From positions 1 to 64,000 of the forward strand of contig NZ_LPNR01000105.1 in NCBI RefSeq assembly GCF_019266065.1: a stretch of 64,000 bases of DNA, given 5' to 3'. Of the stretch, positions 1-64,000 are shown in pieces. This DNA is from Nocardia sp. MH4 (GTDB taxonomy: Bacteria; Actinomycetota; Actinomycetes; Mycobacteriales; Mycobacteriaceae). The notes under the pieces are model-generated. The model was given only the letters and a program-made list of their open reading frames with translations, did no database searches and was not told the DNA's origin. The translations under genes were made by a program, and so were the position numbers. Each line of letters begins with the position of its first letter. Position 1 is the first letter of the stretch.

Positions 1-2
1 CT

Positions 3-2405
3 GCGACCACGGGTGGACGGGTTGTGCCCGGTGCCACGCCGTCCGGTGGCCGAAGTGCGCCGGCCGGTGCCGCGACGGGCGGGCACCCGGTACCGGGAGG
101 CACGCCCGCCGGCGCCACGACCGGGAGCCGGGGCGTGCCCGCCGGTGCGACGACCGGTGGACGCGCGGTCCCGGGTGCACCGGGGGAGCACGCCCAGGAG
201 CCCGTACCGACGCCGACCGGTGAGTTCCGTGTCGTCGGTGCGGTGACCGCGACCGGTGGCATCGAGACTTCGCGCAGCCAGACCAGCGCGACCGGCGCGC
301 AGCCGACACTGATCATCCGCCCGCCCGCGGCCGCGCCGGGGCAGCCCGAGACCACCGGGTTCCATCGCGTCCCGGTCGAGGGCTCCGGCGAGATCTCCAT
401 CCCCGCGGTGATCCAGCCGACCGGCCCCGCCGAGATCCGCCCGGCCGACACCCATTTCACCCCGCTCCCGACGGCGGACGAGCCCGCCGCTCCCGAGCCC
501 CCACCCGCCTACACCCCGGACCAGGGCCTGCCCAAGATGCGCCCGTTCCCGGACGCGCATCTCTACGGCGATGCCCAGCCCGGCGGTACCTCCGGCCCGG
601 TGCCTGCCCCGCCGTTCCCCCCACCCACCGGTTTCGTCCCGCCCGACGCCGACCGCCCGGCTCCGCCGCCGCGTCTCGACGCGCCCTCGGGGCCGGTCCC
701 GCAACGCGCCGCCCCGACCCAGCGGTTCGTCGGCGATGCCCCCGCGACGGAACACCACGGCCCGTCGAACCCGAACCCCCGGTTCGCCCCGGCCCCGGAC
801 GATCGATTCGGCCCGTCGGCAGACCTTGTCGACGACAGCCACGCGAATCCCGGTGCCCGACCGGGTGGTCCCGCCCTGCCCGGTCCCGGCCGCGCGCCCG
901 CCGGTTTCGTCGGCCCGGACGCTCGATTCGATACTCCGGCAGGACCTTTCGACGACAGGCGACCCACTTCGGCACCTCGGTCCGCGCCGACGCAGAAGTT
1001 CGACGGCGATCAGTTCGGCCCGGACGCCCGGTTCGGTGGTCCGGCCGACGACACCGATCCGCCCGCCCGCTTCGCTGCCCCGACCGAACAGTTCGGCGGC
1101 GCCCCGGACCGTTTCGGCCCGCCGACCGAGCAGTACGACCCGGCGAACCAGCCCTTCGGTGGTGCTCCGAACGACCGGTTCGGACCGCCGATCGAGCCCG
1201 CCGACCCGCAGCGGTCGGCGCCGACGCAGCACTTCGGCGGCGCTCCGGACGACCGGTTCGGTCCCGCCACCGAGCAGTACGATCCCCTGCGACCCCTTGC
1301 CGCCCCGTCGGGCCCGGACGATCACTTCGGCCCGGCCACCGAGCACTACGATCCGCAGCGGGCGCCCGCGGGCCGGCCTTTCAGTGGTGCGCCGGAGGAT
1401 CCGTTCGGTCCGGCCACCGAGCAGTACGACCCGCTGCGGTCGGCCGCGACGCAGCACTTCGGCGGCGCCCCCGATGACCGGTTCGGCCCGGCCACCGAGC
1501 AGTACGATCCGCAGCGATCCGCCGCGACCCAGCACTTCGGCGGCGCCCCCGACGCCCGGTTCCCCGCGACCGAGCAGTTCGACCCCGCGGATATCGACGC
1601 GCAGCGGTCCGCGCCGACCCAGCACTACCAGGGCGGTGGCGAAGGATTCGGTGCGGCGAACGAGCCGGATCCGCAACGCGCACAGGCGACCAGGCAATAT
1701 AGGGGTGGCGCGGCACCGTTCCCCGCGCACCAGGCGCCCGACGATCCGGCGCGCGCGGCCGCGACCCAGCACTACGCCGGGGCCGCGCCGGACGCCTACT
1801 CCCAGTACGACGATCCGCACGACGCCTATGGCGACCACGCCTACCGCGACCCGGCCGATCCGTACGGCCCCGACCCGGGCTACGCGCCGGATCCGGCCTG
1901 GCAGCAGCGCGATTCGCGCCCCCGGCGCTCCCTGCTGCTGCCGATCCTCGTCGGCGTGCTCGCCGTGGTGGTGCTCGCCATCGGCGGCGCGATCGGCTGG
2001 CGGCTGATGTCGTCGGCGGACTCGTCGGAGACGACCGGCGCGGCGCCGAGCTCGGCAGCGCCGGCCGGCACCGGCGGTGCTCCCGGGACCACCGCACCGC
2101 GGGCGACCACCGCCGCGCCGACCACCTCGGCCGGTCCGGTGACCTTGCCCGCGGGCGCCCAGCCCTGCGAATCCGATAGCGCCGGCGGTGCGTTCGGCAA
2201 GGCGGCGGTCGGAACCGCGGTCACCAGTTGCGGTTTCGCCGAAGCGGTGCGGGCGGCCTACGCCAGCGGTGGCACCGCACCGGGTCCGCGACCGGTGGTG
2301 GCGGCCAGTCCGGTGACCGGCCGCACCTACACGATGACGTGCACGCCCGAGGGCAAGCTCGTCACCTGCACCGGCGGCGAGAACGCCGTGGTCTACGTCT
2401 ACTGA
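3..2405 (+). CDS. Pro/Gly/Asp-rich single-pass membrane protein, 5' end outside the window
   Basis: The reading frame is already open at the window edge, so the true start lies upstream. About 640 residues of low-complexity sequence rich in Pro, Ala, Gly and Asp come first. Between about 1060 and 1660 they contain degenerate repeats of roughly 25-30 residues built on units such as FGGAPDDRFGPATEQYDP. One transmembrane helix follows (coded near 1930-2010, LLLPILVGVLAVVVLAIGGA), then a Thr/Ala/Pro linker and a small C-terminal domain with four cysteines that would lie outside the cell. The topology is that of an actinobacterial anchored surface protein with a disordered cytoplasmic arm. No catalytic motif was seen and function is unknown. 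Confidence 0.75.
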   Translation, partial: ATTGGRVVPGATPSGGRSAPAGAATGGHPVPGGTPAGATTGSRGVPAGATTGGRAVPGAPGEHAQEPVPTPTGEFRVVGAVTATGGIETSRSQTSATGAQPTLIIRPPAAAPGQPETTGFHRVPVEGSGEISIPAVIQPTGPAEIRPADTHFTPLPTADEPAAPEPPPAYTPDQGLPKMRPFPDAHLYGDAQPGGTSGPVPAPPFPPPTGFVPPDADRPAPPPRLDAPSGPVPQRAAPTQRFVGDAPATEHHGPSNPNPRFAPAPDDRFGPSADLVDDSHANPGARPGGPALPGPGRAPAGFVGPDARFDTPAGPFDDRRPTSAPRSAPTQKFDGDQFGPDARFGGPADDTDPPARFAAPTEQFGGAPDRFGPPTEQYDPANQPFGGAPNDRFGPPIEPADPQRSAPTQHFGGAPDDRFGPATEQYDPLRPLAAPSGPDDHFGPATEHYDPQRAPAGRPFSGAPEDPFGPATEQYDPLRSAATQHFGGAPDDRFGPATEQYDPQRSAATQHFGGAPDARFPATEQFDPADIDAQRSAPTQHYQGGGEGFGAANEPDPQRAQATRQYRGGAAPFPAHQAPDDPARAAATQHYAGAAPDAYSQYDDPHDAYGDHAYRDPADPYGPDPGYAPDPAWQQRDSRPRRSLLLPILVGVLAVVVLAIGGAIGWRLMSSADSSETTGAAPSSAAPAGTGGAPGTTAPRATTAAPTTSAGPVTLPAGAQPCESDSAGGAFGKAAVGTAVTSCGFAEAVRAAYASGGTAPGPRPVVAASPVTGRTYTMTCTPEGKLVTCTGGENAVVYVY

Positions 2406-2453
2406 CCCACGCCGCGGCCGCGGCCCGGACCACGGGCCGCGACCTCCGCCGGG

Positions 2454-2963
2454 TCAGCTCGCCGACGACGCGACGGCCACCACGGTGTCCCCGAGCCGGG
2501 TGACCGTGGCCGGATCACTCCACGACCCGGTGATCGACACACCGTCGGCGACCACCTCGGCGCCCGCCCGGCGCAACCGATCCGCCAGGTTCTGGTTGAC
2601 CACCTCACCGGGGCCCGCCGTGATCACCGCGACGGGTTTGCCCTCGATCGCCGGCGCCGGGCCCGAACCCGGGTGCGCCAGCCAGGCGATCACGTTCTCG
2701 GCCTGCGCGGGCACCTCCGTGCCCTCGTCGGCGAACAGCAGCACGCCGTCGGCTTCCAGCGCCGAGCGCCGCAGCTGATTGGCGATCAGCGGCCGCGCGT
2801 CCTCGGTGTCGAGGTCGTGGGTGTAGCCGGGCAGGGTGTCGAGTTCGGCCAGCGTCACCACGTCGACATCGTTGCGGACCGCGACCCGCTGGGCCTCGGT
2901 CGCCAGTTGCGCCGCGAGGGAATCCGCACCGGGTGTGGCGACGAGCGCGAGCAGATAGGCCAC
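2454..2963 (-). CDS. NAD(P)H-dependent FMN reductase-like flavodoxin-fold protein
   Basis: This 169-residue protein begins with a hydrophobic beta strand (MAYLLALVATPGADS). It continues with the alternating pattern of a flavodoxin-like fold, including a DGVLLFADEGTEVPAQAENVI segment resembling the active-site loop of the NADPH-dependent FMN reductase family, and a later PVAVITAGPG strand-loop. Such enzymes reduce flavin or quinone in the cytoplasm with NAD(P)H. It starts 12 bases after the stop of the next minus-strand gene upstream, so the two probably share a transcript. The family assignment rests on fold pattern and short motifs only. Confidence 0.55.
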   Translation of the reverse strand: MAYLLALVATPGADSLAAQLATEAQRVAVRNDVDVVTLAELDTLPGYTHDLDTEDARPLIANQLRRSALEADGVLLFADEGTEVPAQAENVIAWLAHPGSGPAPAIEGKPVAVITAGPGEVVNQNLADRLRRAGAEVVADGVSITGSWSDPATVTRLGDTVVAVASSAS

Positions 2964-2975
2964 CGTCGATCCCTC

Positions 2976-3641
2976 CTACCTGCCCTGCCGGGCGATCTGC
3001 TGCGCCGCGGCCTCGATCGCCGCGTCGTCGGCCGCGCTGAGATCGATGACGCCGATCCCGGTGATCCGGTCGGCCAGCGCGTGATTCTTCTCCTGCAGCC
3101 GCAGCGCGAAATCCTCGGCGACATCGGACTTCCCGGTGCCGTGCCCGAGCAGCACGAACGACTCGGTGCCGATCTCCGCGAGCAGCGCGACGGCGAGATC
3201 GTCGAAGTAGCGCAGGTACACCTGGTGATCGTCGTGCCCGGTGTGCCGCTCGACCGTGCGCAGATGCCGGGCGACGGTGTCGTGGTTGCGCACGTCGCGC
3301 TCGGTGTCGCTGACGCCGGTGGTGTCCAGGTCGAAGTGCAGGATCCGGGCGGTCTCGGCGTCCATCGCGACGGCGAACAGCGACCCGGTGCCCTTCACTT
3401 CGGGATGGTCGGCCAGCAGCTGCCGCGCGTGCTCGATGTCGCCGATGGCGACCCGGCCGTCGTGCGGCCGGTGGAAGACCTCGCGGTGCCCGTTCATCCG
3501 CACCGCGAGCCGATCACCGGATTCCTGCTCGACCTCGTCGGCGAGGTCCTCCCACAGCGAGACGAACCGGGTCCATTCCAGGTCGCGGGGCGCCGGATGT
3601 CCGGTGATCGCCGCCAGCGTCTTGCGGGTATGCGCGTTCAC
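2976..3641 (-). CDS. Hypothetical protein, possible bacterial eRF1-like (baeRF) fold
   Basis: This 221-residue soluble protein is acidic and His/Asp-rich, with no signal peptide or membrane helix. Segments such as GSLFAVAMDAETARILHFDLDTT, and the later stretch around ESFVLLGHG, resemble the central Rossmann-like domain of bacterial eRF1-family proteins. This is weak, from general pattern only. It lies 18 bases downstream of the YdeP-like oxidoreductase stop and upstream of the FMN-reductase-like gene on the same strand, suggesting a three-gene operon. The function is not known. Confidence 0.5.
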   Translation of the reverse strand: MNAHTRKTLAAITGHPAPRDLEWTRFVSLWEDLADEVEQESGDRLAVRMNGHREVFHRPHDGRVAIGDIEHARQLLADHPEVKGTGSLFAVAMDAETARILHFDLDTTGVSDTERDVRNHDTVARHLRTVERHTGHDDHQVYLRYFDDLAVALLAEIGTESFVLLGHGTGKSDVAEDFALRLQEKNHALADRITGIGVIDLSAADDAAIEAAAQQIARQGR

Positions 3642-3659
3642 AGTGTTCTCCTCGGCCGG

Positions 3660-5981
3660 TCAACTCGACGGTGTGACAGTGACTTTCACGCTCTTCATCA
3701 GGGGTTGATCGCTCTCGGTGCTGAAATCGCCGATCGCGCACAGCACGTTCATCTCCGGCATGTACCCGGCCGCGCAGCCCGGCGGGATGTCGTAGGGGAC
3801 CACCTTGTACCGGTGCAGCGAGCGGGTCGACCCGTCGCGGGCGGTGCTGGTGATGTCGACGTCGTCGAACTCCGTCAGCCCGCGCTCGCGCATGTCCTGC
3901 TCGTTCATGAAGATCAGCGTGCGCAGGTTCTTCACGCCGCGATAGCGGTCGTTGTCGGAGTAGATACTGGTGTTCCACTGGTCGTGGGAACGCTGGGTGG
4001 CCAGGGTGAGCACCCCGGGCGGATTGATGGTGTCGGGCAGTGTCACGGTGGCGAATTCGGCCTTGCCCGAGGGGGTCAGGAAGATCAGTTCGCGCGCGGG
4101 CTGGCGGATGCGGAAACCCAGCGGCAGGCGGACGCGGCGGTTGTAGTCCTCGAAGCCGGGCAGCACCTTCGACATCACGTCGCGGATGCGGTCGTAGTCC
4201 TCGATGTAGTACTCCCACGGCGTCTCGGTCCGCGGCAGCGCGGCTTTGGCGATGCCGGCCAGGATCGCGGGCTCCGACATCAGGTGCGGGGACGCGGGCT
4301 TCTTCATGCCCCGCGACATGTGCACCACCGCCATGCCGTTCTCCATCGAGGTGATCTGCGGCCCGCTGCGCTGGTGGTCGCGTTCCGTGCGGCCGATGCA
4401 GGGCAGGATCAGCGCGCGTTTGCCGTGGATGACATGGCTGCGATTGAGCTTGGTGCTGACATTGACGGTGAAGCCGCACTTCTGGAACGCCGCGAAGGTG
4501 TAGGCGGCATCCGGCGCGGCAGCGACGAAATTGCCGCCCATGCTGAGGAAGAACTCGAGCTTGCCCGCCTGCATCGCCTGGATCGTGGACACCACGTCGT
4601 AGCCGTTGGCGCGCGGCGGATCGATCTTGCACACCTGCGCCAGCCGGTCCAGGAACTCCGCGCTCGGATTGTTGTCGATGCCGCAGGTGCGGTTGCCCTG
4701 CACATTGCTGTGCCCGCGCACCGGCGACGGACCGGCGCCCTCCCGGCCCAGATTGCCGCGCATGAGCAGCACATTGACGATCTCGCGGATCGTGTCGACA
4801 CCGTGCTCGTGCTGGGTGATGCCCAGACACCAGCTCATGACGGTGCGGTCGGCGTCGCAGTAGATGCCGGCGGCCTTGCGGATGTCGCTCTCGCTCAGAC
4901 CCGATTGCCGCTGGATCTCGGCCCAGGTGGTGTCCTTCACCTCGCGCACGTAGTCGTCGAAGCCGACGGTGTAGCGCTCGATGAACTCGTGGTCGAGGGC
5001 CTTGGGGTCGGTCTCGGCTTCCTCCAGCACGTGTTTGGCGATGCCGCGCAGCAGCGCGAAGTCGCCGCCGATGCGGACCTGCAGATTCAGGGTGCTGGTC
5101 TTGGTGGGGTGGAAGGTGGCCATCGCGGCGAAGTCGTGCGGGATGATCGTGTTGCGCGCGCCCGCCTCGATCAGCGGGTTGACGTGCACGATCTGCGCGC
5201 CGCGCTTGTGTGCCTCGGCCAGCGCGGTCAGCATGCGCGGCGCGTTGGAGGCCGCGTTGATGCCCATCACGAACAGCGCGTCGGCCTTGTCCCAGTCCTC
5301 GATGTCGCAGGTGCCCTTGCCGGTGCCCAGGGCCGCGTTGAGCGCGCGGCCGCTGGCCTCGTGGCACATGTTGGAGCAGTCGGGCAGGTTGTTGGTGCCG
5401 AATTCGCGCACCATCAGCTGGTAGAGGAAGGTGGCCTCGTTGCCGAGCCTGCCCGAGGTGTAGAACGACGCCAGATTCGGGTCGGGCAGTTCGCGCAGCG
5501 TCTTGCCGACCATCTCGAACGCGTCCGGCCAGCTGATCGGGACGTAGTGGTCGGTCGCGGCGTCGTAGACCATCGGATGGGTGAGCCTGCCCTGGTCCTC
5601 GAGGTCGTAGTCGCTCCAGGTGGCGAGCTCGCTGACGGTGTGCGCGGCGAAGAACTCCGGGGTGCACCGCTTGTGCGTCATCTCCCAGGTGACGTGCTTG
5701 ATGCCGTTCTCGCAGACGTCGAGCTTGAGGCCGTCGGTCGCGTCGGGCCAGGCACAGCCGGGGCAGTCGAAGCCGTGCGAGGCGTGGTTCATCTTGAGAA
5801 TGGCCTTGGTACCGATCAGCGGTTCGTGCTCCTTGAGCACCATGAACTTGCCGACGGCCAGCGCGGCGCCCCACCCCGCGGCCGGATGGTGATAGGGCTT
5901 CACCGACGGAACGGCGTCGCGATCGGCGGGGCCGCTCGGTCCGTTGTCGGGGTCATACGCGGTGTACGGACCGTCAGCCAT
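3660..5981 (-). CDS. FdhF/YdeP-family molybdopterin oxidoreductase (formate dehydrogenase-like)
   Basis: This 773-residue protein has the YdeP/FdhF layout. Near the N-terminus is a CPGCAWP motif (Cys73, Cys76) with further cysteines at about 90 and 106, then the molybdopterin domains (SGRLGNEATF, DCSNMCHEASG with Cys202 and Cys206), and a C-terminal dinucleotide-binding domain ending in the aspartate-decarboxylase-like fold. It would bind bis-MGD in the cytoplasm. The family includes the acid-resistance protein YdeP, whose physiological substrate is unsettled, so formate should not be assumed. An AAGGGA ribosome site precedes the ATG by about seven bases. An FdhD homologue, needed to sulfurate this cofactor class, is encoded 3.2 kb away on the other strand. 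Confidence 0.88.
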   Translation of the reverse strand: MADGPYTAYDPDNGPSGPADRDAVPSVKPYHHPAAGWGAALAVGKFMVLKEHEPLIGTKAILKMNHASHGFDCPGCAWPDATDGLKLDVCENGIKHVTWEMTHKRCTPEFFAAHTVSELATWSDYDLEDQGRLTHPMVYDAATDHYVPISWPDAFEMVGKTLRELPDPNLASFYTSGRLGNEATFLYQLMVREFGTNNLPDCSNMCHEASGRALNAALGTGKGTCDIEDWDKADALFVMGINAASNAPRMLTALAEAHKRGAQIVHVNPLIEAGARNTIIPHDFAAMATFHPTKTSTLNLQVRIGGDFALLRGIAKHVLEEAETDPKALDHEFIERYTVGFDDYVREVKDTTWAEIQRQSGLSESDIRKAAGIYCDADRTVMSWCLGITQHEHGVDTIREIVNVLLMRGNLGREGAGPSPVRGHSNVQGNRTCGIDNNPSAEFLDRLAQVCKIDPPRANGYDVVSTIQAMQAGKLEFFLSMGGNFVAAAPDAAYTFAAFQKCGFTVNVSTKLNRSHVIHGKRALILPCIGRTERDHQRSGPQITSMENGMAVVHMSRGMKKPASPHLMSEPAILAGIAKAALPRTETPWEYYIEDYDRIRDVMSKVLPGFEDYNRRVRLPLGFRIRQPARELIFLTPSGKAEFATVTLPDTINPPGVLTLATQRSHDQWNTSIYSDNDRYRGVKNLRTLIFMNEQDMRERGLTEFDDVDITSTARDGSTRSLHRYKVVPYDIPPGCAAGYMPEMNVLCAIGDFSTESDQPLMKSVKVTVTPSS

Positions 5982-6284
5982 GACGTGTTCCCTTCGATCG
6001 AAAGTGTTCGAAGCCTGTCGGTACCCGGTTGGGATTCTCTACCGCCGAGATCACGGATGGGCGTAGGCCGGGTACCGGCCCACCGACATCGAGCGTGTCG
6101 CGCGCGGTTCGAGTGTGTGCCCGCCGGTCCGGTCGCGTCCAAGACAGACTTCCGAGCACCCGATAGGCGCCGCTTATCACTGCCGGTAGAGTCCCGAAAA
6201 CCGCGTCTCACCTGCGTTTCGACGGTTTGACGCGCGCCGCGCGGGTCGGTGACGATGGTCCATCGGCCCAGGGGAGACCGCCCC

Positions 6285-7550
6285 GTGACCGACTTTCGGA
6301 GGAACCCCTTGCGCACCATCTCGACCCAGGCGCGCCCGGTGATTCGACGGTTCACCACCGACATCGATCATCTGCCCGCTGCCCGGGTGTTCGCCGGCCT
6401 GGCCGTGCCCGGCCTGCTGCTCGTCGCGGCGGGCCGCACCGACCTGCTCATCTACGCGGTGTTCGGGTCCTTCACCGGCATGTACGGCTTCGCGGAAGCG
6501 CCGCGGCAGCGGCTGGTCCATCAGTGCGAGGCGGCGGTGCTGCTGGTCGGCGCGGTCGGCGCGGGCATCCTGCTCGCCCGGCTGCACGCCCCGCCCGCCG
6601 TGCTGGTCGCGGCGGTGGCGGTGTTCGCCGCGGTCGCCTCGCCGATCACCGACCGGCTCGGCCTGCGGCCGGAGGGCCCGTTCTTCGGCATCTTCGCCTT
6701 CGGCGCCGTCGCGATGGTCGCGGGTGGCCGGCGTGATCCGCTGTCCGCGCTGGCGGTCTGCGCGCTCACCGCGGCGTTGTGCGTGGTGGTCGGCTATCTC
6801 GAGTCGACGCGGCGGGTGCGTCGCGACGACACCCGCGCTGTCCCGGTGACGATTCCGCCGCATCGCACCGGCCGGATCTCGCTGGTGCAGGCGGGCCGCT
6901 ACGCGCTGGCGATCTCCATCGCGGGCGGCATCGGCCTGCTGCTCGGTGTCGGCCACGCCAACTGGGCGATGGCGGGCGCGGCGGTGCCGTTGGCGGCCGC
7001 CGACTCGCGCGGGCGGATCACCCGCGGGCTGCACCGCGTCGTCGGGACCTTCCTGGGTCTCGCGGTCACGGCCCCGCTGCTGATCCCCGGTCCCAGCCCG
7101 GCGATGCTGGGACTGGCGATCATCGCGCTGCTGTACCCGACCGAACTGTTCCTGGCCCGCCACTACGCGGTCGCGCTCGGGTTCTTCACCCCGCTGATCA
7201 TGTCGATGACCGAACTGGCCGACCCCACCGATCCGCTGACCATGCTCACCGATCGCGCCGTCGACACGGTGATCGGTGTCGCGGTGGGCGTCGCGGTGGC
7301 CCTGCTGATCCGCGAACCGGCGCTCGGCACGGCCCCGACCTCCCCGCCGAAGGCATGCGAACCGATGCATACTGTCGACATGGCTGACGACAACCAGTGG
7401 TACTACTGCATCAAGCACCATCAGGCCGAACAGGGCAAGACCTGCTGGTACGGCGACCGGATGGGTCCCTACCCGGACCAGGCCACCGCCGAACGAGCAC
7501 TCGAGATCGCCAAGGCCCGCAACAAGGCCGCCGACGCCGAGGACGACTGA
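6285..7550 (+). CDS. FUSC-type membrane protein with an in-frame C-terminal 56-residue module
   Basis: A start at GTG 6285 is favoured by AGGGGAG eight bases upstream; GTG 6249 is an in-frame alternative. Residues up to about 365 hold two sets of closely spaced hydrophobic helices, as in FUSC / aromatic acid exporter proteins, separated by a short cytoplasmic loop (around STRRVRRDDTRAVPV). The frame then runs without a stop into MADDNQWYYCIKHHQAEQ, a sequence that in related actinobacteria I recall as a separate small protein. The gene would make either a fusion or, more likely, a transporter whose tail overlaps an independently started small gene at 7380. The substrate is unknown. Confidence 0.7.
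   Translation: MTDFRRNPLRTISTQARPVIRRFTTDIDHLPAARVFAGLAVPGLLLVAAGRTDLLIYAVFGSFTGMYGFAEAPRQRLVHQCEAAVLLVGAVGAGILLARLHAPPAVLVAAVAVFAAVASPITDRLGLRPEGPFFGIFAFGAVAMVAGGRRDPLSALAVCALTAALCVVVGYLESTRRVRRDDTRAVPVTIPPHRTGRISLVQAGRYALAISIAGGIGLLLGVGHANWAMAGAAVPLAAADSRGRITRGLHRVVGTFLGLAVTAPLLIPGPSPAMLGLAIIALLYPTELFLARHYAVALGFFTPLIMSMTELADPTDPLTMLTDRAVDTVIGVAVGVAVALLIREPALGTAPTSPPKACEPMHTVDMADDNQWYYCIKHHQAEQGKTCWYGDRMGPYPDQATAERALEIAKARNKAADAEDD
7368..7373 (+). promoter_or_regulatory. Candidate -10 element for leaderless small gene
   Basis: CATACT lies six bases before ATG 7380. Placing the transcription start at the ATG itself would give a leaderless mRNA. No convincing -35 element was seen, as is usual for such promoters. 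Confidence 0.4.
7380..7550 (+). CDS. Small conserved SPOR-like protein, nested in frame at the end of the FUSC gene
   Basis: ATG 7380 opens a 56-residue product starting MADDNQWYYCIKHHQAEQ and containing a YPDQATAERALEIAK segment typical of SPOR-like small actinobacterial proteins. A CATACT -10 element at 7368-7373 sits six bases before the ATG, the arrangement of a leaderless promoter. This supports independent expression although the upstream frame has no stop. Its function is unknown. The alternative is that only the fused protein is made. Confidence 0.5.
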   Translation: MADDNQWYYCIKHHQAEQGKTCWYGDRMGPYPDQATAERALEIAKARNKAADAEDD

Positions 7551-7551
7551 G

Positions 7552-8478
7552 CTGCTGTTCCGCCAACTCGAGTACTTCGTCGCCCTCGCCCGCGAACGGC
7601 ACTTCGCCCGCGCGGCCGCGGCCTGCTACGTCTCCCAGCCCGCCCTGTCCGAGGCGCTACGCAAACTCGAACACGAGCTGGGGGTTCCGCTGGTCCGGCG
7701 CGGGCGCACGTTCGAGGGACTGACCCCCGAGGGCGAACGACTCGTGTTGTGGGCCAGGCGGATCCTGGCCGACCGCGACGCGCTCGCGCACGAGGTGCAC
7801 GCGTTGCGGACCGGCCTCACCGGTGACCTGCGGATCGGGGCGATCCCGGCCGCCTCGGGCACCGTCGCCCTGCTGACCGACCCGTTCTGCACCGCGCACC
7901 CGCTGGTGCGGATCCGGGTGGAGACCAGCCTGCGTTCGGGCGATATCGTCGAGCGGCTGCGGCGTTTCGAACTCGACGCGGGCATCGTCTACGGCGACGG
8001 CGTCGACACCGCGGGCCTCACCCGGACCCCGCTCTACGCCGAACGGCAGGTCCTGCTGGCGGGCACCGATCTGCTGGCGGGCCGGTCCGGGGCGATCAGC
8101 TGGGCCGAGGCGCTCGAGATGCCGATGTGCTTGCTGCACAAGGGCATGCGCGGCCGCGATCTGATCGACGACGCCCTGGTCCCCACCGGTCTGGTGCCGT
8201 CGCCGCAGGTGGAGACCGATTCGGTGGTGTCGCTGCTCGCGCATGTGAGCACCGGCCGCTGGGCCTGTGTGGTGCCGCAGCCGTGGCTGACGATCTTCCC
8301 GCCGCCCGCGGGCGTACGGACCCTGCGCCTGGACGACCCGGCCGTGACCGCCGGGATCGTGCTCGTCACCCCGGCCGTCGAGCCGGGGTCGGTGCTGGTC
8401 AAAGCGCTCATCGAGACCGCGCGCACGGCCGGTATCGACGACACCCTGCGGCGCTCGGCGCAGCGGCGCGAGAGCTGA
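7552..8478 (+). CDS. LysR-family transcriptional regulator with probable CTG start
   Basis: The frame encodes a full LysR protein. Its N-terminal winged helix-turn-helix reads LLFRQLEYFVALARERHF, with the recognition region YVSQPALSEALRKLEHEL, followed by an effector domain of about 210 residues. No ATG, GTG or TTG exists between the upstream stop and GTG 7744, and starting there would delete the whole DNA-binding domain. The first plausible start is CTG 7552 (or CTG 7555), directly after the TGA of the preceding gene, which suggests translational coupling. With CTG 7552 the product is 308 residues, normal for the family. Target and ligand are unknown; the neighbouring FUSC exporter is a candidate. 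Confidence 0.75.
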   Translation: MLFRQLEYFVALARERHFARAAAACYVSQPALSEALRKLEHELGVPLVRRGRTFEGLTPEGERLVLWARRILADRDALAHEVHALRTGLTGDLRIGAIPAASGTVALLTDPFCTAHPLVRIRVETSLRSGDIVERLRRFELDAGIVYGDGVDTAGLTRTPLYAERQVLLAGTDLLAGRSGAISWAEALEMPMCLLHKGMRGRDLIDDALVPTGLVPSPQVETDSVVSLLAHVSTGRWACVVPQPWLTIFPPPAGVRTLRLDDPAVTAGIVLVTPAVEPGSVLVKALIETARTAGIDDTLRRSAQRRES

Positions 8479-8512
8479 GATCGACATCGGCTATGAGTGT
8501 GCGCACCTTCGG

Positions 8513-8518
8513 TACTGT
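8513..8518 (+). promoter_or_regulatory. Candidate -10 element, leaderless start of DUF1345 gene
   Basis: TACTGT ends eight bases before ATG 8527 and supports that start over the upstream in-frame alternative at 8497. Confidence 0.4.
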
Positions 8519-8526
8519 CGATCGAT

Positions 8527-9168
8527 ATGAGGAACCACCTGGTGGTGCCCGCAGTCAATCGCCTGGTCGGTTCGATCCTGATCGGGGCGCTGATCGGGGT
8601 CCTCGTCGGCCTCGGACTCGGGCGGGGCGTAGCGCTGGGTGGCCTGATCGGCATCGCGGCGATGGCCACGGTCTTCGTCGTCGCGGGCTGGCTGGTGCTG
8701 TGGCCGATGGACGCCGCGCAGACCAAGGCGAATGTGCGGCGCGAGGACTTCCAGCCGTTCGTCCAGGAGATCTCGGTGGTGTCCTCGGCGGCGGGCGGGA
8801 TCATCGGCATCGTGGCGATCCTGGTGTTCGGCCGATCGGAGGAGGGGCACGTCGCGGCGGCGACGGCGCTGGCCGGCGTCTTCGCGGCCTGGGCGGCGGT
8901 GCACCTGATGTACGCGGCGCGATATGCCTTCCACTACTACGAATCACCCACGGGCGGGATCGATTTCAACTCCGAGGAGCCGCCCTCGTACCGCGACTTC
9001 CTCTATTTCAGCTACAACCTCGGGATGACCTATCAGGTCTCCGACACCAATGTCACCAGTCCGGTGGTGCGGGCCATCGTGCTCCGGCACTGCCTGCTGT
9101 CCTACGCTTTCGGCACGGTCATCCTGGCGACGACGATCAATCTCGTCGTCGGCATCGCGACCGGCTGA
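8527..9168 (+). CDS. DUF1345 family integral membrane protein
   Basis: The 213-residue product has about five to six hydrophobic helices. It carries the family-typical stretch [18 protein letters not shown], followed by a conserved region around residues 180-200 ([16 protein letters not shown]). DUF1345 proteins are inner-membrane proteins of unknown function. ATG 8527 was chosen because a TACTGT -10 box lies eight bases upstream. It stands alone between the LysR gene and fdhD, 37 bases before the latter. Confidence 0.8.
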
Positions 9169-9205
9169 GCGAACCCACCGCAACCCGACCGATGGGCACC
9201 TCCTG

Positions 9206-10015
9206 ATGAGCAGAGTCACCGCACGGCGCAAGACGATCCGGCTGTCGCCGACCGGACGGATCCAGCGCCCGGACACCCTGGCGGTGGAGGAACCGCTCGA
9301 GATCCGCGTGGACGGGCAGTCGCTCACCGTCACCATGCGCACCCCGGGCAACGACATCGACCTGGTGCACGGTTTCCTCTTCGGCGAGGACATCATCGGC
9401 TCGGCGGACGACATCGTCACCGCCCGCTACTGCGCGGGCACCGACGAGCAGGGCCGCAACACCTACAACGTGCTCGACCTGCGCCTGCGCACCCCGGTGC
9501 CGCTGCACACCCGCAACTTCCTCACCACCGGCGCGTGTGGCCTCTGCGGCAAGTCCGCGCTCGACGAGGTGCGCACGCACACCCGCTACCCGATCCCGCG
9601 CGACACCGCGACGGTGTCGACCGAGGTCCTGTCCGGCCTGCCCAAGCAGCTGCGCGCCGGTCAGAAGCTCTTCGACGCCACCGGCGGCCTGCACGCGGCG
9701 GGCCTGTTCAGCACCGACGGCACGTTGCTGGCGGTCCGCGAGGACATCGGCAGGCACAACGCCGTCGACAAGGTGATCGGCTGGGCGTTGCGGGAGAACC
9801 GGATTCCCGCGCCGGATCTGATCCTGGTGGTGAGCAGCCGCGCGTCCTTCGAACTGGCGCAGAAGGCGGTGATGGCCGGCATCCCGATCCTGGCCGCGGT
9901 GTCGGCGCCGAGCTCACTGGCCGTGGACCTGGCGGCCGAGTCGGAGCTGACGCTGGTGGGCTTCCTGCGCGGCGAGACGATGAATATCTACACGGGTGAA
10001 CATCGTCTGACCTGA
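9206..10015 (+). CDS. fdhD: Formate dehydrogenase accessory sulfurtransferase FdhD
   Basis: The 269-residue protein carries the FdhD signature with a CxxC pair in TGACGLCGKSALDE (Cys111, Cys114), the segment REDIGRHNAVDKVIGWAL, and a C-terminal FLRGETMNIYTG. FdhD transfers sulfur from a cysteine desulfurase to the molybdenum cofactor of formate dehydrogenase-type enzymes in the cytoplasm. The likely client in this window is the YdeP-like oxidoreductase at 3660-5981. The start is ATG 9206; upstream in-frame codons back to 9050 lie inside the preceding gene and are unlikely. The call is firm; only the client pairing is inference. Confidence 0.93.
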   Translation: MSRVTARRKTIRLSPTGRIQRPDTLAVEEPLEIRVDGQSLTVTMRTPGNDIDLVHGFLFGEDIIGSADDIVTARYCAGTDEQGRNTYNVLDLRLRTPVPLHTRNFLTTGACGLCGKSALDEVRTHTRYPIPRDTATVSTEVLSGLPKQLRAGQKLFDATGGLHAAGLFSTDGTLLAVREDIGRHNAVDKVIGWALRENRIPAPDLILVVSSRASFELAQKAVMAGIPILAAVSAPSSLAVDLAAESELTLVGFLRGETMNIYTGEHRLT

Positions 10016-10113
10016 GCGTTTCACGGTCGAAGTGGGCGTTCGGCCATACTGCCCAGTACGGTGTCGGGACTGCTACCCCGGCATCGAAGCCCGGGGGGAG
10101 TTTAGAAACGAAG

Positions 10114-11013
10114 ATGTTTTACATGATGACGAAAGATCGGCGCCCCGTCCGGATGGTGCTCACCGCGCTGCTCGGGGCCGTCGTGGTGCTCACCGGCGGA
10201 TGCGGCATCGGATCCGAGCCCGCGACCCCGCCGCGCACGACGACGAGTATCGCCGCCATCGATCCCGGCGCGGGCGGCGCCGGCAACGTCTCGATCGCGG
10301 TGCCCGGCAGTCTGGCCGCCGACTTCAACGCAGTACAGCAGGGTTTCCGCGGCAGCGTGGGACTGGCGATCATGCCGGTGGGCGGGGACAAGATGGTCAC
10401 CTTCGGCACCTGGACCTCGGGCCCGGCCTGGTCGACGATCAAGGTGCCGCTGGCCATCGCGGCGCTGCGCAACAACGCCTCCTACGTCACCACCGCGACC
10501 TCGGCCATCACCGCCTCCGACAACGGCGCCGCCGACACCCTGTGGCAGTCGCTGGGTTCCGGCGCCGCCGCGGCCACGGCCGTGGAGAACGTGCTGCGCG
10601 AGGGCGGCGACACCACGACTACGGTGCCCACCACCCGCACCAGGGCCGACGCGTCGGTCTACGGCCAGGCCGAATGGACGCTGGCCGAGCAGGTGCGTTT
10701 CGCCGCGCACCTGCCCTGCATTCCGCAGAGCCAGCGCGTGGTCGGGCTCATGCAGCAGATCATCCCGAGTCATCGCTGGGGACTGGGCGCCTTCGGCAGC
10801 GCCGAGTTCAAGGGCGGCTGGGGCCCGGACCTGTCCGGCAAATACCTGGTCCGCCAGTTCGGGCTCATCGATTCGCCCTCGGGCCGGATCGCGATCGCCT
10901 TCGCCGCGCAACCGGATTCGGGCTCCTTCAACGACGGCATGACCATGCTGGACAAGATGGCGACGCTGATCTCGGGTCATCTCGGCGAGCTGGCCGGAGG
11001 TCACTGCCCCTGA
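10114..11013 (+). CDS. Secreted lipoprotein with class A beta-lactamase-like motifs
   Basis: The protein is 299 residues long. The N-terminus has a basic region, a hydrophobic helix and a lipobox-like LTGGC (Cys30), so it is probably a membrane-anchored exported protein. The mature part shows the order of motifs of serine beta-lactamases and penicillin-interacting hydrolases: SxxK as STIK (Ser107, Lys110), SDN at 135-137, and KGG at 233-235. A catalytically competent hydrolase is therefore possible, but the class A Glu166 region was not recognised and the fold is shorter than usual after SDN. It could act on peptidoglycan or be an inactive relative. It is followed closely by pfkA. Confidence 0.7.
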
Positions 11014-11027
11014 TCGCCGCCGGTGCG

Positions 11028-11034
11028 GCAAGAT
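11028..11034 (+). promoter_or_regulatory. Candidate -10 element for pfkA
   Basis: CAAGAT (11029-11034) ends seven bases before ATG 11042, consistent with a leaderless transcript. It argues against using ATG 11033, which would lie within this element. Confidence 0.35.
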
Positions 11035-11041
11035 GAACGCC

Positions 11042-12076
11042 ATGCGCATCGGAGTCTTGACCGGAGGCGGAGACTGTCCAGGGCTGAACGCGGTGATCCG
11101 GGCTGTCGTCCGCACCGCGAACGGCCGCTACGGCGACTCGATTGTCGGGTTCGAGGACGGCTGGCGCGGCCTCCTAGAGGACCGCAAGATCCGTATCCAC
11201 AACGACGACCGCACCGACCGGCTGCTCACCAAGGGCGGCACCATGCTCGGCACCGCGCGCACCAATCCGGATGTGCTGCGCGCCGGGCTCGGCCGGATCA
11301 AGCAGACCCTCGACGACAACGGCATCGAAGCCCTGATCCCGATCGGCGGCGAGGGCACGCTCACCGCCGCGAGCTGGCTCTCCGACGAGGGGGTGCCGGT
11401 GGTCGGCGTCCCCAAGACCATCGACAACGACATCGATTGCACCGACGTCACGTTCGGCCACGACACCGCCCTCTCGATCGCCACCGAGGCCATCGACCGT
11501 CTGCACACCACCGCCGAATCCCATCAGCGGGTGATGCTGGTGGAGGTGATGGGCAGGCACGCGGGCTGGATCGCGCTCAACTCCGGCATCGCGGCCGGCG
11601 CGCATCTGACCCTGGTGCCCGAGGAGCCCTTCGACGTGGCGCAGGTGTGCGCGATGATCAAGAGCCGTTTCCAGCGCGGGGACAAGCACTTCATCTGCGT
11701 GGTCGCCGAAGGCGCGCACCCCGCACCGGATTCCGGCTTCGCGCTGCGCGAGGGCGGTATCGACGAGTTCGGTCACGAGCGGTTCACCGGCGTCGCCCAG
11801 CAGCTCGGCTCGGAGATCGAGCGCCGGATCGGCAAGGAGGTCCGCACCACCGTGCTCGGCCACGTCCAGCGCGGTGGCAGCCCGACCCCCTACGACCGCA
11901 TCCTGGCGACCCGCTTCGGCGTGCACGCCGCCGAAGCGGTACACGCCGGACACTTCGGGCAGATGGTCGCCCTGCACGGCACCACCATCGGGTTGGTTCC
12001 GCTGTCGGAGGCCACCAAGCAGCTCAAGCGGGTTCCGCCGGAACGACTCGGCGAGGCGCGGGCCTTCTTCGGCTGA
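11042..12076 (+). CDS. pfkA: 6-phosphofructokinase
   Basis: The enzyme phosphorylates fructose 6-phosphate in glycolysis. At 344 residues it has the family length. Motifs seen are [17 protein letters not shown] at the N-terminus (nucleotide site), PIGGEGTL, the catalytic PKTIDNDI region with Asp residues, [10 protein letters not shown] (sugar phosphate contact) and [13 protein letters not shown]. The GGEGT loop, with Gly where PPi-dependent enzymes carry Asp, favours ATP as donor; this is inference from family knowledge. ATG 11042 was preferred to ATG 11033 because the product then begins [10 protein letters not shown] like its homologues and a -10 element is correctly spaced. Confidence 0.95.
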
Positions 12077-12111
12077 CCCGCAGCGGTCCTCGACTTTTCG
12101 GTGCGCGTCGG

Positions 12112-12117
12112 TACCGT
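12112..12117 (+). promoter_or_regulatory. Candidate -10 element, leaderless hydrolase gene
   Basis: TACCGT ends six bases before ATG 12124. It supports the lipoprotein start over longer in-frame options reaching back into pfkA. Confidence 0.35.
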
Positions 12118-12123
12118 TGCCGT

Positions 12124-13497
12124 ATGCGCACCGGTCGAGTGATCGTTTCGGTACTGTTCGTCGTCGCCGCGCTGGTGACGGGCTGTTCCTCGGACGAGGA
12201 CGCCGGACCCGCCGTCCAGGGGCCGTGGCACGGTGACATCGAGGTGCCGGGTGCGCCGATCGCGATCGGCGTGACCTTCGCCGAGAACGGTTCGGCCACC
12301 ATCGACATCCCGGCACAGGGCGTGCGCGCCGCGGCGCTGAAGGACGTGCGCACCGAGCCGGACCGGGTCGAGTTCACGGTTCCCGACGCACCGGGCGACC
12401 CGGGTTTCCGCGGCAAGCTCGACGGCGAGCAGATCACCGGCGACTGGGCGCAGTCCGGCCAGACGGTGCCGCTGGTGCTGCGCCGCGGCCCGGTCGAGAG
12501 CGTGGCCAGGCCGCAGGACCCGAAACCGCCGTACCCGTACCGCAGCGAGGACGTCACCTATCGCAGCGGTGACATCACCATCGCGGGCACGCTCACCGAA
12601 CCCGAAGGCAGCGGCCCGTTCCCGGCGATGCTGCTGATCACCGGCAGCGGACCGCAGGACCGCAACGAGGACCTGATGGGTCACCGCCCGTTCCTGCTGC
12701 TGGCCGACACCTTCACCCGCGCCGGCTACGCCGTGCTGCGCACCGACGACCGCGGCGTCGGCGGCACCGGCGGCAACCTCGACGTCGCCACCTACCCCGA
12801 CCTCGCCGCCGACGCGGCCGCGGGCGTCGCGTTCCTGCGCGCCCGGCCCGAGATCGATCCGGCGAAGGTCGGCCTGTTCGGGCACAGCGAGGGCGGCTAC
12901 CTCGCCCCGCTCGTCGCCGCCCGGCCCGACAGCAACGTCGCGTTCGCGGTGCTCATGGCCGGCCCGGCGGTGGTCGGCGCGGACGTGCTGATCGAGCAGA
13001 ACAAGGTGATCATGGCCGGCGCGGGCGCGCCGCAGAACGAGATCGACGCGCAGGTCGACTACGTCACCCGGTGGTCGGCCCTGCTGCGCGCGGGCGATAC
13101 CGCCGGCGCCGCGGCCTACGCCCAGCAGCACAACGATTCGCTGCCGCCCGAGCAGCGCGCGCCCCAGGCGACCCTCGACTCGTTCAACACCCCGTACATG
13201 GCCTCGTTCATCACCTACGACCCGAAGCCCGCGCTGGAGGCCCTGCGGGTGCCGGTGCTGGCCTTCTTCGGCGACAAGGACCAGCAGGTGCTCGCCACGC
13301 AGAACGACCCGCCGATGCGGGCGAACCTGGCGGGCGACCCCGACGCCACCGTGCACACCTTTCCCGGCCTCAACCACCTGATGCAGCCCACCGACACGGG
13401 CAAACCCAGCGAATATTCCACCATCGAGACCACCATCGACCCGGCGGTGCTCACCTACGTCACCGACTGGCTCACCCAGCGCGTCCCGCCCCGCTAG
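12124..13497 (+). CDS. Exported alpha/beta hydrolase lipoprotein
   Basis: The 457-residue product starts with a signal peptide and lipobox (VTGC, Cys21). An N-terminal beta-rich domain of about 110 residues follows, then an alpha/beta hydrolase domain of the BAAT / acyl-CoA thioesterase-like type. The nucleophile elbow is GHSEGGYL (Ser255), the probable acid lies in FFGDKDQQV and the histidine in GLNHLMQPT. The substrate is unknown; extracellular ester or peptide hydrolysis fits the family. The long frame is open back to 11023 across pfkA, but the signal peptide and -10 element fix the start at 12124. Confidence 0.85.
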   Translation: MRTGRVIVSVLFVVAALVTGCSSDEDAGPAVQGPWHGDIEVPGAPIAIGVTFAENGSATIDIPAQGVRAAALKDVRTEPDRVEFTVPDAPGDPGFRGKLDGEQITGDWAQSGQTVPLVLRRGPVESVARPQDPKPPYPYRSEDVTYRSGDITIAGTLTEPEGSGPFPAMLLITGSGPQDRNEDLMGHRPFLLLADTFTRAGYAVLRTDDRGVGGTGGNLDVATYPDLAADAAAGVAFLRARPEIDPAKVGLFGHSEGGYLAPLVAARPDSNVAFAVLMAGPAVVGADVLIEQNKVIMAGAGAPQNEIDAQVDYVTRWSALLRAGDTAGAAAYAQQHNDSLPPEQRAPQATLDSFNTPYMASFITYDPKPALEALRVPVLAFFGDKDQQVLATQNDPPMRANLAGDPDATVHTFPGLNHLMQPTDTGKPSEYSTIETTIDPAVLTYVTDWLTQRVPPR

Positions 13498-13504
13498 AGC
13501 TTCC

Positions 13505-13510
13505 TAAGAT
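13505..13510 (+). promoter_or_regulatory. Candidate -10 element for gatB
   Basis: TAAGAT ends eight bases before ATG 13519, in the 21-base gap after the hydrolase gene. The gap has no ribosome-binding site, so leaderless expression is plausible. Confidence 0.4.
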
Positions 13511-13518
13511 AGACAGTT

Positions 13519-15024
13519 ATGAGCGCACCCACGGTCGAGTTGATGGACTACGCCGATGTCATCTCCCGGTACGAGCCGGTGCTCGGCATGGAGGTCCACG
13601 TCGAGTTGTCCACGGCGACCAAGATGTTCTGCGGTTGCCCCACCGAGTTCGGCGCCGAACCCAATACCCAGGTGTGCCCGGTCTGCCTCGGCCTGCCCGG
13701 CTCGCTGCCGGTGGTCAACGAGAAGGCCGTCGAGTCGGCCATCCGGATCGGTCTCGCGCTGAACTGTTCGATCACCCCGTGGGGCCGGTTCGCGCGCAAG
13801 AACTACTTCTACCCGGATCAGCCGAAGAACTACCAGATCAGCCAGTACGACGAGCCGATCGCCACCGACGGCTTCCTCGATGTCGTGCTCGACGACGGGT
13901 CCACCTTCCGGGTCGACATCGAGCGCGCCCACATGGAGGAGGACACCGGCAAGTCGCTGCACGTGGGCGGCGCGACCGGTCGAATCCACGGCGCCAGTCA
14001 CTCGCTGCTCGACTTCAACCGCGCGGGCGTGCCGCTGATCGAGATCGTCACCAAGCCGATCACCGGTGCCGGTGAGCGCGCGCCCGAGGTCGCCCGCGCC
14101 TACGTCACCGCGCTGCGCGAGGTGCTGCGCTCGCTGAACGTCTCCGACGTGAAGATGGAGCAGGGCTCGCTGCGCTGCGACGCCAACGTGTCGCTGATGC
14201 CGGTGGGCGCGAAGGAATTCGGCACCCGCACCGAGACCAAGAACGTGAACTCGCTCAAGAGCGTCGAGGTTGCGGTGCGCTACGAGATGCGCCGGCAGGC
14301 GGCCGTGCTCACCGACGGCGGCGAGATCGTCCAGGAGACCCGGCACTTCAACGAGGCCGACGGCTCCACGTCCGCGGGTCGCCGCAAGGAGACCGCCGAG
14401 GACTACCGCTACTTCCCGGAGCCGGACCTCGAGCCCGTCGCCCCGGCCGCCGAGTGGGTCGAACAACTGCGCGCCACCATTCCGGAGTACCCGTGGCTGG
14501 TACGCGCCCGGATCCAGGCCGACTGGGGCCTGTCCGACGAGGTCATGCGCGACCTCGTCAACGCGGGCGCGCTCGACCTGATCATCGCCACCGTCGAGGC
14601 GGGCGCCCCCGCGAACGAGGCGCGCTCGTGGTGGGTCGCCTATCTGACCGAGAAGGCCAAGGAGCGCGAGGTCGCCCTGGCCGACCTGCCGATCACCCCG
14701 GCGCAGGTGGCGGCGGTGATCGCGCTGGTCGAGGCCAAGACCGTCAACAACAAGGTCGCCAAGCAGGTCGTCGACTTCGTCCTCGCGGGCGAGGGCGAGC
14801 CCGCCGCGATCGTCGAGGCCAAGGGCCTGGGCATGGTCAGCGACGACTCCGCCCTGCAGGTCGAGGTCGAGAAGGCGCTGGCCGCCAACCCTGATATCGC
14901 CGAGAAGATCCGCGCCGGCAAGGTCCAGGCGGCGGGCAAGATCGTCGGCGACGTGATGAAGGCCACCCGCGGCCAGGCCGACGCGGCCAAGGTCCGCGAG
15001 CTGGTCCTCGCCGCCTGCGCGTAG
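13519..15024 (+). CDS. gatB: Asp-tRNA(Asn)/Glu-tRNA(Gln) amidotransferase subunit B
   Basis: GatB is the kinase/transamidase subunit of GatCAB, which converts Glu-tRNA(Gln) and Asp-tRNA(Asn) into the correctly amidated tRNAs. The 501-residue protein has [12 protein letters not shown] at the N-terminus, a four-cysteine zinc site (CGC at 38-40, CPVC at 53-56), [17 protein letters not shown] and HMEEDTGKS, and a C-terminal helical YqeY-like tail. gatA and gatC are not in the window; in relatives they lie upstream of pfkA, beyond the left edge or elsewhere. A strong terminator follows. Confidence 0.96.
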
Positions 15025-15033
15025 ACGCTCGAC

Positions 15034-15074
15034 AACCACCGCCCCCCACCGGATTCCGGTGGGGGCGGTGGTGT
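15034..15074. terminator. Bidirectional terminator between gatB and the LppZ-like gene
   Basis: An inverted repeat with arms 15035-15053 and 15056-15073 gives an 18-bp stem with one bulged C and a two-base loop. It lies between two convergent genes. It lacks a long T run, as is common in high-GC actinobacteria. Confidence 0.7.
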
Positions 15075-15075
15075 T

Positions 15076-16200
15076 CTAGTCGGGGCCGCCTGCCCCGCCC
15101 TGCGGCGGCGGGATGCGCACGACGCGATCGTCGAACTCGCCCGGCGTGCCGTCGGCCTTGTTGGTCGTGGTCACCCAGACGCTGCCGTCGGGCGAGGCCG
15201 TCGCGCCGAGGAGCTTGCCGTACTTGTCCTGGGCGATCAGGGCGGGCGCGGTGGTGACGGCGAAGGTATTGGGGTCGGCGGCCACGGCGGCCAGCGCCTT
15301 GCCCTCGCCCAGGGCCACGGCGACACCGTCACCGGTGGCCGTGCAACCACCGACGCCGGGTCGATCGGGCCAGGTCCACGAGACGGTCAGGGCGCCGTCG
15401 GTGCCCAGATGCTGGAGCCGGTCCTCGGCGGCGGTGCGGTCGGTGACCCACATGCCGTCCTTGCCGTCGCGGCAGATGTCGCCCGCCGTGCCGATGCCCG
15501 AGGCCACCACCTGCGGCGTGTTCACCCCCGAGGACGGCGACTCCAGGCGCAGCACTTTCCCGCCGAGCGAGCCGGGATCGGCCGCCGAGCCGGGGTTGCC
15601 CGCGTCGCCGGTGAGGACGAGCAGCTGGGTGGGCGTCGCCCATTCGATGGCGCCGCGATTCCCGCTGGCGCCCTTCGGGATTCCGGTCAGGATCTCCTTG
15701 GGCGCCCCGCCGTTGCGGGACAGCCGGACCACCCGGTTGTCGCTGCCGGTGGTGATGTAGGCGTACATCAGCCCGTCCTCGCCGAAGGTGGGCGAGAGCA
15801 CGATGTCGGAGATGCCGCCGTCGCCGGAACCGTCGACCGGCACGCGCGCGACCTCGACCGCCGGCTCCTGCGGCGTGCTCGCGTCGACCGGGGTCACCTG
15901 CAGGATGCGGCCGGTCCGCCGCTCCGCCACCAGCGCACCGTCGCCGACCGGGATCAGCCCGGCGGCCGAATCCAGGCAGGTGGCGATGACATTCGGGTCG
16001 GGATCGATGCACGGGCCGGTTGGCCGCGGTACCTGGGAGGGCGACTCCTGCGGCTTCTTCGGCTCGACATTGGACCCACCCAGCGACGGCTCGGTGGTGA
16101 ACGGGCTCGACGCCGACTCGTCGAATCGGGCGCACCCGGCGACCAAGACGGTGCCCAGTGCCAACCCGATCGCCACGCGGCCCGCGAATACCGAACTCAT
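15076..16200 (-). CDS. PQQ-type glucose/sorbosone dehydrogenase lipoprotein (LppZ-like)
   Basis: The 374-residue product has a signal peptide and lipobox (LVAGC, Cys23), then a beta-propeller of the glucose/sorbosone dehydrogenase type with repeated strands such as GISDIVLSPTFGEDGLMYAYI. Its position beside a DoxX gene, and its lipoprotein nature, match M. tuberculosis LppZ (Rv3006), recalled from memory. PQQ binding is family-based inference; the exact substrate is unknown. The start at 16200 places MSSVFAGRVAIG directly before the hydrophobic core; a longer form to 16263 would spoil the signal peptide. Confidence 0.85.
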   Translation of the reverse strand: MSSVFAGRVAIGLALGTVLVAGCARFDESASSPFTTEPSLGGSNVEPKKPQESPSQVPRPTGPCIDPDPNVIATCLDSAAGLIPVGDGALVAERRTGRILQVTPVDASTPQEPAVEVARVPVDGSGDGGISDIVLSPTFGEDGLMYAYITTGSDNRVVRLSRNGGAPKEILTGIPKGASGNRGAIEWATPTQLLVLTGDAGNPGSAADPGSLGGKVLRLESPSSGVNTPQVVASGIGTAGDICRDGKDGMWVTDRTAAEDRLQHLGTDGALTVSWTWPDRPGVGGCTATGDGVAVALGEGKALAAVAADPNTFAVTTAPALIAQDKYGKLLGATASPDGSVWVTTTNKADGTPGEFDDRVVRIPPPQGGAGGPD

Positions 16201-16278
16201 GGCACAGACGTTACCGGCAGCCGAGTGGGGCTGACACGCCTGTTCCGGGGAAGACCGGCACACCGACTCGGCACGTCA

Positions 16279-16284
16279 TAGGGT
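16279..16284 (+). promoter_or_regulatory. Candidate -10 element for doxX gene
   Basis: TAGGGT ends six bases before GTG 16291, a leaderless arrangement. Confidence 0.4.
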
Positions 16285-16290
16285 GAGGCG

Positions 16291-17142
16291 GTGACCGACA
16301 AGTCGAATGACACGCCGAACGCCGATGGGCCGGCGCCGACCGGACCGCCCGCGTCGTCGTCGGGTCGCCCGGTGACCAGCCCGTACGATTCGCCCACCAC
16401 GCAGATGCCGAAACCGGATCTGCACAAGGACATTCCGCGCACCGACGAGGACCTCGGCCTCGACCCCGGTGACGAGGTGCCCAGCGCCGGTGCCGCACAG
16501 GCCGCCGGTGGGGGCGACGACGGGTACGGCTACGCGTCGATCCCGCCCGCGGCGGCTGCCTCGGCGGGCGCGGTCCGGCTGCAGCGCCGCAATCGCGAGC
16601 CTCGCCGCGGCACCCTGGACCTGGGTCTGTTCGTGCTGCGCCTGGTGGTCGGCTACACCTTCATCTACCACGGGCTGCAGAAGCTCACCGGCTGGTTCCA
16701 CGGCCCCGGCCTCGACGGCACCAAGGCGATGATGGAGGGCGGCGGCTGGGATTATCCGTCGCTGTCGACGGCCCTGGTGATCGCCGGCGAACTCGGTGGC
16801 GGCATCCTGCTCGTCCTCGGTCTGGCCACCCCGCTCGCCGGTGGTGCCGTGCTGGCGACGATCCTCACCGCGTGGATGTGGAAGCAGGGCATGATCCCTG
16901 GCTTCCAGTACAACGCGGGGACCCCCACCGGCGTCGAACTCGACAGCGTGCTGGCCGGCGCGGCGCTGGCGATCATCCTCACCGGCCCCGGCCGCTGGTC
17001 CTTCGACCGTGCCCGCGGCTGGGCGACCCGCCCGGCCTACGGCTCCTTCACCGTCGTCGTGCTCGCCATCGCCGCCGCGATCGCCACCTACGTGTTCCTC
17101 CACGGCGGCAATCCGTTGAAGGGCATCGGCCCGTTCAACTGA
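16291..17142 (+). CDS. DoxX family membrane protein
   Basis: The protein is 283 residues long. The first 110 residues are polar and Pro/Asp-rich. Four membrane helices follow, with the DoxX signature LRLVVGYTFIYHGLQKLTGW and GELGGGILLVLGLATPLAG. DoxX-type proteins act in membrane redox complexes; in mycobacteria a DoxX protein works with superoxide dismutase and a sulfurtransferase in thiol-stress defence. Neither partner is seen here. Its stop overlaps the convergent MarR gene by eight bases. The long polar N-terminal extension is a feature of the actinobacterial subgroup. Confidence 0.85.
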   Translation: MTDKSNDTPNADGPAPTGPPASSSGRPVTSPYDSPTTQMPKPDLHKDIPRTDEDLGLDPGDEVPSAGAAQAAGGGDDGYGYASIPPAAAASAGAVRLQRRNREPRRGTLDLGLFVLRLVVGYTFIYHGLQKLTGWFHGPGLDGTKAMMEGGGWDYPSLSTALVIAGELGGGILLVLGLATPLAGGAVLATILTAWMWKQGMIPGFQYNAGTPTGVELDSVLAGAALAIILTGPGRWSFDRARGWATRPAYGSFTVVVLAIAAAIATYVFLHGGNPLKGIGPFN

Positions 17143-17632
17143 GTCCGGACGGCTGCGGCGGTGTGGGTTCGGCCAGGTGGGCGGTCATGGTGATCCGCAC
17201 ATCGGCCAGGAATTCCTCGAACCGCCGCAGCTCGGTGGGGGAGTATCGCCCCATGACCGTCTCCTCCACCTTCACCCCGAGGGGTCCGAAGAAGTCGTCG
17301 GCCAGGTCGTGGATGCGCGGGGTGCTGCGCAGGGTGACGATGCGCCGGTCGTCGTGCTCGCGGCTGCGGACGATGTGCCCGGCCTTCTCGAGCCGGTTCA
17401 GCAGCGCGGTGGTCGCGCTGTTGGACAACGAGATCCGCTCGCTGAGCCGCGCGGGTGACAGGGTCGCGCCGCGTTCCTCCGCGGTGAGGATCTCGATCAG
17501 CGCCTCGGCATCGGTGGAGTGCAGCCCGAGCCAGGCCGCGAATCGATGGGTGAATTCGCGGTAGTTCGCGCCGTAGGCGCGCATGCCCTCGTGGATCCGT
17601 TGATACTGCGCGCCAGCGTCCGACCGGGTCAT
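17135..17632 (-). CDS. MarR-family transcriptional regulator
   Basis: The 165-residue protein contains a winged helix domain (LSPARLSERISLSNSATTALL as recognition region, then the wing REHDDRRIVTLRSTP), which is the MarR hallmark. ATG 17632 is preceded by AGGAACC at good spacing; ATG 17647 is an in-frame alternative. It is transcribed divergently from an EmrB/QacA-type efflux gene. The shared 85-bp region contains a repeat overlapping the efflux promoter, so repression of the transporter, relieved by a small molecule, is the probable role. Confidence 0.9.
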   Translation of the reverse strand: MTRSDAGAQYQRIHEGMRAYGANYREFTHRFAAWLGLHSTDAEALIEILTAEERGATLSPARLSERISLSNSATTALLNRLEKAGHIVRSREHDDRRIVTLRSTPRIHDLADDFFGPLGVKVEETVMGRYSPTELRRFEEFLADVRITMTAHLAEPTPPQPSGLS

Positions 17633-17650
17633 AGGTTCCTTTCGCATCGG

Positions 17651-17679
17651 TTGACATCCTATTGCCCGCAATCTACTTT
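17651..17679 (+). promoter_or_regulatory. Promoter of the MFS efflux gene
   Basis: A perfect -35 TTGACA (17651-17656) is followed after 17 bases by TACTTT (17674-17679). The predicted transcription start near 17686 falls inside the operator repeats. Confidence 0.6.
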
Positions 17680-17681
17680 GA

Positions 17682-17708
17682 CCATGGAAATATTCCACCA
17701 TGGAAATA
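17682..17708. promoter_or_regulatory. Probable MarR operator: CCATGGAAATA repeated twice
   Basis: CCATGGAAATA occurs at 17682-17692 and 17698-17708, a 16-base period, with an inverted TGGAA/TTCCA pair between them. The site covers the predicted transcription start and reaches the ribosome site of the efflux gene, so bound MarR would block its expression. Confidence 0.6.
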
Positions 17709-17717
17709 GGAGATGCG

Positions 17718-19331
17718 ATGAGTCAAGAGTCGTCCATCCGCCGATGGCTCGGCTTGATCGCCATCGCCCTCGGTGTCGCGCTGATCGTGGTCGACACCAC
17801 GATCGTCAACGTGATCATCCCGTCGATCATCGAGGATCTGGCGACGGGTTCGACCGAGGCGCAATGGATTCAGGAGTCCTACGCGATCGTGTTCGCGGCG
17901 CTGCTGCTGGTGGTCGGCCGGATCGCCGACATCGTCGGGGCGCGCAGAGTGTTCGTCGCCGGTGTCGTCGTCTTCGGCGCGACCAGCGTCCTGGCCGGGC
18001 TCGCCCCCGGCGGCGGACTGCTGATCGTCGCCCGGTTCCTGCAGGGCGCCGGCGCCGCGATGATCCTGCCGACCTCGCTGGCGCTGCTCAACGCCACCTT
18101 CACCGGGAAAGCGCGTGGTCAGGCGTTCGCGGTGTGGGGTTCGACGATCGGCGCCGCCGCGGCGCTCGGCCCGCTGCTCGGCGGCTGGCTGGCCGAACAC
18201 GTGTCGTGGCGCTGGGCGTTCGGGATCAACGTGCCACTGGCGGTGCTGATCGTGATCGGTGTGCTGGCGTGCATCGCGCCCTCGCCGAAGGTCGCGGGAC
18301 GACTCGATGTGCTCGGCGCGATCCTGTCGGTGCTCGGTCTCGGGCTGCTCGCCTTCGGGCTGGTCGAAGGCCGCACCTACGGCTGGATCAGCACGGTGCA
18401 TCCGCTGGGGATCGGCGGTCTCACCTGGGGCAGTGGGCCGTCGCCGGTGCTGGTCGCCCTGGTGCTGAGCGCGCTCGCGCTGGCCGGTTTCGTGGTGCGC
18501 CAGGTGCTGCTGCGCCGCGGTCCCGACGCCGACAAGGCGCTGATGGATCTGAGCCTGTTCCGGCTGGCCTCGTTCCGCAACGGCAATATCGCCACGCTGA
18601 TCATCGGGCTCGGCGAGTTCGGCATCGTCGCGGTCCTGCCGCTGTGGCTGCAGTTCACCCTCGGCTACAGCGCCGTGCAGTCCGGGCTGGCGCTGGTGCC
18701 GATCGCCATCGGCAGCTTCATCGCCAGCGGTGCCAGCTTCGGGATGGCGGGCAAGGCGTCACCGCTGAACATGGTCCGGCTCGGTCTCGCCCTCGAAGTC
18801 GTCGGCCTGGCGGCGCTGGCCTTCTTCGCCGCCACCGACAGTTCCTGGTGGGCGCTGTCGCTGATCCTGTGCGTGTACGGCATCGGTGTCGGATTCGCCA
18901 CGGCCCAGGTCACCAATGTGGTGCTGGCCGAGATCCCCGAGAACGACAACGGCCAGGCCTCCGGCATCCAGAGCGCCTTCCGTCAGCTCGGTTCCGCGCT
19001 CGGCATCGCGGTGCTCACCACGGTCTTCTTCACCACGCTGAGCTCGCAGGTCGACGACGACCTCACCGCCGCCGGCCTGCCCCCGGCCCAGGCGCAGCAG
19101 TACGCGCACGCCGTCACCAGCAGCGCGGGCGCGGCGATCGAAGGCTTCGCCGCCCAGCCGGAGACCCGTGAGGTCGCCGAGACCGGCCGCACGGCGATGA
19201 CCGACGGCATCACCCTGGGCGGCTACCTCGCCGCGGGCTTCGTCCTGCTCGGGTTGATCGCCACCGCGCTCATCCCGTCCCACACGGACGACGAGTCGGC
19301 CACGCCGACAACACAACCCGCGCTCGTGTAA
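17718..19331 (+). CDS. MFS drug efflux transporter, DHA2 (EmrB/QacA) type, 14 helices
   Basis: The 537-residue protein has about 14 hydrophobic helices and the DHA2 motifs: WIQESYAIVFAALLLVVGRI (motif D1/A region), a LAEHVSWRWAFGINVPLA motif C-like stretch, and GQASGIQSAFRQLGSALGIA. It would export cationic or lipophilic compounds using the proton gradient. ATG 17718 has AGGAG in front; ATG 17700 is in frame but overlaps the operator. It is regulated by the divergent MarR gene. Confidence 0.9.
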   Translation: MSQESSIRRWLGLIAIALGVALIVVDTTIVNVIIPSIIEDLATGSTEAQWIQESYAIVFAALLLVVGRIADIVGARRVFVAGVVVFGATSVLAGLAPGGGLLIVARFLQGAGAAMILPTSLALLNATFTGKARGQAFAVWGSTIGAAAALGPLLGGWLAEHVSWRWAFGINVPLAVLIVIGVLACIAPSPKVAGRLDVLGAILSVLGLGLLAFGLVEGRTYGWISTVHPLGIGGLTWGSGPSPVLVALVLSALALAGFVVRQVLLRRGPDADKALMDLSLFRLASFRNGNIATLIIGLGEFGIVAVLPLWLQFTLGYSAVQSGLALVPIAIGSFIASGASFGMAGKASPLNMVRLGLALEVVGLAALAFFAATDSSWWALSLILCVYGIGVGFATAQVTNVVLAEIPENDNGQASGIQSAFRQLGSALGIAVLTTVFFTTLSSQVDDDLTAAGLPPAQAQQYAHAVTSSAGAAIEGFAAQPETREVAETGRTAMTDGITLGGYLAAGFVLLGLIATALIPSHTDDESATPTTQPALV

Positions 19332-19385
19332 GCGCGGAACCGCTGATTCGGTGAGGGCCCGGGTAACTCACCGAGTCGAGCTGAC

Positions 19386-19434
19386 CGAGCAGTGCGCCGC
19401 CGGTCGCGAAACGCGACCGGCGGCGCACTGCTCG
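19386..19434. terminator. Bidirectional terminator, 23-bp perfect stem
   Basis: Arms 19386-19408 and 19412-19434 are perfect inverted repeats with an AAA loop, between the convergent MFS gene and ilvD. No T tract follows on either side. Confidence 0.8.
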
Positions 19435-19452
19435 CTCTGGCGGGTAAGGCGA

Positions 19453-21294
19453 TTACGGCACCTTGCGGACGGCACCCTTGTCGGCCGAGGTGGCCAGCGC
19501 CGCGTAGGCGCGCAGGGCCGTGGTCACCGGGCGGACGCGGTCCACCGGCTGCCACGGCCGCTCCGAGGCCTCCATCTTGGCGCGGCGCTCGGCCAGCACC
19601 TCGTCGGAGACCAGGACCTCGAGCGCGCGGGTGTGCACGTCGACCCGGATGCGGTCACCGTTCTCGATCAGGCCGATCACGCCACCCTGGGCGGCCTCGG
19701 GGGAGATGTGGCCGATCGACAGGCCCGAGGTGCCGCCGGAGAAGCGGCCGTCGGTGATCAGCGCGCACACCTTGCCCAGGCCCGCGCCCTTCAGGAAGGC
19801 GGTGGGGTGCAGCATCTCCTGCATGCCGGGGCCGCCGGAGGGGCCCTCGTAGCGGACGACGATCACGTCGCCGGGCTGGATCTTCTTGCCCAGGATCATC
19901 GAGACCGCTTCCTCCTGGGACTCGACCACCACGGCCGGTCCCTCGAAGGTGAACAGTTCCTCGTCGATGCCCGCGGTCTTGAGGATCGCGCCGTCCGGGG
20001 CGATGTTGCCGCGCAGCACGCACAGCCCGCCCTCGACGGTGTAGGCGTGCTCGATGTCACGGATGCAGCCGCCCGCGGCGTCGGTGTCCAGCGAGGACCA
20101 GCGGTTGCTGGTGGAGAACGGCTCGACGGTGCGCACGCCACCGGGCGCGGCGTGGAACAGCTCGATCGCTTCCTCGGAAGCCTTGCCCGAGCGGATGTCC
20201 CAGGTGTCGAGGAATTCCTCGTAGTCGGCGGTGTGCACGGTGGTCACGTCGGTCTCGAGCAGCCCACCGCGACGCAGTTCGCCGAGGATGGCGGGGATGC
20301 CGCCGGCGCGGTGCACGTCCTCCATGTGGTAGTCCGAGTTCGGCGAGACCTTCGACAGGCACGGCACCCGGCGGCTGATCTCGTCGATGGTGCTCAGATC
20401 GAAGTCGATCTCGCCCTCCTGCGCGGCGGCGAGGGTGTGCAGCACGGTGTTGGTGGAACCGCCCATGGCGACGTCGAGGGCCATCGCGTTGCGGAAGGCC
20501 TTGGCGTTGGCGATATTGCGGGGCAGGACCGAGGCGTCGTCGTCCTGGTACCAGCGCTTGGCGATGTCGACGATGACGGTGCCCGCCCGCTCGAACAGCG
20601 CGCGGCGCGCCGAGTGCGTGGCCAGCGTGGAGCCGTTGCCCGGCAGGGCCAGGCCCAGCGCCTCGGTGAGGCAGTTCATCGAGTTGGCGGTGAACATGCC
20701 CGAACACGAACCGCAGGTCGGGCAGGCCGAGCGCTCGACCTCGTCGAGGCCCTCCTCGGAGACGGCCTGGCTGGCGCTCGCCGAGATGGCGCTGACCAGG
20801 TCCAGCGGCGCGTGCGCGACACCGTCGACGACCACCGCCTTGCCCGCCTCCATCGGGCCGCCGGAGACGAACACGGCCGGGATGTTGAGCCGCATGGCGG
20901 CGTTGAGCATGCCGGGAGTGATCTTGTCGCAGTTGGAGATACACACGAGCGCGTCGGCGGTGTGCGCGTTGGCCATGTACTCGACCGAGTCGGCGATGAT
21001 CTCGCGCGAGGGCAGCGAGTACAGCATGCCGCCGTGGCCCATGGCGATGCCGTCGTCGACGGCGATGGTGTGGAACTCGCGCGGCACGCCGCCCGCGGCG
21101 CGCACGGCCTCGGCGACGATGTCGCCCATGTTCTTGAGGTGCACATGGCCGGGAACGAATTGGGTGTAGGAGTTCGCGATCGCGATGATCGGCTTACCGA
21201 AATCGGAGTCGGTCATGCCGGTGGCGCGCCAGAGCGAGCGGGCGCCCGCGGCATTGCGGCCGATGGTGGTGGTGCGTGAGCGAAGCGGTGGCAT
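19453..21294 (-). CDS. ilvD: Dihydroxy-acid dehydratase
   Basis: IlvD dehydrates 2,3-dihydroxyisovalerate and its isoleucine-branch homologue, the third common step of branched-chain amino acid synthesis. The 613-residue product has the iron-sulfur cysteine motifs [12 protein letters not shown] and [11 protein letters not shown] and the C-terminal [18 protein letters not shown] 21294 gives [20 protein letters not shown], the usual family start; the longer frame to 21396 is not supported. It faces away from ilvBNC. No attenuator was seen in front of it. Confidence 0.96.
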
Positions 21295-21593
21295 GGGGGA
21301 GTCCTCGTAGTGTCGCTGGGTGCGTCCAAGCGTGCGCGCAGGGGGCTGACCTGCGCCGCACAAGGCGAGTGCGCGGTGCGTCCGGCAAGCCTGCACGTTA
21401 CTCCGGCGCGCGGTGGTCGCGTCGCGCCGGTGGTGGGTGCGGGTGGGTGCCGGAACCGGGCTCGAGGCGGGAGTGTCGCTCCGGAAGGTGTCGCCGCGGT
21501 GGTGCCGTCGGCGCGGGGTGCCCGGGTGCCGTCAGCGTACCCCTGCAACCGCAGGCGGCGCCGTGCCGATTCCCACAGTGACGGAGCCGACCC

Positions 21594-22334
21594 TCACTCC
21601 GCGGTGCCGGGCTCCTCGGCTTCGGACTGCTCGGCCTTCTTCGCCTCGGCCGCCCGCTCGGCGGCGACGCGCTCGGCCTCGGCCTGCTCGGCGGCGGCGA
21701 ACACATCGGGCAGGCGGCCACCGGAGGCGTCGATCAGTTCACGCAACCGGTCGTAGCCCACCGCGGGCAGCCGGACCTCGGAGTCGTCGGCCAGCCGTGC
21801 CTTCACCGCGCCACGCTTGGGAATGCTGATGCCCTTGACCTGTGCCCAGTCGAGGTGTTTCGTGCCGACCATCGTGCTCAGGTCCAGGCCCGCGTCGGAG
21901 ATCGTGGTGTGCGTCCGCACGACCCACCAGATCGCCACGAGCGGGAGCAGCAGCAGCCACCACAGTCCCGCCGGCCAGCCGACGAACGGGAAGAACACGC
22001 AGAACGCGAGCACCAGCACGCCGATGTAGGCCAGGCGCGGCACCCCGATGACGTGCACGCCCGGCGTGGGCGTGGTCGACCTGCGCGGCACCAGCAGCCA
22101 GACGACGACCGCGGTGGGCACGATCAGCCCGATCCGCAGGCCCAGCGACCAGTCCTGCACGGTGCCGACGACGACGAAGATCAGGTACGCGAGCACCACC
22201 GCGGCGATGGCCGCGAGCCTGCCCGGGCTCGCCGAGCGCAGGCCGCCGGGTCGCGAGGAGCGACCCGTATCGGTTCCCTCGGCGGCGGTGTGGGACGATT
22301 TAGCCGGTGGCACGGACTGATGCGGTGATGACAC
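21594..22334 (-). CDS. PH domain-containing membrane protein
   Basis: About 246 residues: an N-terminal polar stretch, four hydrophobic helices in two hairpins (YLIFVVVGTV; IGLIVPTAVVVWLLVP; IGVLVLAFCVFFPF; LLLLPLVAIWWVV), then a bacterial PH-like domain (HTTISDAGLDLSTMVGTKHL, WAQVKGISIPKRG) and an Ala/Glu-rich helical tail. These proteins often take part in membrane scaffolding; function is unknown. The start is uncertain: GTG 22334 has AGGAGG immediately before it, which is too close, while GTG 22313 lies 16 bases after that site. Its place next to ilvB resembles Rv3004 of M. tuberculosis. Confidence 0.75.
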   Translation of the reverse strand: MSSPHQSVPPAKSSHTAAEGTDTGRSSRPGGLRSASPGRLAAIAAVVLAYLIFVVVGTVQDWSLGLRIGLIVPTAVVVWLLVPRRSTTPTPGVHVIGVPRLAYIGVLVLAFCVFFPFVGWPAGLWWLLLLPLVAIWWVVRTHTTISDAGLDLSTMVGTKHLDWAQVKGISIPKRGAVKARLADDSEVRLPAVGYDRLRELIDASGGRLPDVFAAAEQAEAERVAAERAAEAKKAEQSEAEEPGTAE

Positions 22335-22379
22335 CCTCCTATCCTCGCATCCTGGTACACGGACCCACGCAACCACTCA

Positions 22380-22398
22380 CGTCCCACATAATGGGACG
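22380..22398. promoter_or_regulatory. 7-bp inverted repeat upstream of the ilvB leader promoter
   Basis: CGTCCCA (22380-22386) and TGGGACG (22392-22398) flank a 5-base spacer, 15 bases upstream of the -35 box. It is a candidate operator for a leucine-responsive IclR-type regulator (NdgR/LtbR-like), whose gene in many actinobacteria lies just after gltX. That link is inference. Confidence 0.4.
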
Positions 22399-22413
22399 CA
22401 GAGAGTAGTCTGT

Positions 22414-22443
22414 TTGACTCTTCGGCTCACGCGCGCCTAACGT
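22414..22443 (+). promoter_or_regulatory. ilvBNC leader promoter
   Basis: TTGACT (22414-22419) and TAACGT (22438-22443) are separated by 18 bases. The -10 box ends seven bases before GTG 22451, so the transcript would begin at or next to the leader peptide start codon. Confidence 0.55.
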
Positions 22444-22450
22444 CGTGCTC

Positions 22451-22498
22451 GTGAATCGAACCGAGTTGCTCGTAATCGGCCGGCGCGTCCAGCGTTGA
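22451..22498 (+). CDS. ilvB leader peptide, MNRTELLVIGRRVQR
   Basis: A 15-codon frame starting GTG and ending TGA. It contains consecutive Leu-Leu-Val-Ile codons, all three end products of the pathway encoded downstream, which is the hallmark of a branched-chain amino acid attenuation peptide. There is no ribosome site; promoter spacing suggests leaderless translation. GTG 22445 in the same frame would add two residues. A terminator hairpin with a T run follows 48 bases after the stop. Confidence 0.75.
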   Translation: MNRTELLVIGRRVQR

Positions 22499-22580
22499 GC
22501 CTGACTGCCTGAGTCGAATACGTCAGCTCGCGTTGCGACGCGCCACCCTCGAACAGCCATGGCTGGTCGGGGGCTTTTTT
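22482..22580 (+). promoter_or_regulatory. ilvBNC transcription attenuator
   Basis: GGCGCGTC (22482-22489), inside the leader peptide just after the Leu/Val/Ile codons, is perfectly complementary to GACGCGCC (22537-22544). The terminator stem starts two bases later (22546). Ribosome stalling at the control codons would change which pairings form, as in classical attenuation. The exact antiterminator partner was not resolved. Confidence 0.6.
22546..22580 (+). terminator. Attenuator terminator
   Basis: A 14-bp stem with one mismatch and one G-U pair is built on CCCTCGAACAGCCA and its complement (22546-22559 with 22560-22573). It is followed by C and six T residues (22575-22580), the best intrinsic terminator in the window. 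Confidence 0.75.
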
Positions 22581-22680
22581 GTGTTCGGGCATTACCCGAC
22601 GCGGCGGGTCGCAAGGCACCGCGTGTCAGGCACACCAAGTGTTGTCCGGGGTCAGAACGACAAAGTTAGGAACGAAGACG

Positions 22681-26173
<3,493 letters not shown>

Positions 26174-26191
26174 GTTCTCGCTGTTCGCTGT

Positions 26192-26228
26192 CGAAGGGCC
26201 CGTTCGCCGTGCGCGAGCGGGCCCTTCG
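26192..26228 (+). terminator. ilvBNC terminator
   Basis: Arms 26192-26207 and 26213-26228 pair over 16 bases with one internal G-U pair and a five-base loop, starting 18 bases after the ilvC stop. No clear T run follows. Confidence 0.75.
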
Positions 26229-26310
26229 CCATCGATTTGCCGATCGGCCGCTGAGGTCGGGTTCGGCGCGCGTCCTTGCTGTTGATCACCGATAGCGCGA
26301 GACTTGCTCG

Positions 26311-27675
26311 ATGACGAATCAGACGGTGGAGGACTTCGCGGACGAAGCGGTCGCACAGGGCAAGGCGGCGCGCAAACGGATCTCGCGCTCGGAACTGGGG
26401 GAGTGGGGCGCGGGGCCGGACCGGGAGGATCCGGTCACCATTCTGGAGCGTCAGGCCATGACCAGGGTGCCGGAGCTGGTGCCCATCCGGTATGCCCGGA
26501 TGAGTCTGTCCCCGTTCACCTTCCTGCGCGGCGCGCCCGCGATCATGGCGGCGGATCTGGCCAAGAGCGCCAACACCGGCCTGACGGTGCAGCTCTGCGG
26601 TGACGCCCACCTGTCGAACTTCGGGCTCTACGCCTCGCCGGAGCGCAACCTGGTCTTCGACGTCAACGATTTCGACGAGACCCTGCCCGGTCCGTTCGAG
26701 TGGGACGTCAAACGCCTCGCGGCCAGTGTAGCCGTGGCCGCTCGCGACAACGGGTGCGAGGACGATCGGGCCGCCACCGCCGTCGAAGCCGCCGCCCGCG
26801 GCTACCGCGAGGCCATGCACATGCTCGCCGAGGCCGACAGCATGTCGGTCTGGTACGAGCGGGTCGACGCCGAGCAGGTCTACGACCTGATTCAGAAGCC
26901 GAAGGTGCGCAAGAAGCTCGACCGTGCCATCAGCACCGCCCGCGGTAAGACGAGTCTGCAGGCGCTGAACAAGCTCACCGAGCCCGACGCGAACGGTATT
27001 CCACGCATCAAGAACCAGCCGCCGCTGCTGATGCCGATCGAGGTGCCGGACGAGAAGATCATCAAGGAGGTCTTCGCCGACTTCCGCCGTAGCCTGCCCG
27101 ACGAGCGCCGGATCCTGCTCGACCGGCACCGCCTGGTGGATCAGGCGATGAAGGTGGTCGGTGTCGGCAGCGTCGGCACCCGGTGCTTCATCGCGTTGAT
27201 GATGGACAAGGAGACGGGCAGCCCGCTGTTCTTGCAGCTCAAGGAGGCCGAGACCTCGGTGCTGGCGCCGCACCTGAATCCGAGCAAGTATCACCACCAG
27301 GGGCATCGGGTGGTGGTCGGGCAGCGATTGATGCAGTCGGCCAGCGATGTCTTCCTGGCCTGGGCGACCGGGCCGGCCGGCCGGTTCTTCTACATGCGGC
27401 AGCTGCGCGACATGAAGGGCTCCGCCGACGTCGCCAATCAGACCCACAGCGAGCTGGCCCAGTACGCGGAGCTGTGCGGCTCGGTGCTGGCCCGTGCGCA
27501 CGCGCGCTCCGGCGATCGCGTCGCCATCGCCGCCTACCTCGGCAAGGGCGACGTTTTCGATCGCGCGATGGGCGAGTTCGGCCTCGCCTACGGCGACCAG
27601 ACCCTCGCCGACCGCCACTCTCTGCTCGCCGCCATCGACTCCGGCCGCATCACCGCGGCCCCGCACGCCTACTGA
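26311..27675 (+). CDS. DUF2252 family protein
   Basis: The 454-residue cytoplasmic protein has the DUF2252 core: PFTFLRGAPAIMAADLA, then QLCGDAHLSNFG and VFDVNDFDETLPGPFEWDVKRL. The GDAHxxNFG and DVNDFDE segments resemble the catalytic and metal-binding loops of aminoglycoside phosphotransferase-like kinases, so a small-molecule kinase role is often proposed, though unproven. It lies directly after the ilvBNC terminator with its own upstream region and marks the left end of the accessory stretch. Confidence 0.85.
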   Translation: MTNQTVEDFADEAVAQGKAARKRISRSELGEWGAGPDREDPVTILERQAMTRVPELVPIRYARMSLSPFTFLRGAPAIMAADLAKSANTGLTVQLCGDAHLSNFGLYASPERNLVFDVNDFDETLPGPFEWDVKRLAASVAVAARDNGCEDDRAATAVEAAARGYREAMHMLAEADSMSVWYERVDAEQVYDLIQKPKVRKKLDRAISTARGKTSLQALNKLTEPDANGIPRIKNQPPLLMPIEVPDEKIIKEVFADFRRSLPDERRILLDRHRLVDQAMKVVGVGSVGTRCFIALMMDKETGSPLFLQLKEAETSVLAPHLNPSKYHHQGHRVVVGQRLMQSASDVFLAWATGPAGRFFYMRQLRDMKGSADVANQTHSELAQYAELCGSVLARAHARSGDRVAIAAYLGKGDVFDRAMGEFGLAYGDQTLADRHSLLAAIDSGRITAAPHAY

Positions 27676-27688
27676 GGTCCTCGCCGCC

Positions 27689-27694
27689 TACACT
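27689..27694 (+). promoter_or_regulatory. Candidate -10 element for moxR-like gene
   Basis: TACACT ends eight bases before ATG 27703; leaderless arrangement. Confidence 0.4.
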
Positions 27695-27702
27695 GGTTAC
27701 CG

Positions 27703-28590
27703 ATGAGTAAGTTCTTTGCCTCGGTGGACCAGGTGCAGGACCGGCTGACCGCGGCCGGCTACCTGCCGTCCCTCGACATCGCGACCGCGGTCTTCCTGGC
27801 CGATCACCTCGGCAAGCCCCTGCTGATCGAGGGGCCCGCGGGCGTCGGCAAGACCGAGCTCGCCAAGGCCGTCGCCGCGGCGGTCTCGGCCCAGCTCATC
27901 CGCCTGCAGTGCTACGAGGGCATCGACGAGGCCCGCGCGCTCTACGAGTGGAACCACGCCAAACAGCTGCTGCGGATCACCGCGACCTCGGGGGAGACCT
28001 GGGAGGGCACCCGCGACCACGTCTTCACCGAGGAGTTCCTGCTCACCCGTCCGCTGCTGGCCGCCATCCGCAACCCCGATCCGACGGTGCTGCTGATCGA
28101 CGAGCTCGACAAGGCCGACGTGGAGCTGGAGGGCCTGCTGCTGGAGGTGCTCGGCGATTTCCAGGTGAGCATTCCCGAGCTCGGCACGGTCACCGCCGTG
28201 CGCAAGCCCTTCGTGATCCTCACCTCCAACGCCAACCGCGACCTGTCCGAAGCGCTGAAGCGGCGCTGCCTGTACCTGCACATCGACTATCCGGCGGCCG
28301 AACTGGAGAAGGCGATCGTCCGGCTCAAGGTGCCCGAACTGGACGCGGACCTGGCCGAGCCGGTCGTGGCGACCGTGAGCGCGTTGCGGCAGCTGTCGCT
28401 GCGCAAGGCACCCTCGATCGCCGAGACCGTGGACTGGGCCAAGACCATGGTCGCGCTGGGTAGCCGCACGCTCAGCGCGGGCGTTGTCCGCGCCACCCTG
28501 GGCGTGCTGCTGAAGTACCAGTCCGATCATCGGGTGGCGATCGAACGGCTCGGTCTCGACGATCGGACCGACGGCAGCGTGGCCCGATGA
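27703..28590 (+). CDS. MoxR-family AAA ATPase
   Basis: The 295-residue AAA+ ATPase has Walker A GPAGVGKTELAK, Walker B VLLIDELDKAD, sensor 1 LTSNANRDLSEAL, and a C-terminal lid domain. MoxR ATPases act as chaperones that insert cofactors or remodel protein complexes, usually with a von Willebrand A partner; here the next gene encodes one. The pair resembles the CoxD/CoxE proteins of carbon monoxide dehydrogenase maturation, but no such enzyme is encoded in the window. Confidence 0.9.
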   Translation: MSKFFASVDQVQDRLTAAGYLPSLDIATAVFLADHLGKPLLIEGPAGVGKTELAKAVAAAVSAQLIRLQCYEGIDEARALYEWNHAKQLLRITATSGETWEGTRDHVFTEEFLLTRPLLAAIRNPDPTVLLIDELDKADVELEGLLLEVLGDFQVSIPELGTVTAVRKPFVILTSNANRDLSEALKRRCLYLHIDYPAAELEKAIVRLKVPELDADLAEPVVATVSALRQLSLRKAPSIAETVDWAKTMVALGSRTLSAGVVRATLGVLLKYQSDHRVAIERLGLDDRTDGSVAR

Positions 28591-28645
28591 TCGGCGCCGT
28601 GGCGTGGTGACCATCGTGGCGGCGCACGGCGGTGTCGAAGCACCG

Positions 28646-29995
28646 ATGTCGGATCGCCTGGTCGGCTTCGTCGGGCTGTTGCGCGAACACGGCATCCACG
28701 CGGGCCCCAGCGAGACCGTCGACGCCGCGGCGACGATCGTCGCCCTCGGCACCGCAGACTCCCGGGTGCTGCGCTCGGGCCTGGCCGCCTGCCTGCTGCG
28801 CCGCAACGGCCAGCGCGCGGTGTTCGATCAGCTCTTCGATCTCTACTTCCTCGACGGCGCCCGGCCGGTCGCCGTGGCGGACGAGGATGCCGATCCGCTG
28901 CGCGAGCGGGTCATCGCGGCGCTGATTCAAGGCGCCGACACCGCCGAACTCGCCAGGGAGGCGCTCAATACCTTCGGTGCCTACGGCGGCGCGGGGGAGA
29001 GCGCGGGCCGGGTCACCTCGGCGTCGGGCGCGGGCTGGTCGTCGTATCTGACGATGAAATCGCTGCGCCCGGAAGAGATCTCCGAACAGGTCGCGCAGAC
29101 CATGGGCGGGACAGGCCAGTTCGACGCGGCAGTGCACACGATCGAGGCACGTCGCCGGGTGGAGCAGTTCCGTGCGCAGGTGCAGGCCGAGGCCCGGTTG
29201 CGCTCGGCGCAGCTGCGCGGCACCGACTACATCGCGCGCCGCGGCGTCGAATCCGGCGCGGACAGTACCGATTTCCTCGGTGCTCGCGAGCAGGACCTGG
29301 CCGAGATGCGGCGTCTGGTGCATCCGCTGGCCCGCAAGCTCGCCACCCGCCTTGCGGTGCGCCGCAAGAAGGCCGTGCGCGGGCAGATCGACCTGCGCCG
29401 CACCCTGCGCCGTTCGATGGCCACCGGTGGTGTCCCCATCGATCCGGTGCTGCGGGCCCGCCGCCACGGCCGCCCCGATCTCGTCGTGCTGGCCGATGTC
29501 TCGGGTTCGGTGACCGGTTTCGCCGAGTTCACCCTGCAACTGGTGCAGGCCCTGCAGGACCAGTTCAGCCGGGTCCGCAGTTTCGGCTTCGTCGACGTGT
29601 GCGCCGAGATCACCGACTACTTCACCCCCGGTGAACCACCCCCGGCCGGCTTCGCGCGCGAGATCGTCCGCGACGCCGGCGTGGCCCGCTTCGGCTCCAG
29701 CAACTACGGCGAGGCCTTCCAGGGTTTCGTCGACCACTACCTCGACGCCCTGGGCCCACGTACCTGCGTGCTCATCCTCGGCGATGCCCGCACCAACCGC
29801 ACCGACCCGAATCTGGCCGCGCTGCAAGCGATGACCGAACGGGCCAAGGCGGTGTACTGGCTCAATCCGGAGCCGTCGCGCTCGTGGTCGACCGGTGACT
29901 CGGCCGCCCACGTCTACACCGACATCGTCACCATGCACGAATGCCGCACGGTGCGGCAGCTGGCCGAGGTGATCGGCCGGCTGCTGCCCGCGTGA
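28646..29995 (+). CDS. VWA domain protein, CoxE-like
   Basis: About 449 residues. The C-terminal half has a von Willebrand A fold with a metal-ion-dependent adhesion site: DVSGSVTGF (DxSxS), a later Thr/Asn-containing loop, and LILGDARTN. The N-terminal half is helical with an Arg-rich linker (RRRVEQFRAQVQAEARLRSA). It would be the partner of the MoxR ATPase 55 bases upstream. The start is uncertain: ATG 28646 gives MSDRLVGFVGLLREHG, but GTG 28604 and GTG 28616 are in frame and none has a good ribosome site. Confidence 0.82.
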   Translation: MSDRLVGFVGLLREHGIHAGPSETVDAAATIVALGTADSRVLRSGLAACLLRRNGQRAVFDQLFDLYFLDGARPVAVADEDADPLRERVIAALIQGADTAELAREALNTFGAYGGAGESAGRVTSASGAGWSSYLTMKSLRPEEISEQVAQTMGGTGQFDAAVHTIEARRRVEQFRAQVQAEARLRSAQLRGTDYIARRGVESGADSTDFLGAREQDLAEMRRLVHPLARKLATRLAVRRKKAVRGQIDLRRTLRRSMATGGVPIDPVLRARRHGRPDLVVLADVSGSVTGFAEFTLQLVQALQDQFSRVRSFGFVDVCAEITDYFTPGEPPPAGFAREIVRDAGVARFGSSNYGEAFQGFVDHYLDALGPRTCVLILGDARTNRTDPNLAALQAMTERAKAVYWLNPEPSRSWSTGDSAAHVYTDIVTMHECRTVRQLAEVIGRLLPA

Positions 29996-30007
29996 GTTCG
30001 CGTCCGG

Positions 30008-30460
30008 TCAGCGCGGGCTGAGCCGCACCACCGCGTACTCGTGCTCGCTCTTGGCCTGGTACTTGCCGTACCGGGGCTGCGCGGCGGTGATGGACTCCCA
30101 GGCCGTGGCCCGCGCCGCGCCGGTCAGCACGCGCGGGGTGACCGGCAGCGGTGCCTCGCCGGGCAGCTCGATGGTGGCCTGGTCCGGGTGTGCCATCAGG
30201 TTGAGGTGCCAGTCGGGGTGGCCGTTCTTGCCGCCCGAGGCCACCAGCAGCCAGGAGTCGCCGTCGGCGAACCAGGAGATCGGCGTCTGTCGCGGTTCGC
30301 CGCTGCGGCGGCCGATGGTGTGCAGGATCAGCACGTCCATGCCCATGAAGGTGCCGTGGCCCGAGCGGACCTTGCGGTTCATCCTGGCGTTCATCCGGTG
30401 CTGCATCCACCGGGAGAAACCCCCGTGCGAGCTCTTCTTGTGGGACTGGTTGGTGGTCAT
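30008..30460 (-). CDS. F420-dependent (Ddn-like) nitroreductase/quinone reductase family protein
   Basis: The 150-residue protein has the split-barrel deazaflavin-dependent oxidoreductase features: VLILHTIGRRSGEPRQTPIS, GDSWLLVASGGKNGHPDWH and a C-terminal Arg/Tyr-rich strand. The family, typified by mycobacterial Ddn, uses reduced F420 to reduce quinones and nitro compounds near the membrane. ATG 30460 has AGGAACC upstream. The next gene on the same strand encodes an AhpD-like protein, so the two probably form an oxidative-stress operon. Confidence 0.85.
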   Translation of the reverse strand: MTTNQSHKKSSHGGFSRWMQHRMNARMNRKVRSGHGTFMGMDVLILHTIGRRSGEPRQTPISWFADGDSWLLVASGGKNGHPDWHLNLMAHPDQATIELPGEAPLPVTPRVLTGAARATAWESITAAQPRYGKYQAKSEHEYAVVRLSPR

Positions 30461-30507
30461 CTCGAAGGTTCCTTTCGGTGGATCAGGGGGTGGGGGTCGG
30501 ACGGGGC

Positions 30508-30963
30508 TCAGCCCCAGGCGCCGGCGATCTGGCGGGTGGTGGCGTTGAGCCGGTTGAACATGTTGGTGACGCCGATCATCAGCACGATCGAGGCGAGCTG
30601 GCGCTCGTCGAAGTAGCTGGCGGCCGCGTCCCAGATCTCGTCGGTGACGGCGTTGGGACGGTCGGCCAGGCGGGTCGCCGCCTCGGCCAGCTCGAGGGCG
30701 GCGCGCTCCTCGTCGGTGAAGTACGGGGTCTCCCGCCAGGCGACGACGGTGGCGAGGCGATCCTCGCTGACGCCGGCTTTGCGGGCGGTCTTGGTGCCGC
30801 CGTCGACACAGGCGCTGCAGCCGTTGATCTGGCTGACCCGCAGGTGCACCAGCTCCAGGATCTCGCCGTCGACGCCGCCGGTCTGCACGGCCTTGAGGAC
30901 CTGCTGGATCGGGCCCATCGCGTCGGTGAGGACCATGGCCGGGTTCTGCATCCGAGACTGCAT
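30508..30963 (-). CDS. AhpD / carboxymuconolactone decarboxylase family protein
   Basis: The 151-residue all-helical protein carries the alkylhydroperoxidase D-type active site NGCSACVDGGTKTARKAG, with the CxxC pair and downstream residues used for proton relay. AhpD-like proteins reduce peroxides or recycle AhpC. ATG 30963 follows AAGGAGAACGAC. It is divergent from a large STAND-type regulator whose promoter region carries short repeats, so that regulator may control it. Confidence 0.87.
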   Translation of the reverse strand: MQSRMQNPAMVLTDAMGPIQQVLKAVQTGGVDGEILELVHLRVSQINGCSACVDGGTKTARKAGVSEDRLATVVAWRETPYFTDEERAALELAEAATRLADRPNAVTDEIWDAAASYFDERQLASIVLMIGVTNMFNRLNATTRQIAGAWG

Positions 30964-31044
30964 GTCGTTCTCCTTGTTTCCCGTTGTTCTCCGCTGCTTG
31001 CGGTGTGACCCAATAACAGCCCGTCGTGCGCCGGAAAACGATGG

Positions 31045-31142
31045 CTGTGGGACACTGTGGGACAGTGGAAAACGGCCCTGACCTCCCGATTGTCCTCGGG
31101 AAACTTCCTGATCCGGGCCGGGACAGCGACAGTGGGAAACGG
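31045..31142. promoter_or_regulatory. Short direct repeats in the AhpD/STAND divergent region
   Basis: CTGTGGGACA is repeated in tandem at 31045-31054 and 31055-31064. GTGGAAAACGG (31065-31075) returns as GTGGGAAACGG (31132-31142), ending at the regulator start codon. They are candidate binding sites for the regulator's own helix-turn-helix domain; this is inference. Confidence 0.4.
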
Positions 31143-33649
31143 TGGTTGTGCAACAGCAGACGGCGAAGGCCTACCCGCAGGACGAACTCGCGGCGCGCCT
31201 GCGCCTGATCCAGGAGCTGTCGGGCCGCGGCGTGCGTGCGCTGGCTCGCGACACCGGGCTGAGCTCGTCGTCGTTGTCGCGCTACCTCAGCGGGCAGACG
31301 GTGCCGCCGTGGCCCGCCGTGCTGGAACTGTGCCGCCTGGTCAAACGCGATCCGCGTCCGCTGCGCCCGCTCTGGGAGCGCGCCAACAACCCGCTGCCCG
31401 CGCCGCCGAAGACCAGTCGACAGGTCGCGCCGCCGAGCCCGCCCGCCGACGCCCCACCGCCGCCGCGTAACGACCTGCCCCGCGACGTCCCCGACTTCAC
31501 CGGCCGGGAACAGGCGCTGGCCGATGTCCTGGCCGCCGTCCGGGCCGACCGCGTGGTCGCCATCGACGGCATGGCCGGCGTCGGCAAGACCTCCCTCGCC
31601 GTGCACGCCGCGCACCAGCTGACGGCCGACTACCCCGACGCCCAGCTCTATCTCGACCTGCACGGTTTCACCGACGGCCGTCAGCCGCTGGACCCCGACG
31701 CCGCCCTGCGTGCCCTGCTGGCCGCCCTGCAGGTGCCCTCGGAGAAGGTGCCGCAGGACGGTGGCGTCGAGTTGCGGGCGGCGTGCTGGCGCTCGGAGCT
31801 GGCCCGGCTGCGCGCGGTGGTCGTGCTCGACAACGTCGCCGACGCGGCGCAGGTCAGCCAGCTGCTGCCGGGCGCGGGCGAGTCGGTCGCCATCATCACC
31901 AGCCGCAATCGGCTGCTCGAGCTCGACGAGGTGCCGCCGGTGACCCTCGACGTGCTCACCGCCGAGGAGAGCGCCGAACTGCTGGTCCGGGCCAGTGGTG
32001 ACGCGCGCGGACCCGACGGCAGGCTCGCGCGGGAGCCGGAGCAGGCCGCGGAGGTGCTGCGGCTGTGCGGCAATCTGCCGCTGGCGTTGCGGCTGGCCGC
32101 GGCCCGGTTGCGGCACCGTCCGGGCTGGTCGGTCGGCATCCTCGTCGAGCGAATGGCCGAGGGCGCCACCGAATTCGACACCGCGTTCGGCATGTCGGTG
32201 CGTCAGCTCAACCGGGATCAGCGCCGCCTGTTCCGGCTGCTCGGCCTGATCCCCGGCTCCACCTTCACCGACTATGTCGCCGCCGCGGTCGCCGATGTGC
32301 CGCTGCGCACCGCGCGCACCATGCTCGAGGATCTCCTCGACGCCCACCTGGTCCAGCAGCCGGCCGAGGGCCGCTACCGCCTGCACGATCTCGTCCGGCA
32401 GCACGCCCGCCACGCCACCTTCGAACACGATTCCGACGCCGACCGCGAGCGCGCGCTGGGCCGGGTCCTGGACTACTACGTGCATACCGCGGCCGCCGCC
32501 GACGCCGCGATGCCGTTCCTGTCGCCCACCCGCCCCGTCTCGGCGGGCTCGCCCCCGGCCGACCTACCGACCTTCCCCGGCCGCGACGCCGCGTTCTTCT
32601 GGTTCGTCTCCGAGTACACCAACCTGATGGCGGTGTTCTACGCGGCCGTCGAGGTGGGCGCGAACGTCCACGTGTGCGAGCTGCCGCGCTTCATGCGCGC
32701 GTTCTTCGCCCGGCGGTGCGGCACCACCCACCTCAATGCCCTGTTCGAGCAATCCCTGACCGCCGCACAGCATCTCGGTGACCCCCGCCAGCTCGCCGAA
32801 GCGCACAGCGACCTGGGTTTCGCCCGCTACAACGCGGGCCGGATGACCGAGGCGGCCGCCGCCTACGCCGCCGCCGCCCCGCTGGTCGCGGCCGCGGGCG
32901 ACCCGCTGCCGCGCGCCGAGCTGACCATGCGCTGCGCCCAATTACGCTGGGACGAAGGCGATACCGAGGAACCACTCGAACTGTTCCGCCAGGCCCGCGA
33001 CCTCTACGCGAGCAGCGGTTGCCCGATGAGCGCCGCCGACGCCATGGCCAGCGAGGCGTGGGCCATGCTGCAGCTGGGCCATCGCGAGCAGGCCGCCGAG
33101 CTGGCCCGCGAGGCGCTGGCGGTCCCCGCCGACAATCCGACCTGGCCGCCGTCGCTGCAGGCCCAGATCACCCTCGGTGTCGCGATCGCCGCCGACGCGC
33201 CGGAGGAGGCGCTCGCGCACCTGAGCAGCGCGCTGGCCTCGGCTCGCGCCGACGGCCACAAGCACAACGAGGCCTGGTGCCTGAACTGCCAGGGCGTCGC
33301 GCTGCGCCGGATGGGCCGCTACGAACAGGCCCTCGCCAGCCATCGGGAGGCGTTCGCCCTGCTCGACGACCTGTTCGAGGAGCACTGGAAGATCCACTTC
33401 CTCAACGGCTACGCCGAAACCTGCCGGCTGGCCGGTCTTCCCGACGAGGCGTTGCGCCTGTACCGGCAGACCCTGGAGCTGGCACCGAAACTCGGCTACC
33501 GCCTCGCCGAGGCGCTCGCGCACCAGGGCATCGCCGACGTGCTCGAACCCACCGACCCGGACGCCGCCGCCGAGCATCGCGCGGCGGCCCAGGCCATCCA
33601 GTCCGAGCTCAGCCCATCGACTTCGCTCCATCCAGCGATTCCCGAATGA
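31142..33649 (+). CDS. STAND regulator: XRE-type HTH, NB-ARC ATPase, TPR
   Basis: An 835-residue signal-integrating regulator. Residues 15-75 form a helix-turn-helix (VRALARDTGLSSSSLSRYLSG), followed by a Pro-rich linker. The NB-ARC ATPase has Walker A GMAGVGKTSLAV (143-154), Walker B AVVVLDN near 225, ITSRNR as sensor, and GNLPLALRLAAARL as the GxP motif. A winged helix and about seven tetratricopeptide-like repeats follow to the C-terminus. Such proteins resemble AfsR/SARP-type and MalT-type regulators. GTG 31142 or GTG 31148 may be the start; neither has a strong ribosome site. The 3' end overlaps the DinB gene by 41 bases, tail to tail. Confidence 0.88.
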   Translation: MVVQQQTAKAYPQDELAARLRLIQELSGRGVRALARDTGLSSSSLSRYLSGQTVPPWPAVLELCRLVKRDPRPLRPLWERANNPLPAPPKTSRQVAPPSPPADAPPPPRNDLPRDVPDFTGREQALADVLAAVRADRVVAIDGMAGVGKTSLAVHAAHQLTADYPDAQLYLDLHGFTDGRQPLDPDAALRALLAALQVPSEKVPQDGGVELRAACWRSELARLRAVVVLDNVADAAQVSQLLPGAGESVAIITSRNRLLELDEVPPVTLDVLTAEESAELLVRASGDARGPDGRLAREPEQAAEVLRLCGNLPLALRLAAARLRHRPGWSVGILVERMAEGATEFDTAFGMSVRQLNRDQRRLFRLLGLIPGSTFTDYVAAAVADVPLRTARTMLEDLLDAHLVQQPAEGRYRLHDLVRQHARHATFEHDSDADRERALGRVLDYYVHTAAAADAAMPFLSPTRPVSAGSPPADLPTFPGRDAAFFWFVSEYTNLMAVFYAAVEVGANVHVCELPRFMRAFFARRCGTTHLNALFEQSLTAAQHLGDPRQLAEAHSDLGFARYNAGRMTEAAAAYAAAAPLVAAAGDPLPRAELTMRCAQLRWDEGDTEEPLELFRQARDLYASSGCPMSAADAMASEAWAMLQLGHREQAAELAREALAVPADNPTWPPSLQAQITLGVAIAADAPEEALAHLSSALASARADGHKHNEAWCLNCQGVALRRMGRYEQALASHREAFALLDDLFEEHWKIHFLNGYAETCRLAGLPDEALRLYRQTLELAPKLGYRLAEALAHQGIADVLEPTDPDAAAEHRAAAQAIQSELSPSTSLHPAIPE

Positions 33650-34142
33650 TGTCGGCGTGGCCGGAGTGCTGCGCCGTCTCGGTCATGATGTGCATGAACA
33701 CCCGGCGCGCGCTCCAGCGTCCGCCGGGCTCGAACCACGGCGCCTCCGGCAGCGGCTGAGCCACGTTCAGGTCCGGCAGCGTGCGCACCAGCTCGTCGGT
33801 GCGCGCGGCCACCTGCTCGTACTCGGCCAGCACGCCCGCGAGGGTCTCGTCCGGCAGCAGCACGAACTTGTTGCTCCACTCGGCGATCTCCGCCTCGCTC
33901 ATCGAGGAGAAATCGGGTCCGGCCGCGGGCCCCTCGACGATGAACTTCGCCCAGTTCGCCTCGACCGCCGCCACGTGCTTGATCAGCCCACCCAGGGTGA
34001 GTTCGCTGGCGGTGGTCCGCATCCGGGCCTGCTCGTCGGTCAGCTCGCGGGTGGTGAAACGCAGGAAGTGGCGGTGCTTGGCCAGCATCTCCAGCAGGTC
34101 GGTGCGCTCGGTGTCGAGGAGGGGGGAAGCGGTGGTGGTCAT
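33609..34142 (-). CDS. DinB family protein (DUF664-like)
   Basis: The 177-residue four-helix-bundle protein has metal-ligand histidines in GGLIKHVAAVEANW and MTETAQHSGHADIIRE, the pattern of DinB/YfiT proteins that act as thiol transferases with mycothiol or bacillithiol, or bind metals. ATG 34142 lies after GGGAAACC. It is divergent from a WYL regulator across a 90-base gap, a common arrangement in which that regulator controls the DinB gene. Confidence 0.85.
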   Translation of the reverse strand: MTTTASPLLDTERTDLLEMLAKHRHFLRFTTRELTDEQARMRTTASELTLGGLIKHVAAVEANWAKFIVEGPAAGPDFSSMSEAEIAEWSNKFVLLPDETLAGVLAEYEQVAARTDELVRTLPDLNVAQPLPEAPWFEPGGRWSARRVFMHIMTETAQHSGHADIIRESLDGAKSMG

Positions 34143-34232
34143 GAGCTGGTTTCCCTTCGTTGTCGGTATGAAAGCCAAGGTAGAACCCATTGCGGTCACT
34201 TTCTGTCCGCAATGTGCGGGAGAATGGAAAAC

Positions 34233-35189
34233 ATGGCCGACACGAGCGCTCGCACCCTCCGTCTGCTGTCTCTGCTGCAGACCCATCGCTACTGGCCGGG
34301 CACGGAACTGTCCGAGCGGCTCGGTGTTTCGCCACGGACGCTGCGCCGCGACATCGATCGTTTGCGTGAGCTCGGCTATCCGGTGGACGCCCGGCCCGGC
34401 GTCGACGGCGGCTACCAGCTCGCCGCGGGCGCCGCGCTCCCGCCGCTGGTCCTCGACGACGACGAGGCCGTCGCCATCACCGTCTGCCTGCAAGCCGGCT
34501 CCCAGGGCGCGGGCGACGGCCTGGCCGAACCGTCGGTCCGCGCCCTGGCCAAACTCGTCACTGTCCTGCCCACCCGCCTGCGGCGCCGGGTCGACGCGCT
34601 GCGCGCCATGACCGTCTCCGCCGGCTGGAACGCCGTCCCGCTCTCCGACGTCGACCCGGCCGTGCTCACCGACCTCGCGCTGACCTGCCGCGGCGAGGAA
34701 CGTCTCACTTTCACCTACACCGCCGCCGACGGCCGCACCAGCGCGCGCGAGGTGGAACCGCACCGCCTGGTCTCGCTGGGCCGCCGCTGGTATCTCGTGG
34801 CCTACGACCTGACCCGCCACGACTGGCGCAACTTCCGCGTCGACCGTCTCACCGACTCCCGCGCCACCGGCATCCGGTTCCGCCCCCGCGACCTGCCCGC
34901 TCCGGACGCCGTCACCTTCGTCCGCGACGGAATAGGTTCGCGCCGAACGGGGTACACCGTCACCGCCGAGATCGAAGCCCCCGCCCTCGATGTCCACGCC
35001 CGCGTCGGCCGCTGGTGCGTCGTCACCGCGCTGCCCGCCGACCGCTCCCACATCGAGATGACCGTCGACAACCTCGACTGGCCGATCCTGTTGCTGGGCA
35101 AGGTGGAAGCCGAGTTCCGCGTCCTCGGCCCGCCGGAACTCGTCACACGACTGACGGAGTGGGGATCGCGGTTCAGTTCCGTGTCCTGA
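34233..35189 (+). CDS. YafY-type HTH/WYL domain transcriptional regulator
   Basis: The 318-residue protein has an N-terminal DeoR-like winged helix (RLLSLLQTHRYWPGTELSER, VSPRTLRRDIDRLRELGYPV), then the WYL domain (SLGRRWYLVAYDLTRHDWRNFRVDR), which binds ligands or nucleic acids, and a C-terminal WCX extension. ATG 34233 is favoured by GGGAGA nine bases upstream; ATG 34224 would overlap that site. It probably regulates the divergent DinB gene. Confidence 0.88.
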   Translation: MADTSARTLRLLSLLQTHRYWPGTELSERLGVSPRTLRRDIDRLRELGYPVDARPGVDGGYQLAAGAALPPLVLDDDEAVAITVCLQAGSQGAGDGLAEPSVRALAKLVTVLPTRLRRRVDALRAMTVSAGWNAVPLSDVDPAVLTDLALTCRGEERLTFTYTAADGRTSAREVEPHRLVSLGRRWYLVAYDLTRHDWRNFRVDRLTDSRATGIRFRPRDLPAPDAVTFVRDGIGSRRTGYTVTAEIEAPALDVHARVGRWCVVTALPADRSHIEMTVDNLDWPILLLGKVEAEFRVLGPPELVTRLTEWGSRFSSVS

Positions 35190-35192
35190 GAT

Positions 35193-35516
35193 TCACTCCG
35201 ACATCACGTCCACGGCATTGCCGATCCGATCGAGACTCGTGGCGTACCGCTCGTCGACGGCCGTTCTGGCCGAGACGATCTCGACGATCTTCTGACCGAT
35301 ACTCTCCAGCTCGGTGAGGCTCGCGAGGATATCCCGCTTGCGCAGATAGGCGAGGTCGACCAGCGCCGGACCGGTTGTCCAACCGTCGTTGGCCGCGGCC
35401 GCGGGATCGATCTCGTCGAATTGTGTCTCGACCCGGTTCCGGGATTCGCTGCTGTTGGTCGAGATCGCGGTCCCCGCCGCGGTAGCGGCCGCCGGATCGA
35501 TGCAAATATCGCCCAT
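35193..35516 (-). CDS. Small helical ESX/EspC-like protein
   Basis: The 107-residue, Ala/Asp-rich helical protein lacks a signal peptide or membrane helix, with a central DGWTTGPAL that resembles the turn of WXG-type type VII secretion substrates. GAGAGGA precedes ATG 35516. It is the last gene of a three-gene minus-strand set with a putative amidase and a small membrane protein. A role as a secretion partner of the amidase is inferred from context and length; the family was not confirmed. Confidence 0.55.
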   Translation of the reverse strand: MGDICIDPAAATAAGTAISTNSSESRNRVETQFDEIDPAAAANDGWTTGPALVDLAYLRKRDILASLTELESIGQKIVEIVSARTAVDERYATSLDRIGNAVDVMSE

Positions 35517-35527
35517 GCGTTGTCCTC

Positions 35528-35920
35528 TCAGATTCGCGGCGCGCAGGGATGGTAGTGCGCGGAACTCGGCTCGGTGGAATCCGGTGACACCGTCGCGAAG
35601 GTCACCACTGCCGCGTACAGGGCCACCACGCCGAGCGCGAGCCCCGCGACAGCGATCAACGGCGCCTTCCACCGCGAACCGCCACGCGCCAGCACGACGA
35701 TCAGCGCGCCGAGCAATATCGCGGCGCCGATCAGGAGCCCCGCGCCGAGCGAGTTCAGCAGCACTGCCGCGCCGGGAACGTCGATCGTCTTCGCGCAGCG
35801 CGTCGCGAGCAGTTCGCTCTTCCGATCCGCCAATAGGCCGTCCGCCGCGACAAGGGCGACGATCGCGCCGCCGAACGCCGCCACGGCGGCACCGGCGAAT
35901 ACCCACGGTCCGCGTGCCAC
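35528..35920 (-). CDS. Three-helix membrane protein, possible immunity partner of the amidase
   Basis: The 130-residue protein begins at GTG 35920, which shares one base with the TAG of the upstream amidase gene, so translation is coupled. It has three hydrophobic helices (WVFAGAAVAAFGGAIVALVA; the segment at residues 47-74; LIAVAGLALGVVALYAAVV) and a cysteine in the first outside loop. Small membrane proteins coupled to secreted effectors often give self-protection; that role is inferred from position only. A decayed copy of this gene lies upstream of the amidase gene at about 37183-37468. Confidence 0.65.
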   Translation of the reverse strand: MARGPWVFAGAAVAAFGGAIVALVAADGLLADRKSELLATRCAKTIDVPGAAVLLNSLGAGLLIGAAILLGALIVVLARGGSRWKAPLIAVAGLALGVVALYAAVVTFATVSPDSTEPSSAHYHPCAPRI

Positions 35921-37182
35921 TACCAGGTCTCCTTGGGTCGGATGATGCGCACGTTCTGAGTGCCGCCGTCCTGATTCGAGAATCCGATCCGATCGGTCAG
36001 ACTGAAGTCTTTTCCGTTGGTCGTGTGCTGCGAATAGAGGACATCGCCGTTCGGCAGGACGCCGGTGACGATGGCGGTGTGGTGTGCCTGGCCCGCGGTG
36101 TAATCGCCGACGTTCTGGGTGTGCTCCCAATAGACGACATCACCCGGTTTCGCGCCGCCGACCCCGACTTCCTGTGCGCCGTTGTTCAGGAAGAACTTCT
36201 TCTGTTCTTCGGCGTTGTACCAGGTATCGGTGTAGCTGAGGCCCTGGAGTGATCCCGGGCCCGGCCAGTCGAAGTCCAAACCGGCCGTGCGGCTGCGACT
36301 CCAGCCGTCGTCGTCGGTGGTGAGGTTGCCCTTCGAATCCAGCCCCGCCGCCGACATCGTGGTGGAGACGAAGTTCGCGCAGTTGTTCTCGAAGACGTCG
36401 ATCGAGGTGTCGTTCGCGTGCTCGCGGGCGAACTGGACCGCCTTCACGGCGTTGTAGCCGTTGGAGCCCTCGAGCTCCTTCTTGACGGTGTCCGGTATCC
36501 CGCCGAGATCATGCAGTTCGACGGGTACCGCGAGCATCAGGTCCTGGCGACGCTCCACCGATAGCGAATTCCACCACTGCGCGACGACATCGGGTGATTG
36601 GCCCTGCGGCAGCGTCTCGCGGATGGCGTCGAGCGCGTCTGTCACCGCGGCGGACTGCTGTTTGACGGCTTCCTCGAGTGAGCTGCTGTCGACGCTGATC
36701 GCGAGCTTGCGCAGCGCGCCTGCCACTTCCGCATCGGCGCGGGTCGCCGCGTCGACCGCATCCTTGATCAGGGCATTACAGCGGACGCGGTCGTCCTCGG
36801 CGCTCTCGGCATCATGGTGATCGGCGGGAACGACGAACACGTCACCGTCCAACCGCAGTCCTGCGACCGTCCCCGCGGAGATAGCCGAGCTCGCCTGGGA
36901 CTGTGCGATACGTGCCGCGTCCTCCAACGTGTCGAGCGCCGTGACAGCTCCGCGGAGCAGGACGGCGATCTCCTCGAGCTTGCCCGTCACGCCGACGATC
37001 CTGCCGCGCACGATGTCGCCGAGGTAGTCGGGCCACGATTCTTCCAACCGCTGAGTGCCATTGGCATGAATCTCCGCCACGGCCTCCTCGCAGTCTTTCG
37101 CGGCCGCCAACAGATCTTCCGCGGCCGCTTGCCATTTCCCCGGGTCCGCGTAGCGCAGTTGGTGCAGGTTCATCGGTTCCAT
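35920..37182 (-). CDS. Type VII secretion-like protein with C-terminal Amidase_6-type domain
   Basis: The 420-residue protein has three parts. Residues 1-110 form a helical WXG-like leader starting MNLHQLRYADPGKWQAAAED, with Trp50. A helical linker follows. From about 240 to the end is a cysteine-peptidase-fold domain resembling the putative amidase family Amidase_6: FENNCANFVSTTMSAAGL (Cys268), GDVVYWEH and HHTAIVTGV (His367/368). The architecture of leader plus wall-hydrolase or toxin domain is that of actinobacterial type VII secretion effectors. ATG 37182 or ATG 37173 may be the start. Its target, own wall or rival cells, is unknown. Confidence 0.72.
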   Translation of the reverse strand: MEPMNLHQLRYADPGKWQAAAEDLLAAAKDCEEAVAEIHANGTQRLEESWPDYLGDIVRGRIVGVTGKLEEIAVLLRGAVTALDTLEDAARIAQSQASSAISAGTVAGLRLDGDVFVVPADHHDAESAEDDRVRCNALIKDAVDAATRADAEVAGALRKLAISVDSSSLEEAVKQQSAAVTDALDAIRETLPQGQSPDVVAQWWNSLSVERRQDLMLAVPVELHDLGGIPDTVKKELEGSNGYNAVKAVQFAREHANDTSIDVFENNCANFVSTTMSAAGLDSKGNLTTDDDGWSRSRTAGLDFDWPGPGSLQGLSYTDTWYNAEEQKKFFLNNGAQEVGVGGAKPGDVVYWEHTQNVGDYTAGQAHHTAIVTGVLPNGDVLYSQHTTNGKDFSLTDRIGFSNQDGGTQNVRIIRPKETW

Positions 37183-37468
37183 TCATAGCAGACAGATGCC
37201 GAGCATCATTCTCGGTGAGCGTCGGGACCTGCCGTACCCAGCCACCGTGTGCGTCGCTGATGGGTGCCGGCGCGGCCGGTACTGCGGTTGCCGACCTCGT
37301 CGCACGACTGGCGCGTGGAGTACCCGGTTCACGACTTCGGTCGCACCGCCGTCCGTGAGCAGCTCACGCTCGCGGCTACGCGGTACGTGGTCCGCGACGA
37401 GCAGCGACGCGACCCGCCACAGCAGACCGCCACCGCGGCATCGACGAAGACCAACGGTCCGCGTGTCA
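37183..37468 (-). pseudogene. Decayed copy of the three-helix membrane protein gene
   Basis: On the minus strand from GTG near 37468, the sequence reads VTRGPLVFVDAAVAV, matching VARGPWVFAGAAVAA of the 35528-35920 gene. After a frameshift it continues as VASLLVADHVPRSRERELLT against ALVAADGLLADRKSELLA. No open frame covers the whole, and the copy stops resembling the parent towards 37300. It looks like a duplicated and broken partner gene. Identification is by eye and moderate. Confidence 0.5.
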
Positions 37469-37507
37469 CCAGAACTTCTCGCATCGAGATGATGCGAGAA
37501 GTTCTGG
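37469..37507. repeat. Perfect 17-bp inverted repeat
   Basis: Arms 37469-37485 and 37491-37507 are exact reverse complements around a 5-base spacer (GAGAT). It sits at the 5' edge of the decayed membrane-protein copy. No T tract follows; it may be a terminator, protein-binding site or element end. Confidence 0.7.
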
Positions 37508-37542
37508 ATATCCTCCACCGTCGAAGGCAATTCCGCGGTCGA

Positions 37543-37576
37543 CGGGGTCTGCCCCCGGATCGGCGGGCAGGCCCCG
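37543..37576. terminator. Hairpin after the small secreted protein gene
   Basis: CGGGGTCTGCCC (37543-37554) pairs with GGGCAGGCCCCG (37565-37576) with one G-U pair, six bases beyond the stop of the minus-strand gene ending at 37582. Probable terminator. Confidence 0.55.
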
Positions 37577-37581
37577 ATCGA

Positions 37582-37824
37582 TCAGTCGCAGCTACCGAAA
37601 GCGCCGTGCGGCAGCAGCTGATGCAGCCACTTGCGCAGCGGGTTGTGTCCGAGGTGCAGCCCGTTGTCGTGGTCGTGCCAGCCGCGGTCGACGAACTCGG
37701 CCGCAGCGGGCGGCTGCGCCGCGTGCGCGCCGGCCGGACCGGCGATACCGACGAGCGGGAGGGCGAGGAACGCGCCGGTCAGCGCGAGTCGGAGCAGGCG
37801 ACGGTGGGATTGTTTCGAGCTCAC
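37582..37824 (-). CDS. Small secreted protein
   Basis: The 80-residue product begins at GTG 37824 after AAAGGA. It has a clear Sec signal peptide (RRLLRLALTGAFLALPLVGI, cleavage after about AGAHA) and a short His/Asp-rich mature part ending in Cys-Asp. The mature peptide of about 45 residues contains DRGWHDHDNGLHLGHNP. No family was recognised; His/Asp richness would allow metal binding, which is speculative. Confidence 0.65.
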   Translation of the reverse strand: MSSKQSHRRLLRLALTGAFLALPLVGIAGPAGAHAAQPPAAAEFVDRGWHDHDNGLHLGHNPLRKWLHQLLPHGAFGSCD

Positions 37825-37900
37825 AGGTGAATCCTTTCGAACCAGATCGTGCAGGCCTACACCCTGCCCCAGATTCCCGCCGCTGTCGTCCCCTGATCTG

Positions 37901-38836
37901 TCAGGCCCGGTATCCGTCCTGCGGACGATGATCCTGCGGTGGTCCAGTGGGGCGCTGATATCCCTGTGGTGCCCCCTGATTCGGTGCCGGGCTGTCGGGC
38001 CGCTGCGCGTCGGGCCGCAGCGGTGCGCTGGGGTAGGGCGTGGGCTGGGCTCCCGAGTGCAGCGCACCGAGCGCCGGTTGGGCGCCCGCATGCGGGGCGC
38101 CGGGAGCTTGCTGCCGTCCTGCATCAAGTGCGTCGGGAACGGGCGGCATGCCGGGATATGGTGCACCGCCGGTGAACTGGGCCCCCGGAGGCTGGGCGTG
38201 GAGCGCTTGATGCGGTGCGCCCGGCCATGGTCGGCCCGGCACACCGGCCATCGACGGTATGCCGGGATGCCTGCCCAGCTCCCGCGTCCCCCTACCGCCG
38301 GGTGGTCGGGCCGCCTTGCACCACCGCCGGGTCGACGGCAGCACCGCGAGCACGAACGTCACCACCGGAAACACCAACAGCAGCACCGACACCATCCACG
38401 GCACACTGCGCTCCACCGAGAACAGCCCGTTGAACACCGACTGCCCCAGCACCGCGTCCAGGTGACGCCCGATCGGCAGGTCGTACTGGAGCAGCTGGAC
38501 CGCGGTCGACATCGCCGTCACCACATACGCGCCCAACGTCCCGACGCTTCCCAGCGCCACCAGTGTCGGCCCCGCCCCACGTCGCCGGAACAGCAGAATC
38601 GCCCCCACCGACAGCGACACCGCGGACAGCACATCGACCAGCAAGGTCGCCCCGGACACCACCGACACCCACCCCGGCGCGATCCCCCACCCGAACACCC
38701 CGGTCTCGCTCCGCACCATCCTGAACAGCCCGAACAGCACCCCCACGGCCCCGGCGATTCCCCCGAGCAGCGCGAGCGCCGCCGCCACCACGGCCGTCCC
38801 GCCACTGGCAGGCCGCTGATCGGCAACCCTGTACAT
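37901..38836 (-). CDS. Membrane protein with Pro/Gly-rich C-terminal tail
   Basis: The 311-residue protein has about four membrane helices in the first 180 residues (VVAAALALLGGIAGAVGVLF; a segment near 60-80; YVVTAMSTAVQLL; MVSVLLLVFPVVTFVLAVLP). A disordered tail of 130 residues follows, with Pro, Gly, Gln and Ala repeats. GAGGAGGAG lies before ATG 38836, one of the strongest ribosome sites in the window; the frame is open to 39529 but nothing supports a longer start. Function unknown. Confidence 0.72.
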   Translation of the reverse strand: MYRVADQRPASGGTAVVAAALALLGGIAGAVGVLFGLFRMVRSETGVFGWGIAPGWVSVVSGATLLVDVLSAVSLSVGAILLFRRRGAGPTLVALGSVGTLGAYVVTAMSTAVQLLQYDLPIGRHLDAVLGQSVFNGLFSVERSVPWMVSVLLLVFPVVTFVLAVLPSTRRWCKAARPPGGRGTRELGRHPGIPSMAGVPGRPWPGAPHQALHAQPPGAQFTGGAPYPGMPPVPDALDAGRQQAPGAPHAGAQPALGALHSGAQPTPYPSAPLRPDAQRPDSPAPNQGAPQGYQRPTGPPQDHRPQDGYRA

Positions 38837-39221
38837 CCGCTCCTCCTCGCTGTTTCCGGTCGACCCCACCCTCTCCCGGATTCGCCCCGCTGTCTCGTCC
38901 ACCGACACGCATCCAGCCCACGAGTGAGCCCGCCGTCCTACCCAGTTACCCGGACTGGCGGTCGAATACACGAAGCCCCGGATCCCGTAGCCACGATGGT
39001 GTGGCGGTGCACTCGCTCTGTTTCGCGTGCCCTGCGGGAGCGAAGTCCGTCGAATGCGACCACCTCCGTTCGCCGATAGACCTCGGTGAGGGGCTTCGTG
39101 TACTCGCGAAGGCGAGTTCGGAGAAGTCGCTGATGTGGGCGATCGTCCTGTTGGTGGGTTCTCCGGAGGCCGTCGCGGCGGCCTCCGGTGGAACGAGGCG
39201 GCGGGCGAGGCACCTCCGTCA
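38837..39221. other. Intergenic region with a 13-bp inverted repeat; no supported gene
   Basis: No frame here has both a ribosome site and plausible composition. TACACGAAGCCCC (38967-38979) and its exact complement GGGGCTTCGTGTA (39090-39102) bound a 136-base segment. This could be a miniature element or a long-range hairpin. No flanking target duplication was seen. Confidence 0.5.
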
Positions 39222-40496
39222 TCAGCCGTTGCGGTACCGCTGCATCCGTCGCCGCCGGAAGAACAACTGATCGACCGCGACCGGATCGACCGCGGCCGTG
39301 ATGTCCGCCAACCGAGTGTCGTAGTGATGCTCGTGGATGCACCGATGCAGATGTGCCCGCCGCTCCGGCACCAGATCCGACCACACCGCGCCGAAACGCC
39401 CCTGCGCCTCCGGCCCCGACACCGCGACCAGATCGAGAAGCGCAGGCCAGGAACTGGTCTCGGTGGCGTGCGCCGGCAATTCCGCGACCGTCGCGTCCGA
39501 CAGTGCCGCCAGCGCGTACCCGACCACACCCCGGATGGTGTCGTCCATCCGCGACATCAACGTGAACAGCCCCCGCCAGCTCCCCACATCACTGCGATCG
39601 TCGAGCGGCGCGACCAACCCGACGCCCACCCCCGGATCGGTGAACACCGAATTCCCCACCAGCGTCCACAACCCGAGCGGCGTGAGATGCCCGACTACCG
39701 TGAGGAACTCGGGCACCGCACCTACCTCGATCGCGTTGCGCACCAGATTCGCGACCTCCCGCTGCGGCGCGCTACCGAACAGCAGGTCGCCGACCTGGCT
39801 GATCACATCCGGCGCACACCGCGAGAACACCGACAGCGCGGCGTGTTGCAGCGCGGGCCGCCCCGCCATCACCGCCTGCGCCATCCGCGGAATCCGCCGA
39901 TGCGGCCCATCGAGCAACTGCCGGATCACCGAGCTCAGGATCTCGGAATCGTAGGAGTACGCGGCGGAGTGGATCAGCCCCGCGTCGTCGTGCACGTCCG
40001 CCTCGACCGCGGCGATCAGCTCCGGTGTGGCGCACGCCAGGAATGGCCCCGCCGTCACGTAGTCACACCGCCGCAGCAGCTCGTTGACGATCTCGACCAC
40101 CGGCCCCGGCGGCGCCACATCCGCCAGCTGCGCGATCGCCCGCGGATCCAGGTAGGGCGCGCAATCCGCCGCGTACCCCGGATCGAGCATCATCAACGTC
40201 TCCGCGGCCTTGACCGGATGTTCCACCCCCACCGACCCCGCCGCCCGCCCGGTCGTCATCGGCGGAACCAGCCGCTGCACCAACGGAATCGAGATCGACA
40301 GCGGAATGAACGGCACCAGTGCGCTGATCCGCCGAAACGTCTCGGTGTGCTGATCGAACAGCACCCCCGCGATCTGCTGCTGCAACTCGTGCAACCGATC
40401 GGCCCCCAGATACCGCAGATGCTGCACCCGCTGAGGATGAACATGCAGCGTGCGAGCCAGCAGAATCAACTGCGCCCGCGTAGTCAGATCCGTCAT
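39222..40496 (-). CDS. Unrecognised 424-residue helical protein
   Basis: A soluble, Leu/Ala/Val-rich protein, probably all alpha-helical, with helical repeat-like blocks (DPRAIAQLADVAPPGPVVEI; PELIAAVEADVHDDAGLIH) and an Arg-rich C-terminus (FFRRRRMQRYRNG). One central hydrophobic segment (FIPLSISIPLVQRLVPP) may contact the membrane. It overlaps the preceding 71-residue gene by four bases (ATGA), so the two are co-translated. I do not recognise the family and assign no function. Confidence 0.65.
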   Translation of the reverse strand: MTDLTTRAQLILLARTLHVHPQRVQHLRYLGADRLHELQQQIAGVLFDQHTETFRRISALVPFIPLSISIPLVQRLVPPMTTGRAAGSVGVEHPVKAAETLMMLDPGYAADCAPYLDPRAIAQLADVAPPGPVVEIVNELLRRCDYVTAGPFLACATPELIAAVEADVHDDAGLIHSAAYSYDSEILSSVIRQLLDGPHRRIPRMAQAVMAGRPALQHAALSVFSRCAPDVISQVGDLLFGSAPQREVANLVRNAIEVGAVPEFLTVVGHLTPLGLWTLVGNSVFTDPGVGVGLVAPLDDRSDVGSWRGLFTLMSRMDDTIRGVVGYALAALSDATVAELPAHATETSSWPALLDLVAVSGPEAQGRFGAVWSDLVPERRAHLHRCIHEHHYDTRLADITAAVDPVAVDQLFFRRRRMQRYRNG

Positions 40497-40708
40497 CTGC
40501 CGCCGAACATGATCTTCTTCGTCACCGCGCGAAACGGCCGGGGCAACGCCCCCAACATCGAGTCGATCGACTTGTCCAACGCCTTCGCCTCGAACGTCAC
40601 CGCCGCCCGCATCAACTCGAACAAGTCCCTGGCCTCATCAGCAGGCAAACTCTGTAGCGAGGGCAGCGCCACGGGCACGCCACCCTCACGGTCACTTCGA
40701 TTCGTCAT
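40493..40708 (-). CDS. Small hypothetical protein co-translated with the 424-residue protein
   Basis: 71 residues: a polar N-terminus, then an amphipathic helical part (LPADEARDLFELMRAAVTFE) and a basic C-terminus (RPFRAVTKKIMFGGR). The stop overlaps the start of the next gene as ATGA. No family recognised; the coupling suggests a partner or subunit of the downstream product. Confidence 0.6.
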   Translation of the reverse strand: MTNRSDREGGVPVALPSLQSLPADEARDLFELMRAAVTFEAKALDKSIDSMLGALPRPFRAVTKKIMFGGR

Positions 40709-41135
40709 GTGACTCCTGGGTAACGCGAACTCACCCCCGAGGATGCCGCCTCCACCCGCCCCCGACCCCCAACTTCACGAAGATCTGTGCACAACAACGA
40801 AAACAACGACACGAATACATGTGAACCGACGTCCCACCGACGAAGTTTCACAGCATGTGTCCCTTGACACGCAGGACCTTCGATGCCGATGGGTGATGCC
40901 ATGTGGGGAACATCCATCCAGACCGTATGCTCGCCGTGAAATTCGGCATCGAGAGACAGGCCGTCGGGCATGGCATCGCGTATTCCGTTCCCGAAACAGC
41001 TGTCGCGGGCCACCTCGGATCACGACGTCCTCATGCGAAACGACGGGGGATTCTCTCACCGCGATCGGTGCTCTGCGGGACCACTGGACAGTGAAACAGT
41101 AGCCCCACGGCACACGGGGTCAGAATACCTTCACA
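40709..41135. other. AT-richer intergenic stretch, no supported gene
   Basis: This segment has visibly lower GC (for example around 40780-40830) than its surroundings and contains only short frames in both directions. The 102-codon minus frame 40705-41013 has no homology signal or ribosome site. It probably holds the promoter of the minus-strand pair and the left flank of the acquired defence operon. Confidence 0.45.
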
Positions 41136-41439
41136 CAAGACGCGCTCGATCCCGTCCCGCTGGTCGGCCTGCACTTCACCATCATGGGGATGGGCAGCAC
41201 GTCGACTGTCGCTGACGCGCAGATCGACCGCGCGATCTCGCTTGTTCGAGACCGGCTCTCCGCGACGAAGCCGTTCGACCTCACCATCGGCTCGCCGCCG
41301 AGCTCATTGAAGCCGTGCCCTGCCTGCGAGCCGCCGATCCAGTGACAGTGCGGGTGCACCAGGTCGAACTGGTGGTGGTCCGGCCGAAGGCCGGACCTAC
41401 CGGTGGGACACGTGCGCGGCGCTTCCGTTCAGCGGGTAG
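41136..41439 (+). pseudogene. Decayed 2'-5' RNA ligase family gene
   Basis: Three blocks in shifting frames match the LigT / 2'-5' RNA ligase family of actinobacteria: LVGLHFTIMGMGS and VRDRLSATKPFDLTIG, then in another frame LIEAVPCLRAADPVTV and VHQVELVVVR, then in a third YRWDTCAALPFSG ending at a TAG (41437-41439). The middle of the gene, including the second HxT motif, is missing, so it is a deletion plus frameshift remnant. It lies directly before the methyltransferase gene. Confidence 0.55.
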
Positions 41440-41503
41440 TGCGTGCGGCAGGCCAGTAGTCGCAGCTCGGCCGGGGCGCATGCTTCTGTGCCTGAATGCC
41501 GAT

Positions 41504-41509
41504 TAAGAT
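41504..41509 (+). promoter_or_regulatory. Candidate -10 element for the methyltransferase gene
   Basis: TAAGAT ends six bases before ATG 41516; leaderless arrangement. Confidence 0.45.
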
Positions 41510-41515
41510 CGTCGG

Positions 41516-42685
41516 ATGCCGCCTGCAGTCCCCGAAGCCCCACGATTCGAGATGGTCGACCTGTTCGCCGGCCCTGGGGGCCTCGATGTTGCGGCGAAAT
41601 GGCTCGGGATCGAAACCGTCGGCATCGAATTCGATCCCAACGCGTGTGCGACACGGACTGTCGCGGGGCTCGACACGGTTGCCTCGGACGTCACAGATTG
41701 CTCACCGTCGGACTATCGAGCCAAGATCTTGGCAGGTGGGCCACCCTGTCAGACCTATTCGGTTGCTGGAGCCGGCGCAGGGCGCAATCGGCTGGCCCAT
41801 GTGTTGGACCTTGTGGAGCGGATGGGCGATTCCCCTGATCCCAACGTCCGACCTGAGCTGGACGGACTAGACGACGTCCGGACAGGCCTCGTCCTCGAAC
41901 CTCTCAAGTGGGCGCTTCAAGCGAAGCGGCAAGGCCGGCCCTACGACACGATCATCCTCGAGCAGGTCCCGACCGTACTTCCGGTGTGGGATGCGTACGC
42001 GAAGGTTCTTCGTAAGAACGGTTACTTCGCCGATGCCAAGGTGCTGTGCGCCGAAGAGTACGGCGTGCCGCAGACCCGCCGCCGAGCAATCCTGATCGCC
42101 CGGCGAGAGGGCGAGGTGGTCTGGCCGGAGAAAACGCATCAGAAGTTTGTTCGGGGTGGGAATACTCGGCACGGTGCTGATAAGCGCGAGCCCTGGGTAT
42201 CGATGCAGCACGCGCTGGGGCGCGAGGATGAGTTCGTCGTCATTTCCAACTACGGCACAGGTGGCGATCCGGCCGCTCGTGGCGAACGTCGATTCGACGA
42301 GCCGGCGTACACCGTGACCGGCAAAGTCTCGCGGAATCGAATTGTCGATTCACGCGGGAAGTATGTGGCCAACGTCAGCTCCGAGGATGCGGGCAGGCTT
42401 CAAACCTTTCCCTACGACTACCCGTGGTCGGGCTTGGACGTGTCGCAGCAAATCGGCAATGCCATCCCACCCAGGCTGGCTGCTCACGTGCTGTGCGCGG
42501 CGGTCTTCGGTCGACAGGTGTCGTCGGAAGCGCTCGACGTGGCCGTGGCCAGTTCATGGAAGGTGTCCCAATTGGGCGTACCAGGTCTTCGGCCCGTCGG
42601 GCCACCACCTGCCCAGACTTTCAACCAGCCGGCGGTCGAGGATCGTCAGCTGGAACTCATCGCGCAATCGGTGCTGGCCGGCTGA
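41516..42685 (+). CDS. DNA (cytosine-5)-methyltransferase
   Basis: The 389-residue C5 methyltransferase has all key motifs: I DLFAGPGG (15-22, SAM binding), IV GGPPCQTYS with catalytic Cys78, VI as EQV with Glu149 (usually ENV), VIII QTRRR (186-190), IX RLQTFP, and X IGNAIPP (313-319). The stretch between VIII and IX, which holds the target recognition domain, is short. It would protect host DNA at the sites attacked by the following genes. It probably has a leaderless promoter and is separated from the nuclease/ATPase genes by a 185-base gap with an inverted repeat, allowing separate control. Confidence 0.93.
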   Translation: MPPAVPEAPRFEMVDLFAGPGGLDVAAKWLGIETVGIEFDPNACATRTVAGLDTVASDVTDCSPSDYRAKILAGGPPCQTYSVAGAGAGRNRLAHVLDLVERMGDSPDPNVRPELDGLDDVRTGLVLEPLKWALQAKRQGRPYDTIILEQVPTVLPVWDAYAKVLRKNGYFADAKVLCAEEYGVPQTRRRAILIARREGEVVWPEKTHQKFVRGGNTRHGADKREPWVSMQHALGREDEFVVISNYGTGGDPAARGERRFDEPAYTVTGKVSRNRIVDSRGKYVANVSSEDAGRLQTFPYDYPWSGLDVSQQIGNAIPPRLAAHVLCAAVFGRQVSSEALDVAVASSWKVSQLGVPGLRPVGPPPAQTFNQPAVEDRQLELIAQSVLAG

Positions 42686-42749
42686 GTCGTCCGGTCTGGT
42701 GGGACACGTGTAGCGAACCGCTGTTGCCCGCCGATAGCCCACATCGACC

Positions 42750-42806
42750 GGGTAACAACTATCCCGCTTGACCGGAACTAGTCGGATCGAGCCGATATTG
42801 TTACCC
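42750..42806. promoter_or_regulatory. Inverted repeat in the gap between methyltransferase and Z1 genes
   Basis: GGGTAACAA (42750-42758) and TTGTTACCC (42798-42806) are perfect complements 39 bases apart. A short C5/G5 hairpin follows at 42804-42818. This is a possible operator or attenuator controlling the restriction genes. Confidence 0.4.
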
Positions 42807-42870
42807 CCAACGTGGGGGAGTCAAACCTCCCAGCGTCGACTAAGGGGATTTGCGCAGGTGGGAGTAGCCG

Positions 42871-45426
42871 ATGAGTGATCTGATCGATGGCCAGTACGAC
42901 GTGTTCAAAACCTTCCTGGACAAGGACACTCCGGCTGAAGCCATCAAGAAGCTCAGGCTGTTCGCCTCGGAAGACGTGATCAAGCGGATCATGGACCGCT
43001 ACGACCAGGACATGGTGCGGATCAAGGAGATGCGCGAACCGCACTCCGTGGTGATCGACAATTACGAAACCTGGTATGCGGGACCGCATCCCGACGACCG
43101 ACTGTGGCCCGCGATCCAGGACGACCTCATCAGGCAGGGCTGGCCGCAAGACCCGGCCATCGACAGCCTCGACGATTCGTCCACCCGGATCGTGTCGTTG
43201 CTGCAACACCCGCGAAAGAACGCGTTCTCCACACGGGGACTCGTGGTCGGGTACGTACAGTCGGGCAAGACCACGAACTTCACCGCGGTGATGGCGAAGG
43301 CCGCCGACCGGGGCTACAAGCTGTTCATCGTGTTGGCCGGTATCCACAACGGCCTTCGTCGGCAGACTCAGGCGCGCCTCATCCAGCAGCTGGTCGAACC
43401 CAACCCGACGCTGTGGACCCAGATCACCGACCTCGATCGTGACTTCAGCCCCACCGCCAATCCCGCGAGCTTCTTCGGCAAGTCGAACAAGACCCACGTT
43501 CTCTGCGTCGTGAAGAAGAACGCCACGGTGTTGCGGAAGCTGGTGAAGTGGTTGGGCGATGCTTCCGACTACCTGGCTGACTGCCCAGCCCTCATCATCG
43601 ACGACGAGGCCGATCAGGCGACGGTGGCGACGAAGTCGATCAACCCTCTGATCCGGCAGATTCTCAACACCTTGCCGAAATCGGCTTACGTGGGCTACAC
43701 CGCGTCACCGTTCGCGAACTTGCTCATCGACCCCTCCGCGGATGACCTGTACCCCGAGCACTTCATCGTGAATCTGCCCAAACCCGATGGCCATTTCGGC
43801 ACCGAGGTGCTGTTCGGTCGGTATGCCCTCGACGGTGAGGATCCTGCCGAGGTCGACGACGGCTACGACATGATCCGCAATGTTCCCGACGACGATGTCG
43901 AGCTGGTCCGCCCCAAGACGCGAGCGGACGCCGAGGACTTCTACCCGTCGATCACCGCCACGCTGCGGCGCGCGGTGATGTACTTCTGGATGACGACGGC
44001 CGCGCGTCGGGTGCGTGGCAGCGGAAACCCACACTCCACCATGCTGATTCACACCAGCGTGCGGACCGCGGTACACAACAGCTTCCGCGACCCGCTGCTG
44101 GCGTTGCGCGCGGCGACCGGACGCAATCTGTCGGACGCGGCTCTACTGCGTGAGATGCGTGCGTTGTGGGACGAGGAGACCTCGCGGGTGCCCGCTGTCG
44201 CGTTCGACGAGAAGCCGGTTTCCTTCGACGAATTGGCCGCCGAGCTGCCCGGGGTGCTCCGTGACTGCCGTGTCGTGATGGACAACTCGGAAAGCACCGA
44301 CCGCCTCGACTACGAGAACGGCCCCGTGGTGGCGATCGCCGTGGGTGGTAACACGTTGTCGCGAGGTCTGACGTTGGAGGGGTTGTCCGTCAGCTACTTC
44401 GTCCGGGCCGTGTCGACCTACGACACCCTGCTCCAGATGGGCCGGTGGTTCGGCTATCGCACGGGCTACGCCGATCTCCCTCGTATCTGGATGACCGCCG
44501 AACTCGAAGACTGGTTCCGCCACCTCGCCACCGTCGAGACCGAGATGCGCCGCGACATCGACGTCTACATGACCGAGGGCAAGACGCCGATGACCTTCGC
44601 GGTGCGGCTGCGTACCCATCCCTCGCTGCGAGTCACCGCCGCCGCGAAGATGAAGGACGCGGTGTCGGCGTTCTCGTCCTATGGCGGCCAGCGTGTCCAG
44701 ACCCGGTACTTCCGCAAGGAATCGGACTGGTTGCTCCGGAACCAATCCGCGGCCCGCGCGCTCGTGACTGCTGCCGGTCGATTCGGCCAGGTCGAGGGAA
44801 ACGGCGCGGACGGCCGCTACCTCATCCGTGACGTTCCCAGTGAGACGGTCATGAACTTCCTGCGCGAGTATCAGTTCCACGAGAAGTCACAGGAGTGCGA
44901 TGCCGATCTGATGATCGGCTACATCGAGAAGCGGATCCGCAACGCGGGCACGTTGCGGCGGTGGAACATCGCCGTGGTCGGTAAGCCCGCGATCGACGAC
45001 GCGGACCTGTTCGACTTCGCCCCGGGGATCGGCGTCGGCAGGATCATCCGATCGCAGTTCGCCGCGACGTCGGACCATACGGATATCAAGACGTTGATGA
45101 GCCGTCGGGACGCCGGGATCGACCTCGACGGCATCACCTCGAGCACGACCGAGGAAGACATCGCCAAGGCGCGGAAGGCGCAGCACCCCGATGCCGGATT
45201 ACTGGTGCTGTATCCGATCGACAAGACCTCCGAGCCGGAGCCGTCGAAGACTCGGCGACAGGCATTGAACGCGCCGGAGCACGTCATCGGCGTCGGTCTG
45301 GTGTTCCCGACGCCGACCGACGACGACAGCACCGTCGCGTGGGAAGCCGACTATATCTCTGCGGACCTGTCCGGGGTAGAGATCGAGGAGGAGGATTTCA
45401 GCGCCCTCGAATCCGAGGAGCTCTGA
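42871..45426 (+). CDS. Z1 domain superfamily II helicase-like ATPase
   Basis: The 851-residue protein carries the Z1 domain of restriction systems. Walker A is VVGYVQSGKTTNF (GYVQSGKT at 127-134), the DEAD-like Walker B is IIDDEADQA (244-248), YVGYTASPFANLLID is motif III-like, and GNTLSRGLTLEGLSVSYF with QMGRWFGYR is like motifs V and VI. It probably translocates on or remodels DNA for the nuclease. GGGAG precedes ATG 42871. Its TGA shares one base with the next start. The family link to methyltransferase and paraMORC genes is established knowledge; the mechanism is not. Confidence 0.9.
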   Translation: MSDLIDGQYDVFKTFLDKDTPAEAIKKLRLFASEDVIKRIMDRYDQDMVRIKEMREPHSVVIDNYETWYAGPHPDDRLWPAIQDDLIRQGWPQDPAIDSLDDSSTRIVSLLQHPRKNAFSTRGLVVGYVQSGKTTNFTAVMAKAADRGYKLFIVLAGIHNGLRRQTQARLIQQLVEPNPTLWTQITDLDRDFSPTANPASFFGKSNKTHVLCVVKKNATVLRKLVKWLGDASDYLADCPALIIDDEADQATVATKSINPLIRQILNTLPKSAYVGYTASPFANLLIDPSADDLYPEHFIVNLPKPDGHFGTEVLFGRYALDGEDPAEVDDGYDMIRNVPDDDVELVRPKTRADAEDFYPSITATLRRAVMYFWMTTAARRVRGSGNPHSTMLIHTSVRTAVHNSFRDPLLALRAATGRNLSDAALLREMRALWDEETSRVPAVAFDEKPVSFDELAAELPGVLRDCRVVMDNSESTDRLDYENGPVVAIAVGGNTLSRGLTLEGLSVSYFVRAVSTYDTLLQMGRWFGYRTGYADLPRIWMTAELEDWFRHLATVETEMRRDIDVYMTEGKTPMTFAVRLRTHPSLRVTAAAKMKDAVSAFSSYGGQRVQTRYFRKESDWLLRNQSAARALVTAAGRFGQVEGNGADGRYLIRDVPSETVMNFLREYQFHEKSQECDADLMIGYIEKRIRNAGTLRRWNIAVVGKPAIDDADLFDFAPGIGVGRIIRSQFAATSDHTDIKTLMSRRDAGIDLDGITSSTTEEDIAKARKAQHPDAGLLVLYPIDKTSEPEPSKTRRQALNAPEHVIGVGLVFPTPTDDDSTVAWEADYISADLSGVEIEEEDFSALESEEL

Positions 45427-46442
45427 TGTCGAACCGGGTGAAGGAGGTTCTCGACGAGCAGTGGCGCGGATTGCTCCGACGGCCACGGACCGAGGACTCC
45501 GTCGTCACTCTCGCCGAATTGCCGGTAGTGACCGTCGCCGGATCCTTGGCGGTGGCTGTGGACAACGCCGGTCACCGGCACCTGCTCGTCCCGATCGGTG
45601 CGTATCAGAATGTGCGCCGTGGCCTCAACGGTCCCGTCTTGCGTCTGAGCAAGCGAATACTGGAGAACGACGGCAGCTTTCACGACTACGCCGATCTGGC
45701 CTGTCTGCGTCCCGATCTGAACGACATCTTCACCACGCTGTGCGCCGAGATCCTCGTCGCGACCGAACAGGCGCCGGAGAATCCCGTGAAGGTGCTCCAC
45801 CGCACGCTCGACCGATGGCGCGCATTGTTTCTCAATCCCGGACCACCCCTCGGCCCACAGCAGATCGCGGGGCTCTTCGGTGAGCTGATCGTCTTGGAAC
45901 GGTTGCTCGAGCGGGATGGCGGCGCAAGTCGGCTGTGGACGGGTCCATCGGGTTACCGCCACGATTTCGCCACCGACTTGGGCGCTGTCGAGGTCAAGGT
46001 GTCCACGGGGCACGATGGCCGCGAAGTCAGAATTCACGGTCTGGATCAGTTGGAGCCGCCGGTGGATGGTGCGCTCGGTCTCGTGTGGTTCCGGCTGGAA
46101 TCGAGTGCGCATGACGGCATCGGAATCGTGGAACTGGTCAAGCGGGTGCTCGATCTCGCCGATGACGAAAGCGAGGTGCTCTCTCTCCTCGCCACCGTCG
46201 GCTACCGCGCCGCGGACAACGATCACTATGCGCACGTGCGGTTCTCGATCGATGAGCAACGTTGGTACAACGTCGATATCGCGTTCCCGCGGCTGACGAC
46301 TGTCGACCTGGCAGCCGCGGCGGTCTCGACCAATGTCCGCAATGTCGACTACACGATAGATCTGTCGGGAGAGGTGCCCGCGCCGATGGACGCCGATGAT
46401 GTGGAGCGGCACATCACGTTGATGCTCGAGGAATCCCGATGA
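45426..46442 (+). CDS. PD-(D/E)XK nuclease-fold protein (DUF4420-like)
   Basis: The 338-residue protein has a nuclease core near its centre: GLFGELIVLERLL (Glu153), YRHDFAT (Asp180) and AVEVKVS (Glu189, Lys191), the D...ExK arrangement of restriction endonuclease folds. It matches the PD-(D/E)XK motif family found beside Z1 ATPases. It is likely the cutting subunit. ATG 45426 overlaps the Z1 stop by one base and the gene's own stop overlaps the next start by four, so all are tightly coupled. Confidence 0.82.
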   Translation: MSNRVKEVLDEQWRGLLRRPRTEDSVVTLAELPVVTVAGSLAVAVDNAGHRHLLVPIGAYQNVRRGLNGPVLRLSKRILENDGSFHDYADLACLRPDLNDIFTTLCAEILVATEQAPENPVKVLHRTLDRWRALFLNPGPPLGPQQIAGLFGELIVLERLLERDGGASRLWTGPSGYRHDFATDLGAVEVKVSTGHDGREVRIHGLDQLEPPVDGALGLVWFRLESSAHDGIGIVELVKRVLDLADDESEVLSLLATVGYRAADNDHYAHVRFSIDEQRWYNVDIAFPRLTTVDLAAAAVSTNVRNVDYTIDLSGEVPAPMDADDVERHITLMLEESR

Positions 46443-48421
46443 CAGCGCCCGCGTGGGTATCTCAGCCGTTCCCGCCCGAAGGGGCCAGCGCGGCCGAGGG
46501 AATTCGAAATCAGCTCGGAAAACCCGAGCTGGACCATCTGACGATCCTGGTCCGGGAGTCGGCCCAGAACAGTTGGGATGCTCGTCGAGGCGATGGCATC
46601 CCGGTGGACTACCGCATCGACCTGCAGACGATCAGTGCCGCGGACGCTCCGGCCTGGCGGGAGAATCTACTGCGCCGGGCGCCGGCGAAACAGCGCCTGC
46701 CGCTGCGGGAGTCGCTGCAACAGCCGACTATTCGGGTCCTGTCCATCTCCGACCGCGGGACCCGTGGGCTCGGCGGACCGACTCGAGCAGACGCCGTCAC
46801 CGACCGAGGGCGTGATTTCGTCGCCTTCCTGCGCAATATCGGTGAGCCGCGCGATCAGGCACTGGGCGGCGGCACCTACGGATTCGGCAAAGGCATCCTC
46901 TACCTGGTATCGAACGCTGGCACGATTCTGGTCCATACCCGGTGTGAATACGAGGGCCGCTACGAGACTCGATTGATGGGTGCGGCGCTGTGGAAGAGCT
47001 ATGACGCGGTGGAAGACGGTCGCGAACGTCGCTACACCGGGCGACACTGGTGGGGCGACGGATCGGGCGAGGTGATCGAGCCGCTCGTCGGCGCGGAAGC
47101 CGACACCATGGCGCGCAAACTGGGTCTTCGACCCTTCGGCGACACCGAGACCGGAACGACCATCTCGATTCTCGATCCGAATCTCGACAACAGCGAACCG
47201 TCGGATGTCGCTCGATACCTCGCCGAAACAATCGTCTACCAGCTGTGGCCGAAGATGATTCCCGATGCCGACGGCACACCGCCGATGCGGTTCACGGTGA
47301 CCTGTGACGGCATCGACTATCCCGTCCCCGACCCGGCCAGGATGAAGACACTCAAACTCTTCGTCGCGGCCTATCGAAAGATGCTCAGCCGCGAGGCCAC
47401 GGAGTTGCATTGCCGTCGGCCGAAGAAGCTCCTCGGCCGGTTCGGGATGCATCAGACGATCGCCCAGCGCTTCGAACCGAGCAACGCCGAGAACATGGCG
47501 GGATTCGATACCGGGATGGTCCACCACGTGTGCCTGATGCGTCCGGCAGAGTTGGTGGTCACCTACTGGGCTGGGCCGAAGCCGGGCAGTGAGTACTCGG
47601 CGTACGCGGGAGTCTTCCGCGCGGACCGAGAACTCGACGACGCCTACGCAGCGGCAGAGCCGCCGACACACGACAACTGGAACTATCAGTCGCTCGACCA
47701 CCCGGAGCACTCGTTCGTGAAGATGACGTTCGTGCGGATGAAGGAGGAGATCGACGCGGTCATCGGGCCTCGTGGCAGCAGCGGCGTCGAGGTCGCCCAG
47801 GTGTCGTTGGGTGCCGCGAGCGACCGGCTGTCCCCCCTCGTCGGTGGAGCGTGGGGTGTGGGATCGGCGACCGACTACGGCAGACCAGGCGAGACCGCGC
47901 CACCGCCACGCGCCGCGCCTGCTCGACGACCCAGTGGTCGACGACCTGAGCCGGTCGACTCCGGCAACGGGGATGCCCCGGGTTCACCATCGGTACCGAA
48001 TGGTTTGGGTGCCGACGGGCAGCCCTCTTTCGGCAGCGACTTCAGCGAGGCCGGGGGACGATCGGCTCAGCCGGCGCCGCGCCGACGGCGTCCCAAGATC
48101 GAGTACGTCGGTGAGCCGGAACCGGCAGAGCTCTGGGGGCACGGGGTGGTCGTGCAACGGTTCACATTGCCCGTGGCCGTTCCGCAGCGGGTGAGCGCGG
48201 ACGTGGCAGTCGCCCTCAACAGCGACGGAGGCCTGGAGATGGACCCGCCGGCCGGTGCGGAGATGCCCGGCCTCGTCGGTTGGGAAGACCCTCAGGGCGA
48301 GGTACATCAAACCCCAACCTACGTCATCGAGGGTGGCGACGGCAGTGTGTGGAAGGCGGTCGTCAAGCCCGCGGCGGACACGATGACCGACATCGTGCTG
48401 TACACCGAGGCGGTCGCCTGA
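46439..48421 (+). CDS. GHKL ATPase of paraMORC type
   Basis: The 660-residue protein has an N-terminal GHKL (histidine kinase/MutL/MORC) ATPase. The N box is VRESAQNSWDAR (Glu40, Asn44, Asp47), the G1 box SDRGTRGLGG (Asp105, Gly107), and the glycine-rich lid GGGTYGFGKG (143-152). An S5-like region follows, then a Pro/Gly-rich linker at about 490-560 and a C-terminal beta domain. Published analysis of MutL homologues in restriction systems predicts that such proteins dimerise on ATP and reshape DNA or protein complexes. It overlaps neighbours on both sides (ATGA, then a one-base overlap). Confidence 0.85.
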   Translation: MTAPAWVSQPFPPEGASAAEGIRNQLGKPELDHLTILVRESAQNSWDARRGDGIPVDYRIDLQTISAADAPAWRENLLRRAPAKQRLPLRESLQQPTIRVLSISDRGTRGLGGPTRADAVTDRGRDFVAFLRNIGEPRDQALGGGTYGFGKGILYLVSNAGTILVHTRCEYEGRYETRLMGAALWKSYDAVEDGRERRYTGRHWWGDGSGEVIEPLVGAEADTMARKLGLRPFGDTETGTTISILDPNLDNSEPSDVARYLAETIVYQLWPKMIPDADGTPPMRFTVTCDGIDYPVPDPARMKTLKLFVAAYRKMLSREATELHCRRPKKLLGRFGMHQTIAQRFEPSNAENMAGFDTGMVHHVCLMRPAELVVTYWAGPKPGSEYSAYAGVFRADRELDDAYAAAEPPTHDNWNYQSLDHPEHSFVKMTFVRMKEEIDAVIGPRGSSGVEVAQVSLGAASDRLSPLVGGAWGVGSATDYGRPGETAPPPRAAPARRPSGRRPEPVDSGNGDAPGSPSVPNGLGADGQPSFGSDFSEAGGRSAQPAPRRRRPKIEYVGEPEPAELWGHGVVVQRFTLPVAVPQRVSADVAVALNSDGGLEMDPPAGAEMPGLVGWEDPQGEVHQTPTYVIEGGDGSVWKAVVKPAADTMTDIVLYTEAVA

Positions 48422-49317
48422 TGGCGAATCGCGTCCTGCCGTACAAGAAGCCGTCGTCGAACGTGGTTCGTGCCGGCGCGTGGTTGCTGTCCATCGACGG
48501 TGACGAGATGTCGCTTCCCGACCACCTGCCGCATTGGGACTATCAGACGAATCTGTCGTTGCGGAGAGTCATCCACGTCGATATCGATCGGGCTCTGGCC
48601 GAGGCGACCTTGGCTCCCGGCACCGAGTTGGCTTTGGCCGCGGTGTGGACATCGACAGGGTCGAAACTTCGCGGCGTGGTTTCGCGTGTCGTCGTTCCCG
48701 CGCACGGCGAGATCGAGCTGCGAGCCGAACTCGTCGGAGCGGATCTCGGTGGGGTACTGACACTGGATACCTCCCTGGTTCTGGCGCACCGCAGGCGCGG
48801 CACCGACCGGCCGGTTGCTCCGCGGCGGGGTGGGTCAGTCCTGTGGAGTGATCGCAGTCAGATTCGTCTGCAGGGAGATGCGCCTCAGTTCCCCATCGCG
48901 ATCGTGGATTTCGCGCGCACCAACTATCCGGGGGATGCCGCGTGGCACCTCGAGATCGGTTCGAATCTCGACGTGGCCACGATGGGGTCCCTGCTCCTGC
49001 TGGTCAACGAGAAGAAGACGCTGATCGCCGAAGCTCTGCAGCGGGCGGGGAATCCGCGTCTCCAAGATAAGATGGCGCTGTCGATGCTGTACGCGGATGT
49101 GGCCCGGACGATGGTCGACCATGCTCTTCGGATCAGCGATTTCGATGATGACGCAACGTATCTCGATGAAACGCTGGGCGCTACGCTACAAGAACTCTTC
49201 GGGCGCTTGTTCCCCGGACGATCGATCACCGATGTCCGGCTGGCCGCCCAGGAATCGCCGAATCTGTTCGCATCCCAGCTTCAGGCGGCGGTCAAGATCT
49301 TCGAGGGGGTCGTATGA
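48421..49317 (+). CDS. Unrecognised component of the Z1/paraMORC operon
   Basis: A 298-residue soluble protein with no recognised motif. The N-terminal half looks beta-rich (VRAGAWLLSIDGDEM; LRRVIHVDIDRALAEATLAP), the C-terminal half helical with repeated leucines and acidic patches. ATG 48421 shares one base with the paraMORC stop, and its own stop overlaps the next ATG by four, so it is made with the complex. It could be a specificity or scaffold subunit; that is inference from position. Confidence 0.6.
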   Translation: MANRVLPYKKPSSNVVRAGAWLLSIDGDEMSLPDHLPHWDYQTNLSLRRVIHVDIDRALAEATLAPGTELALAAVWTSTGSKLRGVVSRVVVPAHGEIELRAELVGADLGGVLTLDTSLVLAHRRRGTDRPVAPRRGGSVLWSDRSQIRLQGDAPQFPIAIVDFARTNYPGDAAWHLEIGSNLDVATMGSLLLLVNEKKTLIAEALQRAGNPRLQDKMALSMLYADVARTMVDHALRISDFDDDATYLDETLGATLQELFGRLFPGRSITDVRLAAQESPNLFASQLQAAVKIFEGVV

Positions 49318-50144
49318 CGCTGCTGTATCCGAGGTTGTTGCGGCACCGGGCCAAACTCCTCGCCGCGGAATACAAGGAACGCAGTGCCCTCGACCTGAAC
49401 AGTGCGTGGGCGCTCACCGACGAGACGGCGGTGTTCGTCGCCACCGGGGGTACTCGGGTGGAACCCGAGAAGCTGCAGATACTCCGGGACATGGTCGTCG
49501 ACCTGGCAAAGGAATCCGGATTTCCGGAGCTTCCGGATGCCAAACAGAAGACCGCCTTCGACCTGCGGTTGGCGGTCGCACTGCACCGGGAAATGCGCAT
49601 TTCCCCCGCGGAGGCGGCGTCGGGCGACGTCTGGGCCTTCCTGGCCCTGATCGTCCTTCCCGACGTCGCGCACTGGCGCTACCCCAAGCCGCCGGGCGAT
49701 CGCGTGCTCGCCTCGGACCTCACCCGTCACGTCTTCGGGCGTATGTGGTGGCGTGCGCAGTTGGTCTACGCCCCGACCGACGCCGACCCCTACGCTGCCC
49801 TCCACGTTCTCGGTGAAGCGGCCTTCGATCAGATCTACGCGCGCCGCGCTGCTCTCGGCGGCAGCCCGCACCTGATCAAATCGATTCTGCGGGTGTGGAA
49901 ACAGATGAATCTCGCAGGCTTGGCCGAGCGTGACATCCTTCGAGACTTCCTGAAGCGCCTGCTCAGGCTGGCGCCGTTCGTCGTGTTCGAAGCGCTCGAT
50001 GACTACGCGCTGGACGAGGAACTGCTCGAGATCGCCAGGGAAACCGTCGTCGGGTATCTGACCGCACGAGGGTCACTCTCGGCGAGTGACGCCGATGCCC
50101 GGGCCGCACTGGTTTTCGCGACACCGGCGACCACCGGTCGGTGA
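49314..50144 (+). CDS. DUF6339-like protein of the defence operon
   Basis: A 276-residue helical, basic and Arg-rich protein beginning MTLLYPRLLRHRAKLLAAEY. It contains GDVWAFLALIVLPDVAHWRYP and VFGRMWWRAQLVY, which I associate with the DUF6339 family seen beside Z1 operons (moderate confidence). No catalytic motif was found. It is coupled to the upstream gene by ATGA and ends 130 bases before the OLD-type ATPase gene. Confidence 0.6.
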   Translation: MTLLYPRLLRHRAKLLAAEYKERSALDLNSAWALTDETAVFVATGGTRVEPEKLQILRDMVVDLAKESGFPELPDAKQKTAFDLRLAVALHREMRISPAEAASGDVWAFLALIVLPDVAHWRYPKPPGDRVLASDLTRHVFGRMWWRAQLVYAPTDADPYAALHVLGEAAFDQIYARRAALGGSPHLIKSILRVWKQMNLAGLAERDILRDFLKRLLRLAPFVVFEALDDYALDEELLEIARETVVGYLTARGSLSASDADARAALVFATPATTGR

Positions 50145-50274
50145 CAATTCGGTGAGAGGCATCGGGAGGGCCGCCGACTCGCGGAGGCTCCCACGGTCTG
50201 ACTCACCTCTGTTCTCCACGTTGTGATGGAACGGCGCAGTCCGACCGCGCCTCTTGTGAAAGGTGTTGTGCACG

Positions 50275-52173
50275 ATGGGCTCCGGTGGCCAGAAGCGAGA
50301 CCTGAATCAATCCTTGACTTCGGCGTTCGACGGGGGCACAAGGTTCTTGCCCTACATCGAAGAGATTCGATTTCCGATGTACAAAGCCCTTGCCGCCGAT
50401 CTCACCTTGAACTTCCCATGGCCCATCACGGCATTGATCGGCCCGAACGGGACCAACAAGAGCTCCATCCTGCAGGCCCTGTCGTCGGCGCCGGAGGGTA
50501 GAAGTCTCGCGGAGTTCTGGTTCTCGACCGAGGTGGACGACATCGATGCTGGTGGCAGGGGCCGGGCATCGCACCGATTCATCTACAAGTACGTGTTCGA
50601 CAACAGCGGGACGCGGGCGGAGTGCCGCAAGTATCGAGGAAACAAGCCGTATCGGTCGAAGGTCCCCGCGAAGCTCACGGGGAAGCGGGATCCCGACTAC
50701 TGGGAGCCCACCAAACGTGTCGACGTCGACAACATGGCGGATGTACCCGCGGTCGGTTTCGACACGATGGTGTCGGCCAACCGTGACCGTTGGAATCTGA
50801 TCCGAAAGAACGTGGTGTACCTCGACTTTCGGTCGGAGATCAGCGCCTTCGACAAGTACATTCACCACAGTCCGCTCGACCGGTGGGTTTCGGAACCGTC
50901 GCAGCGGCGGTTCCGGGTGATCCTGAACTCGGCTCTGGTCGCGCGTGCGCTGCGCGGTGATTCCGTCCCGACCACGCACCAGAAGAAGCTGGTGGCGAGG
51001 GTTCGTGAACTGGACGAGCCATCGGTTCAGGCAGCCGCCCGCATCCTGGGAAAGCCGCTACGGCGTGTCGATATGCTCGAGCACAAGTTCTTCGGGCCGC
51101 AGGGCTTCACTGTCCGACTGCACGTCGGTGACGCCACCACGGGTATGTCCAACGCTGGTCGATCGGTGTATTCCGAGGCACACGCGGGCAGTGGCGAGTA
51201 CGCCGTCGTCAGGTTGGTGGATGCGATCAAGCGCGCACCGGAAGGGTCACTGATCCTGCTCGACGAGCCGGAGGTTTCGCTGCATCCGGGGGCTCAGGCA
51301 GCGCTGATGGAGTTCATCAAATCGGAGACCTTGGCGAAGGGACATCAGGTCGTTATTGCCACTCACTCGCCGATTCTGGTCGCCGATCTGCCGCCCGCGG
51401 CGATCAAGGTGCTGGCGTTCGACTCGAAGTCGAACCGGGTGGTGAAGATTGCCGACGCCTGCTCGCCGACCGAAGCGTTCGCGCATCTGGGACAGACCGT
51501 GTTCAACTCACGTCGGAAGATTCTGGTCGAAGACGACCTGGCTGCTGAATTGGTACGGGCCGCACTGCGCGTACACGCGCCGACGAAGCTGGACACGCTG
51601 GAGATCGTGCCCTTCCCCGGTGGTTCGGGCGGCATCGTCAAGACCGCGCTGGCGAGCTTCGCAATGTCCGACATGTCGGAGATCGGCATTCTGTTGGATG
51701 GGGACCAACGGGTTCCGGGACGAGGTTCGGCGCTCGACGTCGCCAGGGCTGTCGGTGCGGCGGGAGACAACTTCGATGCCCTGAAAGCGATCTGGAAGTC
51801 GACCTTCCACGAGGCCGTGCCCGATCTGCCGATCGATCACGGTTCTGACAATGATCGGAACAACCGCAACAAGTGCAAAGCGGTGCGTACGTGCATCTTT
51901 TGGGCGAACGACCATTTGGACTTCTTGCCTGGTACCACTCCCGAATCGTTGCTCAGCGAAGCATTGGGCTATGTACCTTCGGGTACCGACGGCAAGGCTG
52001 CGAAACAGGATTGGTTCGAGCGATACCGCGACGAGATGCGGTTGACCCAGTCCGAGCAGGTGTCGTCGGCAGACGTTCTGGGCTATCAGAAGGTCAAACT
52101 GGCCGGACTTCCTCAGGATTCTCCGCATCTCAAGGACGTGTTCGGGGCCGTGGAGCGGATTGTGAGTTGGTGA
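50275..52173 (+). CDS. OLD-family ATPase/TOPRIM nuclease, terminal gene of the operon
   Basis: 632 residues from ATG 50275, with GAAAGG 11 bases upstream; GTG 50263 is in frame. The SMC/ABC-type ATPase has Walker A GPNGTNKSS (56-64; Asn replaces the usual second Gly), a signature-like HAGSGEYAVVRLV, Walker B LILLDEPEVSLHP, and H-loop ATHSP. A TOPRIM-like part follows with ILVEDDLAAELV (Glu) and GILLDGDQR (DxD). OLD nucleases such as GajA and phage P2 Old cut DNA in phage defence. It may be an added effector of the Z1 system or an independent neighbour. Confidence 0.82.
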   Translation: MGSGGQKRDLNQSLTSAFDGGTRFLPYIEEIRFPMYKALAADLTLNFPWPITALIGPNGTNKSSILQALSSAPEGRSLAEFWFSTEVDDIDAGGRGRASHRFIYKYVFDNSGTRAECRKYRGNKPYRSKVPAKLTGKRDPDYWEPTKRVDVDNMADVPAVGFDTMVSANRDRWNLIRKNVVYLDFRSEISAFDKYIHHSPLDRWVSEPSQRRFRVILNSALVARALRGDSVPTTHQKKLVARVRELDEPSVQAAARILGKPLRRVDMLEHKFFGPQGFTVRLHVGDATTGMSNAGRSVYSEAHAGSGEYAVVRLVDAIKRAPEGSLILLDEPEVSLHPGAQAALMEFIKSETLAKGHQVVIATHSPILVADLPPAAIKVLAFDSKSNRVVKIADACSPTEAFAHLGQTVFNSRRKILVEDDLAAELVRAALRVHAPTKLDTLEIVPFPGGSGGIVKTALASFAMSDMSEIGILLDGDQRVPGRGSALDVARAVGAAGDNFDALKAIWKSTFHEAVPDLPIDHGSDNDRNNRNKCKAVRTCIFWANDHLDFLPGTTPESLLSEALGYVPSGTDGKAAKQDWFERYRDEMRLTQSEQVSSADVLGYQKVKLAGLPQDSPHLKDVFGAVERIVSW

Positions 52174-52188
52174 TCGCCGGTCGCGGAA

Positions 52189-52833
52189 TCAATTCGTCGC
52201 GCGGACCTTGATGGCGTCGTGGGAGATGAGGACGTCGTATTCGCCGGGGGTGGCGATGACGGCGTTGCCGTAGGCGGATTTGACGAAGGGGGAGGTGTAC
52301 CAGGTGCCGGTGTTCATGTCTTCGAAGAAGTCTCGGTCGCTGCCGTTGAGCATGATGTGGTCCTGGTGGGTGGCTTTGCCGTCGAGGCGCTGGCCGTAGA
52401 GGCGGGTGATCTTGTAGCCGGAGTGGAAGCCGAGGGCGTTGACCCAGGGGTGGAGTTCGACGATGTTGGCTTGCAGGGCCCAGAGGTTGCCTTCGACGCG
52501 GTGGGTGGCGCGGGTGTCGACGGCGCCGTCGTCGTCGAAGAGGGTCAGTTCGATGTCGAGTTGGTCGGACTGTCCGGCAACGGGTTTCGCGGTGACGTGG
52601 GCGGCGGTGATCTCGCCGGTCAGGCCCAGGTAGGTCTGGAGGAGGGTGGCGATCCAGAGCAGGAGGGTGGCGACGAGGAGCAGGGCCAGGCCGGGGGCGC
52701 CACGGCCCAGGATGGTCTTGAGGCCGCCGCGGCGGCGGGCCGCGAGGGCGGCGGAGACGAGCAGGGCTACGGCGAGTGCGAGCAGGGCGAGCAGGCCGAT
52801 CTGGGCGAACCCGAAGGTCACCGGGAAACTCAT
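52189..52833 (-). CDS. Hypothetical membrane-anchored protein
   Basis: A 214-residue protein with two N-terminal membrane helices (FGFAQIGLLALLALAVALLV; APGLALLLVATLLLWIATLL) and a beta-rich domain of about 140 residues predicted outside (PVAGQSDQLDIELTLFDDDG; EYDVLISHDAIKVR). Its stop is 15 bases from the convergent OLD gene, so the operon ends abruptly against an ordinary gene. ATG 52833 was chosen because it begins just before the first helix. No family recognised. Confidence 0.68.
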   Translation of the reverse strand: MSFPVTFGFAQIGLLALLALAVALLVSAALAARRRGGLKTILGRGAPGLALLLVATLLLWIATLLQTYLGLTGEITAAHVTAKPVAGQSDQLDIELTLFDDDGAVDTRATHRVEGNLWALQANIVELHPWVNALGFHSGYKITRLYGQRLDGKATHQDHIMLNGSDRDFFEDMNTGTWYTSPFVKSAYGNAVIATPGEYDVLISHDAIKVRATN

Positions 52834-52886
52834 GTACCGGTTGTACCCCGAATTCGACTGTAACAGGGGTGGTCTCGGCATCTCGG

Positions 52887-52892
52887 TAGGGT
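52887..52892 (+). promoter_or_regulatory. Candidate -10 element for NUDIX gene
   Basis: TAGGGT ends six bases before GTG 52899; leaderless arrangement. Confidence 0.35.
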
Positions 52893-52898
52893 GAATTC

Positions 52899-53324
52899 GT
52901 GGACAAGTATCGGGTACTCGTCGGCGTTCATCTGGTGCTGCTCGACGGTGACGGGCGGGTGTTGTTGGGGCGCAGGCTCGCTACCGGCTTCGGGGACGGG
53001 TTGTTCCATGTGCCCGCGGGACATCTCGAGGCGGGGGAGTCGGCGGTGGCGGGGTTGATCCGGGAGGCGCGCGAAGAGGTGGGCGTCGAGATCGACGCCG
53101 GGGATGTGGCATTCGCGCATGTGCTGCACAGCGACGAGCGGGTGCAGAAGTTCTTCGTCGTGCGGCGCTGGCGTGGGGAGGTTGTCAATCGGGAACCGGA
53201 GAAGTGTTCGGAGCTGCGGTGGTTCGATCCGGCACAGTTCCCGGCGGAGATCGTCGAATACTGCGAGGTCGGGGTGCGGGCGGCGCTGGCCGGGCGGGTG
53301 TTCTCCGAGTTGGGCTGGGACTAG
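52899..53324 (+). CDS. NUDIX hydrolase
   Basis: The 141-residue protein carries a complete Nudix box GHLEAGESAVAGLIREAREE followed by VGV (GX5EX7REUXEEXGU), which binds Mg and cleaves nucleoside diphosphate derivatives. The early strand VLLGRRLATGFGDGLFHVP and the C-terminal ELRWFDPAQFP are typical of MutT-like members. The substrate cannot be read from sequence. Its end overlaps the convergent membrane-protein gene by four bases. Confidence 0.92.
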   Translation: MDKYRVLVGVHLVLLDGDGRVLLGRRLATGFGDGLFHVPAGHLEAGESAVAGLIREAREEVGVEIDAGDVAFAHVLHSDERVQKFFVVRRWRGEVVNREPEKCSELRWFDPAQFPAEIVEYCEVGVRAALAGRVFSELGWD

Positions 53325-54610
53325 ACGGCTGGTCGGCGGCGCTGGATCAGCGCGATCGCGGCGGTGCAGGCGAGCGCGATGCCGATCGAGGCCGTCGCGG
53401 GGATCGGACCGCGGTCGACGTCGGCGGTGCGGTACCACGACGAGGAGTAGGCGAGGTGGCCGAATTCGTCGTCGCTCAACGCGACTCCGAGTGAGGGCAC
53501 GAACAGGATCGACAGGCCGACGACGGCGGAGGTGGGACTCCCGGGGACCGCCGAGCCGACGCAGTATCCGCACACCGCGCCCAGCGCCAGACAGCCGACG
53601 GCGGCGTTGAGGGCCGCCGGCGGGTCGAGCAGGTCGGTGGCCAGCACGAACACCGACAGCGCGACCACGGTGGCCGCGGCGAGGATCGCGCGCGGTGCGC
53701 GCAGACCGACCAGCAGCCCGGCGCCGAGAGCGATCATGGTGCCCACGTCGACCAGGCCCGAGCGGGGCAGGGTGATGACGAGGCTGCCCGCCACGGCGAA
53801 TGTGGTCATCAACAGCAGCAGGACGCCGTCGCGGTCGGGCAGGATCAGCGCGGCCGTCGTCGCGGCCGCCACGACGACGATCGCGCCGACGAGCACGTAC
53901 GGGACGGTGATCTCGCGCACGGCCACCGCCAGTGACGCCGCCAGGATTGCCGAGAAGGCGATGACGGCGGCGAACACGGGCGCCAACGGGATCGCGGTGT
54001 CGAGGACCGGGCGCGGCGAGGTGGTGGTCGTCGCCGCGAAGTAGCCGAGGGCCAGGACGGTGGCCGCGATGAACCACAGCGGCAGGGTGCCGGCGAGGAC
54101 GCCGTCGAAACCGGCCGAGGTCTCGTCGGTGGGCGCCTCGGTGAGGTCACCGAGCACGGTCGCGGCGGGCACGGCGAACAGGTACACCCCGCGCAACAGC
54201 GGGGCGGGCCAGACCGCGACGGCCAAGGCGCCCACCGCCATTCCGGCCAGGAGGGCGTCGACGAAGTTCAGGGTCGGCAGGGACAGGCCGGTGAAATGCG
54301 TGCTGTCGGCATTGCGGGCCAGGACCAGATGACTGAGCAGGATTCCCGCGAGCGCGACCAGTGCCGTCCACCGGGCCGTGCGCACGCTGCCGACGGCGAC
54401 GGTGACCGCGGCGGTGATGACCGCGACGAACGCGCCGCCGGTCATCGCGCGCGGGATGTTGAACACCAGCAGGTCGACGTGGCGCGATTCGGCCAGAGCG
54501 GCGAAGCTGATCGGCAGCATGATGGCGAGGACGGCGACCGCGGCGGCCACGAACACCGTGACCGCTTCGGCAGCGGTCCGCAGCTCGGTGGCGTTGGGCC
54601 GCCGGGTCAT
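53321..54610 (-). CDS. Polytopic membrane protein of unknown function
   Basis: The 429-residue protein has about 11-12 hydrophobic helices, rich in Ala, Val and Leu, with short loops and few charged residues in the membrane region. ATG 54610 gives a short basic N-terminus (MTRRPNATELRTAAEAV) before the first helix; the longer frame to 54844 is Arg-rich and unlike coding sequence of this type. No transporter signature was recognised. It may resemble actinobacterial proteins noted only as membrane proteins. Confidence 0.7.
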   Translation of the reverse strand: MTRRPNATELRTAAEAVTVFVAAAVAVLAIMLPISFAALAESRHVDLLVFNIPRAMTGGAFVAVITAAVTVAVGSVRTARWTALVALAGILLSHLVLARNADSTHFTGLSLPTLNFVDALLAGMAVGALAVAVWPAPLLRGVYLFAVPAATVLGDLTEAPTDETSAGFDGVLAGTLPLWFIAATVLALGYFAATTTTSPRPVLDTAIPLAPVFAAVIAFSAILAASLAVAVREITVPYVLVGAIVVVAAATTAALILPDRDGVLLLLMTTFAVAGSLVITLPRSGLVDVGTMIALGAGLLVGLRAPRAILAAATVVALSVFVLATDLLDPPAALNAAVGCLALGAVCGYCVGSAVPGSPTSAVVGLSILFVPSLGVALSDDEFGHLAYSSSWYRTADVDRGPIPATASIGIALACTAAIALIQRRRPAV

Positions 54611-54895
54611 CGGGCGGCCCGCACGGGTGGTCGCGGGCTCTTCGGGCGTCGCGCGATGGGGGCGTGCACCGAATCTCCGTTCTCGCGACCGGCTGGGTCC
54701 GGGCGGACCTGCGAGGGAGTCTATCCAGGGCCGATGCGCGCGCGGGCGCACGTGAGGTCCGCCGCCGCCGTGTCGCGGACCGGTCACCTGCCCGGTGGTG
54801 CCGCCGGTCGCCGCCGCCCTGCTGCCGGTGCCGGACCCAGGCATGCGACGATGAACGAATCTGCATGTCAGGTAAATGATTCGGAAGGTCGGTCG

Positions 54896-55099
54896 ATGCC
54901 GAACGGCGTTGTGAGCTGGTTCGACAGCGGTAAGGGATTCGGGTTCATCACCCCCGACGCGGGCGGGCCCGAGGTGTTCGTGGAATACACCGAGCTGGTC
55001 GGTGCGGGGTTCCGCACGCTACGGGCGGGTCAGCGGGTGGAATTCGGGGTCAGGGAGACCCGGCGCGGACCGGAAGCACAGCACGTGCGGGTCGTCTAG
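54896..55099 (+). CDS. Cold-shock protein, CspA family (first copy)
   Basis: The 67-residue OB-fold protein begins MPNGVVSWFDSGKGFGFITP. RNP1 is KGFGFI; the RNP2 position reads VFVEY where the second copy has VFVHY, so the usual RNP2 histidine is Glu. A GGAAGG ribosome site lies before ATG 54896. CspA-type proteins bind single-stranded RNA. Compared with the copy at 56403 it is more divergent (Asp at position 10, Arg-rich end), so it may have a specialised role. Confidence 0.9.
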   Translation: MPNGVVSWFDSGKGFGFITPDAGGPEVFVEYTELVGAGFRTLRAGQRVEFGVRETRRGPEAQHVRVV

Positions 55100-55211
55100 T
55101 GACCCCGACGGCATAGATCGCCGTGTGGTCGCGGCCGGCGAGACGACCGCGCTGACGATCAGCAGCCGGGCGCTGAGCCGGAGTGTCTCCCCGGGGTACG
55201 ACAGATTCGGC

Positions 55212-55994
55212 CTAGTTCTGGCCGCTCGGCCAGAACCGGCTCGCGCGCTGACCGTGCACCGGCCGGGCCAGGTTGGGGTCCTCGGCCTCGGTGATGCCGA
55301 CCTGCATGAGCAGGATCATGGTGACCATGCTGATGCCGATGATCAGCGGGGTGAGCAGCTGGGTCGCGGTGGCGCCGGTGGCGTGGGCGACGTGGGCGCT
55401 GGTGTGCGCGCTCATCGAGAACATGCCGGTGTAGTGCATGCCGCAGACGGCGACGCCCATCAGCAGGGCGGCGCCGATGGTGGCGACGATGCCGTGGACG
55501 TGCAGCGCGAACCAGAGCGCGGCGGTGGCGGCGACGACGGCGATGACCATCGACACGGCCACCACGAACGGGTCGTAGACGATCTCGATGTCGGTCTTCA
55601 TCGCGTACATGCCGGAATAGTGCATCGCGCCGACCCCGAGTCCGGTGATCGTCCCGCCCACCGGGAGAGCCGCGCTGTCCCAGCTGCGCCGCACCACGAT
55701 GGACAGTCCGAGCCACACCACTCCCATCGCGACGGCGGCGCTGAACAAGGTGATCGGGACGTTGTAGCGGATGGTCGCGCCGTGGACGGAAAACCCGAGC
55801 ATCGCGATGAAATGCATGACCCAGATTCCGGTCCCACCGAGGGCGATCGCGGCCGCGGTGAGCCAGCCGCCGTGAGTACCGGAAGCGCGCGAGCGAACCA
55901 TGCAACGCAGTGCCAGCATCGACCCGAGGACCGACATGAGATACGCCAGCAGCGGGGTTACCCAGCCGTAGGTGAAATGGTTGATGTCCAGCAC
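55212..55994 (-). CDS. MHYT domain membrane sensor
   Basis: The 260-residue protein has seven membrane helices and the MHYT-type motifs in successive helices: VMHFIAMLGF, AMHYSGMYAM and CGMHYTGMF. The histidines and methionines are thought to bind copper and sense oxygen, carbon monoxide or nitric oxide. Here the domain stands alone without a GGDEF/EAL or kinase output domain, so it may signal to a partner or have a redox role. A perfect 9-bp hairpin (55215-55236) at the 3' end, including the last codons, may terminate the message. Confidence 0.9.
   Translation of the reverse strand: MLDINHFTYGWVTPLLAYLMSVLGSMLALRCMVRSRASGTHGGWLTAAAIALGGTGIWVMHFIAMLGFSVHGATIRYNVPITLFSAAVAMGVVWLGLSIVVRRSWDSAALPVGGTITGLGVGAMHYSGMYAMKTDIEIVYDPFVVAVSMVIAVVAATAALWFALHVHGIVATIGAALLMGVAVCGMHYTGMFSMSAHTSAHVAHATGATATQLLTPLIIGISMVTMILLMQVGITEAEDPNLARPVHGQRASRFWPSGQN
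55215..55236 (-). terminator. Hairpin at the 3' end of the MHYT gene
   Basis: GTTCTGGCC (55215-55223) and GGCCAGAAC (55228-55236) are perfect complements with a GCTC loop, inside the final codons of the gene. Confidence 0.45.
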
Positions 55995-56343
55995 TGTCTA
56001 CTCCTTGCGTGATTTCTCCGCGAGGTGTGCGATCCCTCACGATCTCGGAAAATACGCTGGTAGAAAATTTGCCGTACTGGGTTTCTCGAAAATGTCTAGG
56101 GTTGCTGACGGTGATACGTCGCCGTGCCGTAGAGATGTCGATGGTGAACCGTGCCAGTCGGTTTGCTCGGTGCTGCCCAGCTAATCCGGCATCCGTGCCG
56201 CAACTGCCTCGGCATACGCCGAGCATCCGCTTCGTTGCCCGCCGCGCCCACTGTGTGACAGCACCAGGTGGCAGCATCGGGGGGTTGGGTTCCTCACAGT
56301 CCGCGAGCTCGAGTGTGGAGGAATTCGTCGGATCATGGCATTG

Positions 56344-56373
56344 TTGAAGCCGAGACCGGGACCGGACTATTAG
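56344..56373 (+). promoter_or_regulatory. Promoter of the second cold-shock gene
   Basis: TTGAAG (56344-56349) and TATTAG (56368-56373) with an 18-base spacer, about 30 bases before ATG 56403. The rest of the 408-base gap before this gene shows AT-richer sequence around 56040-56100 but no other feature I can support. Confidence 0.4.
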
Positions 56374-56402
56374 GACCTGGCTCGTCTACAGAAGGTTTTG
56401 AA

Positions 56403-56606
56403 ATGGCTCAGGGCATTGTGAAGTGGTTCAACAGCGAGAAGGGCTTCGGCTTCATCGCACAGGACGGCGGCGGACCCGACGTCTTCGTGCACTACTCGGC
56501 TGTTAGCGGCTCGGGCTTCCGCTCCCTCGACGAGGGTCAGCGTGTGGAGTTCGAGATCGGTCAGGGTCAGAAGGGCCCGCAGGCTCAGGACGTCCGCGTC
56601 CTCTGA
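56403..56606 (+). CDS. Cold-shock protein, CspA family (second copy)
   Basis: The 67-residue protein begins [20 protein letters not shown] with intact RNP1 (KGFGFI) and RNP2 (VFVHY), the standard single-stranded RNA-binding form and probably the main CspA of the organism. AGAAGG lies before the ATG, a recognisable promoter upstream and a 12-bp stem terminator downstream, so it is a monocistronic, well-insulated gene. Confidence 0.95.
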
Positions 56607-56635
56607 TTCTGCGCTTGACCAGCGTACGAACGTGA

Positions 56636-56663
56636 AGCTCCGCACCAGTAGGTGCGGAGTTTC
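56636..56663 (+). terminator. cspA terminator
   Basis: A 12-bp stem (CTCCGCACC/GGTGCGGAG plus A-T and G-U pairs) with an AGTA loop ends in TTT at 56663. It starts 30 bases after the stop and almost touches the convergent gene end at 56666. Confidence 0.7.
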
Positions 56664-56665
56664 TG

Positions 56666-57475
56666 CTATCTGGGGGCCAACGCCTCCGCCCGGAAGAACT
56701 CGTCGGTCACGGCGCGCGCCGCCGTCAGGTCCCGCGGCCCGCGCGCGACGAACTCCGCGGTCGCCACGCCGAACTCGGCGGTGATGAAATCGGTGATCAG
56801 GCGCGGCGGCTCGCCCGACCCCATCTCCCTGGTCCTGGACTTGAGCGCGGTCAGCTCGCCGATCGCGGCGACCAGGTCGGCGGGCAGCTCGCACTCGGCC
56901 AGCAGCGTCGGCAGGTGCATCGGCGCCACCGCCGCGCCGGGGTGCTCACGCAGCCAGCGCAGCGCCATCGCCGGGCGCAGCGAGTAGAACACCTTCTTCA
57001 AGCCGCCGTTGCGCTCGAACAGCGCCCACTGGCGCGCGCCCAGGTGCAGATAGTGCCGGGCGATCCGGTCGCGATCGGCCACCTGGTGGGCCACCTCGCG
57101 CAGCCGGGCGCGAAACGCCTCGTCGCCGCGATAGACGATGGGTGACATCAGCCACTCCACCAGCACCGCGTTGCCCCGCACCAGCAGGCGCAGGGCTTTG
57201 GCCAGGTCCCAGCCGTTCACGTCCAGCAGTCCCACCAGCGGGGTCTCGATGACATCGCGGGTCGTCCACGGCGACAGATAGGTCTCGAGGCTCGCCACGT
57301 AGACGAAACGGCAGTCGTAGTCGGAGTCCGGTGAGGGGAAACCCCAAGCCCGGCTGCCGCTTTCGATGGCCAGGCGGATCGCTACGCCGTGCTCGGCCGC
57401 CACCCGGTCGAGCTCGGCGTCGACGGCGGCCACGACGGCCGGATCCATCGAGTCGGGGACGGTGCGCAAGGACAT
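56666..57475 (-). CDS. Predicted nucleotidyltransferase, RlaP/YcgL-like
   Basis: The 269-residue protein has a DNA polymerase beta-type nucleotidyltransferase core: ESGSRAWGFPSPDSDYDCRF, with the GSxxxG and DxD pair that bind metal and NTP. A helical C-terminal domain follows (HYLHLGARQWALFERNGGLK; FYSLRPAMALRWL). This is the large superfamily that includes RNA-repair-associated RlaP. The acceptor is unknown. ATG 57475 begins MSLRTVPDSMDP; no ribosome site is evident. It is the last accessory gene before serA. Confidence 0.82.
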   Translation of the reverse strand: MSLRTVPDSMDPAVVAAVDAELDRVAAEHGVAIRLAIESGSRAWGFPSPDSDYDCRFVYVASLETYLSPWTTRDVIETPLVGLLDVNGWDLAKALRLLVRGNAVLVEWLMSPIVYRGDEAFRARLREVAHQVADRDRIARHYLHLGARQWALFERNGGLKKVFYSLRPAMALRWLREHPGAAVAPMHLPTLLAECELPADLVAAIGELTALKSRTREMGSGEPPRLITDFITAEFGVATAEFVARGPRDLTAARAVTDEFFRAEALAPR

Positions 57476-57608
57476 GGCGTGATGGTAGGCGGGGCGACGC
57501 CCAGGGTTCACCCGGTTTTTGGCAGGGGGGTAAGGGCATCCGAACCCCGGCGACTATTCTGGTCGGCGGTAACTGCCGACCCCCTTTCTTCCCCAGGAGT
57601 ACCCCACA

Positions 57609-59207
57609 GTGAGCCAAGCAGGCCGTCCTGTAGTTCTGATCGCCGACAAGCTCGCCCAGTCGACCGTCGACGCGCTCGGTGACGGTGTCGAGGTTCGCTG
57701 GGTCGACGGCCCCGACCGCCCGGCGCTGCTCGCCGCGGTCCCCGAGGCCGACGCGCTGCTCGTGCGCTCCGCCACCACTGTCGACGCCGAGGTGCTCGAG
57801 GCGGGCAAGAAGCTCCAGATCGTCGCCCGCGCCGGTGTCGGCCTCGACAACGTCGACGTGCCCGCCGCCACCGAGCGTGGCGTGATGGTCGTCAACGCGC
57901 CGACCTCCAACATCCACACCGCCGCCGAGCACGCCGTCACCCTGCTGCTCGCCGCCGCCCGCCAGATCCCGGCGGCCGACGCGACCCTGCGTGAGAAGAC
58001 CTGGAAGCGCAGCAAGTTCAACGGCGTCGAGATCCTCGGCAAGACCGTCGGCGTCATCGGCCTCGGCCGCATCGGCCAGCTGTTCGCGCAGCGTCTGGCG
58101 GCGTTCGAGACCAAGATCGTCGCCTACGACCCCTACACCTCGCCCGCGCGCGCCGCCCAGCTGGGCATCGAGCTGCTGAGCCTGGAAGAGGTGCTCGAGC
58201 GCGCCGACTTCATCTCCATCCACCTGCCGAAGACGCCCGAGACCAAGGGCATGCTCAACGCCGAGACGCTGGCCAAGACCAAGCCGGGCGTCATCATCGT
58301 CAACGCCGCCCGCGGTGGCCTGATCGACGAGCAGGCGCTGGCCGACGCCATCAAGTCGGGCCACGTGCGCGCCGCCGGCCTGGACGTGTTCGAGACCGAG
58401 CCGTGCACCGACAGCCCGCTGTTCGACCTGCCCGAGGTCGTCGTGACCCCGCACCTGGGTGCCTCCACCGCCGAGGCCCAGGACCGCGCAGGCACCGATG
58501 TCGCCAAGTCGGTGCTGCTGGCGCTGGCCGGTGAGTTCGTGCCGGGTGCGGTGAACGTCACCGGTGGCGCGGTCAACGATGTCGTCGCGCCGTGGCTGGA
58601 TGTCGTGCGCAAGCAGGGCGCGCTGCTCGGCGCCATCGCCAACGAGCTGCCCGTCAGCGTCGAGGTGCAGGTGCGCGGCGAGCTGGCCTCGCAGGATGTG
58701 GCCGTGCTGGAGCTGTCCGCGCTGCGCGGGGTGTTCTCGGCGCTGGTCGAGGACCAGGTCACCTTCGTCAACGCCCCGGCGCTGGCCAAGGAGCGCGGCA
58801 TCACCGCCGAGGTCACCACGGCCACCGAGAGCCCGAACCACCGCAGCGTCGTCGACCTGCGCGCCGTGTTCGGCGACGGCTCGACCCTGAACGTGGCCGG
58901 CACGCTGACCGAGCCGAACCTGGTCGAGAAGATCGTCAACATCAACGGCCGCAACTACGACATGCGCGCCGAGGGCCTGAACCTGGCCGTGCTGAACTAC
59001 GGCGACAAGCCGGGCGCGCTGGGCAAGATCGGCACCAAGCTGGGCGAGGCCGAGATCGACATCCTGGCCGCGCAGCTGAGCCAGGACGTCGACGCCGAGG
59101 GCGCCACCGTGGTGCTGCGCGTCAACCGCGAGGTGCCCGCCGAGGTGCAGTCCGCGATCGCCGAGGCCGTCGGCGCCGCCAAGGTCGTCCTGGTCGACCT
59201 GGCCTGA
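57609..59207 (+). CDS. serA: D-3-phosphoglycerate dehydrogenase
   Basis: It oxidises 3-phosphoglycerate with NAD, the first step of serine synthesis. The 532-residue product is the long (type I) form: a catalytic domain ([35 protein letters not shown] with the catalytic His), an NAD fold ([15 protein letters not shown]), an intervening domain, and a C-terminal ACT domain ([18 protein letters not shown]) for serine feedback. GTG 57609 has AGGAG nine bases upstream. It is followed by an unusual repeat region and then leuB. Confidence 0.97.
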
Positions 59208-59213
59208 ATTATC

Positions 59214-59279
59214 GGAGCGCTGGCGCGCTCGAGGTCGCGGACTGTGTTTGTTGGAGCGCTGGCGCGCTCGAGGTCGCGG
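59214..59279. repeat. 27-bp direct repeat after serA
   Basis: Two identical 27-base units at 59214-59240 and 59253-59279, separated by 12 bases, each beginning GGAGCGCTGGCGCGCTCGAG. Each contains a GAGCGC/GCGCTC hairpin. A partial third unit may lie near 59390. Confidence 0.75.
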
Positions 59280-59286
59280 CCTCTCG

Positions 59287-59353
59287 GTCCCGCCGATCAG
59301 CGGCAGTTGCTTGCTCCTTCGTCGCTTGCGTAACTGCCGCTGATCGGCGGGAC
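59287..59353. repeat. Perfect 22-bp inverted repeat with 23-base loop
   Basis: Arms 59287-59308 and 59332-59353 are exact reverse complements. Located 80 bases after serA and 180 before leuB, it may act as a terminator or be an interspersed repeat. No T tract follows. Confidence 0.8.
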
Positions 59354-59530
59354 GGCCACGACGCGCCGCTGCGCGGCGGGACCTTCCTCGAGGTCGGGTC
59401 GTGCGGGTTGCGTGGGGCGGGGCGGGATTGCCCCACCGCGCCCGGTGCGGGGGAGCAGGGGCAGGGACGCCGCGTAGCGTGGCGATGTTCGACGGATGAC
59501 CGTCATCGTTCTGATTGGAGTCGGAAACTC

Positions 59531-60538
59531 ATGAAGCTTGCAGTCATCGCCGGTGACGGCATCGGGCCCGAGGTCATCGCCGAGGCGCTGAAGGTGCTCG
59601 ACGTGGTGGTGCCCGGTGTCGAGAAGACCGAGTACGACCTGGGCGCCGCACGCTACCACCGCACCGGCGAGATCCTGCCGGAGTCGGTGTTGCCCGAGCT
59701 CAAGCAGCACGACGCGATCCTGCTCGGCGCGATCGGCGACCCGTCGGTCCCCAGCGGTGTGCTCGAGCGCGGTCTGCTGCTCAAGACCCGCTTCGCGCTC
59801 GACCACCACGTGAACCTGCGCCCGTCGCGGCTGTACCCGGGTGTCACCAGCCCGTTGGCCGGTAACCCCGACATCGACTTCGTGGTCGTACGTGAGGGCA
59901 CCGAGGGCCCCTACACCGGCACCGGCGGCGCGATCCGCGTCGAGACTCCGCACGAGGTCGCGACCGAGGTCTCGACCAACACCCGCTTCGGCATCGAGCG
60001 TGTCGTGCGCTACGCCTTCGCGACCGCGCAGGCGCGCCGCAAGCACCTGACCCTGGTGCACAAGAACAATGTGCTCACCTTCGCCGGGTCGCTGTGGCAG
60101 CGCACCGTGAACGAGGTCGCCGCCGAGTTCCCCGAGGTGCAGACCGCCTACCAGCACATCGATGCCGCCACCATCCACATGGTGACCGATCCGGGCCGCT
60201 TCGACGTGATCGTCACCGACAACCTGTTCGGCGACATCATCACCGACCTGGCCGCCGCCGTCAGCGGTGGCATCGGCCTGGCCGCCTCGGGCAACATCGA
60301 TGCCTCGGGTGTCAACCCGTCGATGTTCGAGCCGGTCCACGGCAGTGCCCCCGACATCGCGGGCCAGTCCAAGGCCGACCCGACCGCCGCGATCCTGTCG
60401 GTCTCGCTGCTGCTCACCCACCTCGGCAACACCGAGGGCGCGGCCCGCATCGAGTCCGCCGTCGCCAAGGACCTGGCCTCGCGCACCGGGACCGCCTCCA
60501 CCGTCGAGGTCGGCGACCGGATCGCCGCCATCGTCTGA
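59531..60538 (+). CDS. leuB: 3-isopropylmalate dehydrogenase
   Basis: It performs oxidative decarboxylation of 3-isopropylmalate in leucine synthesis. The 335-residue product is the short actinobacterial form. Motifs: [14 protein letters not shown] at the N-terminus, [17 protein letters not shown] (substrate Arg), [16 protein letters not shown] (metal Asp), and [14 protein letters not shown] (NAD loop). ATG 59531 is preceded by TTGGAG. The frame is open back into serA but the N-terminus fixes the start. Confidence 0.97.
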
Positions 60539-60551
60539 GGACAGCAACGAC

Positions 60552-60587
60552 CGAAGGCCCGTCCCGGTTTTGCGGGGCGGGCCTTCG
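60552..60587 (+). terminator. leuB terminator
   Basis: A 14-bp stem CGAAGGCCCGTCCC (60552-60565) with GGGGCGGGCCTTCG (60574-60587), one G-U pair, loop GGTTTTGC, 13 bases after the leuB stop. Confidence 0.75.
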
Positions 60588-60613
60588 CGTTGGGTGGACA
60601 TTCGCTGTTATGT

Positions 60614-60657
60614 TGTGCCGCAGCATATTTCGATTTCGTGAAAAATGCTGCGGCACA
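60614..60657. repeat. Perfect 13-bp inverted repeat next to the MFS stop codon
   Basis: TGTGCCGCAGCAT (60614-60626) and ATGCTGCGGCACA (60645-60657), extendable by three A-T pairs past one mismatch. It probably serves as terminator for the minus-strand MFS gene, whose stop begins two bases away. Confidence 0.65.
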
Positions 60658-60658
60658 G

Positions 60659-61852
60659 CTACTTTCCGGTGACCCGCGGGACCAGGGGAACGGCCGCGGC
60701 GGCGGCGATGGCGGCTACGGCGAAAGCGGCGGGGAAGCCGGTGGCGGTGATCAGGAGGCCGAAGACCGGTGGGACAGCGGCGATGGCGAGGTTCTGGCCG
60801 GTGTTCTGGACGCCCAGGCCGCGACCGCTCCAGAATGGGCCCGCGATCTCGGCGACGGCGGTGAAGGCCAGGCCGTTGTCCGACACCGAGATCACCGAGG
60901 CGGCGACCATCAGCGGGACAGCCGCCCACCACCAGTCGGTCCAGGCGGTGACGGTCAGCGCGGCCATCACGACGACGGCCGCGACGGCCACCCGGCGCAA
61001 CGGGCCCAGCCTGCTGCCGACCCGGTCGGACCAGGCGCCCGCGCCGATCCGCCCGGCGGCGCCCAGGAATTGGGTGGCCGTCATCAGCGCGCCCGCGGCC
61101 GCCAGCGACCAGCCGAGGTCGCGGTGCAGCCACAGCAGGGCGAAGGTCCACAGGGTCGCCTGCGGGACGACCAGCAGGATCGATACGGCGTGGATGCGCC
61201 ACAGGGTGGAATCGCCACGGTAGGGGTTGGCGCGGTCGGCTGCCTCGGCGGGCGGGCGCGGCGGGTCGACGATGCCGACCAGACAGCCGAGCGCGGCGAT
61301 GCCGGCCATCAGCGCGGGCACCAGCAGTGCGGCGGGGATGCCGTGGTGCGCGGCAACCCACGGGATGCTCAGCGCGGCCAGGCCGACGCCCAGCGGCTGC
61401 GCGGTCTGGCGGATGCCCATGGCCAGGCCGCGCCGGTCCGGCGGGAACCAGCCGACGATCACCCGTCCGCTCGCGCCGTTGGAGCTGGCCGCGCCGACGC
61501 CGCCCAGGAACAGCAGCGCGCCGAAGGCGATCGGATCGTCCACCACCGCGGCGGCGACGCCGGCCACGAACATCAGCGCCGTGCCCGCCACCAGCACGAT
61601 CCGCTCACCGATCCGGTCGACGACATAGCCCCACGCGATCAGCGTGCACACCAGGCCGACGGTCGGCAGGGCGACCAGCGCACCGGCGGCGGCCAGTGAA
61701 TCTCCCCGGGCCGTCAGCGCGGGCAGCAGGAATGGGGTGCCGTGGATGAAGATCGAACTCGAGGTCTGCGCGAACACGCCGAGGGCGAGCATCAGCCAGC
61801 GTCTGCCGTCGCTCATCCTGGTCGTCTCGGCCGTCGGCCGCACCTCTGTCAC
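60659..61852 (-). CDS. MFS transporter, 12 helices
   Basis: The 397-residue permease has about 12 helices. Motif A-like sequences are present in GYVVDRIGERIVLVAG and, in the second half, in GAWSDRVGSRLGPLRR. GTG 61852 has GAGG eight bases upstream; ATG within MSDGRRWLM is an alternative. In position it matches Rv2994 of M. tuberculosis, also beside leuB (from memory). The substrate is unknown; it is divergent from an FAH-family hydrolase with an operator-like palindrome between them. Confidence 0.87.
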   Translation of the reverse strand: MTEVRPTAETTRMSDGRRWLMLALGVFAQTSSSIFIHGTPFLLPALTARGDSLAAAGALVALPTVGLVCTLIAWGYVVDRIGERIVLVAGTALMFVAGVAAAVVDDPIAFGALLFLGGVGAASSNGASGRVIVGWFPPDRRGLAMGIRQTAQPLGVGLAALSIPWVAAHHGIPAALLVPALMAGIAALGCLVGIVDPPRPPAEAADRANPYRGDSTLWRIHAVSILLVVPQATLWTFALLWLHRDLGWSLAAAGALMTATQFLGAAGRIGAGAWSDRVGSRLGPLRRVAVAAVVVMAALTVTAWTDWWWAAVPLMVAASVISVSDNGLAFTAVAEIAGPFWSGRGLGVQNTGQNLAIAAVPPVFGLLITATGFPAAFAVAAIAAAAAVPLVPRVTGK

Positions 61853-61881
61853 GATTCTCACCTCGCCGGGTTGCACGATTG

Positions 61882-61900
61882 CATCTCAATATTTGAGATG
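61882..61900. promoter_or_regulatory. Operator-like palindrome upstream of the MFS gene
   Basis: CATCTCAA-TAT-TTGAGATG is a perfect 8-bp inverted repeat, with a further half-site (TCTCAT) at 61905-61910, about 30 bases upstream of the MFS start. The regulator is not encoded next to it. Confidence 0.55.
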
Positions 61901-62135
61901 GATGTCTCATGTGGTGAACATCTGGACTCACGGTACACCCGTGACCGTTGAATGGCGCCCTCCGCTTCGGTGTCTGACAGATCACAATCGGCGGTCCCGG
62001 CGCGGGTGGCGAATGTCGTAGGCGGGCAGCGCCTTCGAATCACAGTGGTGTGAGCTTTCCCGCATTCCGAGCGCGGGCGCATGACCGCCGCTGTGCCGCA
62101 TCCCGGGCGCGTTCGGGCAGGTGGGCGTGTCTCGA

Positions 62136-62141
62136 TAGACT
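62136..62141 (+). promoter_or_regulatory. Candidate -10 element for FAH-family gene
   Basis: TAGACT ends seven bases before ATG 62149; leaderless arrangement. Confidence 0.4.
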
Positions 62142-62148
62142 CCGGGGC

Positions 62149-62922
62149 ATGCGCTTAGGTCGAGTTGCCAGTCCCGATGGAGTCGCGTTCGTCAGCATCG
62201 AAGGTGACGGCAGCGATGCCACCGCCAAGGAGATCGCCGAACACCCGTTCGGTTCGCCGACGTTCACCGGCCGGAGCTGGCCGCTGGCCGATGTCCGCCT
62301 GCTGGCCCCGATTCTGGCGAGCAAGGTGATCTGCGTCGGCAAGAACTACGCCGCGCACGCGGCCGAGATGGGCGGCGAGGCGCCCGCCGATCCGGTCATC
62401 TTCCTGAAGCCGAACACCGCGATCGTCGGCCCGAACGCTCCGATCATCCTGCCGCCCAGCTCTTCCCAGGTCGACTACGAGGGCGAGCTGGCCGTGGTGA
62501 TCGGCCGTCCGTGTAAGGATGTGCCCGCCGCCAAGGCCGCCGAGGTCATCCTGGGCTACACCGTCGCCAACGATGTCACCGCCCGTGACCAGCAGCGCCA
62601 CGACGGGCAGTGGACCAGGGGCAAGGGCTACGACACGTTCTGCCCGCTCGGCCCGTGGATCGAAACCGCCATCGATCCAAGCGATCTGGAGATCGTCACC
62701 GAGGTCGAGGGCGAGGTCCGCCAGCGCAGCCGGACGTCGCTGTTCCTGCACGACATCCCCAAGATCATCGAATGGGTGTCGACCGTGATGACCCTGCTGC
62801 CCGGTGACGTGATCCTCACCGGCACACCGGAAGGCGTCGGCCCGCTGCGGGCCGGGCAGAACGTGTCGGTCACCGTCGAGGGCATCGGCACCCTCACCAA
62901 TCCTGTTGCCACCAAGCGCTGA
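62149..62922 (+). CDS. Fumarylacetoacetate hydrolase family protein
   Basis: The 257-residue protein has the FAH fold: ICVGKNYAAHAAEMGG, FLKPNTAIVGPNAPI, the metal-binding VDYEGELAVVIGR, GYTVANDVTARDQQ, and GDVILTGTPEGVGPL. Family members hydrolyse C-C bonds in acylpyruvates or decarboxylate/isomerise 2-oxo dicarboxylates. The gene order before gltX matches Rv2993c in M. tuberculosis. ATG 62149 gives MRLGRVASPDG; the frame is open to 62050 but the -10 element supports 62149. Confidence 0.92.
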   Translation: MRLGRVASPDGVAFVSIEGDGSDATAKEIAEHPFGSPTFTGRSWPLADVRLLAPILASKVICVGKNYAAHAAEMGGEAPADPVIFLKPNTAIVGPNAPIILPPSSSQVDYEGELAVVIGRPCKDVPAAKAAEVILGYTVANDVTARDQQRHDGQWTRGKGYDTFCPLGPWIETAIDPSDLEIVTEVEGEVRQRSRTSLFLHDIPKIIEWVSTVMTLLPGDVILTGTPEGVGPLRAGQNVSVTVEGIGTLTNPVATKR

Positions 62923-62940
62923 TACCGCGGAGAGAGAGTC

Positions 62941-64000
62941 ATGACTGAAGTACGGGTCCGTTTCTGCCCGTCGCCGACCGGCACGCCGCACGTCGGCCTG
63001 ATCCGCACGGCACTGTTCAACTGGGCGTACGCGCGCCACCACGGCGGCAGCTTCGTCTTCCGCATCGAGGACACCGACGCCGCACGCGATTCCGAGGAGT
63101 CCTACCGGGCGATCCTGGACGCGCTGCGCTGGCTGGGCCTGACCTGGGACGAGGGCCCCGAGGTCGGCGGCCCGTACGAGCCGTACCGGCAGTCGCTGCG
63201 CCGCGATCAGCACCTCGAGGTCGTGCGCAGGCTGGTCGAGGCGGGCGAGGCCTACGAGTCCTTCTCCACCCCGGACGAGGTCGAGGCGCGCCATCGCGCG
63301 GCCGGTCGCGACCCGAAACTGGGCTACGACAACTTCGATCGCGATCTCACCGCCGAGCAGATCGCGGCCTACAAGGCCGAGGGCAGGCCCGCGGTGATCC
63401 GGCTGCGGATGCCCGACGAAGATCTCAGCTGGAACGATCTGGTGCGCGGGGAAACCACGTTCAAAGCCGGCACGGTGCCCGATTTCGCGCTCACCCGCGG
63501 TAGCGGTGATCCGCTCTACACGCTGGTGAATCCGGTCGACGACGCGCTGATGAAGATCACCCATGTGCTGCGCGGTGAGGATCTGCTGTCCTCGACCCCG
63601 CGCCAGCTCGCGTTGTACGCGGCGCTGCAGCGTATCGGGGTCGCGGAGTTCACCCCGGAGTTCGGTCATCTGCCGTTCGTGATGGGTCAGGGCAACAAGA
63701 AGCTGTCCAAGCGCGACCCGGAATCGAATCTGTTCGTCCACCGGGATCGGGGATTCGTCCCCGAGGGTTTGCTGAATTACCTGGCCCTGCTCGGCTGGAG
63801 TATCGCCGAGGACCGCGACGTGTTCTCCATGGCCGAGATGGTGGCCGCGTTCGACATTTCGACGGTCAATTCCAATCCGGCCCGATTCGACCAGAAGAAA
63901 GCCGACGCGATCAATGCCGAGCAGATTCGTTTGCTCGAGCCGGGTGATTTCGGCCACCGTTTGCGGGAGTTCCTGACCGCGCAGGGCCATATCGGCGCCG
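62941..64000 (+). CDS. gltX: Glutamyl-tRNA synthetase, 3' end outside the window
   Basis: The first 353 codons of a class I synthetase that charges tRNA(Glu), and tRNA(Gln) as substrate for Gat[23 protein letters not shown] holds the HIGH-type signature as [20 protein letters not shown] binds glutamate, and [17 protein letters not shown] is the KMSKS-type loop. GGAGAGAG precedes ATG 62941, 18 bases after the FAH gene, suggesting cotranscription. It pairs functionally with gatB at 13.5 kb. Confidence 0.96.

What the first reader, a model, noticed from the sequence alone, without database searches (positions are those of the whole stretch)
48421..49317. Motif-less 298-residue protein embedded between paraMORC and DUF6339 genes
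One-base and four-base overlaps on either side imply equimolar production with the paraMORC ATPase, yet no domain is recognisable. Candidates are a specificity subunit, a clamp loader-like adaptor, or an inhibitor that keeps the system silent.
Basis: inference. Interest (0 to 1): 0.5.

Follow-up and report, generated by a model that had tools for sequence, protein, structure and literature searches.

The report
Conserved middle subunit of paraMORC defence module
This unnamed bacterial protein is the fixed middle member of a three-gene set, built around a MutL/MORC-like ATPase, that is found beside several different kinds of anti-virus DNA-cutting systems, so it most likely bridges the ATPase to its third partner rather than choosing the DNA target.

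Summary
In detail: 48421-49317 (+) encodes a 298-aa protein (X) that overlaps the paraMORC gene by 1 base and the DUF6339 gene by 4; no Pfam, NCBIfam or PADLOC model or PDB sequence recognises it. It is no orphan. X is the middle gene of a set paraMORC2 - X - DUF6339, seen in 41 of 41 loci. With DUF6339 as independent seed, 25 of 25 loci carry X (24) or PADLOC's PDC-M33B (1) in that slot. The chassis beside it varies: Z1+DUF4420 (this window), Z1 alone, DISARM DrmA/DrmB, a long SF2 helicase, type II enzymes. In contrast, 47 of 47 IMG/VR Z1 loci lack the set. The ATPase has the ExxxH motif of paraMORC2 (47 of 50). X is acidic in 31 of 31 relatives, has no Walker A motif, evolves under strong purifying selection and does not follow the methyltransferase when that is replaced. 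This argues against specificity subunit or clamp loader and favours a structural adaptor: Ig-like N-domain (moderate model), helical C-half (unresolved). Homology to PDC-M33B is suggestive, not proven. Mechanism is inferred and untested.

The parts
48421..49317 (+). X: 298-aa middle subunit (slot of PADLOC PDC-M33B); N-terminal Ig-like sandwich about residues 11-152 (moderate model), helical C-half (low confidence)
46439..48421 (+). paraMORC2-type GHKL ATPase, 660 aa (PDC-M33A, E 6.7e-10); motifs ESAQNSWDA, GGTYGFGK and EPPTH (ExxxH)
   Evidence: family definition from PMC2292703 section 5
49314..50144 (+). DUF6339 protein, 276 aa (PF19866 E 1.8e-15; PDC-M33C E 5.2e-9)
45426..46442 (+). DUF4420, putative PD-(D/E)XK protein (PF14390 E 3e-51; MzaD-like, below the NCBIfam cut-off)
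42871..45426 (+). Z1-domain helicase/ATPase (PF10593 E 3.2e-67; MzaC-like, below the NCBIfam cut-off)
41516..42685 (+). C5-cytosine DNA methyltransferase of an 'SNYGxGG' class; associated but exchangeable between relatives
50263..52173 (+). AAA ATPase downstream of DUF6339; accessory, in that place in only two other loci (L016, L026)

Best explanation
X is the regular middle subunit of a portable three-protein module, paraMORC2 ATPase - X - DUF6339, here mounted on a Z1 helicase / DUF4420 nuclease / C5-methyltransferase restriction chassis. Shown: the three-gene unit and its order, conserved gene overlap, homology of X across two chassis types, exchangeability of the nuclease/helicase partner and of the methyltransferase, absence of enzymatic signatures. 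Inferred: X is a non-catalytic adaptor whose Ig-like N-terminal domain packs on the paraMORC2 ATPase and whose helical C-terminal half holds DUF6339, so that the GHKL dimer's ATP-driven opening and closing on DNA is passed on to gate whichever helicase/nuclease is nearby, with methylation marking self. It would work like accessory subunits that transmit a MutL/MORC clamp state to a separate nuclease.
For: Independent seeds: DUF6339 found in 25 of 388 class genomes, with X or PDC-M33B in the adjacent upstream slot in 25 of 25 (22 by the coordinates, 1 PDC-M33B). PDC-M33A found in 21 of 388: 19 have X or PDC-M33B; the other two (L187, L188) carry unassigned 262/265-aa and 260/255-aa ORFs in both slots. 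paraMORC2, X and DUF6339 in 41 of 41 loci; Z1 in 31, DUF4420 in 25, dcm in 36 somewhere in the stretch held (these loci were mostly found through X). Partners change: Z1, DrmA/DrmB, a long SF2 helicase, type II enzymes. X of Z1-type and DISARM-type loci are homologous (hhalign 94% and 96%, E 9e-8 and 8e-9; controls under 1%). X distances track paraMORC2 (r 0.984 in 23 loci, 0.974 in 31) and not dcm (0.335 in 23). X acidic in 31 of 31, no Walker A. DUF6339-C5 methyltransferase fusion.
Against: No physical interaction, ATPase or defence assay exists. The r values of X with Z1, DUF4420 and DUF6339 (0.976-0.977 in 23 loci) are nearly as high as with paraMORC2, and in the 31-locus set DUF6339 (0.975) is level with paraMORC2 (0.974), so the tree comparison does not single out one partner. 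Gene overlap is common in compact operons. The fold model is weak (mean pLDDT 56.5; C-half alone 45.7), so 'Ig-like' is provisional and the C-half unknown. X and 15 relatives are not recognised by PADLOC's PDC-M33B model, and the middle genes of L187/L188 are unassigned.
Confidence: 0.6

Rival explanations
1. X is the sensor of the module: its Ig-like domain binds a phage protein or infection-specific structure and switches the paraMORC2 clamp on.
For: Ig-like sandwich with a tied, unspecific similarity to the Pycsar AGS-C domain among many Ig-like folds (9ard, Z 8.1 at rank 35; best Z 8.9); acidic, no Walker A; the module is portable between effectors, as a shared trigger would be.
Against: Strong purifying selection (dN/dS 0.04-0.07) and 87% mean column identity over six Nocardia sequences, unlike a surface racing with phage; Ig-like folds are generic.
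Confidence: 0.18
2. X is an inhibitor that keeps the ATPase or nuclease silent until infection.
For: Small acidic protein (net charge -4 to -20 in 31 relatives), its gene overlapping that of the ATPase.
Against: Always between the same two partners (41 of 41), one copy in each of the genomes with a match; retained beside unrelated nucleases, so it would have to inhibit the ATPase itself.
Confidence: 0.13
3. X is a DNA-target specificity subunit (HsdS-like).
For: Lies in a restriction operon with no other obvious specificity gene.
Against: Acidic in 31 of 31; in L055 and L056, where X is 57% and 56% identical, the methyltransferase is a different kind (26% and 25% identity, no SNYG motif), while in L024, where X is only 31% identical, it is the same kind at 57%; r(X,dcm) 0.335 with the best-scoring dcm of each locus. 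Methylation sites are unknown, so a shared site is not excluded.
Confidence: 0.06
4. X is a clamp-loader-like ATPase adaptor.
For: Only its position beside a clamp-like GHKL ATPase.
Against: No Walker A motif in 31 of 31 (some clamp-loader subunits lack it too, from recall); N-half predicted as a beta sandwich, not AAA+.
Confidence: 0.02

Closest known systems
PADLOC candidate system PDC-M33 (A, B, C = DUF6339)
   Same: Same order and sizes; the window ATPase matches PDC-M33A (6.7e-10) and DUF6339 matches PDC-M33C (5.2e-9); X sits in the slot of PDC-M33B (289 positions).
   Different: X does not match the PDC-M33B model at E<=1; profile comparison only suggestive (E 0.0047, probability 7.5%). 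The nine PDC-M33B loci looked at lie beside type I/II restriction genes, not Z1/DUF4420 (annotation; G304).
paraMORC2 family of Iyer, Abhiman and Aravind 2008 (PMC2292703)
   Same: GHKL motifs and ExxxH motif; in restriction operons with a distinct SFII helicase and a predicted RE-fold nuclease.
   Different: The text seen (passages and section 5) names no fixed third and fourth partner; figures were not available, and the legend of Figure 2 speaks of uncharacterised domains X1-X3.
MZA system (MzaC Z1, MzaD PD-(D/E)XK by NCBIfam names)
   Same: Z1 and DUF4420 chassis; in the MZA-like locus L124 also a C5 methyltransferase and a GHKL protein.
   Different: In L124 the GHKL is a HATPase_c_3 protein and AIPR takes the last place (L124 was not scored against MZA models, one search failed); the window has neither, and its Z1/DUF4420 score below the NCBIfam MZA cut-offs.
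DISARM (DrmA/DrmB)
   Same: L025, L063 and L065 carry DrmA/DrmB-like genes beside the same module (PADLOC for L025; my own models for the others).
   Different: No DrmA or DrmB hit in window 36001-56000.
CglI / NgoAVII restriction systems (PMC4267653, passages)
   Same: Z1-domain ATPase needed for cleavage beside a C5 methyltransferase.
   Different: Their nuclease is a PLD/B3 protein that recognises the site; they are described as three-gene systems without paraMORC2, X or DUF6339.

Membership tests
PDC-M33 (PADLOC) | A component matches PDC-M33A | tested here: met
   E 6.7e-10; also 2.3e-6 in the genome search
PDC-M33 (PADLOC) | C component matches PDC-M33C | tested here: met
   E 5.2e-9
PDC-M33 (PADLOC) | B component matches PDC-M33B | tested here: not met
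   X: no family at E<=1; own genome no match to PDLC04583; none of 15 other X relatives matched
PDC-M33B homology of X (remote) | significant profile-profile similarity | tested here: inconclusive
   E 0.03-0.2 with 5 PDC-M33B members; with 9 members E 0.0047, probability 7.5% for all X, 0.0094 for DISARM-type X, only 0.083 for Z1-type X alone; score 28.2 against at most 25.7 in 30 block shuffles; global alignment failed
paraMORC2 (ATPase neighbour) | GHKL motifs plus ExxxH in the C-terminal part of the S5 domain | tested here: met
   ESAQNSWDA and GGTYGFGK, EPPTH; no Pfam GHKL model matches, and the S5 domain itself was not modelled
MZA | MzaC and MzaD above NCBIfam cut-offs, AIPR gene present | tested here: not met
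   396 of 1500 and 84 of 420 bits; none of the seven operon proteins matches AIPR
DISARM | DrmA and DrmB present | tested here: not met
   no DrmA/DrmB model hit in window 36001-56000
Type I specificity subunit (HsdS) | target recognition domains recognisable by sequence | tested here: not met
   no Pfam match for X at E<=1; acidic in 31 of 31
Type I specificity subunit (HsdS) | sequence-specific DNA binding | not testable with these tools
   needs a binding assay
Clamp loader / AAA+ | Walker A motif | tested here: not met
   0 of 31
Ig-like fold of the N-domain | beta sandwich matching known Ig-like folds | tested here: inconclusive
   model of moderate confidence, 6 sequences; best Z 8.9, 112 residues, rmsd 2.9 to RhoGDI, tied with GH2 Ig domains

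The most novel reading that the evidence does not exclude
paraMORC2-X-DUF6339 is a universal plug-in licensing unit of bacterial immunity: one ATP-driven clamp complex, with X as its essential bridge, that supplies the self/non-self decision to otherwise unrelated effectors (Z1/DUF4420, DISARM, long SF2 helicases and type II restriction), and X, PDC-M33B and the unassigned middle genes of L187/L188 are one very divergent family.
Probability: 0.3. Interest if true: 0.75.

Novelty: new variant of a known kind. Interest (0 to 1): 0.5.

Why it matters
Bacterial MORC-like ATPases are relatives of the eukaryotic MORC silencing proteins (PMC2292703, abstract), yet I found no test of function for the paraMORC2 branch or its partners in my searches. 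One ATPase that keeps the same two partners while the nuclease system beside it is swapped among DISARM, Z1/DUF4420 and type II enzymes would turn a set of unrelated-looking operons into one testable module, and would let annotation tools name many genes now called 'hypothetical protein'.

Tried and rejected
Profile searches of X: Pfam, NCBIfam, PADLOC, PDB gave nothing (the single-member Pfam hits, best E 0.015, are taken as chance). tblastn of X in phages: none; of a DISARM-type X in plasmids: none; of PDC-M33B in phages: none. Scans of IMG/VR for X, its cyanobacterial relative, PDC-M33B and paraMORC2: no relative. Structure of the C-half alone: pLDDT 45.7, not used. The 50 Foldseek rows shown have TM-scores of 0.17-0.28 on the query and are treated as generic sandwich matches. 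A first profile comparison with untrimmed N-termini (E 3e-11) was dropped in favour of trimmed ones. Idea that the small gene upstream of PDC-M33A is an HTH protein: not supported in five such genes, although two DISARM-type ATPases do carry an N-terminal HTH_3. Idea that the downstream AAA gene is a core part: rejected, in that place only in the window and in the two Rhizobiaceae loci. Idea that the methyltransferase target changes while X stays: only family replacement was shown; target sites are unknown. The count of X-carrying loci is partly circular because most loci were fetched with X, and alignment A1 used already holds one DISARM-type member (L025); hence the DUF6339 and PDC-M33A seeds. 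That first DISARM-type hit had E 7.6e-4 per genome in a search of 99 genomes, weak alone. The PDC-M33A seed gave two loci (L187, L188) whose ATPase aligns with the others (98.5%) but whose middle and last genes could not be assigned (E 0.0013, probability 18%, and E 0.046, probability 1.2%); told as open. L018 and L012 are the same contig; L018 was left out. Paper search for MzaC/MzaD returned unrelated papers.
Full report
WHAT IS THERE. The ORF at 48421-49317 (+) encodes a 298-residue protein, here X. It starts inside the stop codon of the preceding ATPase gene (TGATG) and its own stop overlaps the start of the DUF6339 gene (ATGA). The operon runs dcm C5 methyltransferase, Z1 helicase, DUF4420 putative PD-(D/E)XK protein, GHKL ATPase, X, DUF6339, then a separate AAA ATPase 118 bases on. 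X has no Pfam, PADLOC or NCBIfam match at E<=1 and no PDB sequence match better than E 1.4; of the 14 members of alignment A1 four scattered single-member Pfam hits, best E 0.015, are taken as chance. The genome belongs to Nocardia: one same-genus relative (G046) carries the match on a contig of the same length, 473,900 bases, as N. alba NZ_BDAX01000009.1.

X IS A CONSERVED FAMILY. Counting the own genome, X occurs in 10 of 99 relatives, in 25 of 394 class genomes and in 6 of 296 phylum genomes; it is also on plasmids of Rhizobium, Agrobacterium and Synechococcus. It is patchy, as defence genes are. Against L011 and L013 X has dN/dS 0.04 and 0.07, the lowest of the six operon genes compared. 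Across 31 members W39, F164, W175 and N196 are invariant; only one of these is polar, so no catalytic site is indicated.

THE UNIT IS A TRIAD. In 41 of 41 loci the ATPase, X and DUF6339 are all found, in that order. Because most loci were fetched through X, two independent seeds were used. DUF6339 (PF19866) matched 25 of 388 class genomes. In 22 of them the X hit lies directly upstream; in G367 and G412 X is found at E 3e-15 and 3e-20; in G304 the slot holds PDC-M33B. That is 25 of 25. PADLOC's PDC-M33A matched 21 of 388; 19 have X or PDC-M33B, and the remaining two (G209, G270) have ORFs of 262/265 and 260/255 residues in the two slots that no PADLOC model names (one PglZ hit at E 0.038 is taken as chance) and that profile comparison leaves open.

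THE ATPASE IS paraMORC2. It matches no Pfam GHKL model but has the Bergerat-type motifs (strict patterns in 33 and 43 of 47 loci, one of them a duplicate contig) and PDC-M33A similarity. Iyer et al. [quoted passage not shown] An E[PN]PxH motif is present in 47 of 50 ATPases of these loci; L059, L060 and L077 lack it.

THE CHASSIS CHANGES. Z1 is found in 31, DUF4420 in 25 and dcm in 36 of the 41 loci, somewhere in the stretch held. L025 carries DrmA (E 6e-198) and DrmB (E 3e-70) of DISARM with the triad; by my own models L063 and L065 do likewise, and L060 and L061 have Z1 plus DrmA/DrmB-like genes. Eight loci (L025, L067, L069-L074) have a long helicase related to the 1,569-aa protein of L025, which has ResIII, Helicase_C and a sacsin-type domain (only L025 was scanned). 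PDC-M33B loci sit beside type II enzymes and dcm, some with vsr, MmeI and type I genes or AlwI with adenine methylases. Conversely, 47 of 47 Z1 loci in IMG/VR have no paraMORC2, X, PDC-M33B or DUF6339 match at E<=0.01 (some are cut by contig ends); the one read in detail, L124, has dcm, a HATPase_c_3 GHKL protein, Z1, DUF4420 and AIPR, an MZA-like layout. So X belongs to the paraMORC2 module, not to the Z1/DUF4420 chassis.

HOMOLOGY ACROSS TYPES. The window's X alone found the DISARM-type X at E 7.6e-4 (per genome, 99 genomes searched). Profiles of the two groups, kept apart, align over about 265 columns with probability 94% (E 9e-8; 26 against 12 sequences) and 96% (E 8e-9; 19 against 12). 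X against the ATPase, DUF4420 and DUF6339 profiles scored under 1%. Against PDC-M33B the result went from E 0.03-0.2 with five members to 0.0047 with nine, in register from the N-terminus and above 30 block-shuffled controls (best E 0.011), but with a probability of only 7.5%, with E 0.083 when only Z1-type X is used, and with no global alignment. Shared slot, length and flanking homologues make common descent likely; sequence does not prove it.

WHAT X IS NOT. Net charge is -4 to -20 in 31 of 31 relatives and no Walker A is present. In 23 loci distances of X follow those of the ATPase (r 0.984), DUF4420 (0.977), DUF6339 (0.977) and Z1 (0.976) but not of the best-scoring dcm (0.335); in the 31-locus set X follows DUF6339 (0.975), the ATPase (0.974) and Z1 (0.966). 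Relatives with X at 56-57% (L055, L056) have methyltransferases of another kind, while L024 with X at 31% keeps the SNYGxGG kind at 57%. A subunit that reads the site protected by the methyltransferase should follow it. These points argue against specificity subunit and clamp loader. The correlations among the restriction components are all high and do not by themselves pick the ATPase as partner.

FOLD. VIA-align gives best Z 8.9 (rmsd 2.9-3.3, 111-112 residues) to RhoGDI with GH2 Ig-like domains tied, and 8.1 to the AGS-C domain of a Pycsar cyclase. This says Ig-like sandwich, no more. The C-half alone failed.

MECHANISM. Shown: an order-conserved triad with overlapping genes whose effector is exchangeable; DUF6339 fused to a C5 methyltransferase in L055 and a similar 614-aa ORF in L056, which ties the triad to methylation. 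Inferred: the paraMORC2 dimer acts as an ATP-driven DNA-manipulating engine, as proposed for MORC/paraMORC proteins in PMC2292703 (passages), here pictured as a clamp; X bridges it to DUF6339; the complex gates the local helicase/nuclease. The related paraMORC3-type protein VcSduA needs both its GHKL site and its fused nuclease for defence (PMC12137116, passages), which shows that a paraMORC-type ATPase can be needed with a nuclease, there without an X.

NOVELTY. PADLOC already lists PDC-M33 as a candidate, so the kind is known. New here, as far as the searches show, are the divergent B-slot family, its spread across Z1, DISARM and long-helicase loci, and the assignment to paraMORC2. The literature library holds no paper with 'DUF6339'; none of the 18 papers listed contains 'PDC-M33'; 'paraMORC2' occurs in only one of the papers found, PMC2292703; none of the six papers mentions paraMORC; and the main text of the YprA-helicase preprint PMC12458937 does not contain GHKL, MORC or MutL. 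Subscription journals are mostly not in that library, and Iyer's Figure 2 could not be seen. Of the papers I saw listings and abstracts, passages of PMC2292703, PMC4267653, PMC8011034, PMC5379612, PMC12137116 and PMC3710099, and section 5 of PMC2292703.

Noticed in passing
41516-52173 and 57609-59207: The island lies about 5 kb from serA; the same system also lies within about 9 kb of serA in L011, L015, L018 and L024, and GC is 0.62-0.65 against 0.65-0.71 in the flanks: a possible shared insertion hotspot.
   Followed up: partly
50263-52173: AAA ATPase directly after DUF6339; a related AAA gene sits in the same place in Rhizobium L016 and Agrobacterium L026, but in none of the other loci.
   Followed up: partly
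L055:10846-12690 and L056:7958-9802: DUF6339 fused to a C5-cytosine methyltransferase: shown by Pfam for L055; L056 has a 614-aa ORF that matches my dcm and DUF6339 models.
   Followed up: partly
L025:11460-13595 and L068:7782-9887: DISARM-type paraMORC2 proteins carry an N-terminal HTH_3 domain, which was not detected in the window's ATPase.
   Followed up: no
L019:1990-6503: A Nocardia relative has Z1 followed directly by the paraMORC2 gene, with no DUF4420 gene between.
   Followed up: no
L161:6041-13482: PDC-M33-type genes on a conjugative Lactococcus plasmid, close to abiGI/abiGII and AlwI-type restriction genes.
   Followed up: no
L020:15415-16920: DUF6339 protein extended to 501 aa with a weak DUF3320 match; a separate DUF3320 gene lies beside the triad in Arthrobacter L160.
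   Followed up: no
L187:5321-8821 and L188:5170-8719: A third, very divergent paraMORC2-like + two-gene arrangement next to dcm; middle and last genes match no model.
   Followed up: partly
window, about 54.9-55.1 kb and 56.4-56.6 kb: Two cold-shock-like coding stretches downstream of the island (seen; the name is recalled, not tested).
   Followed up: no
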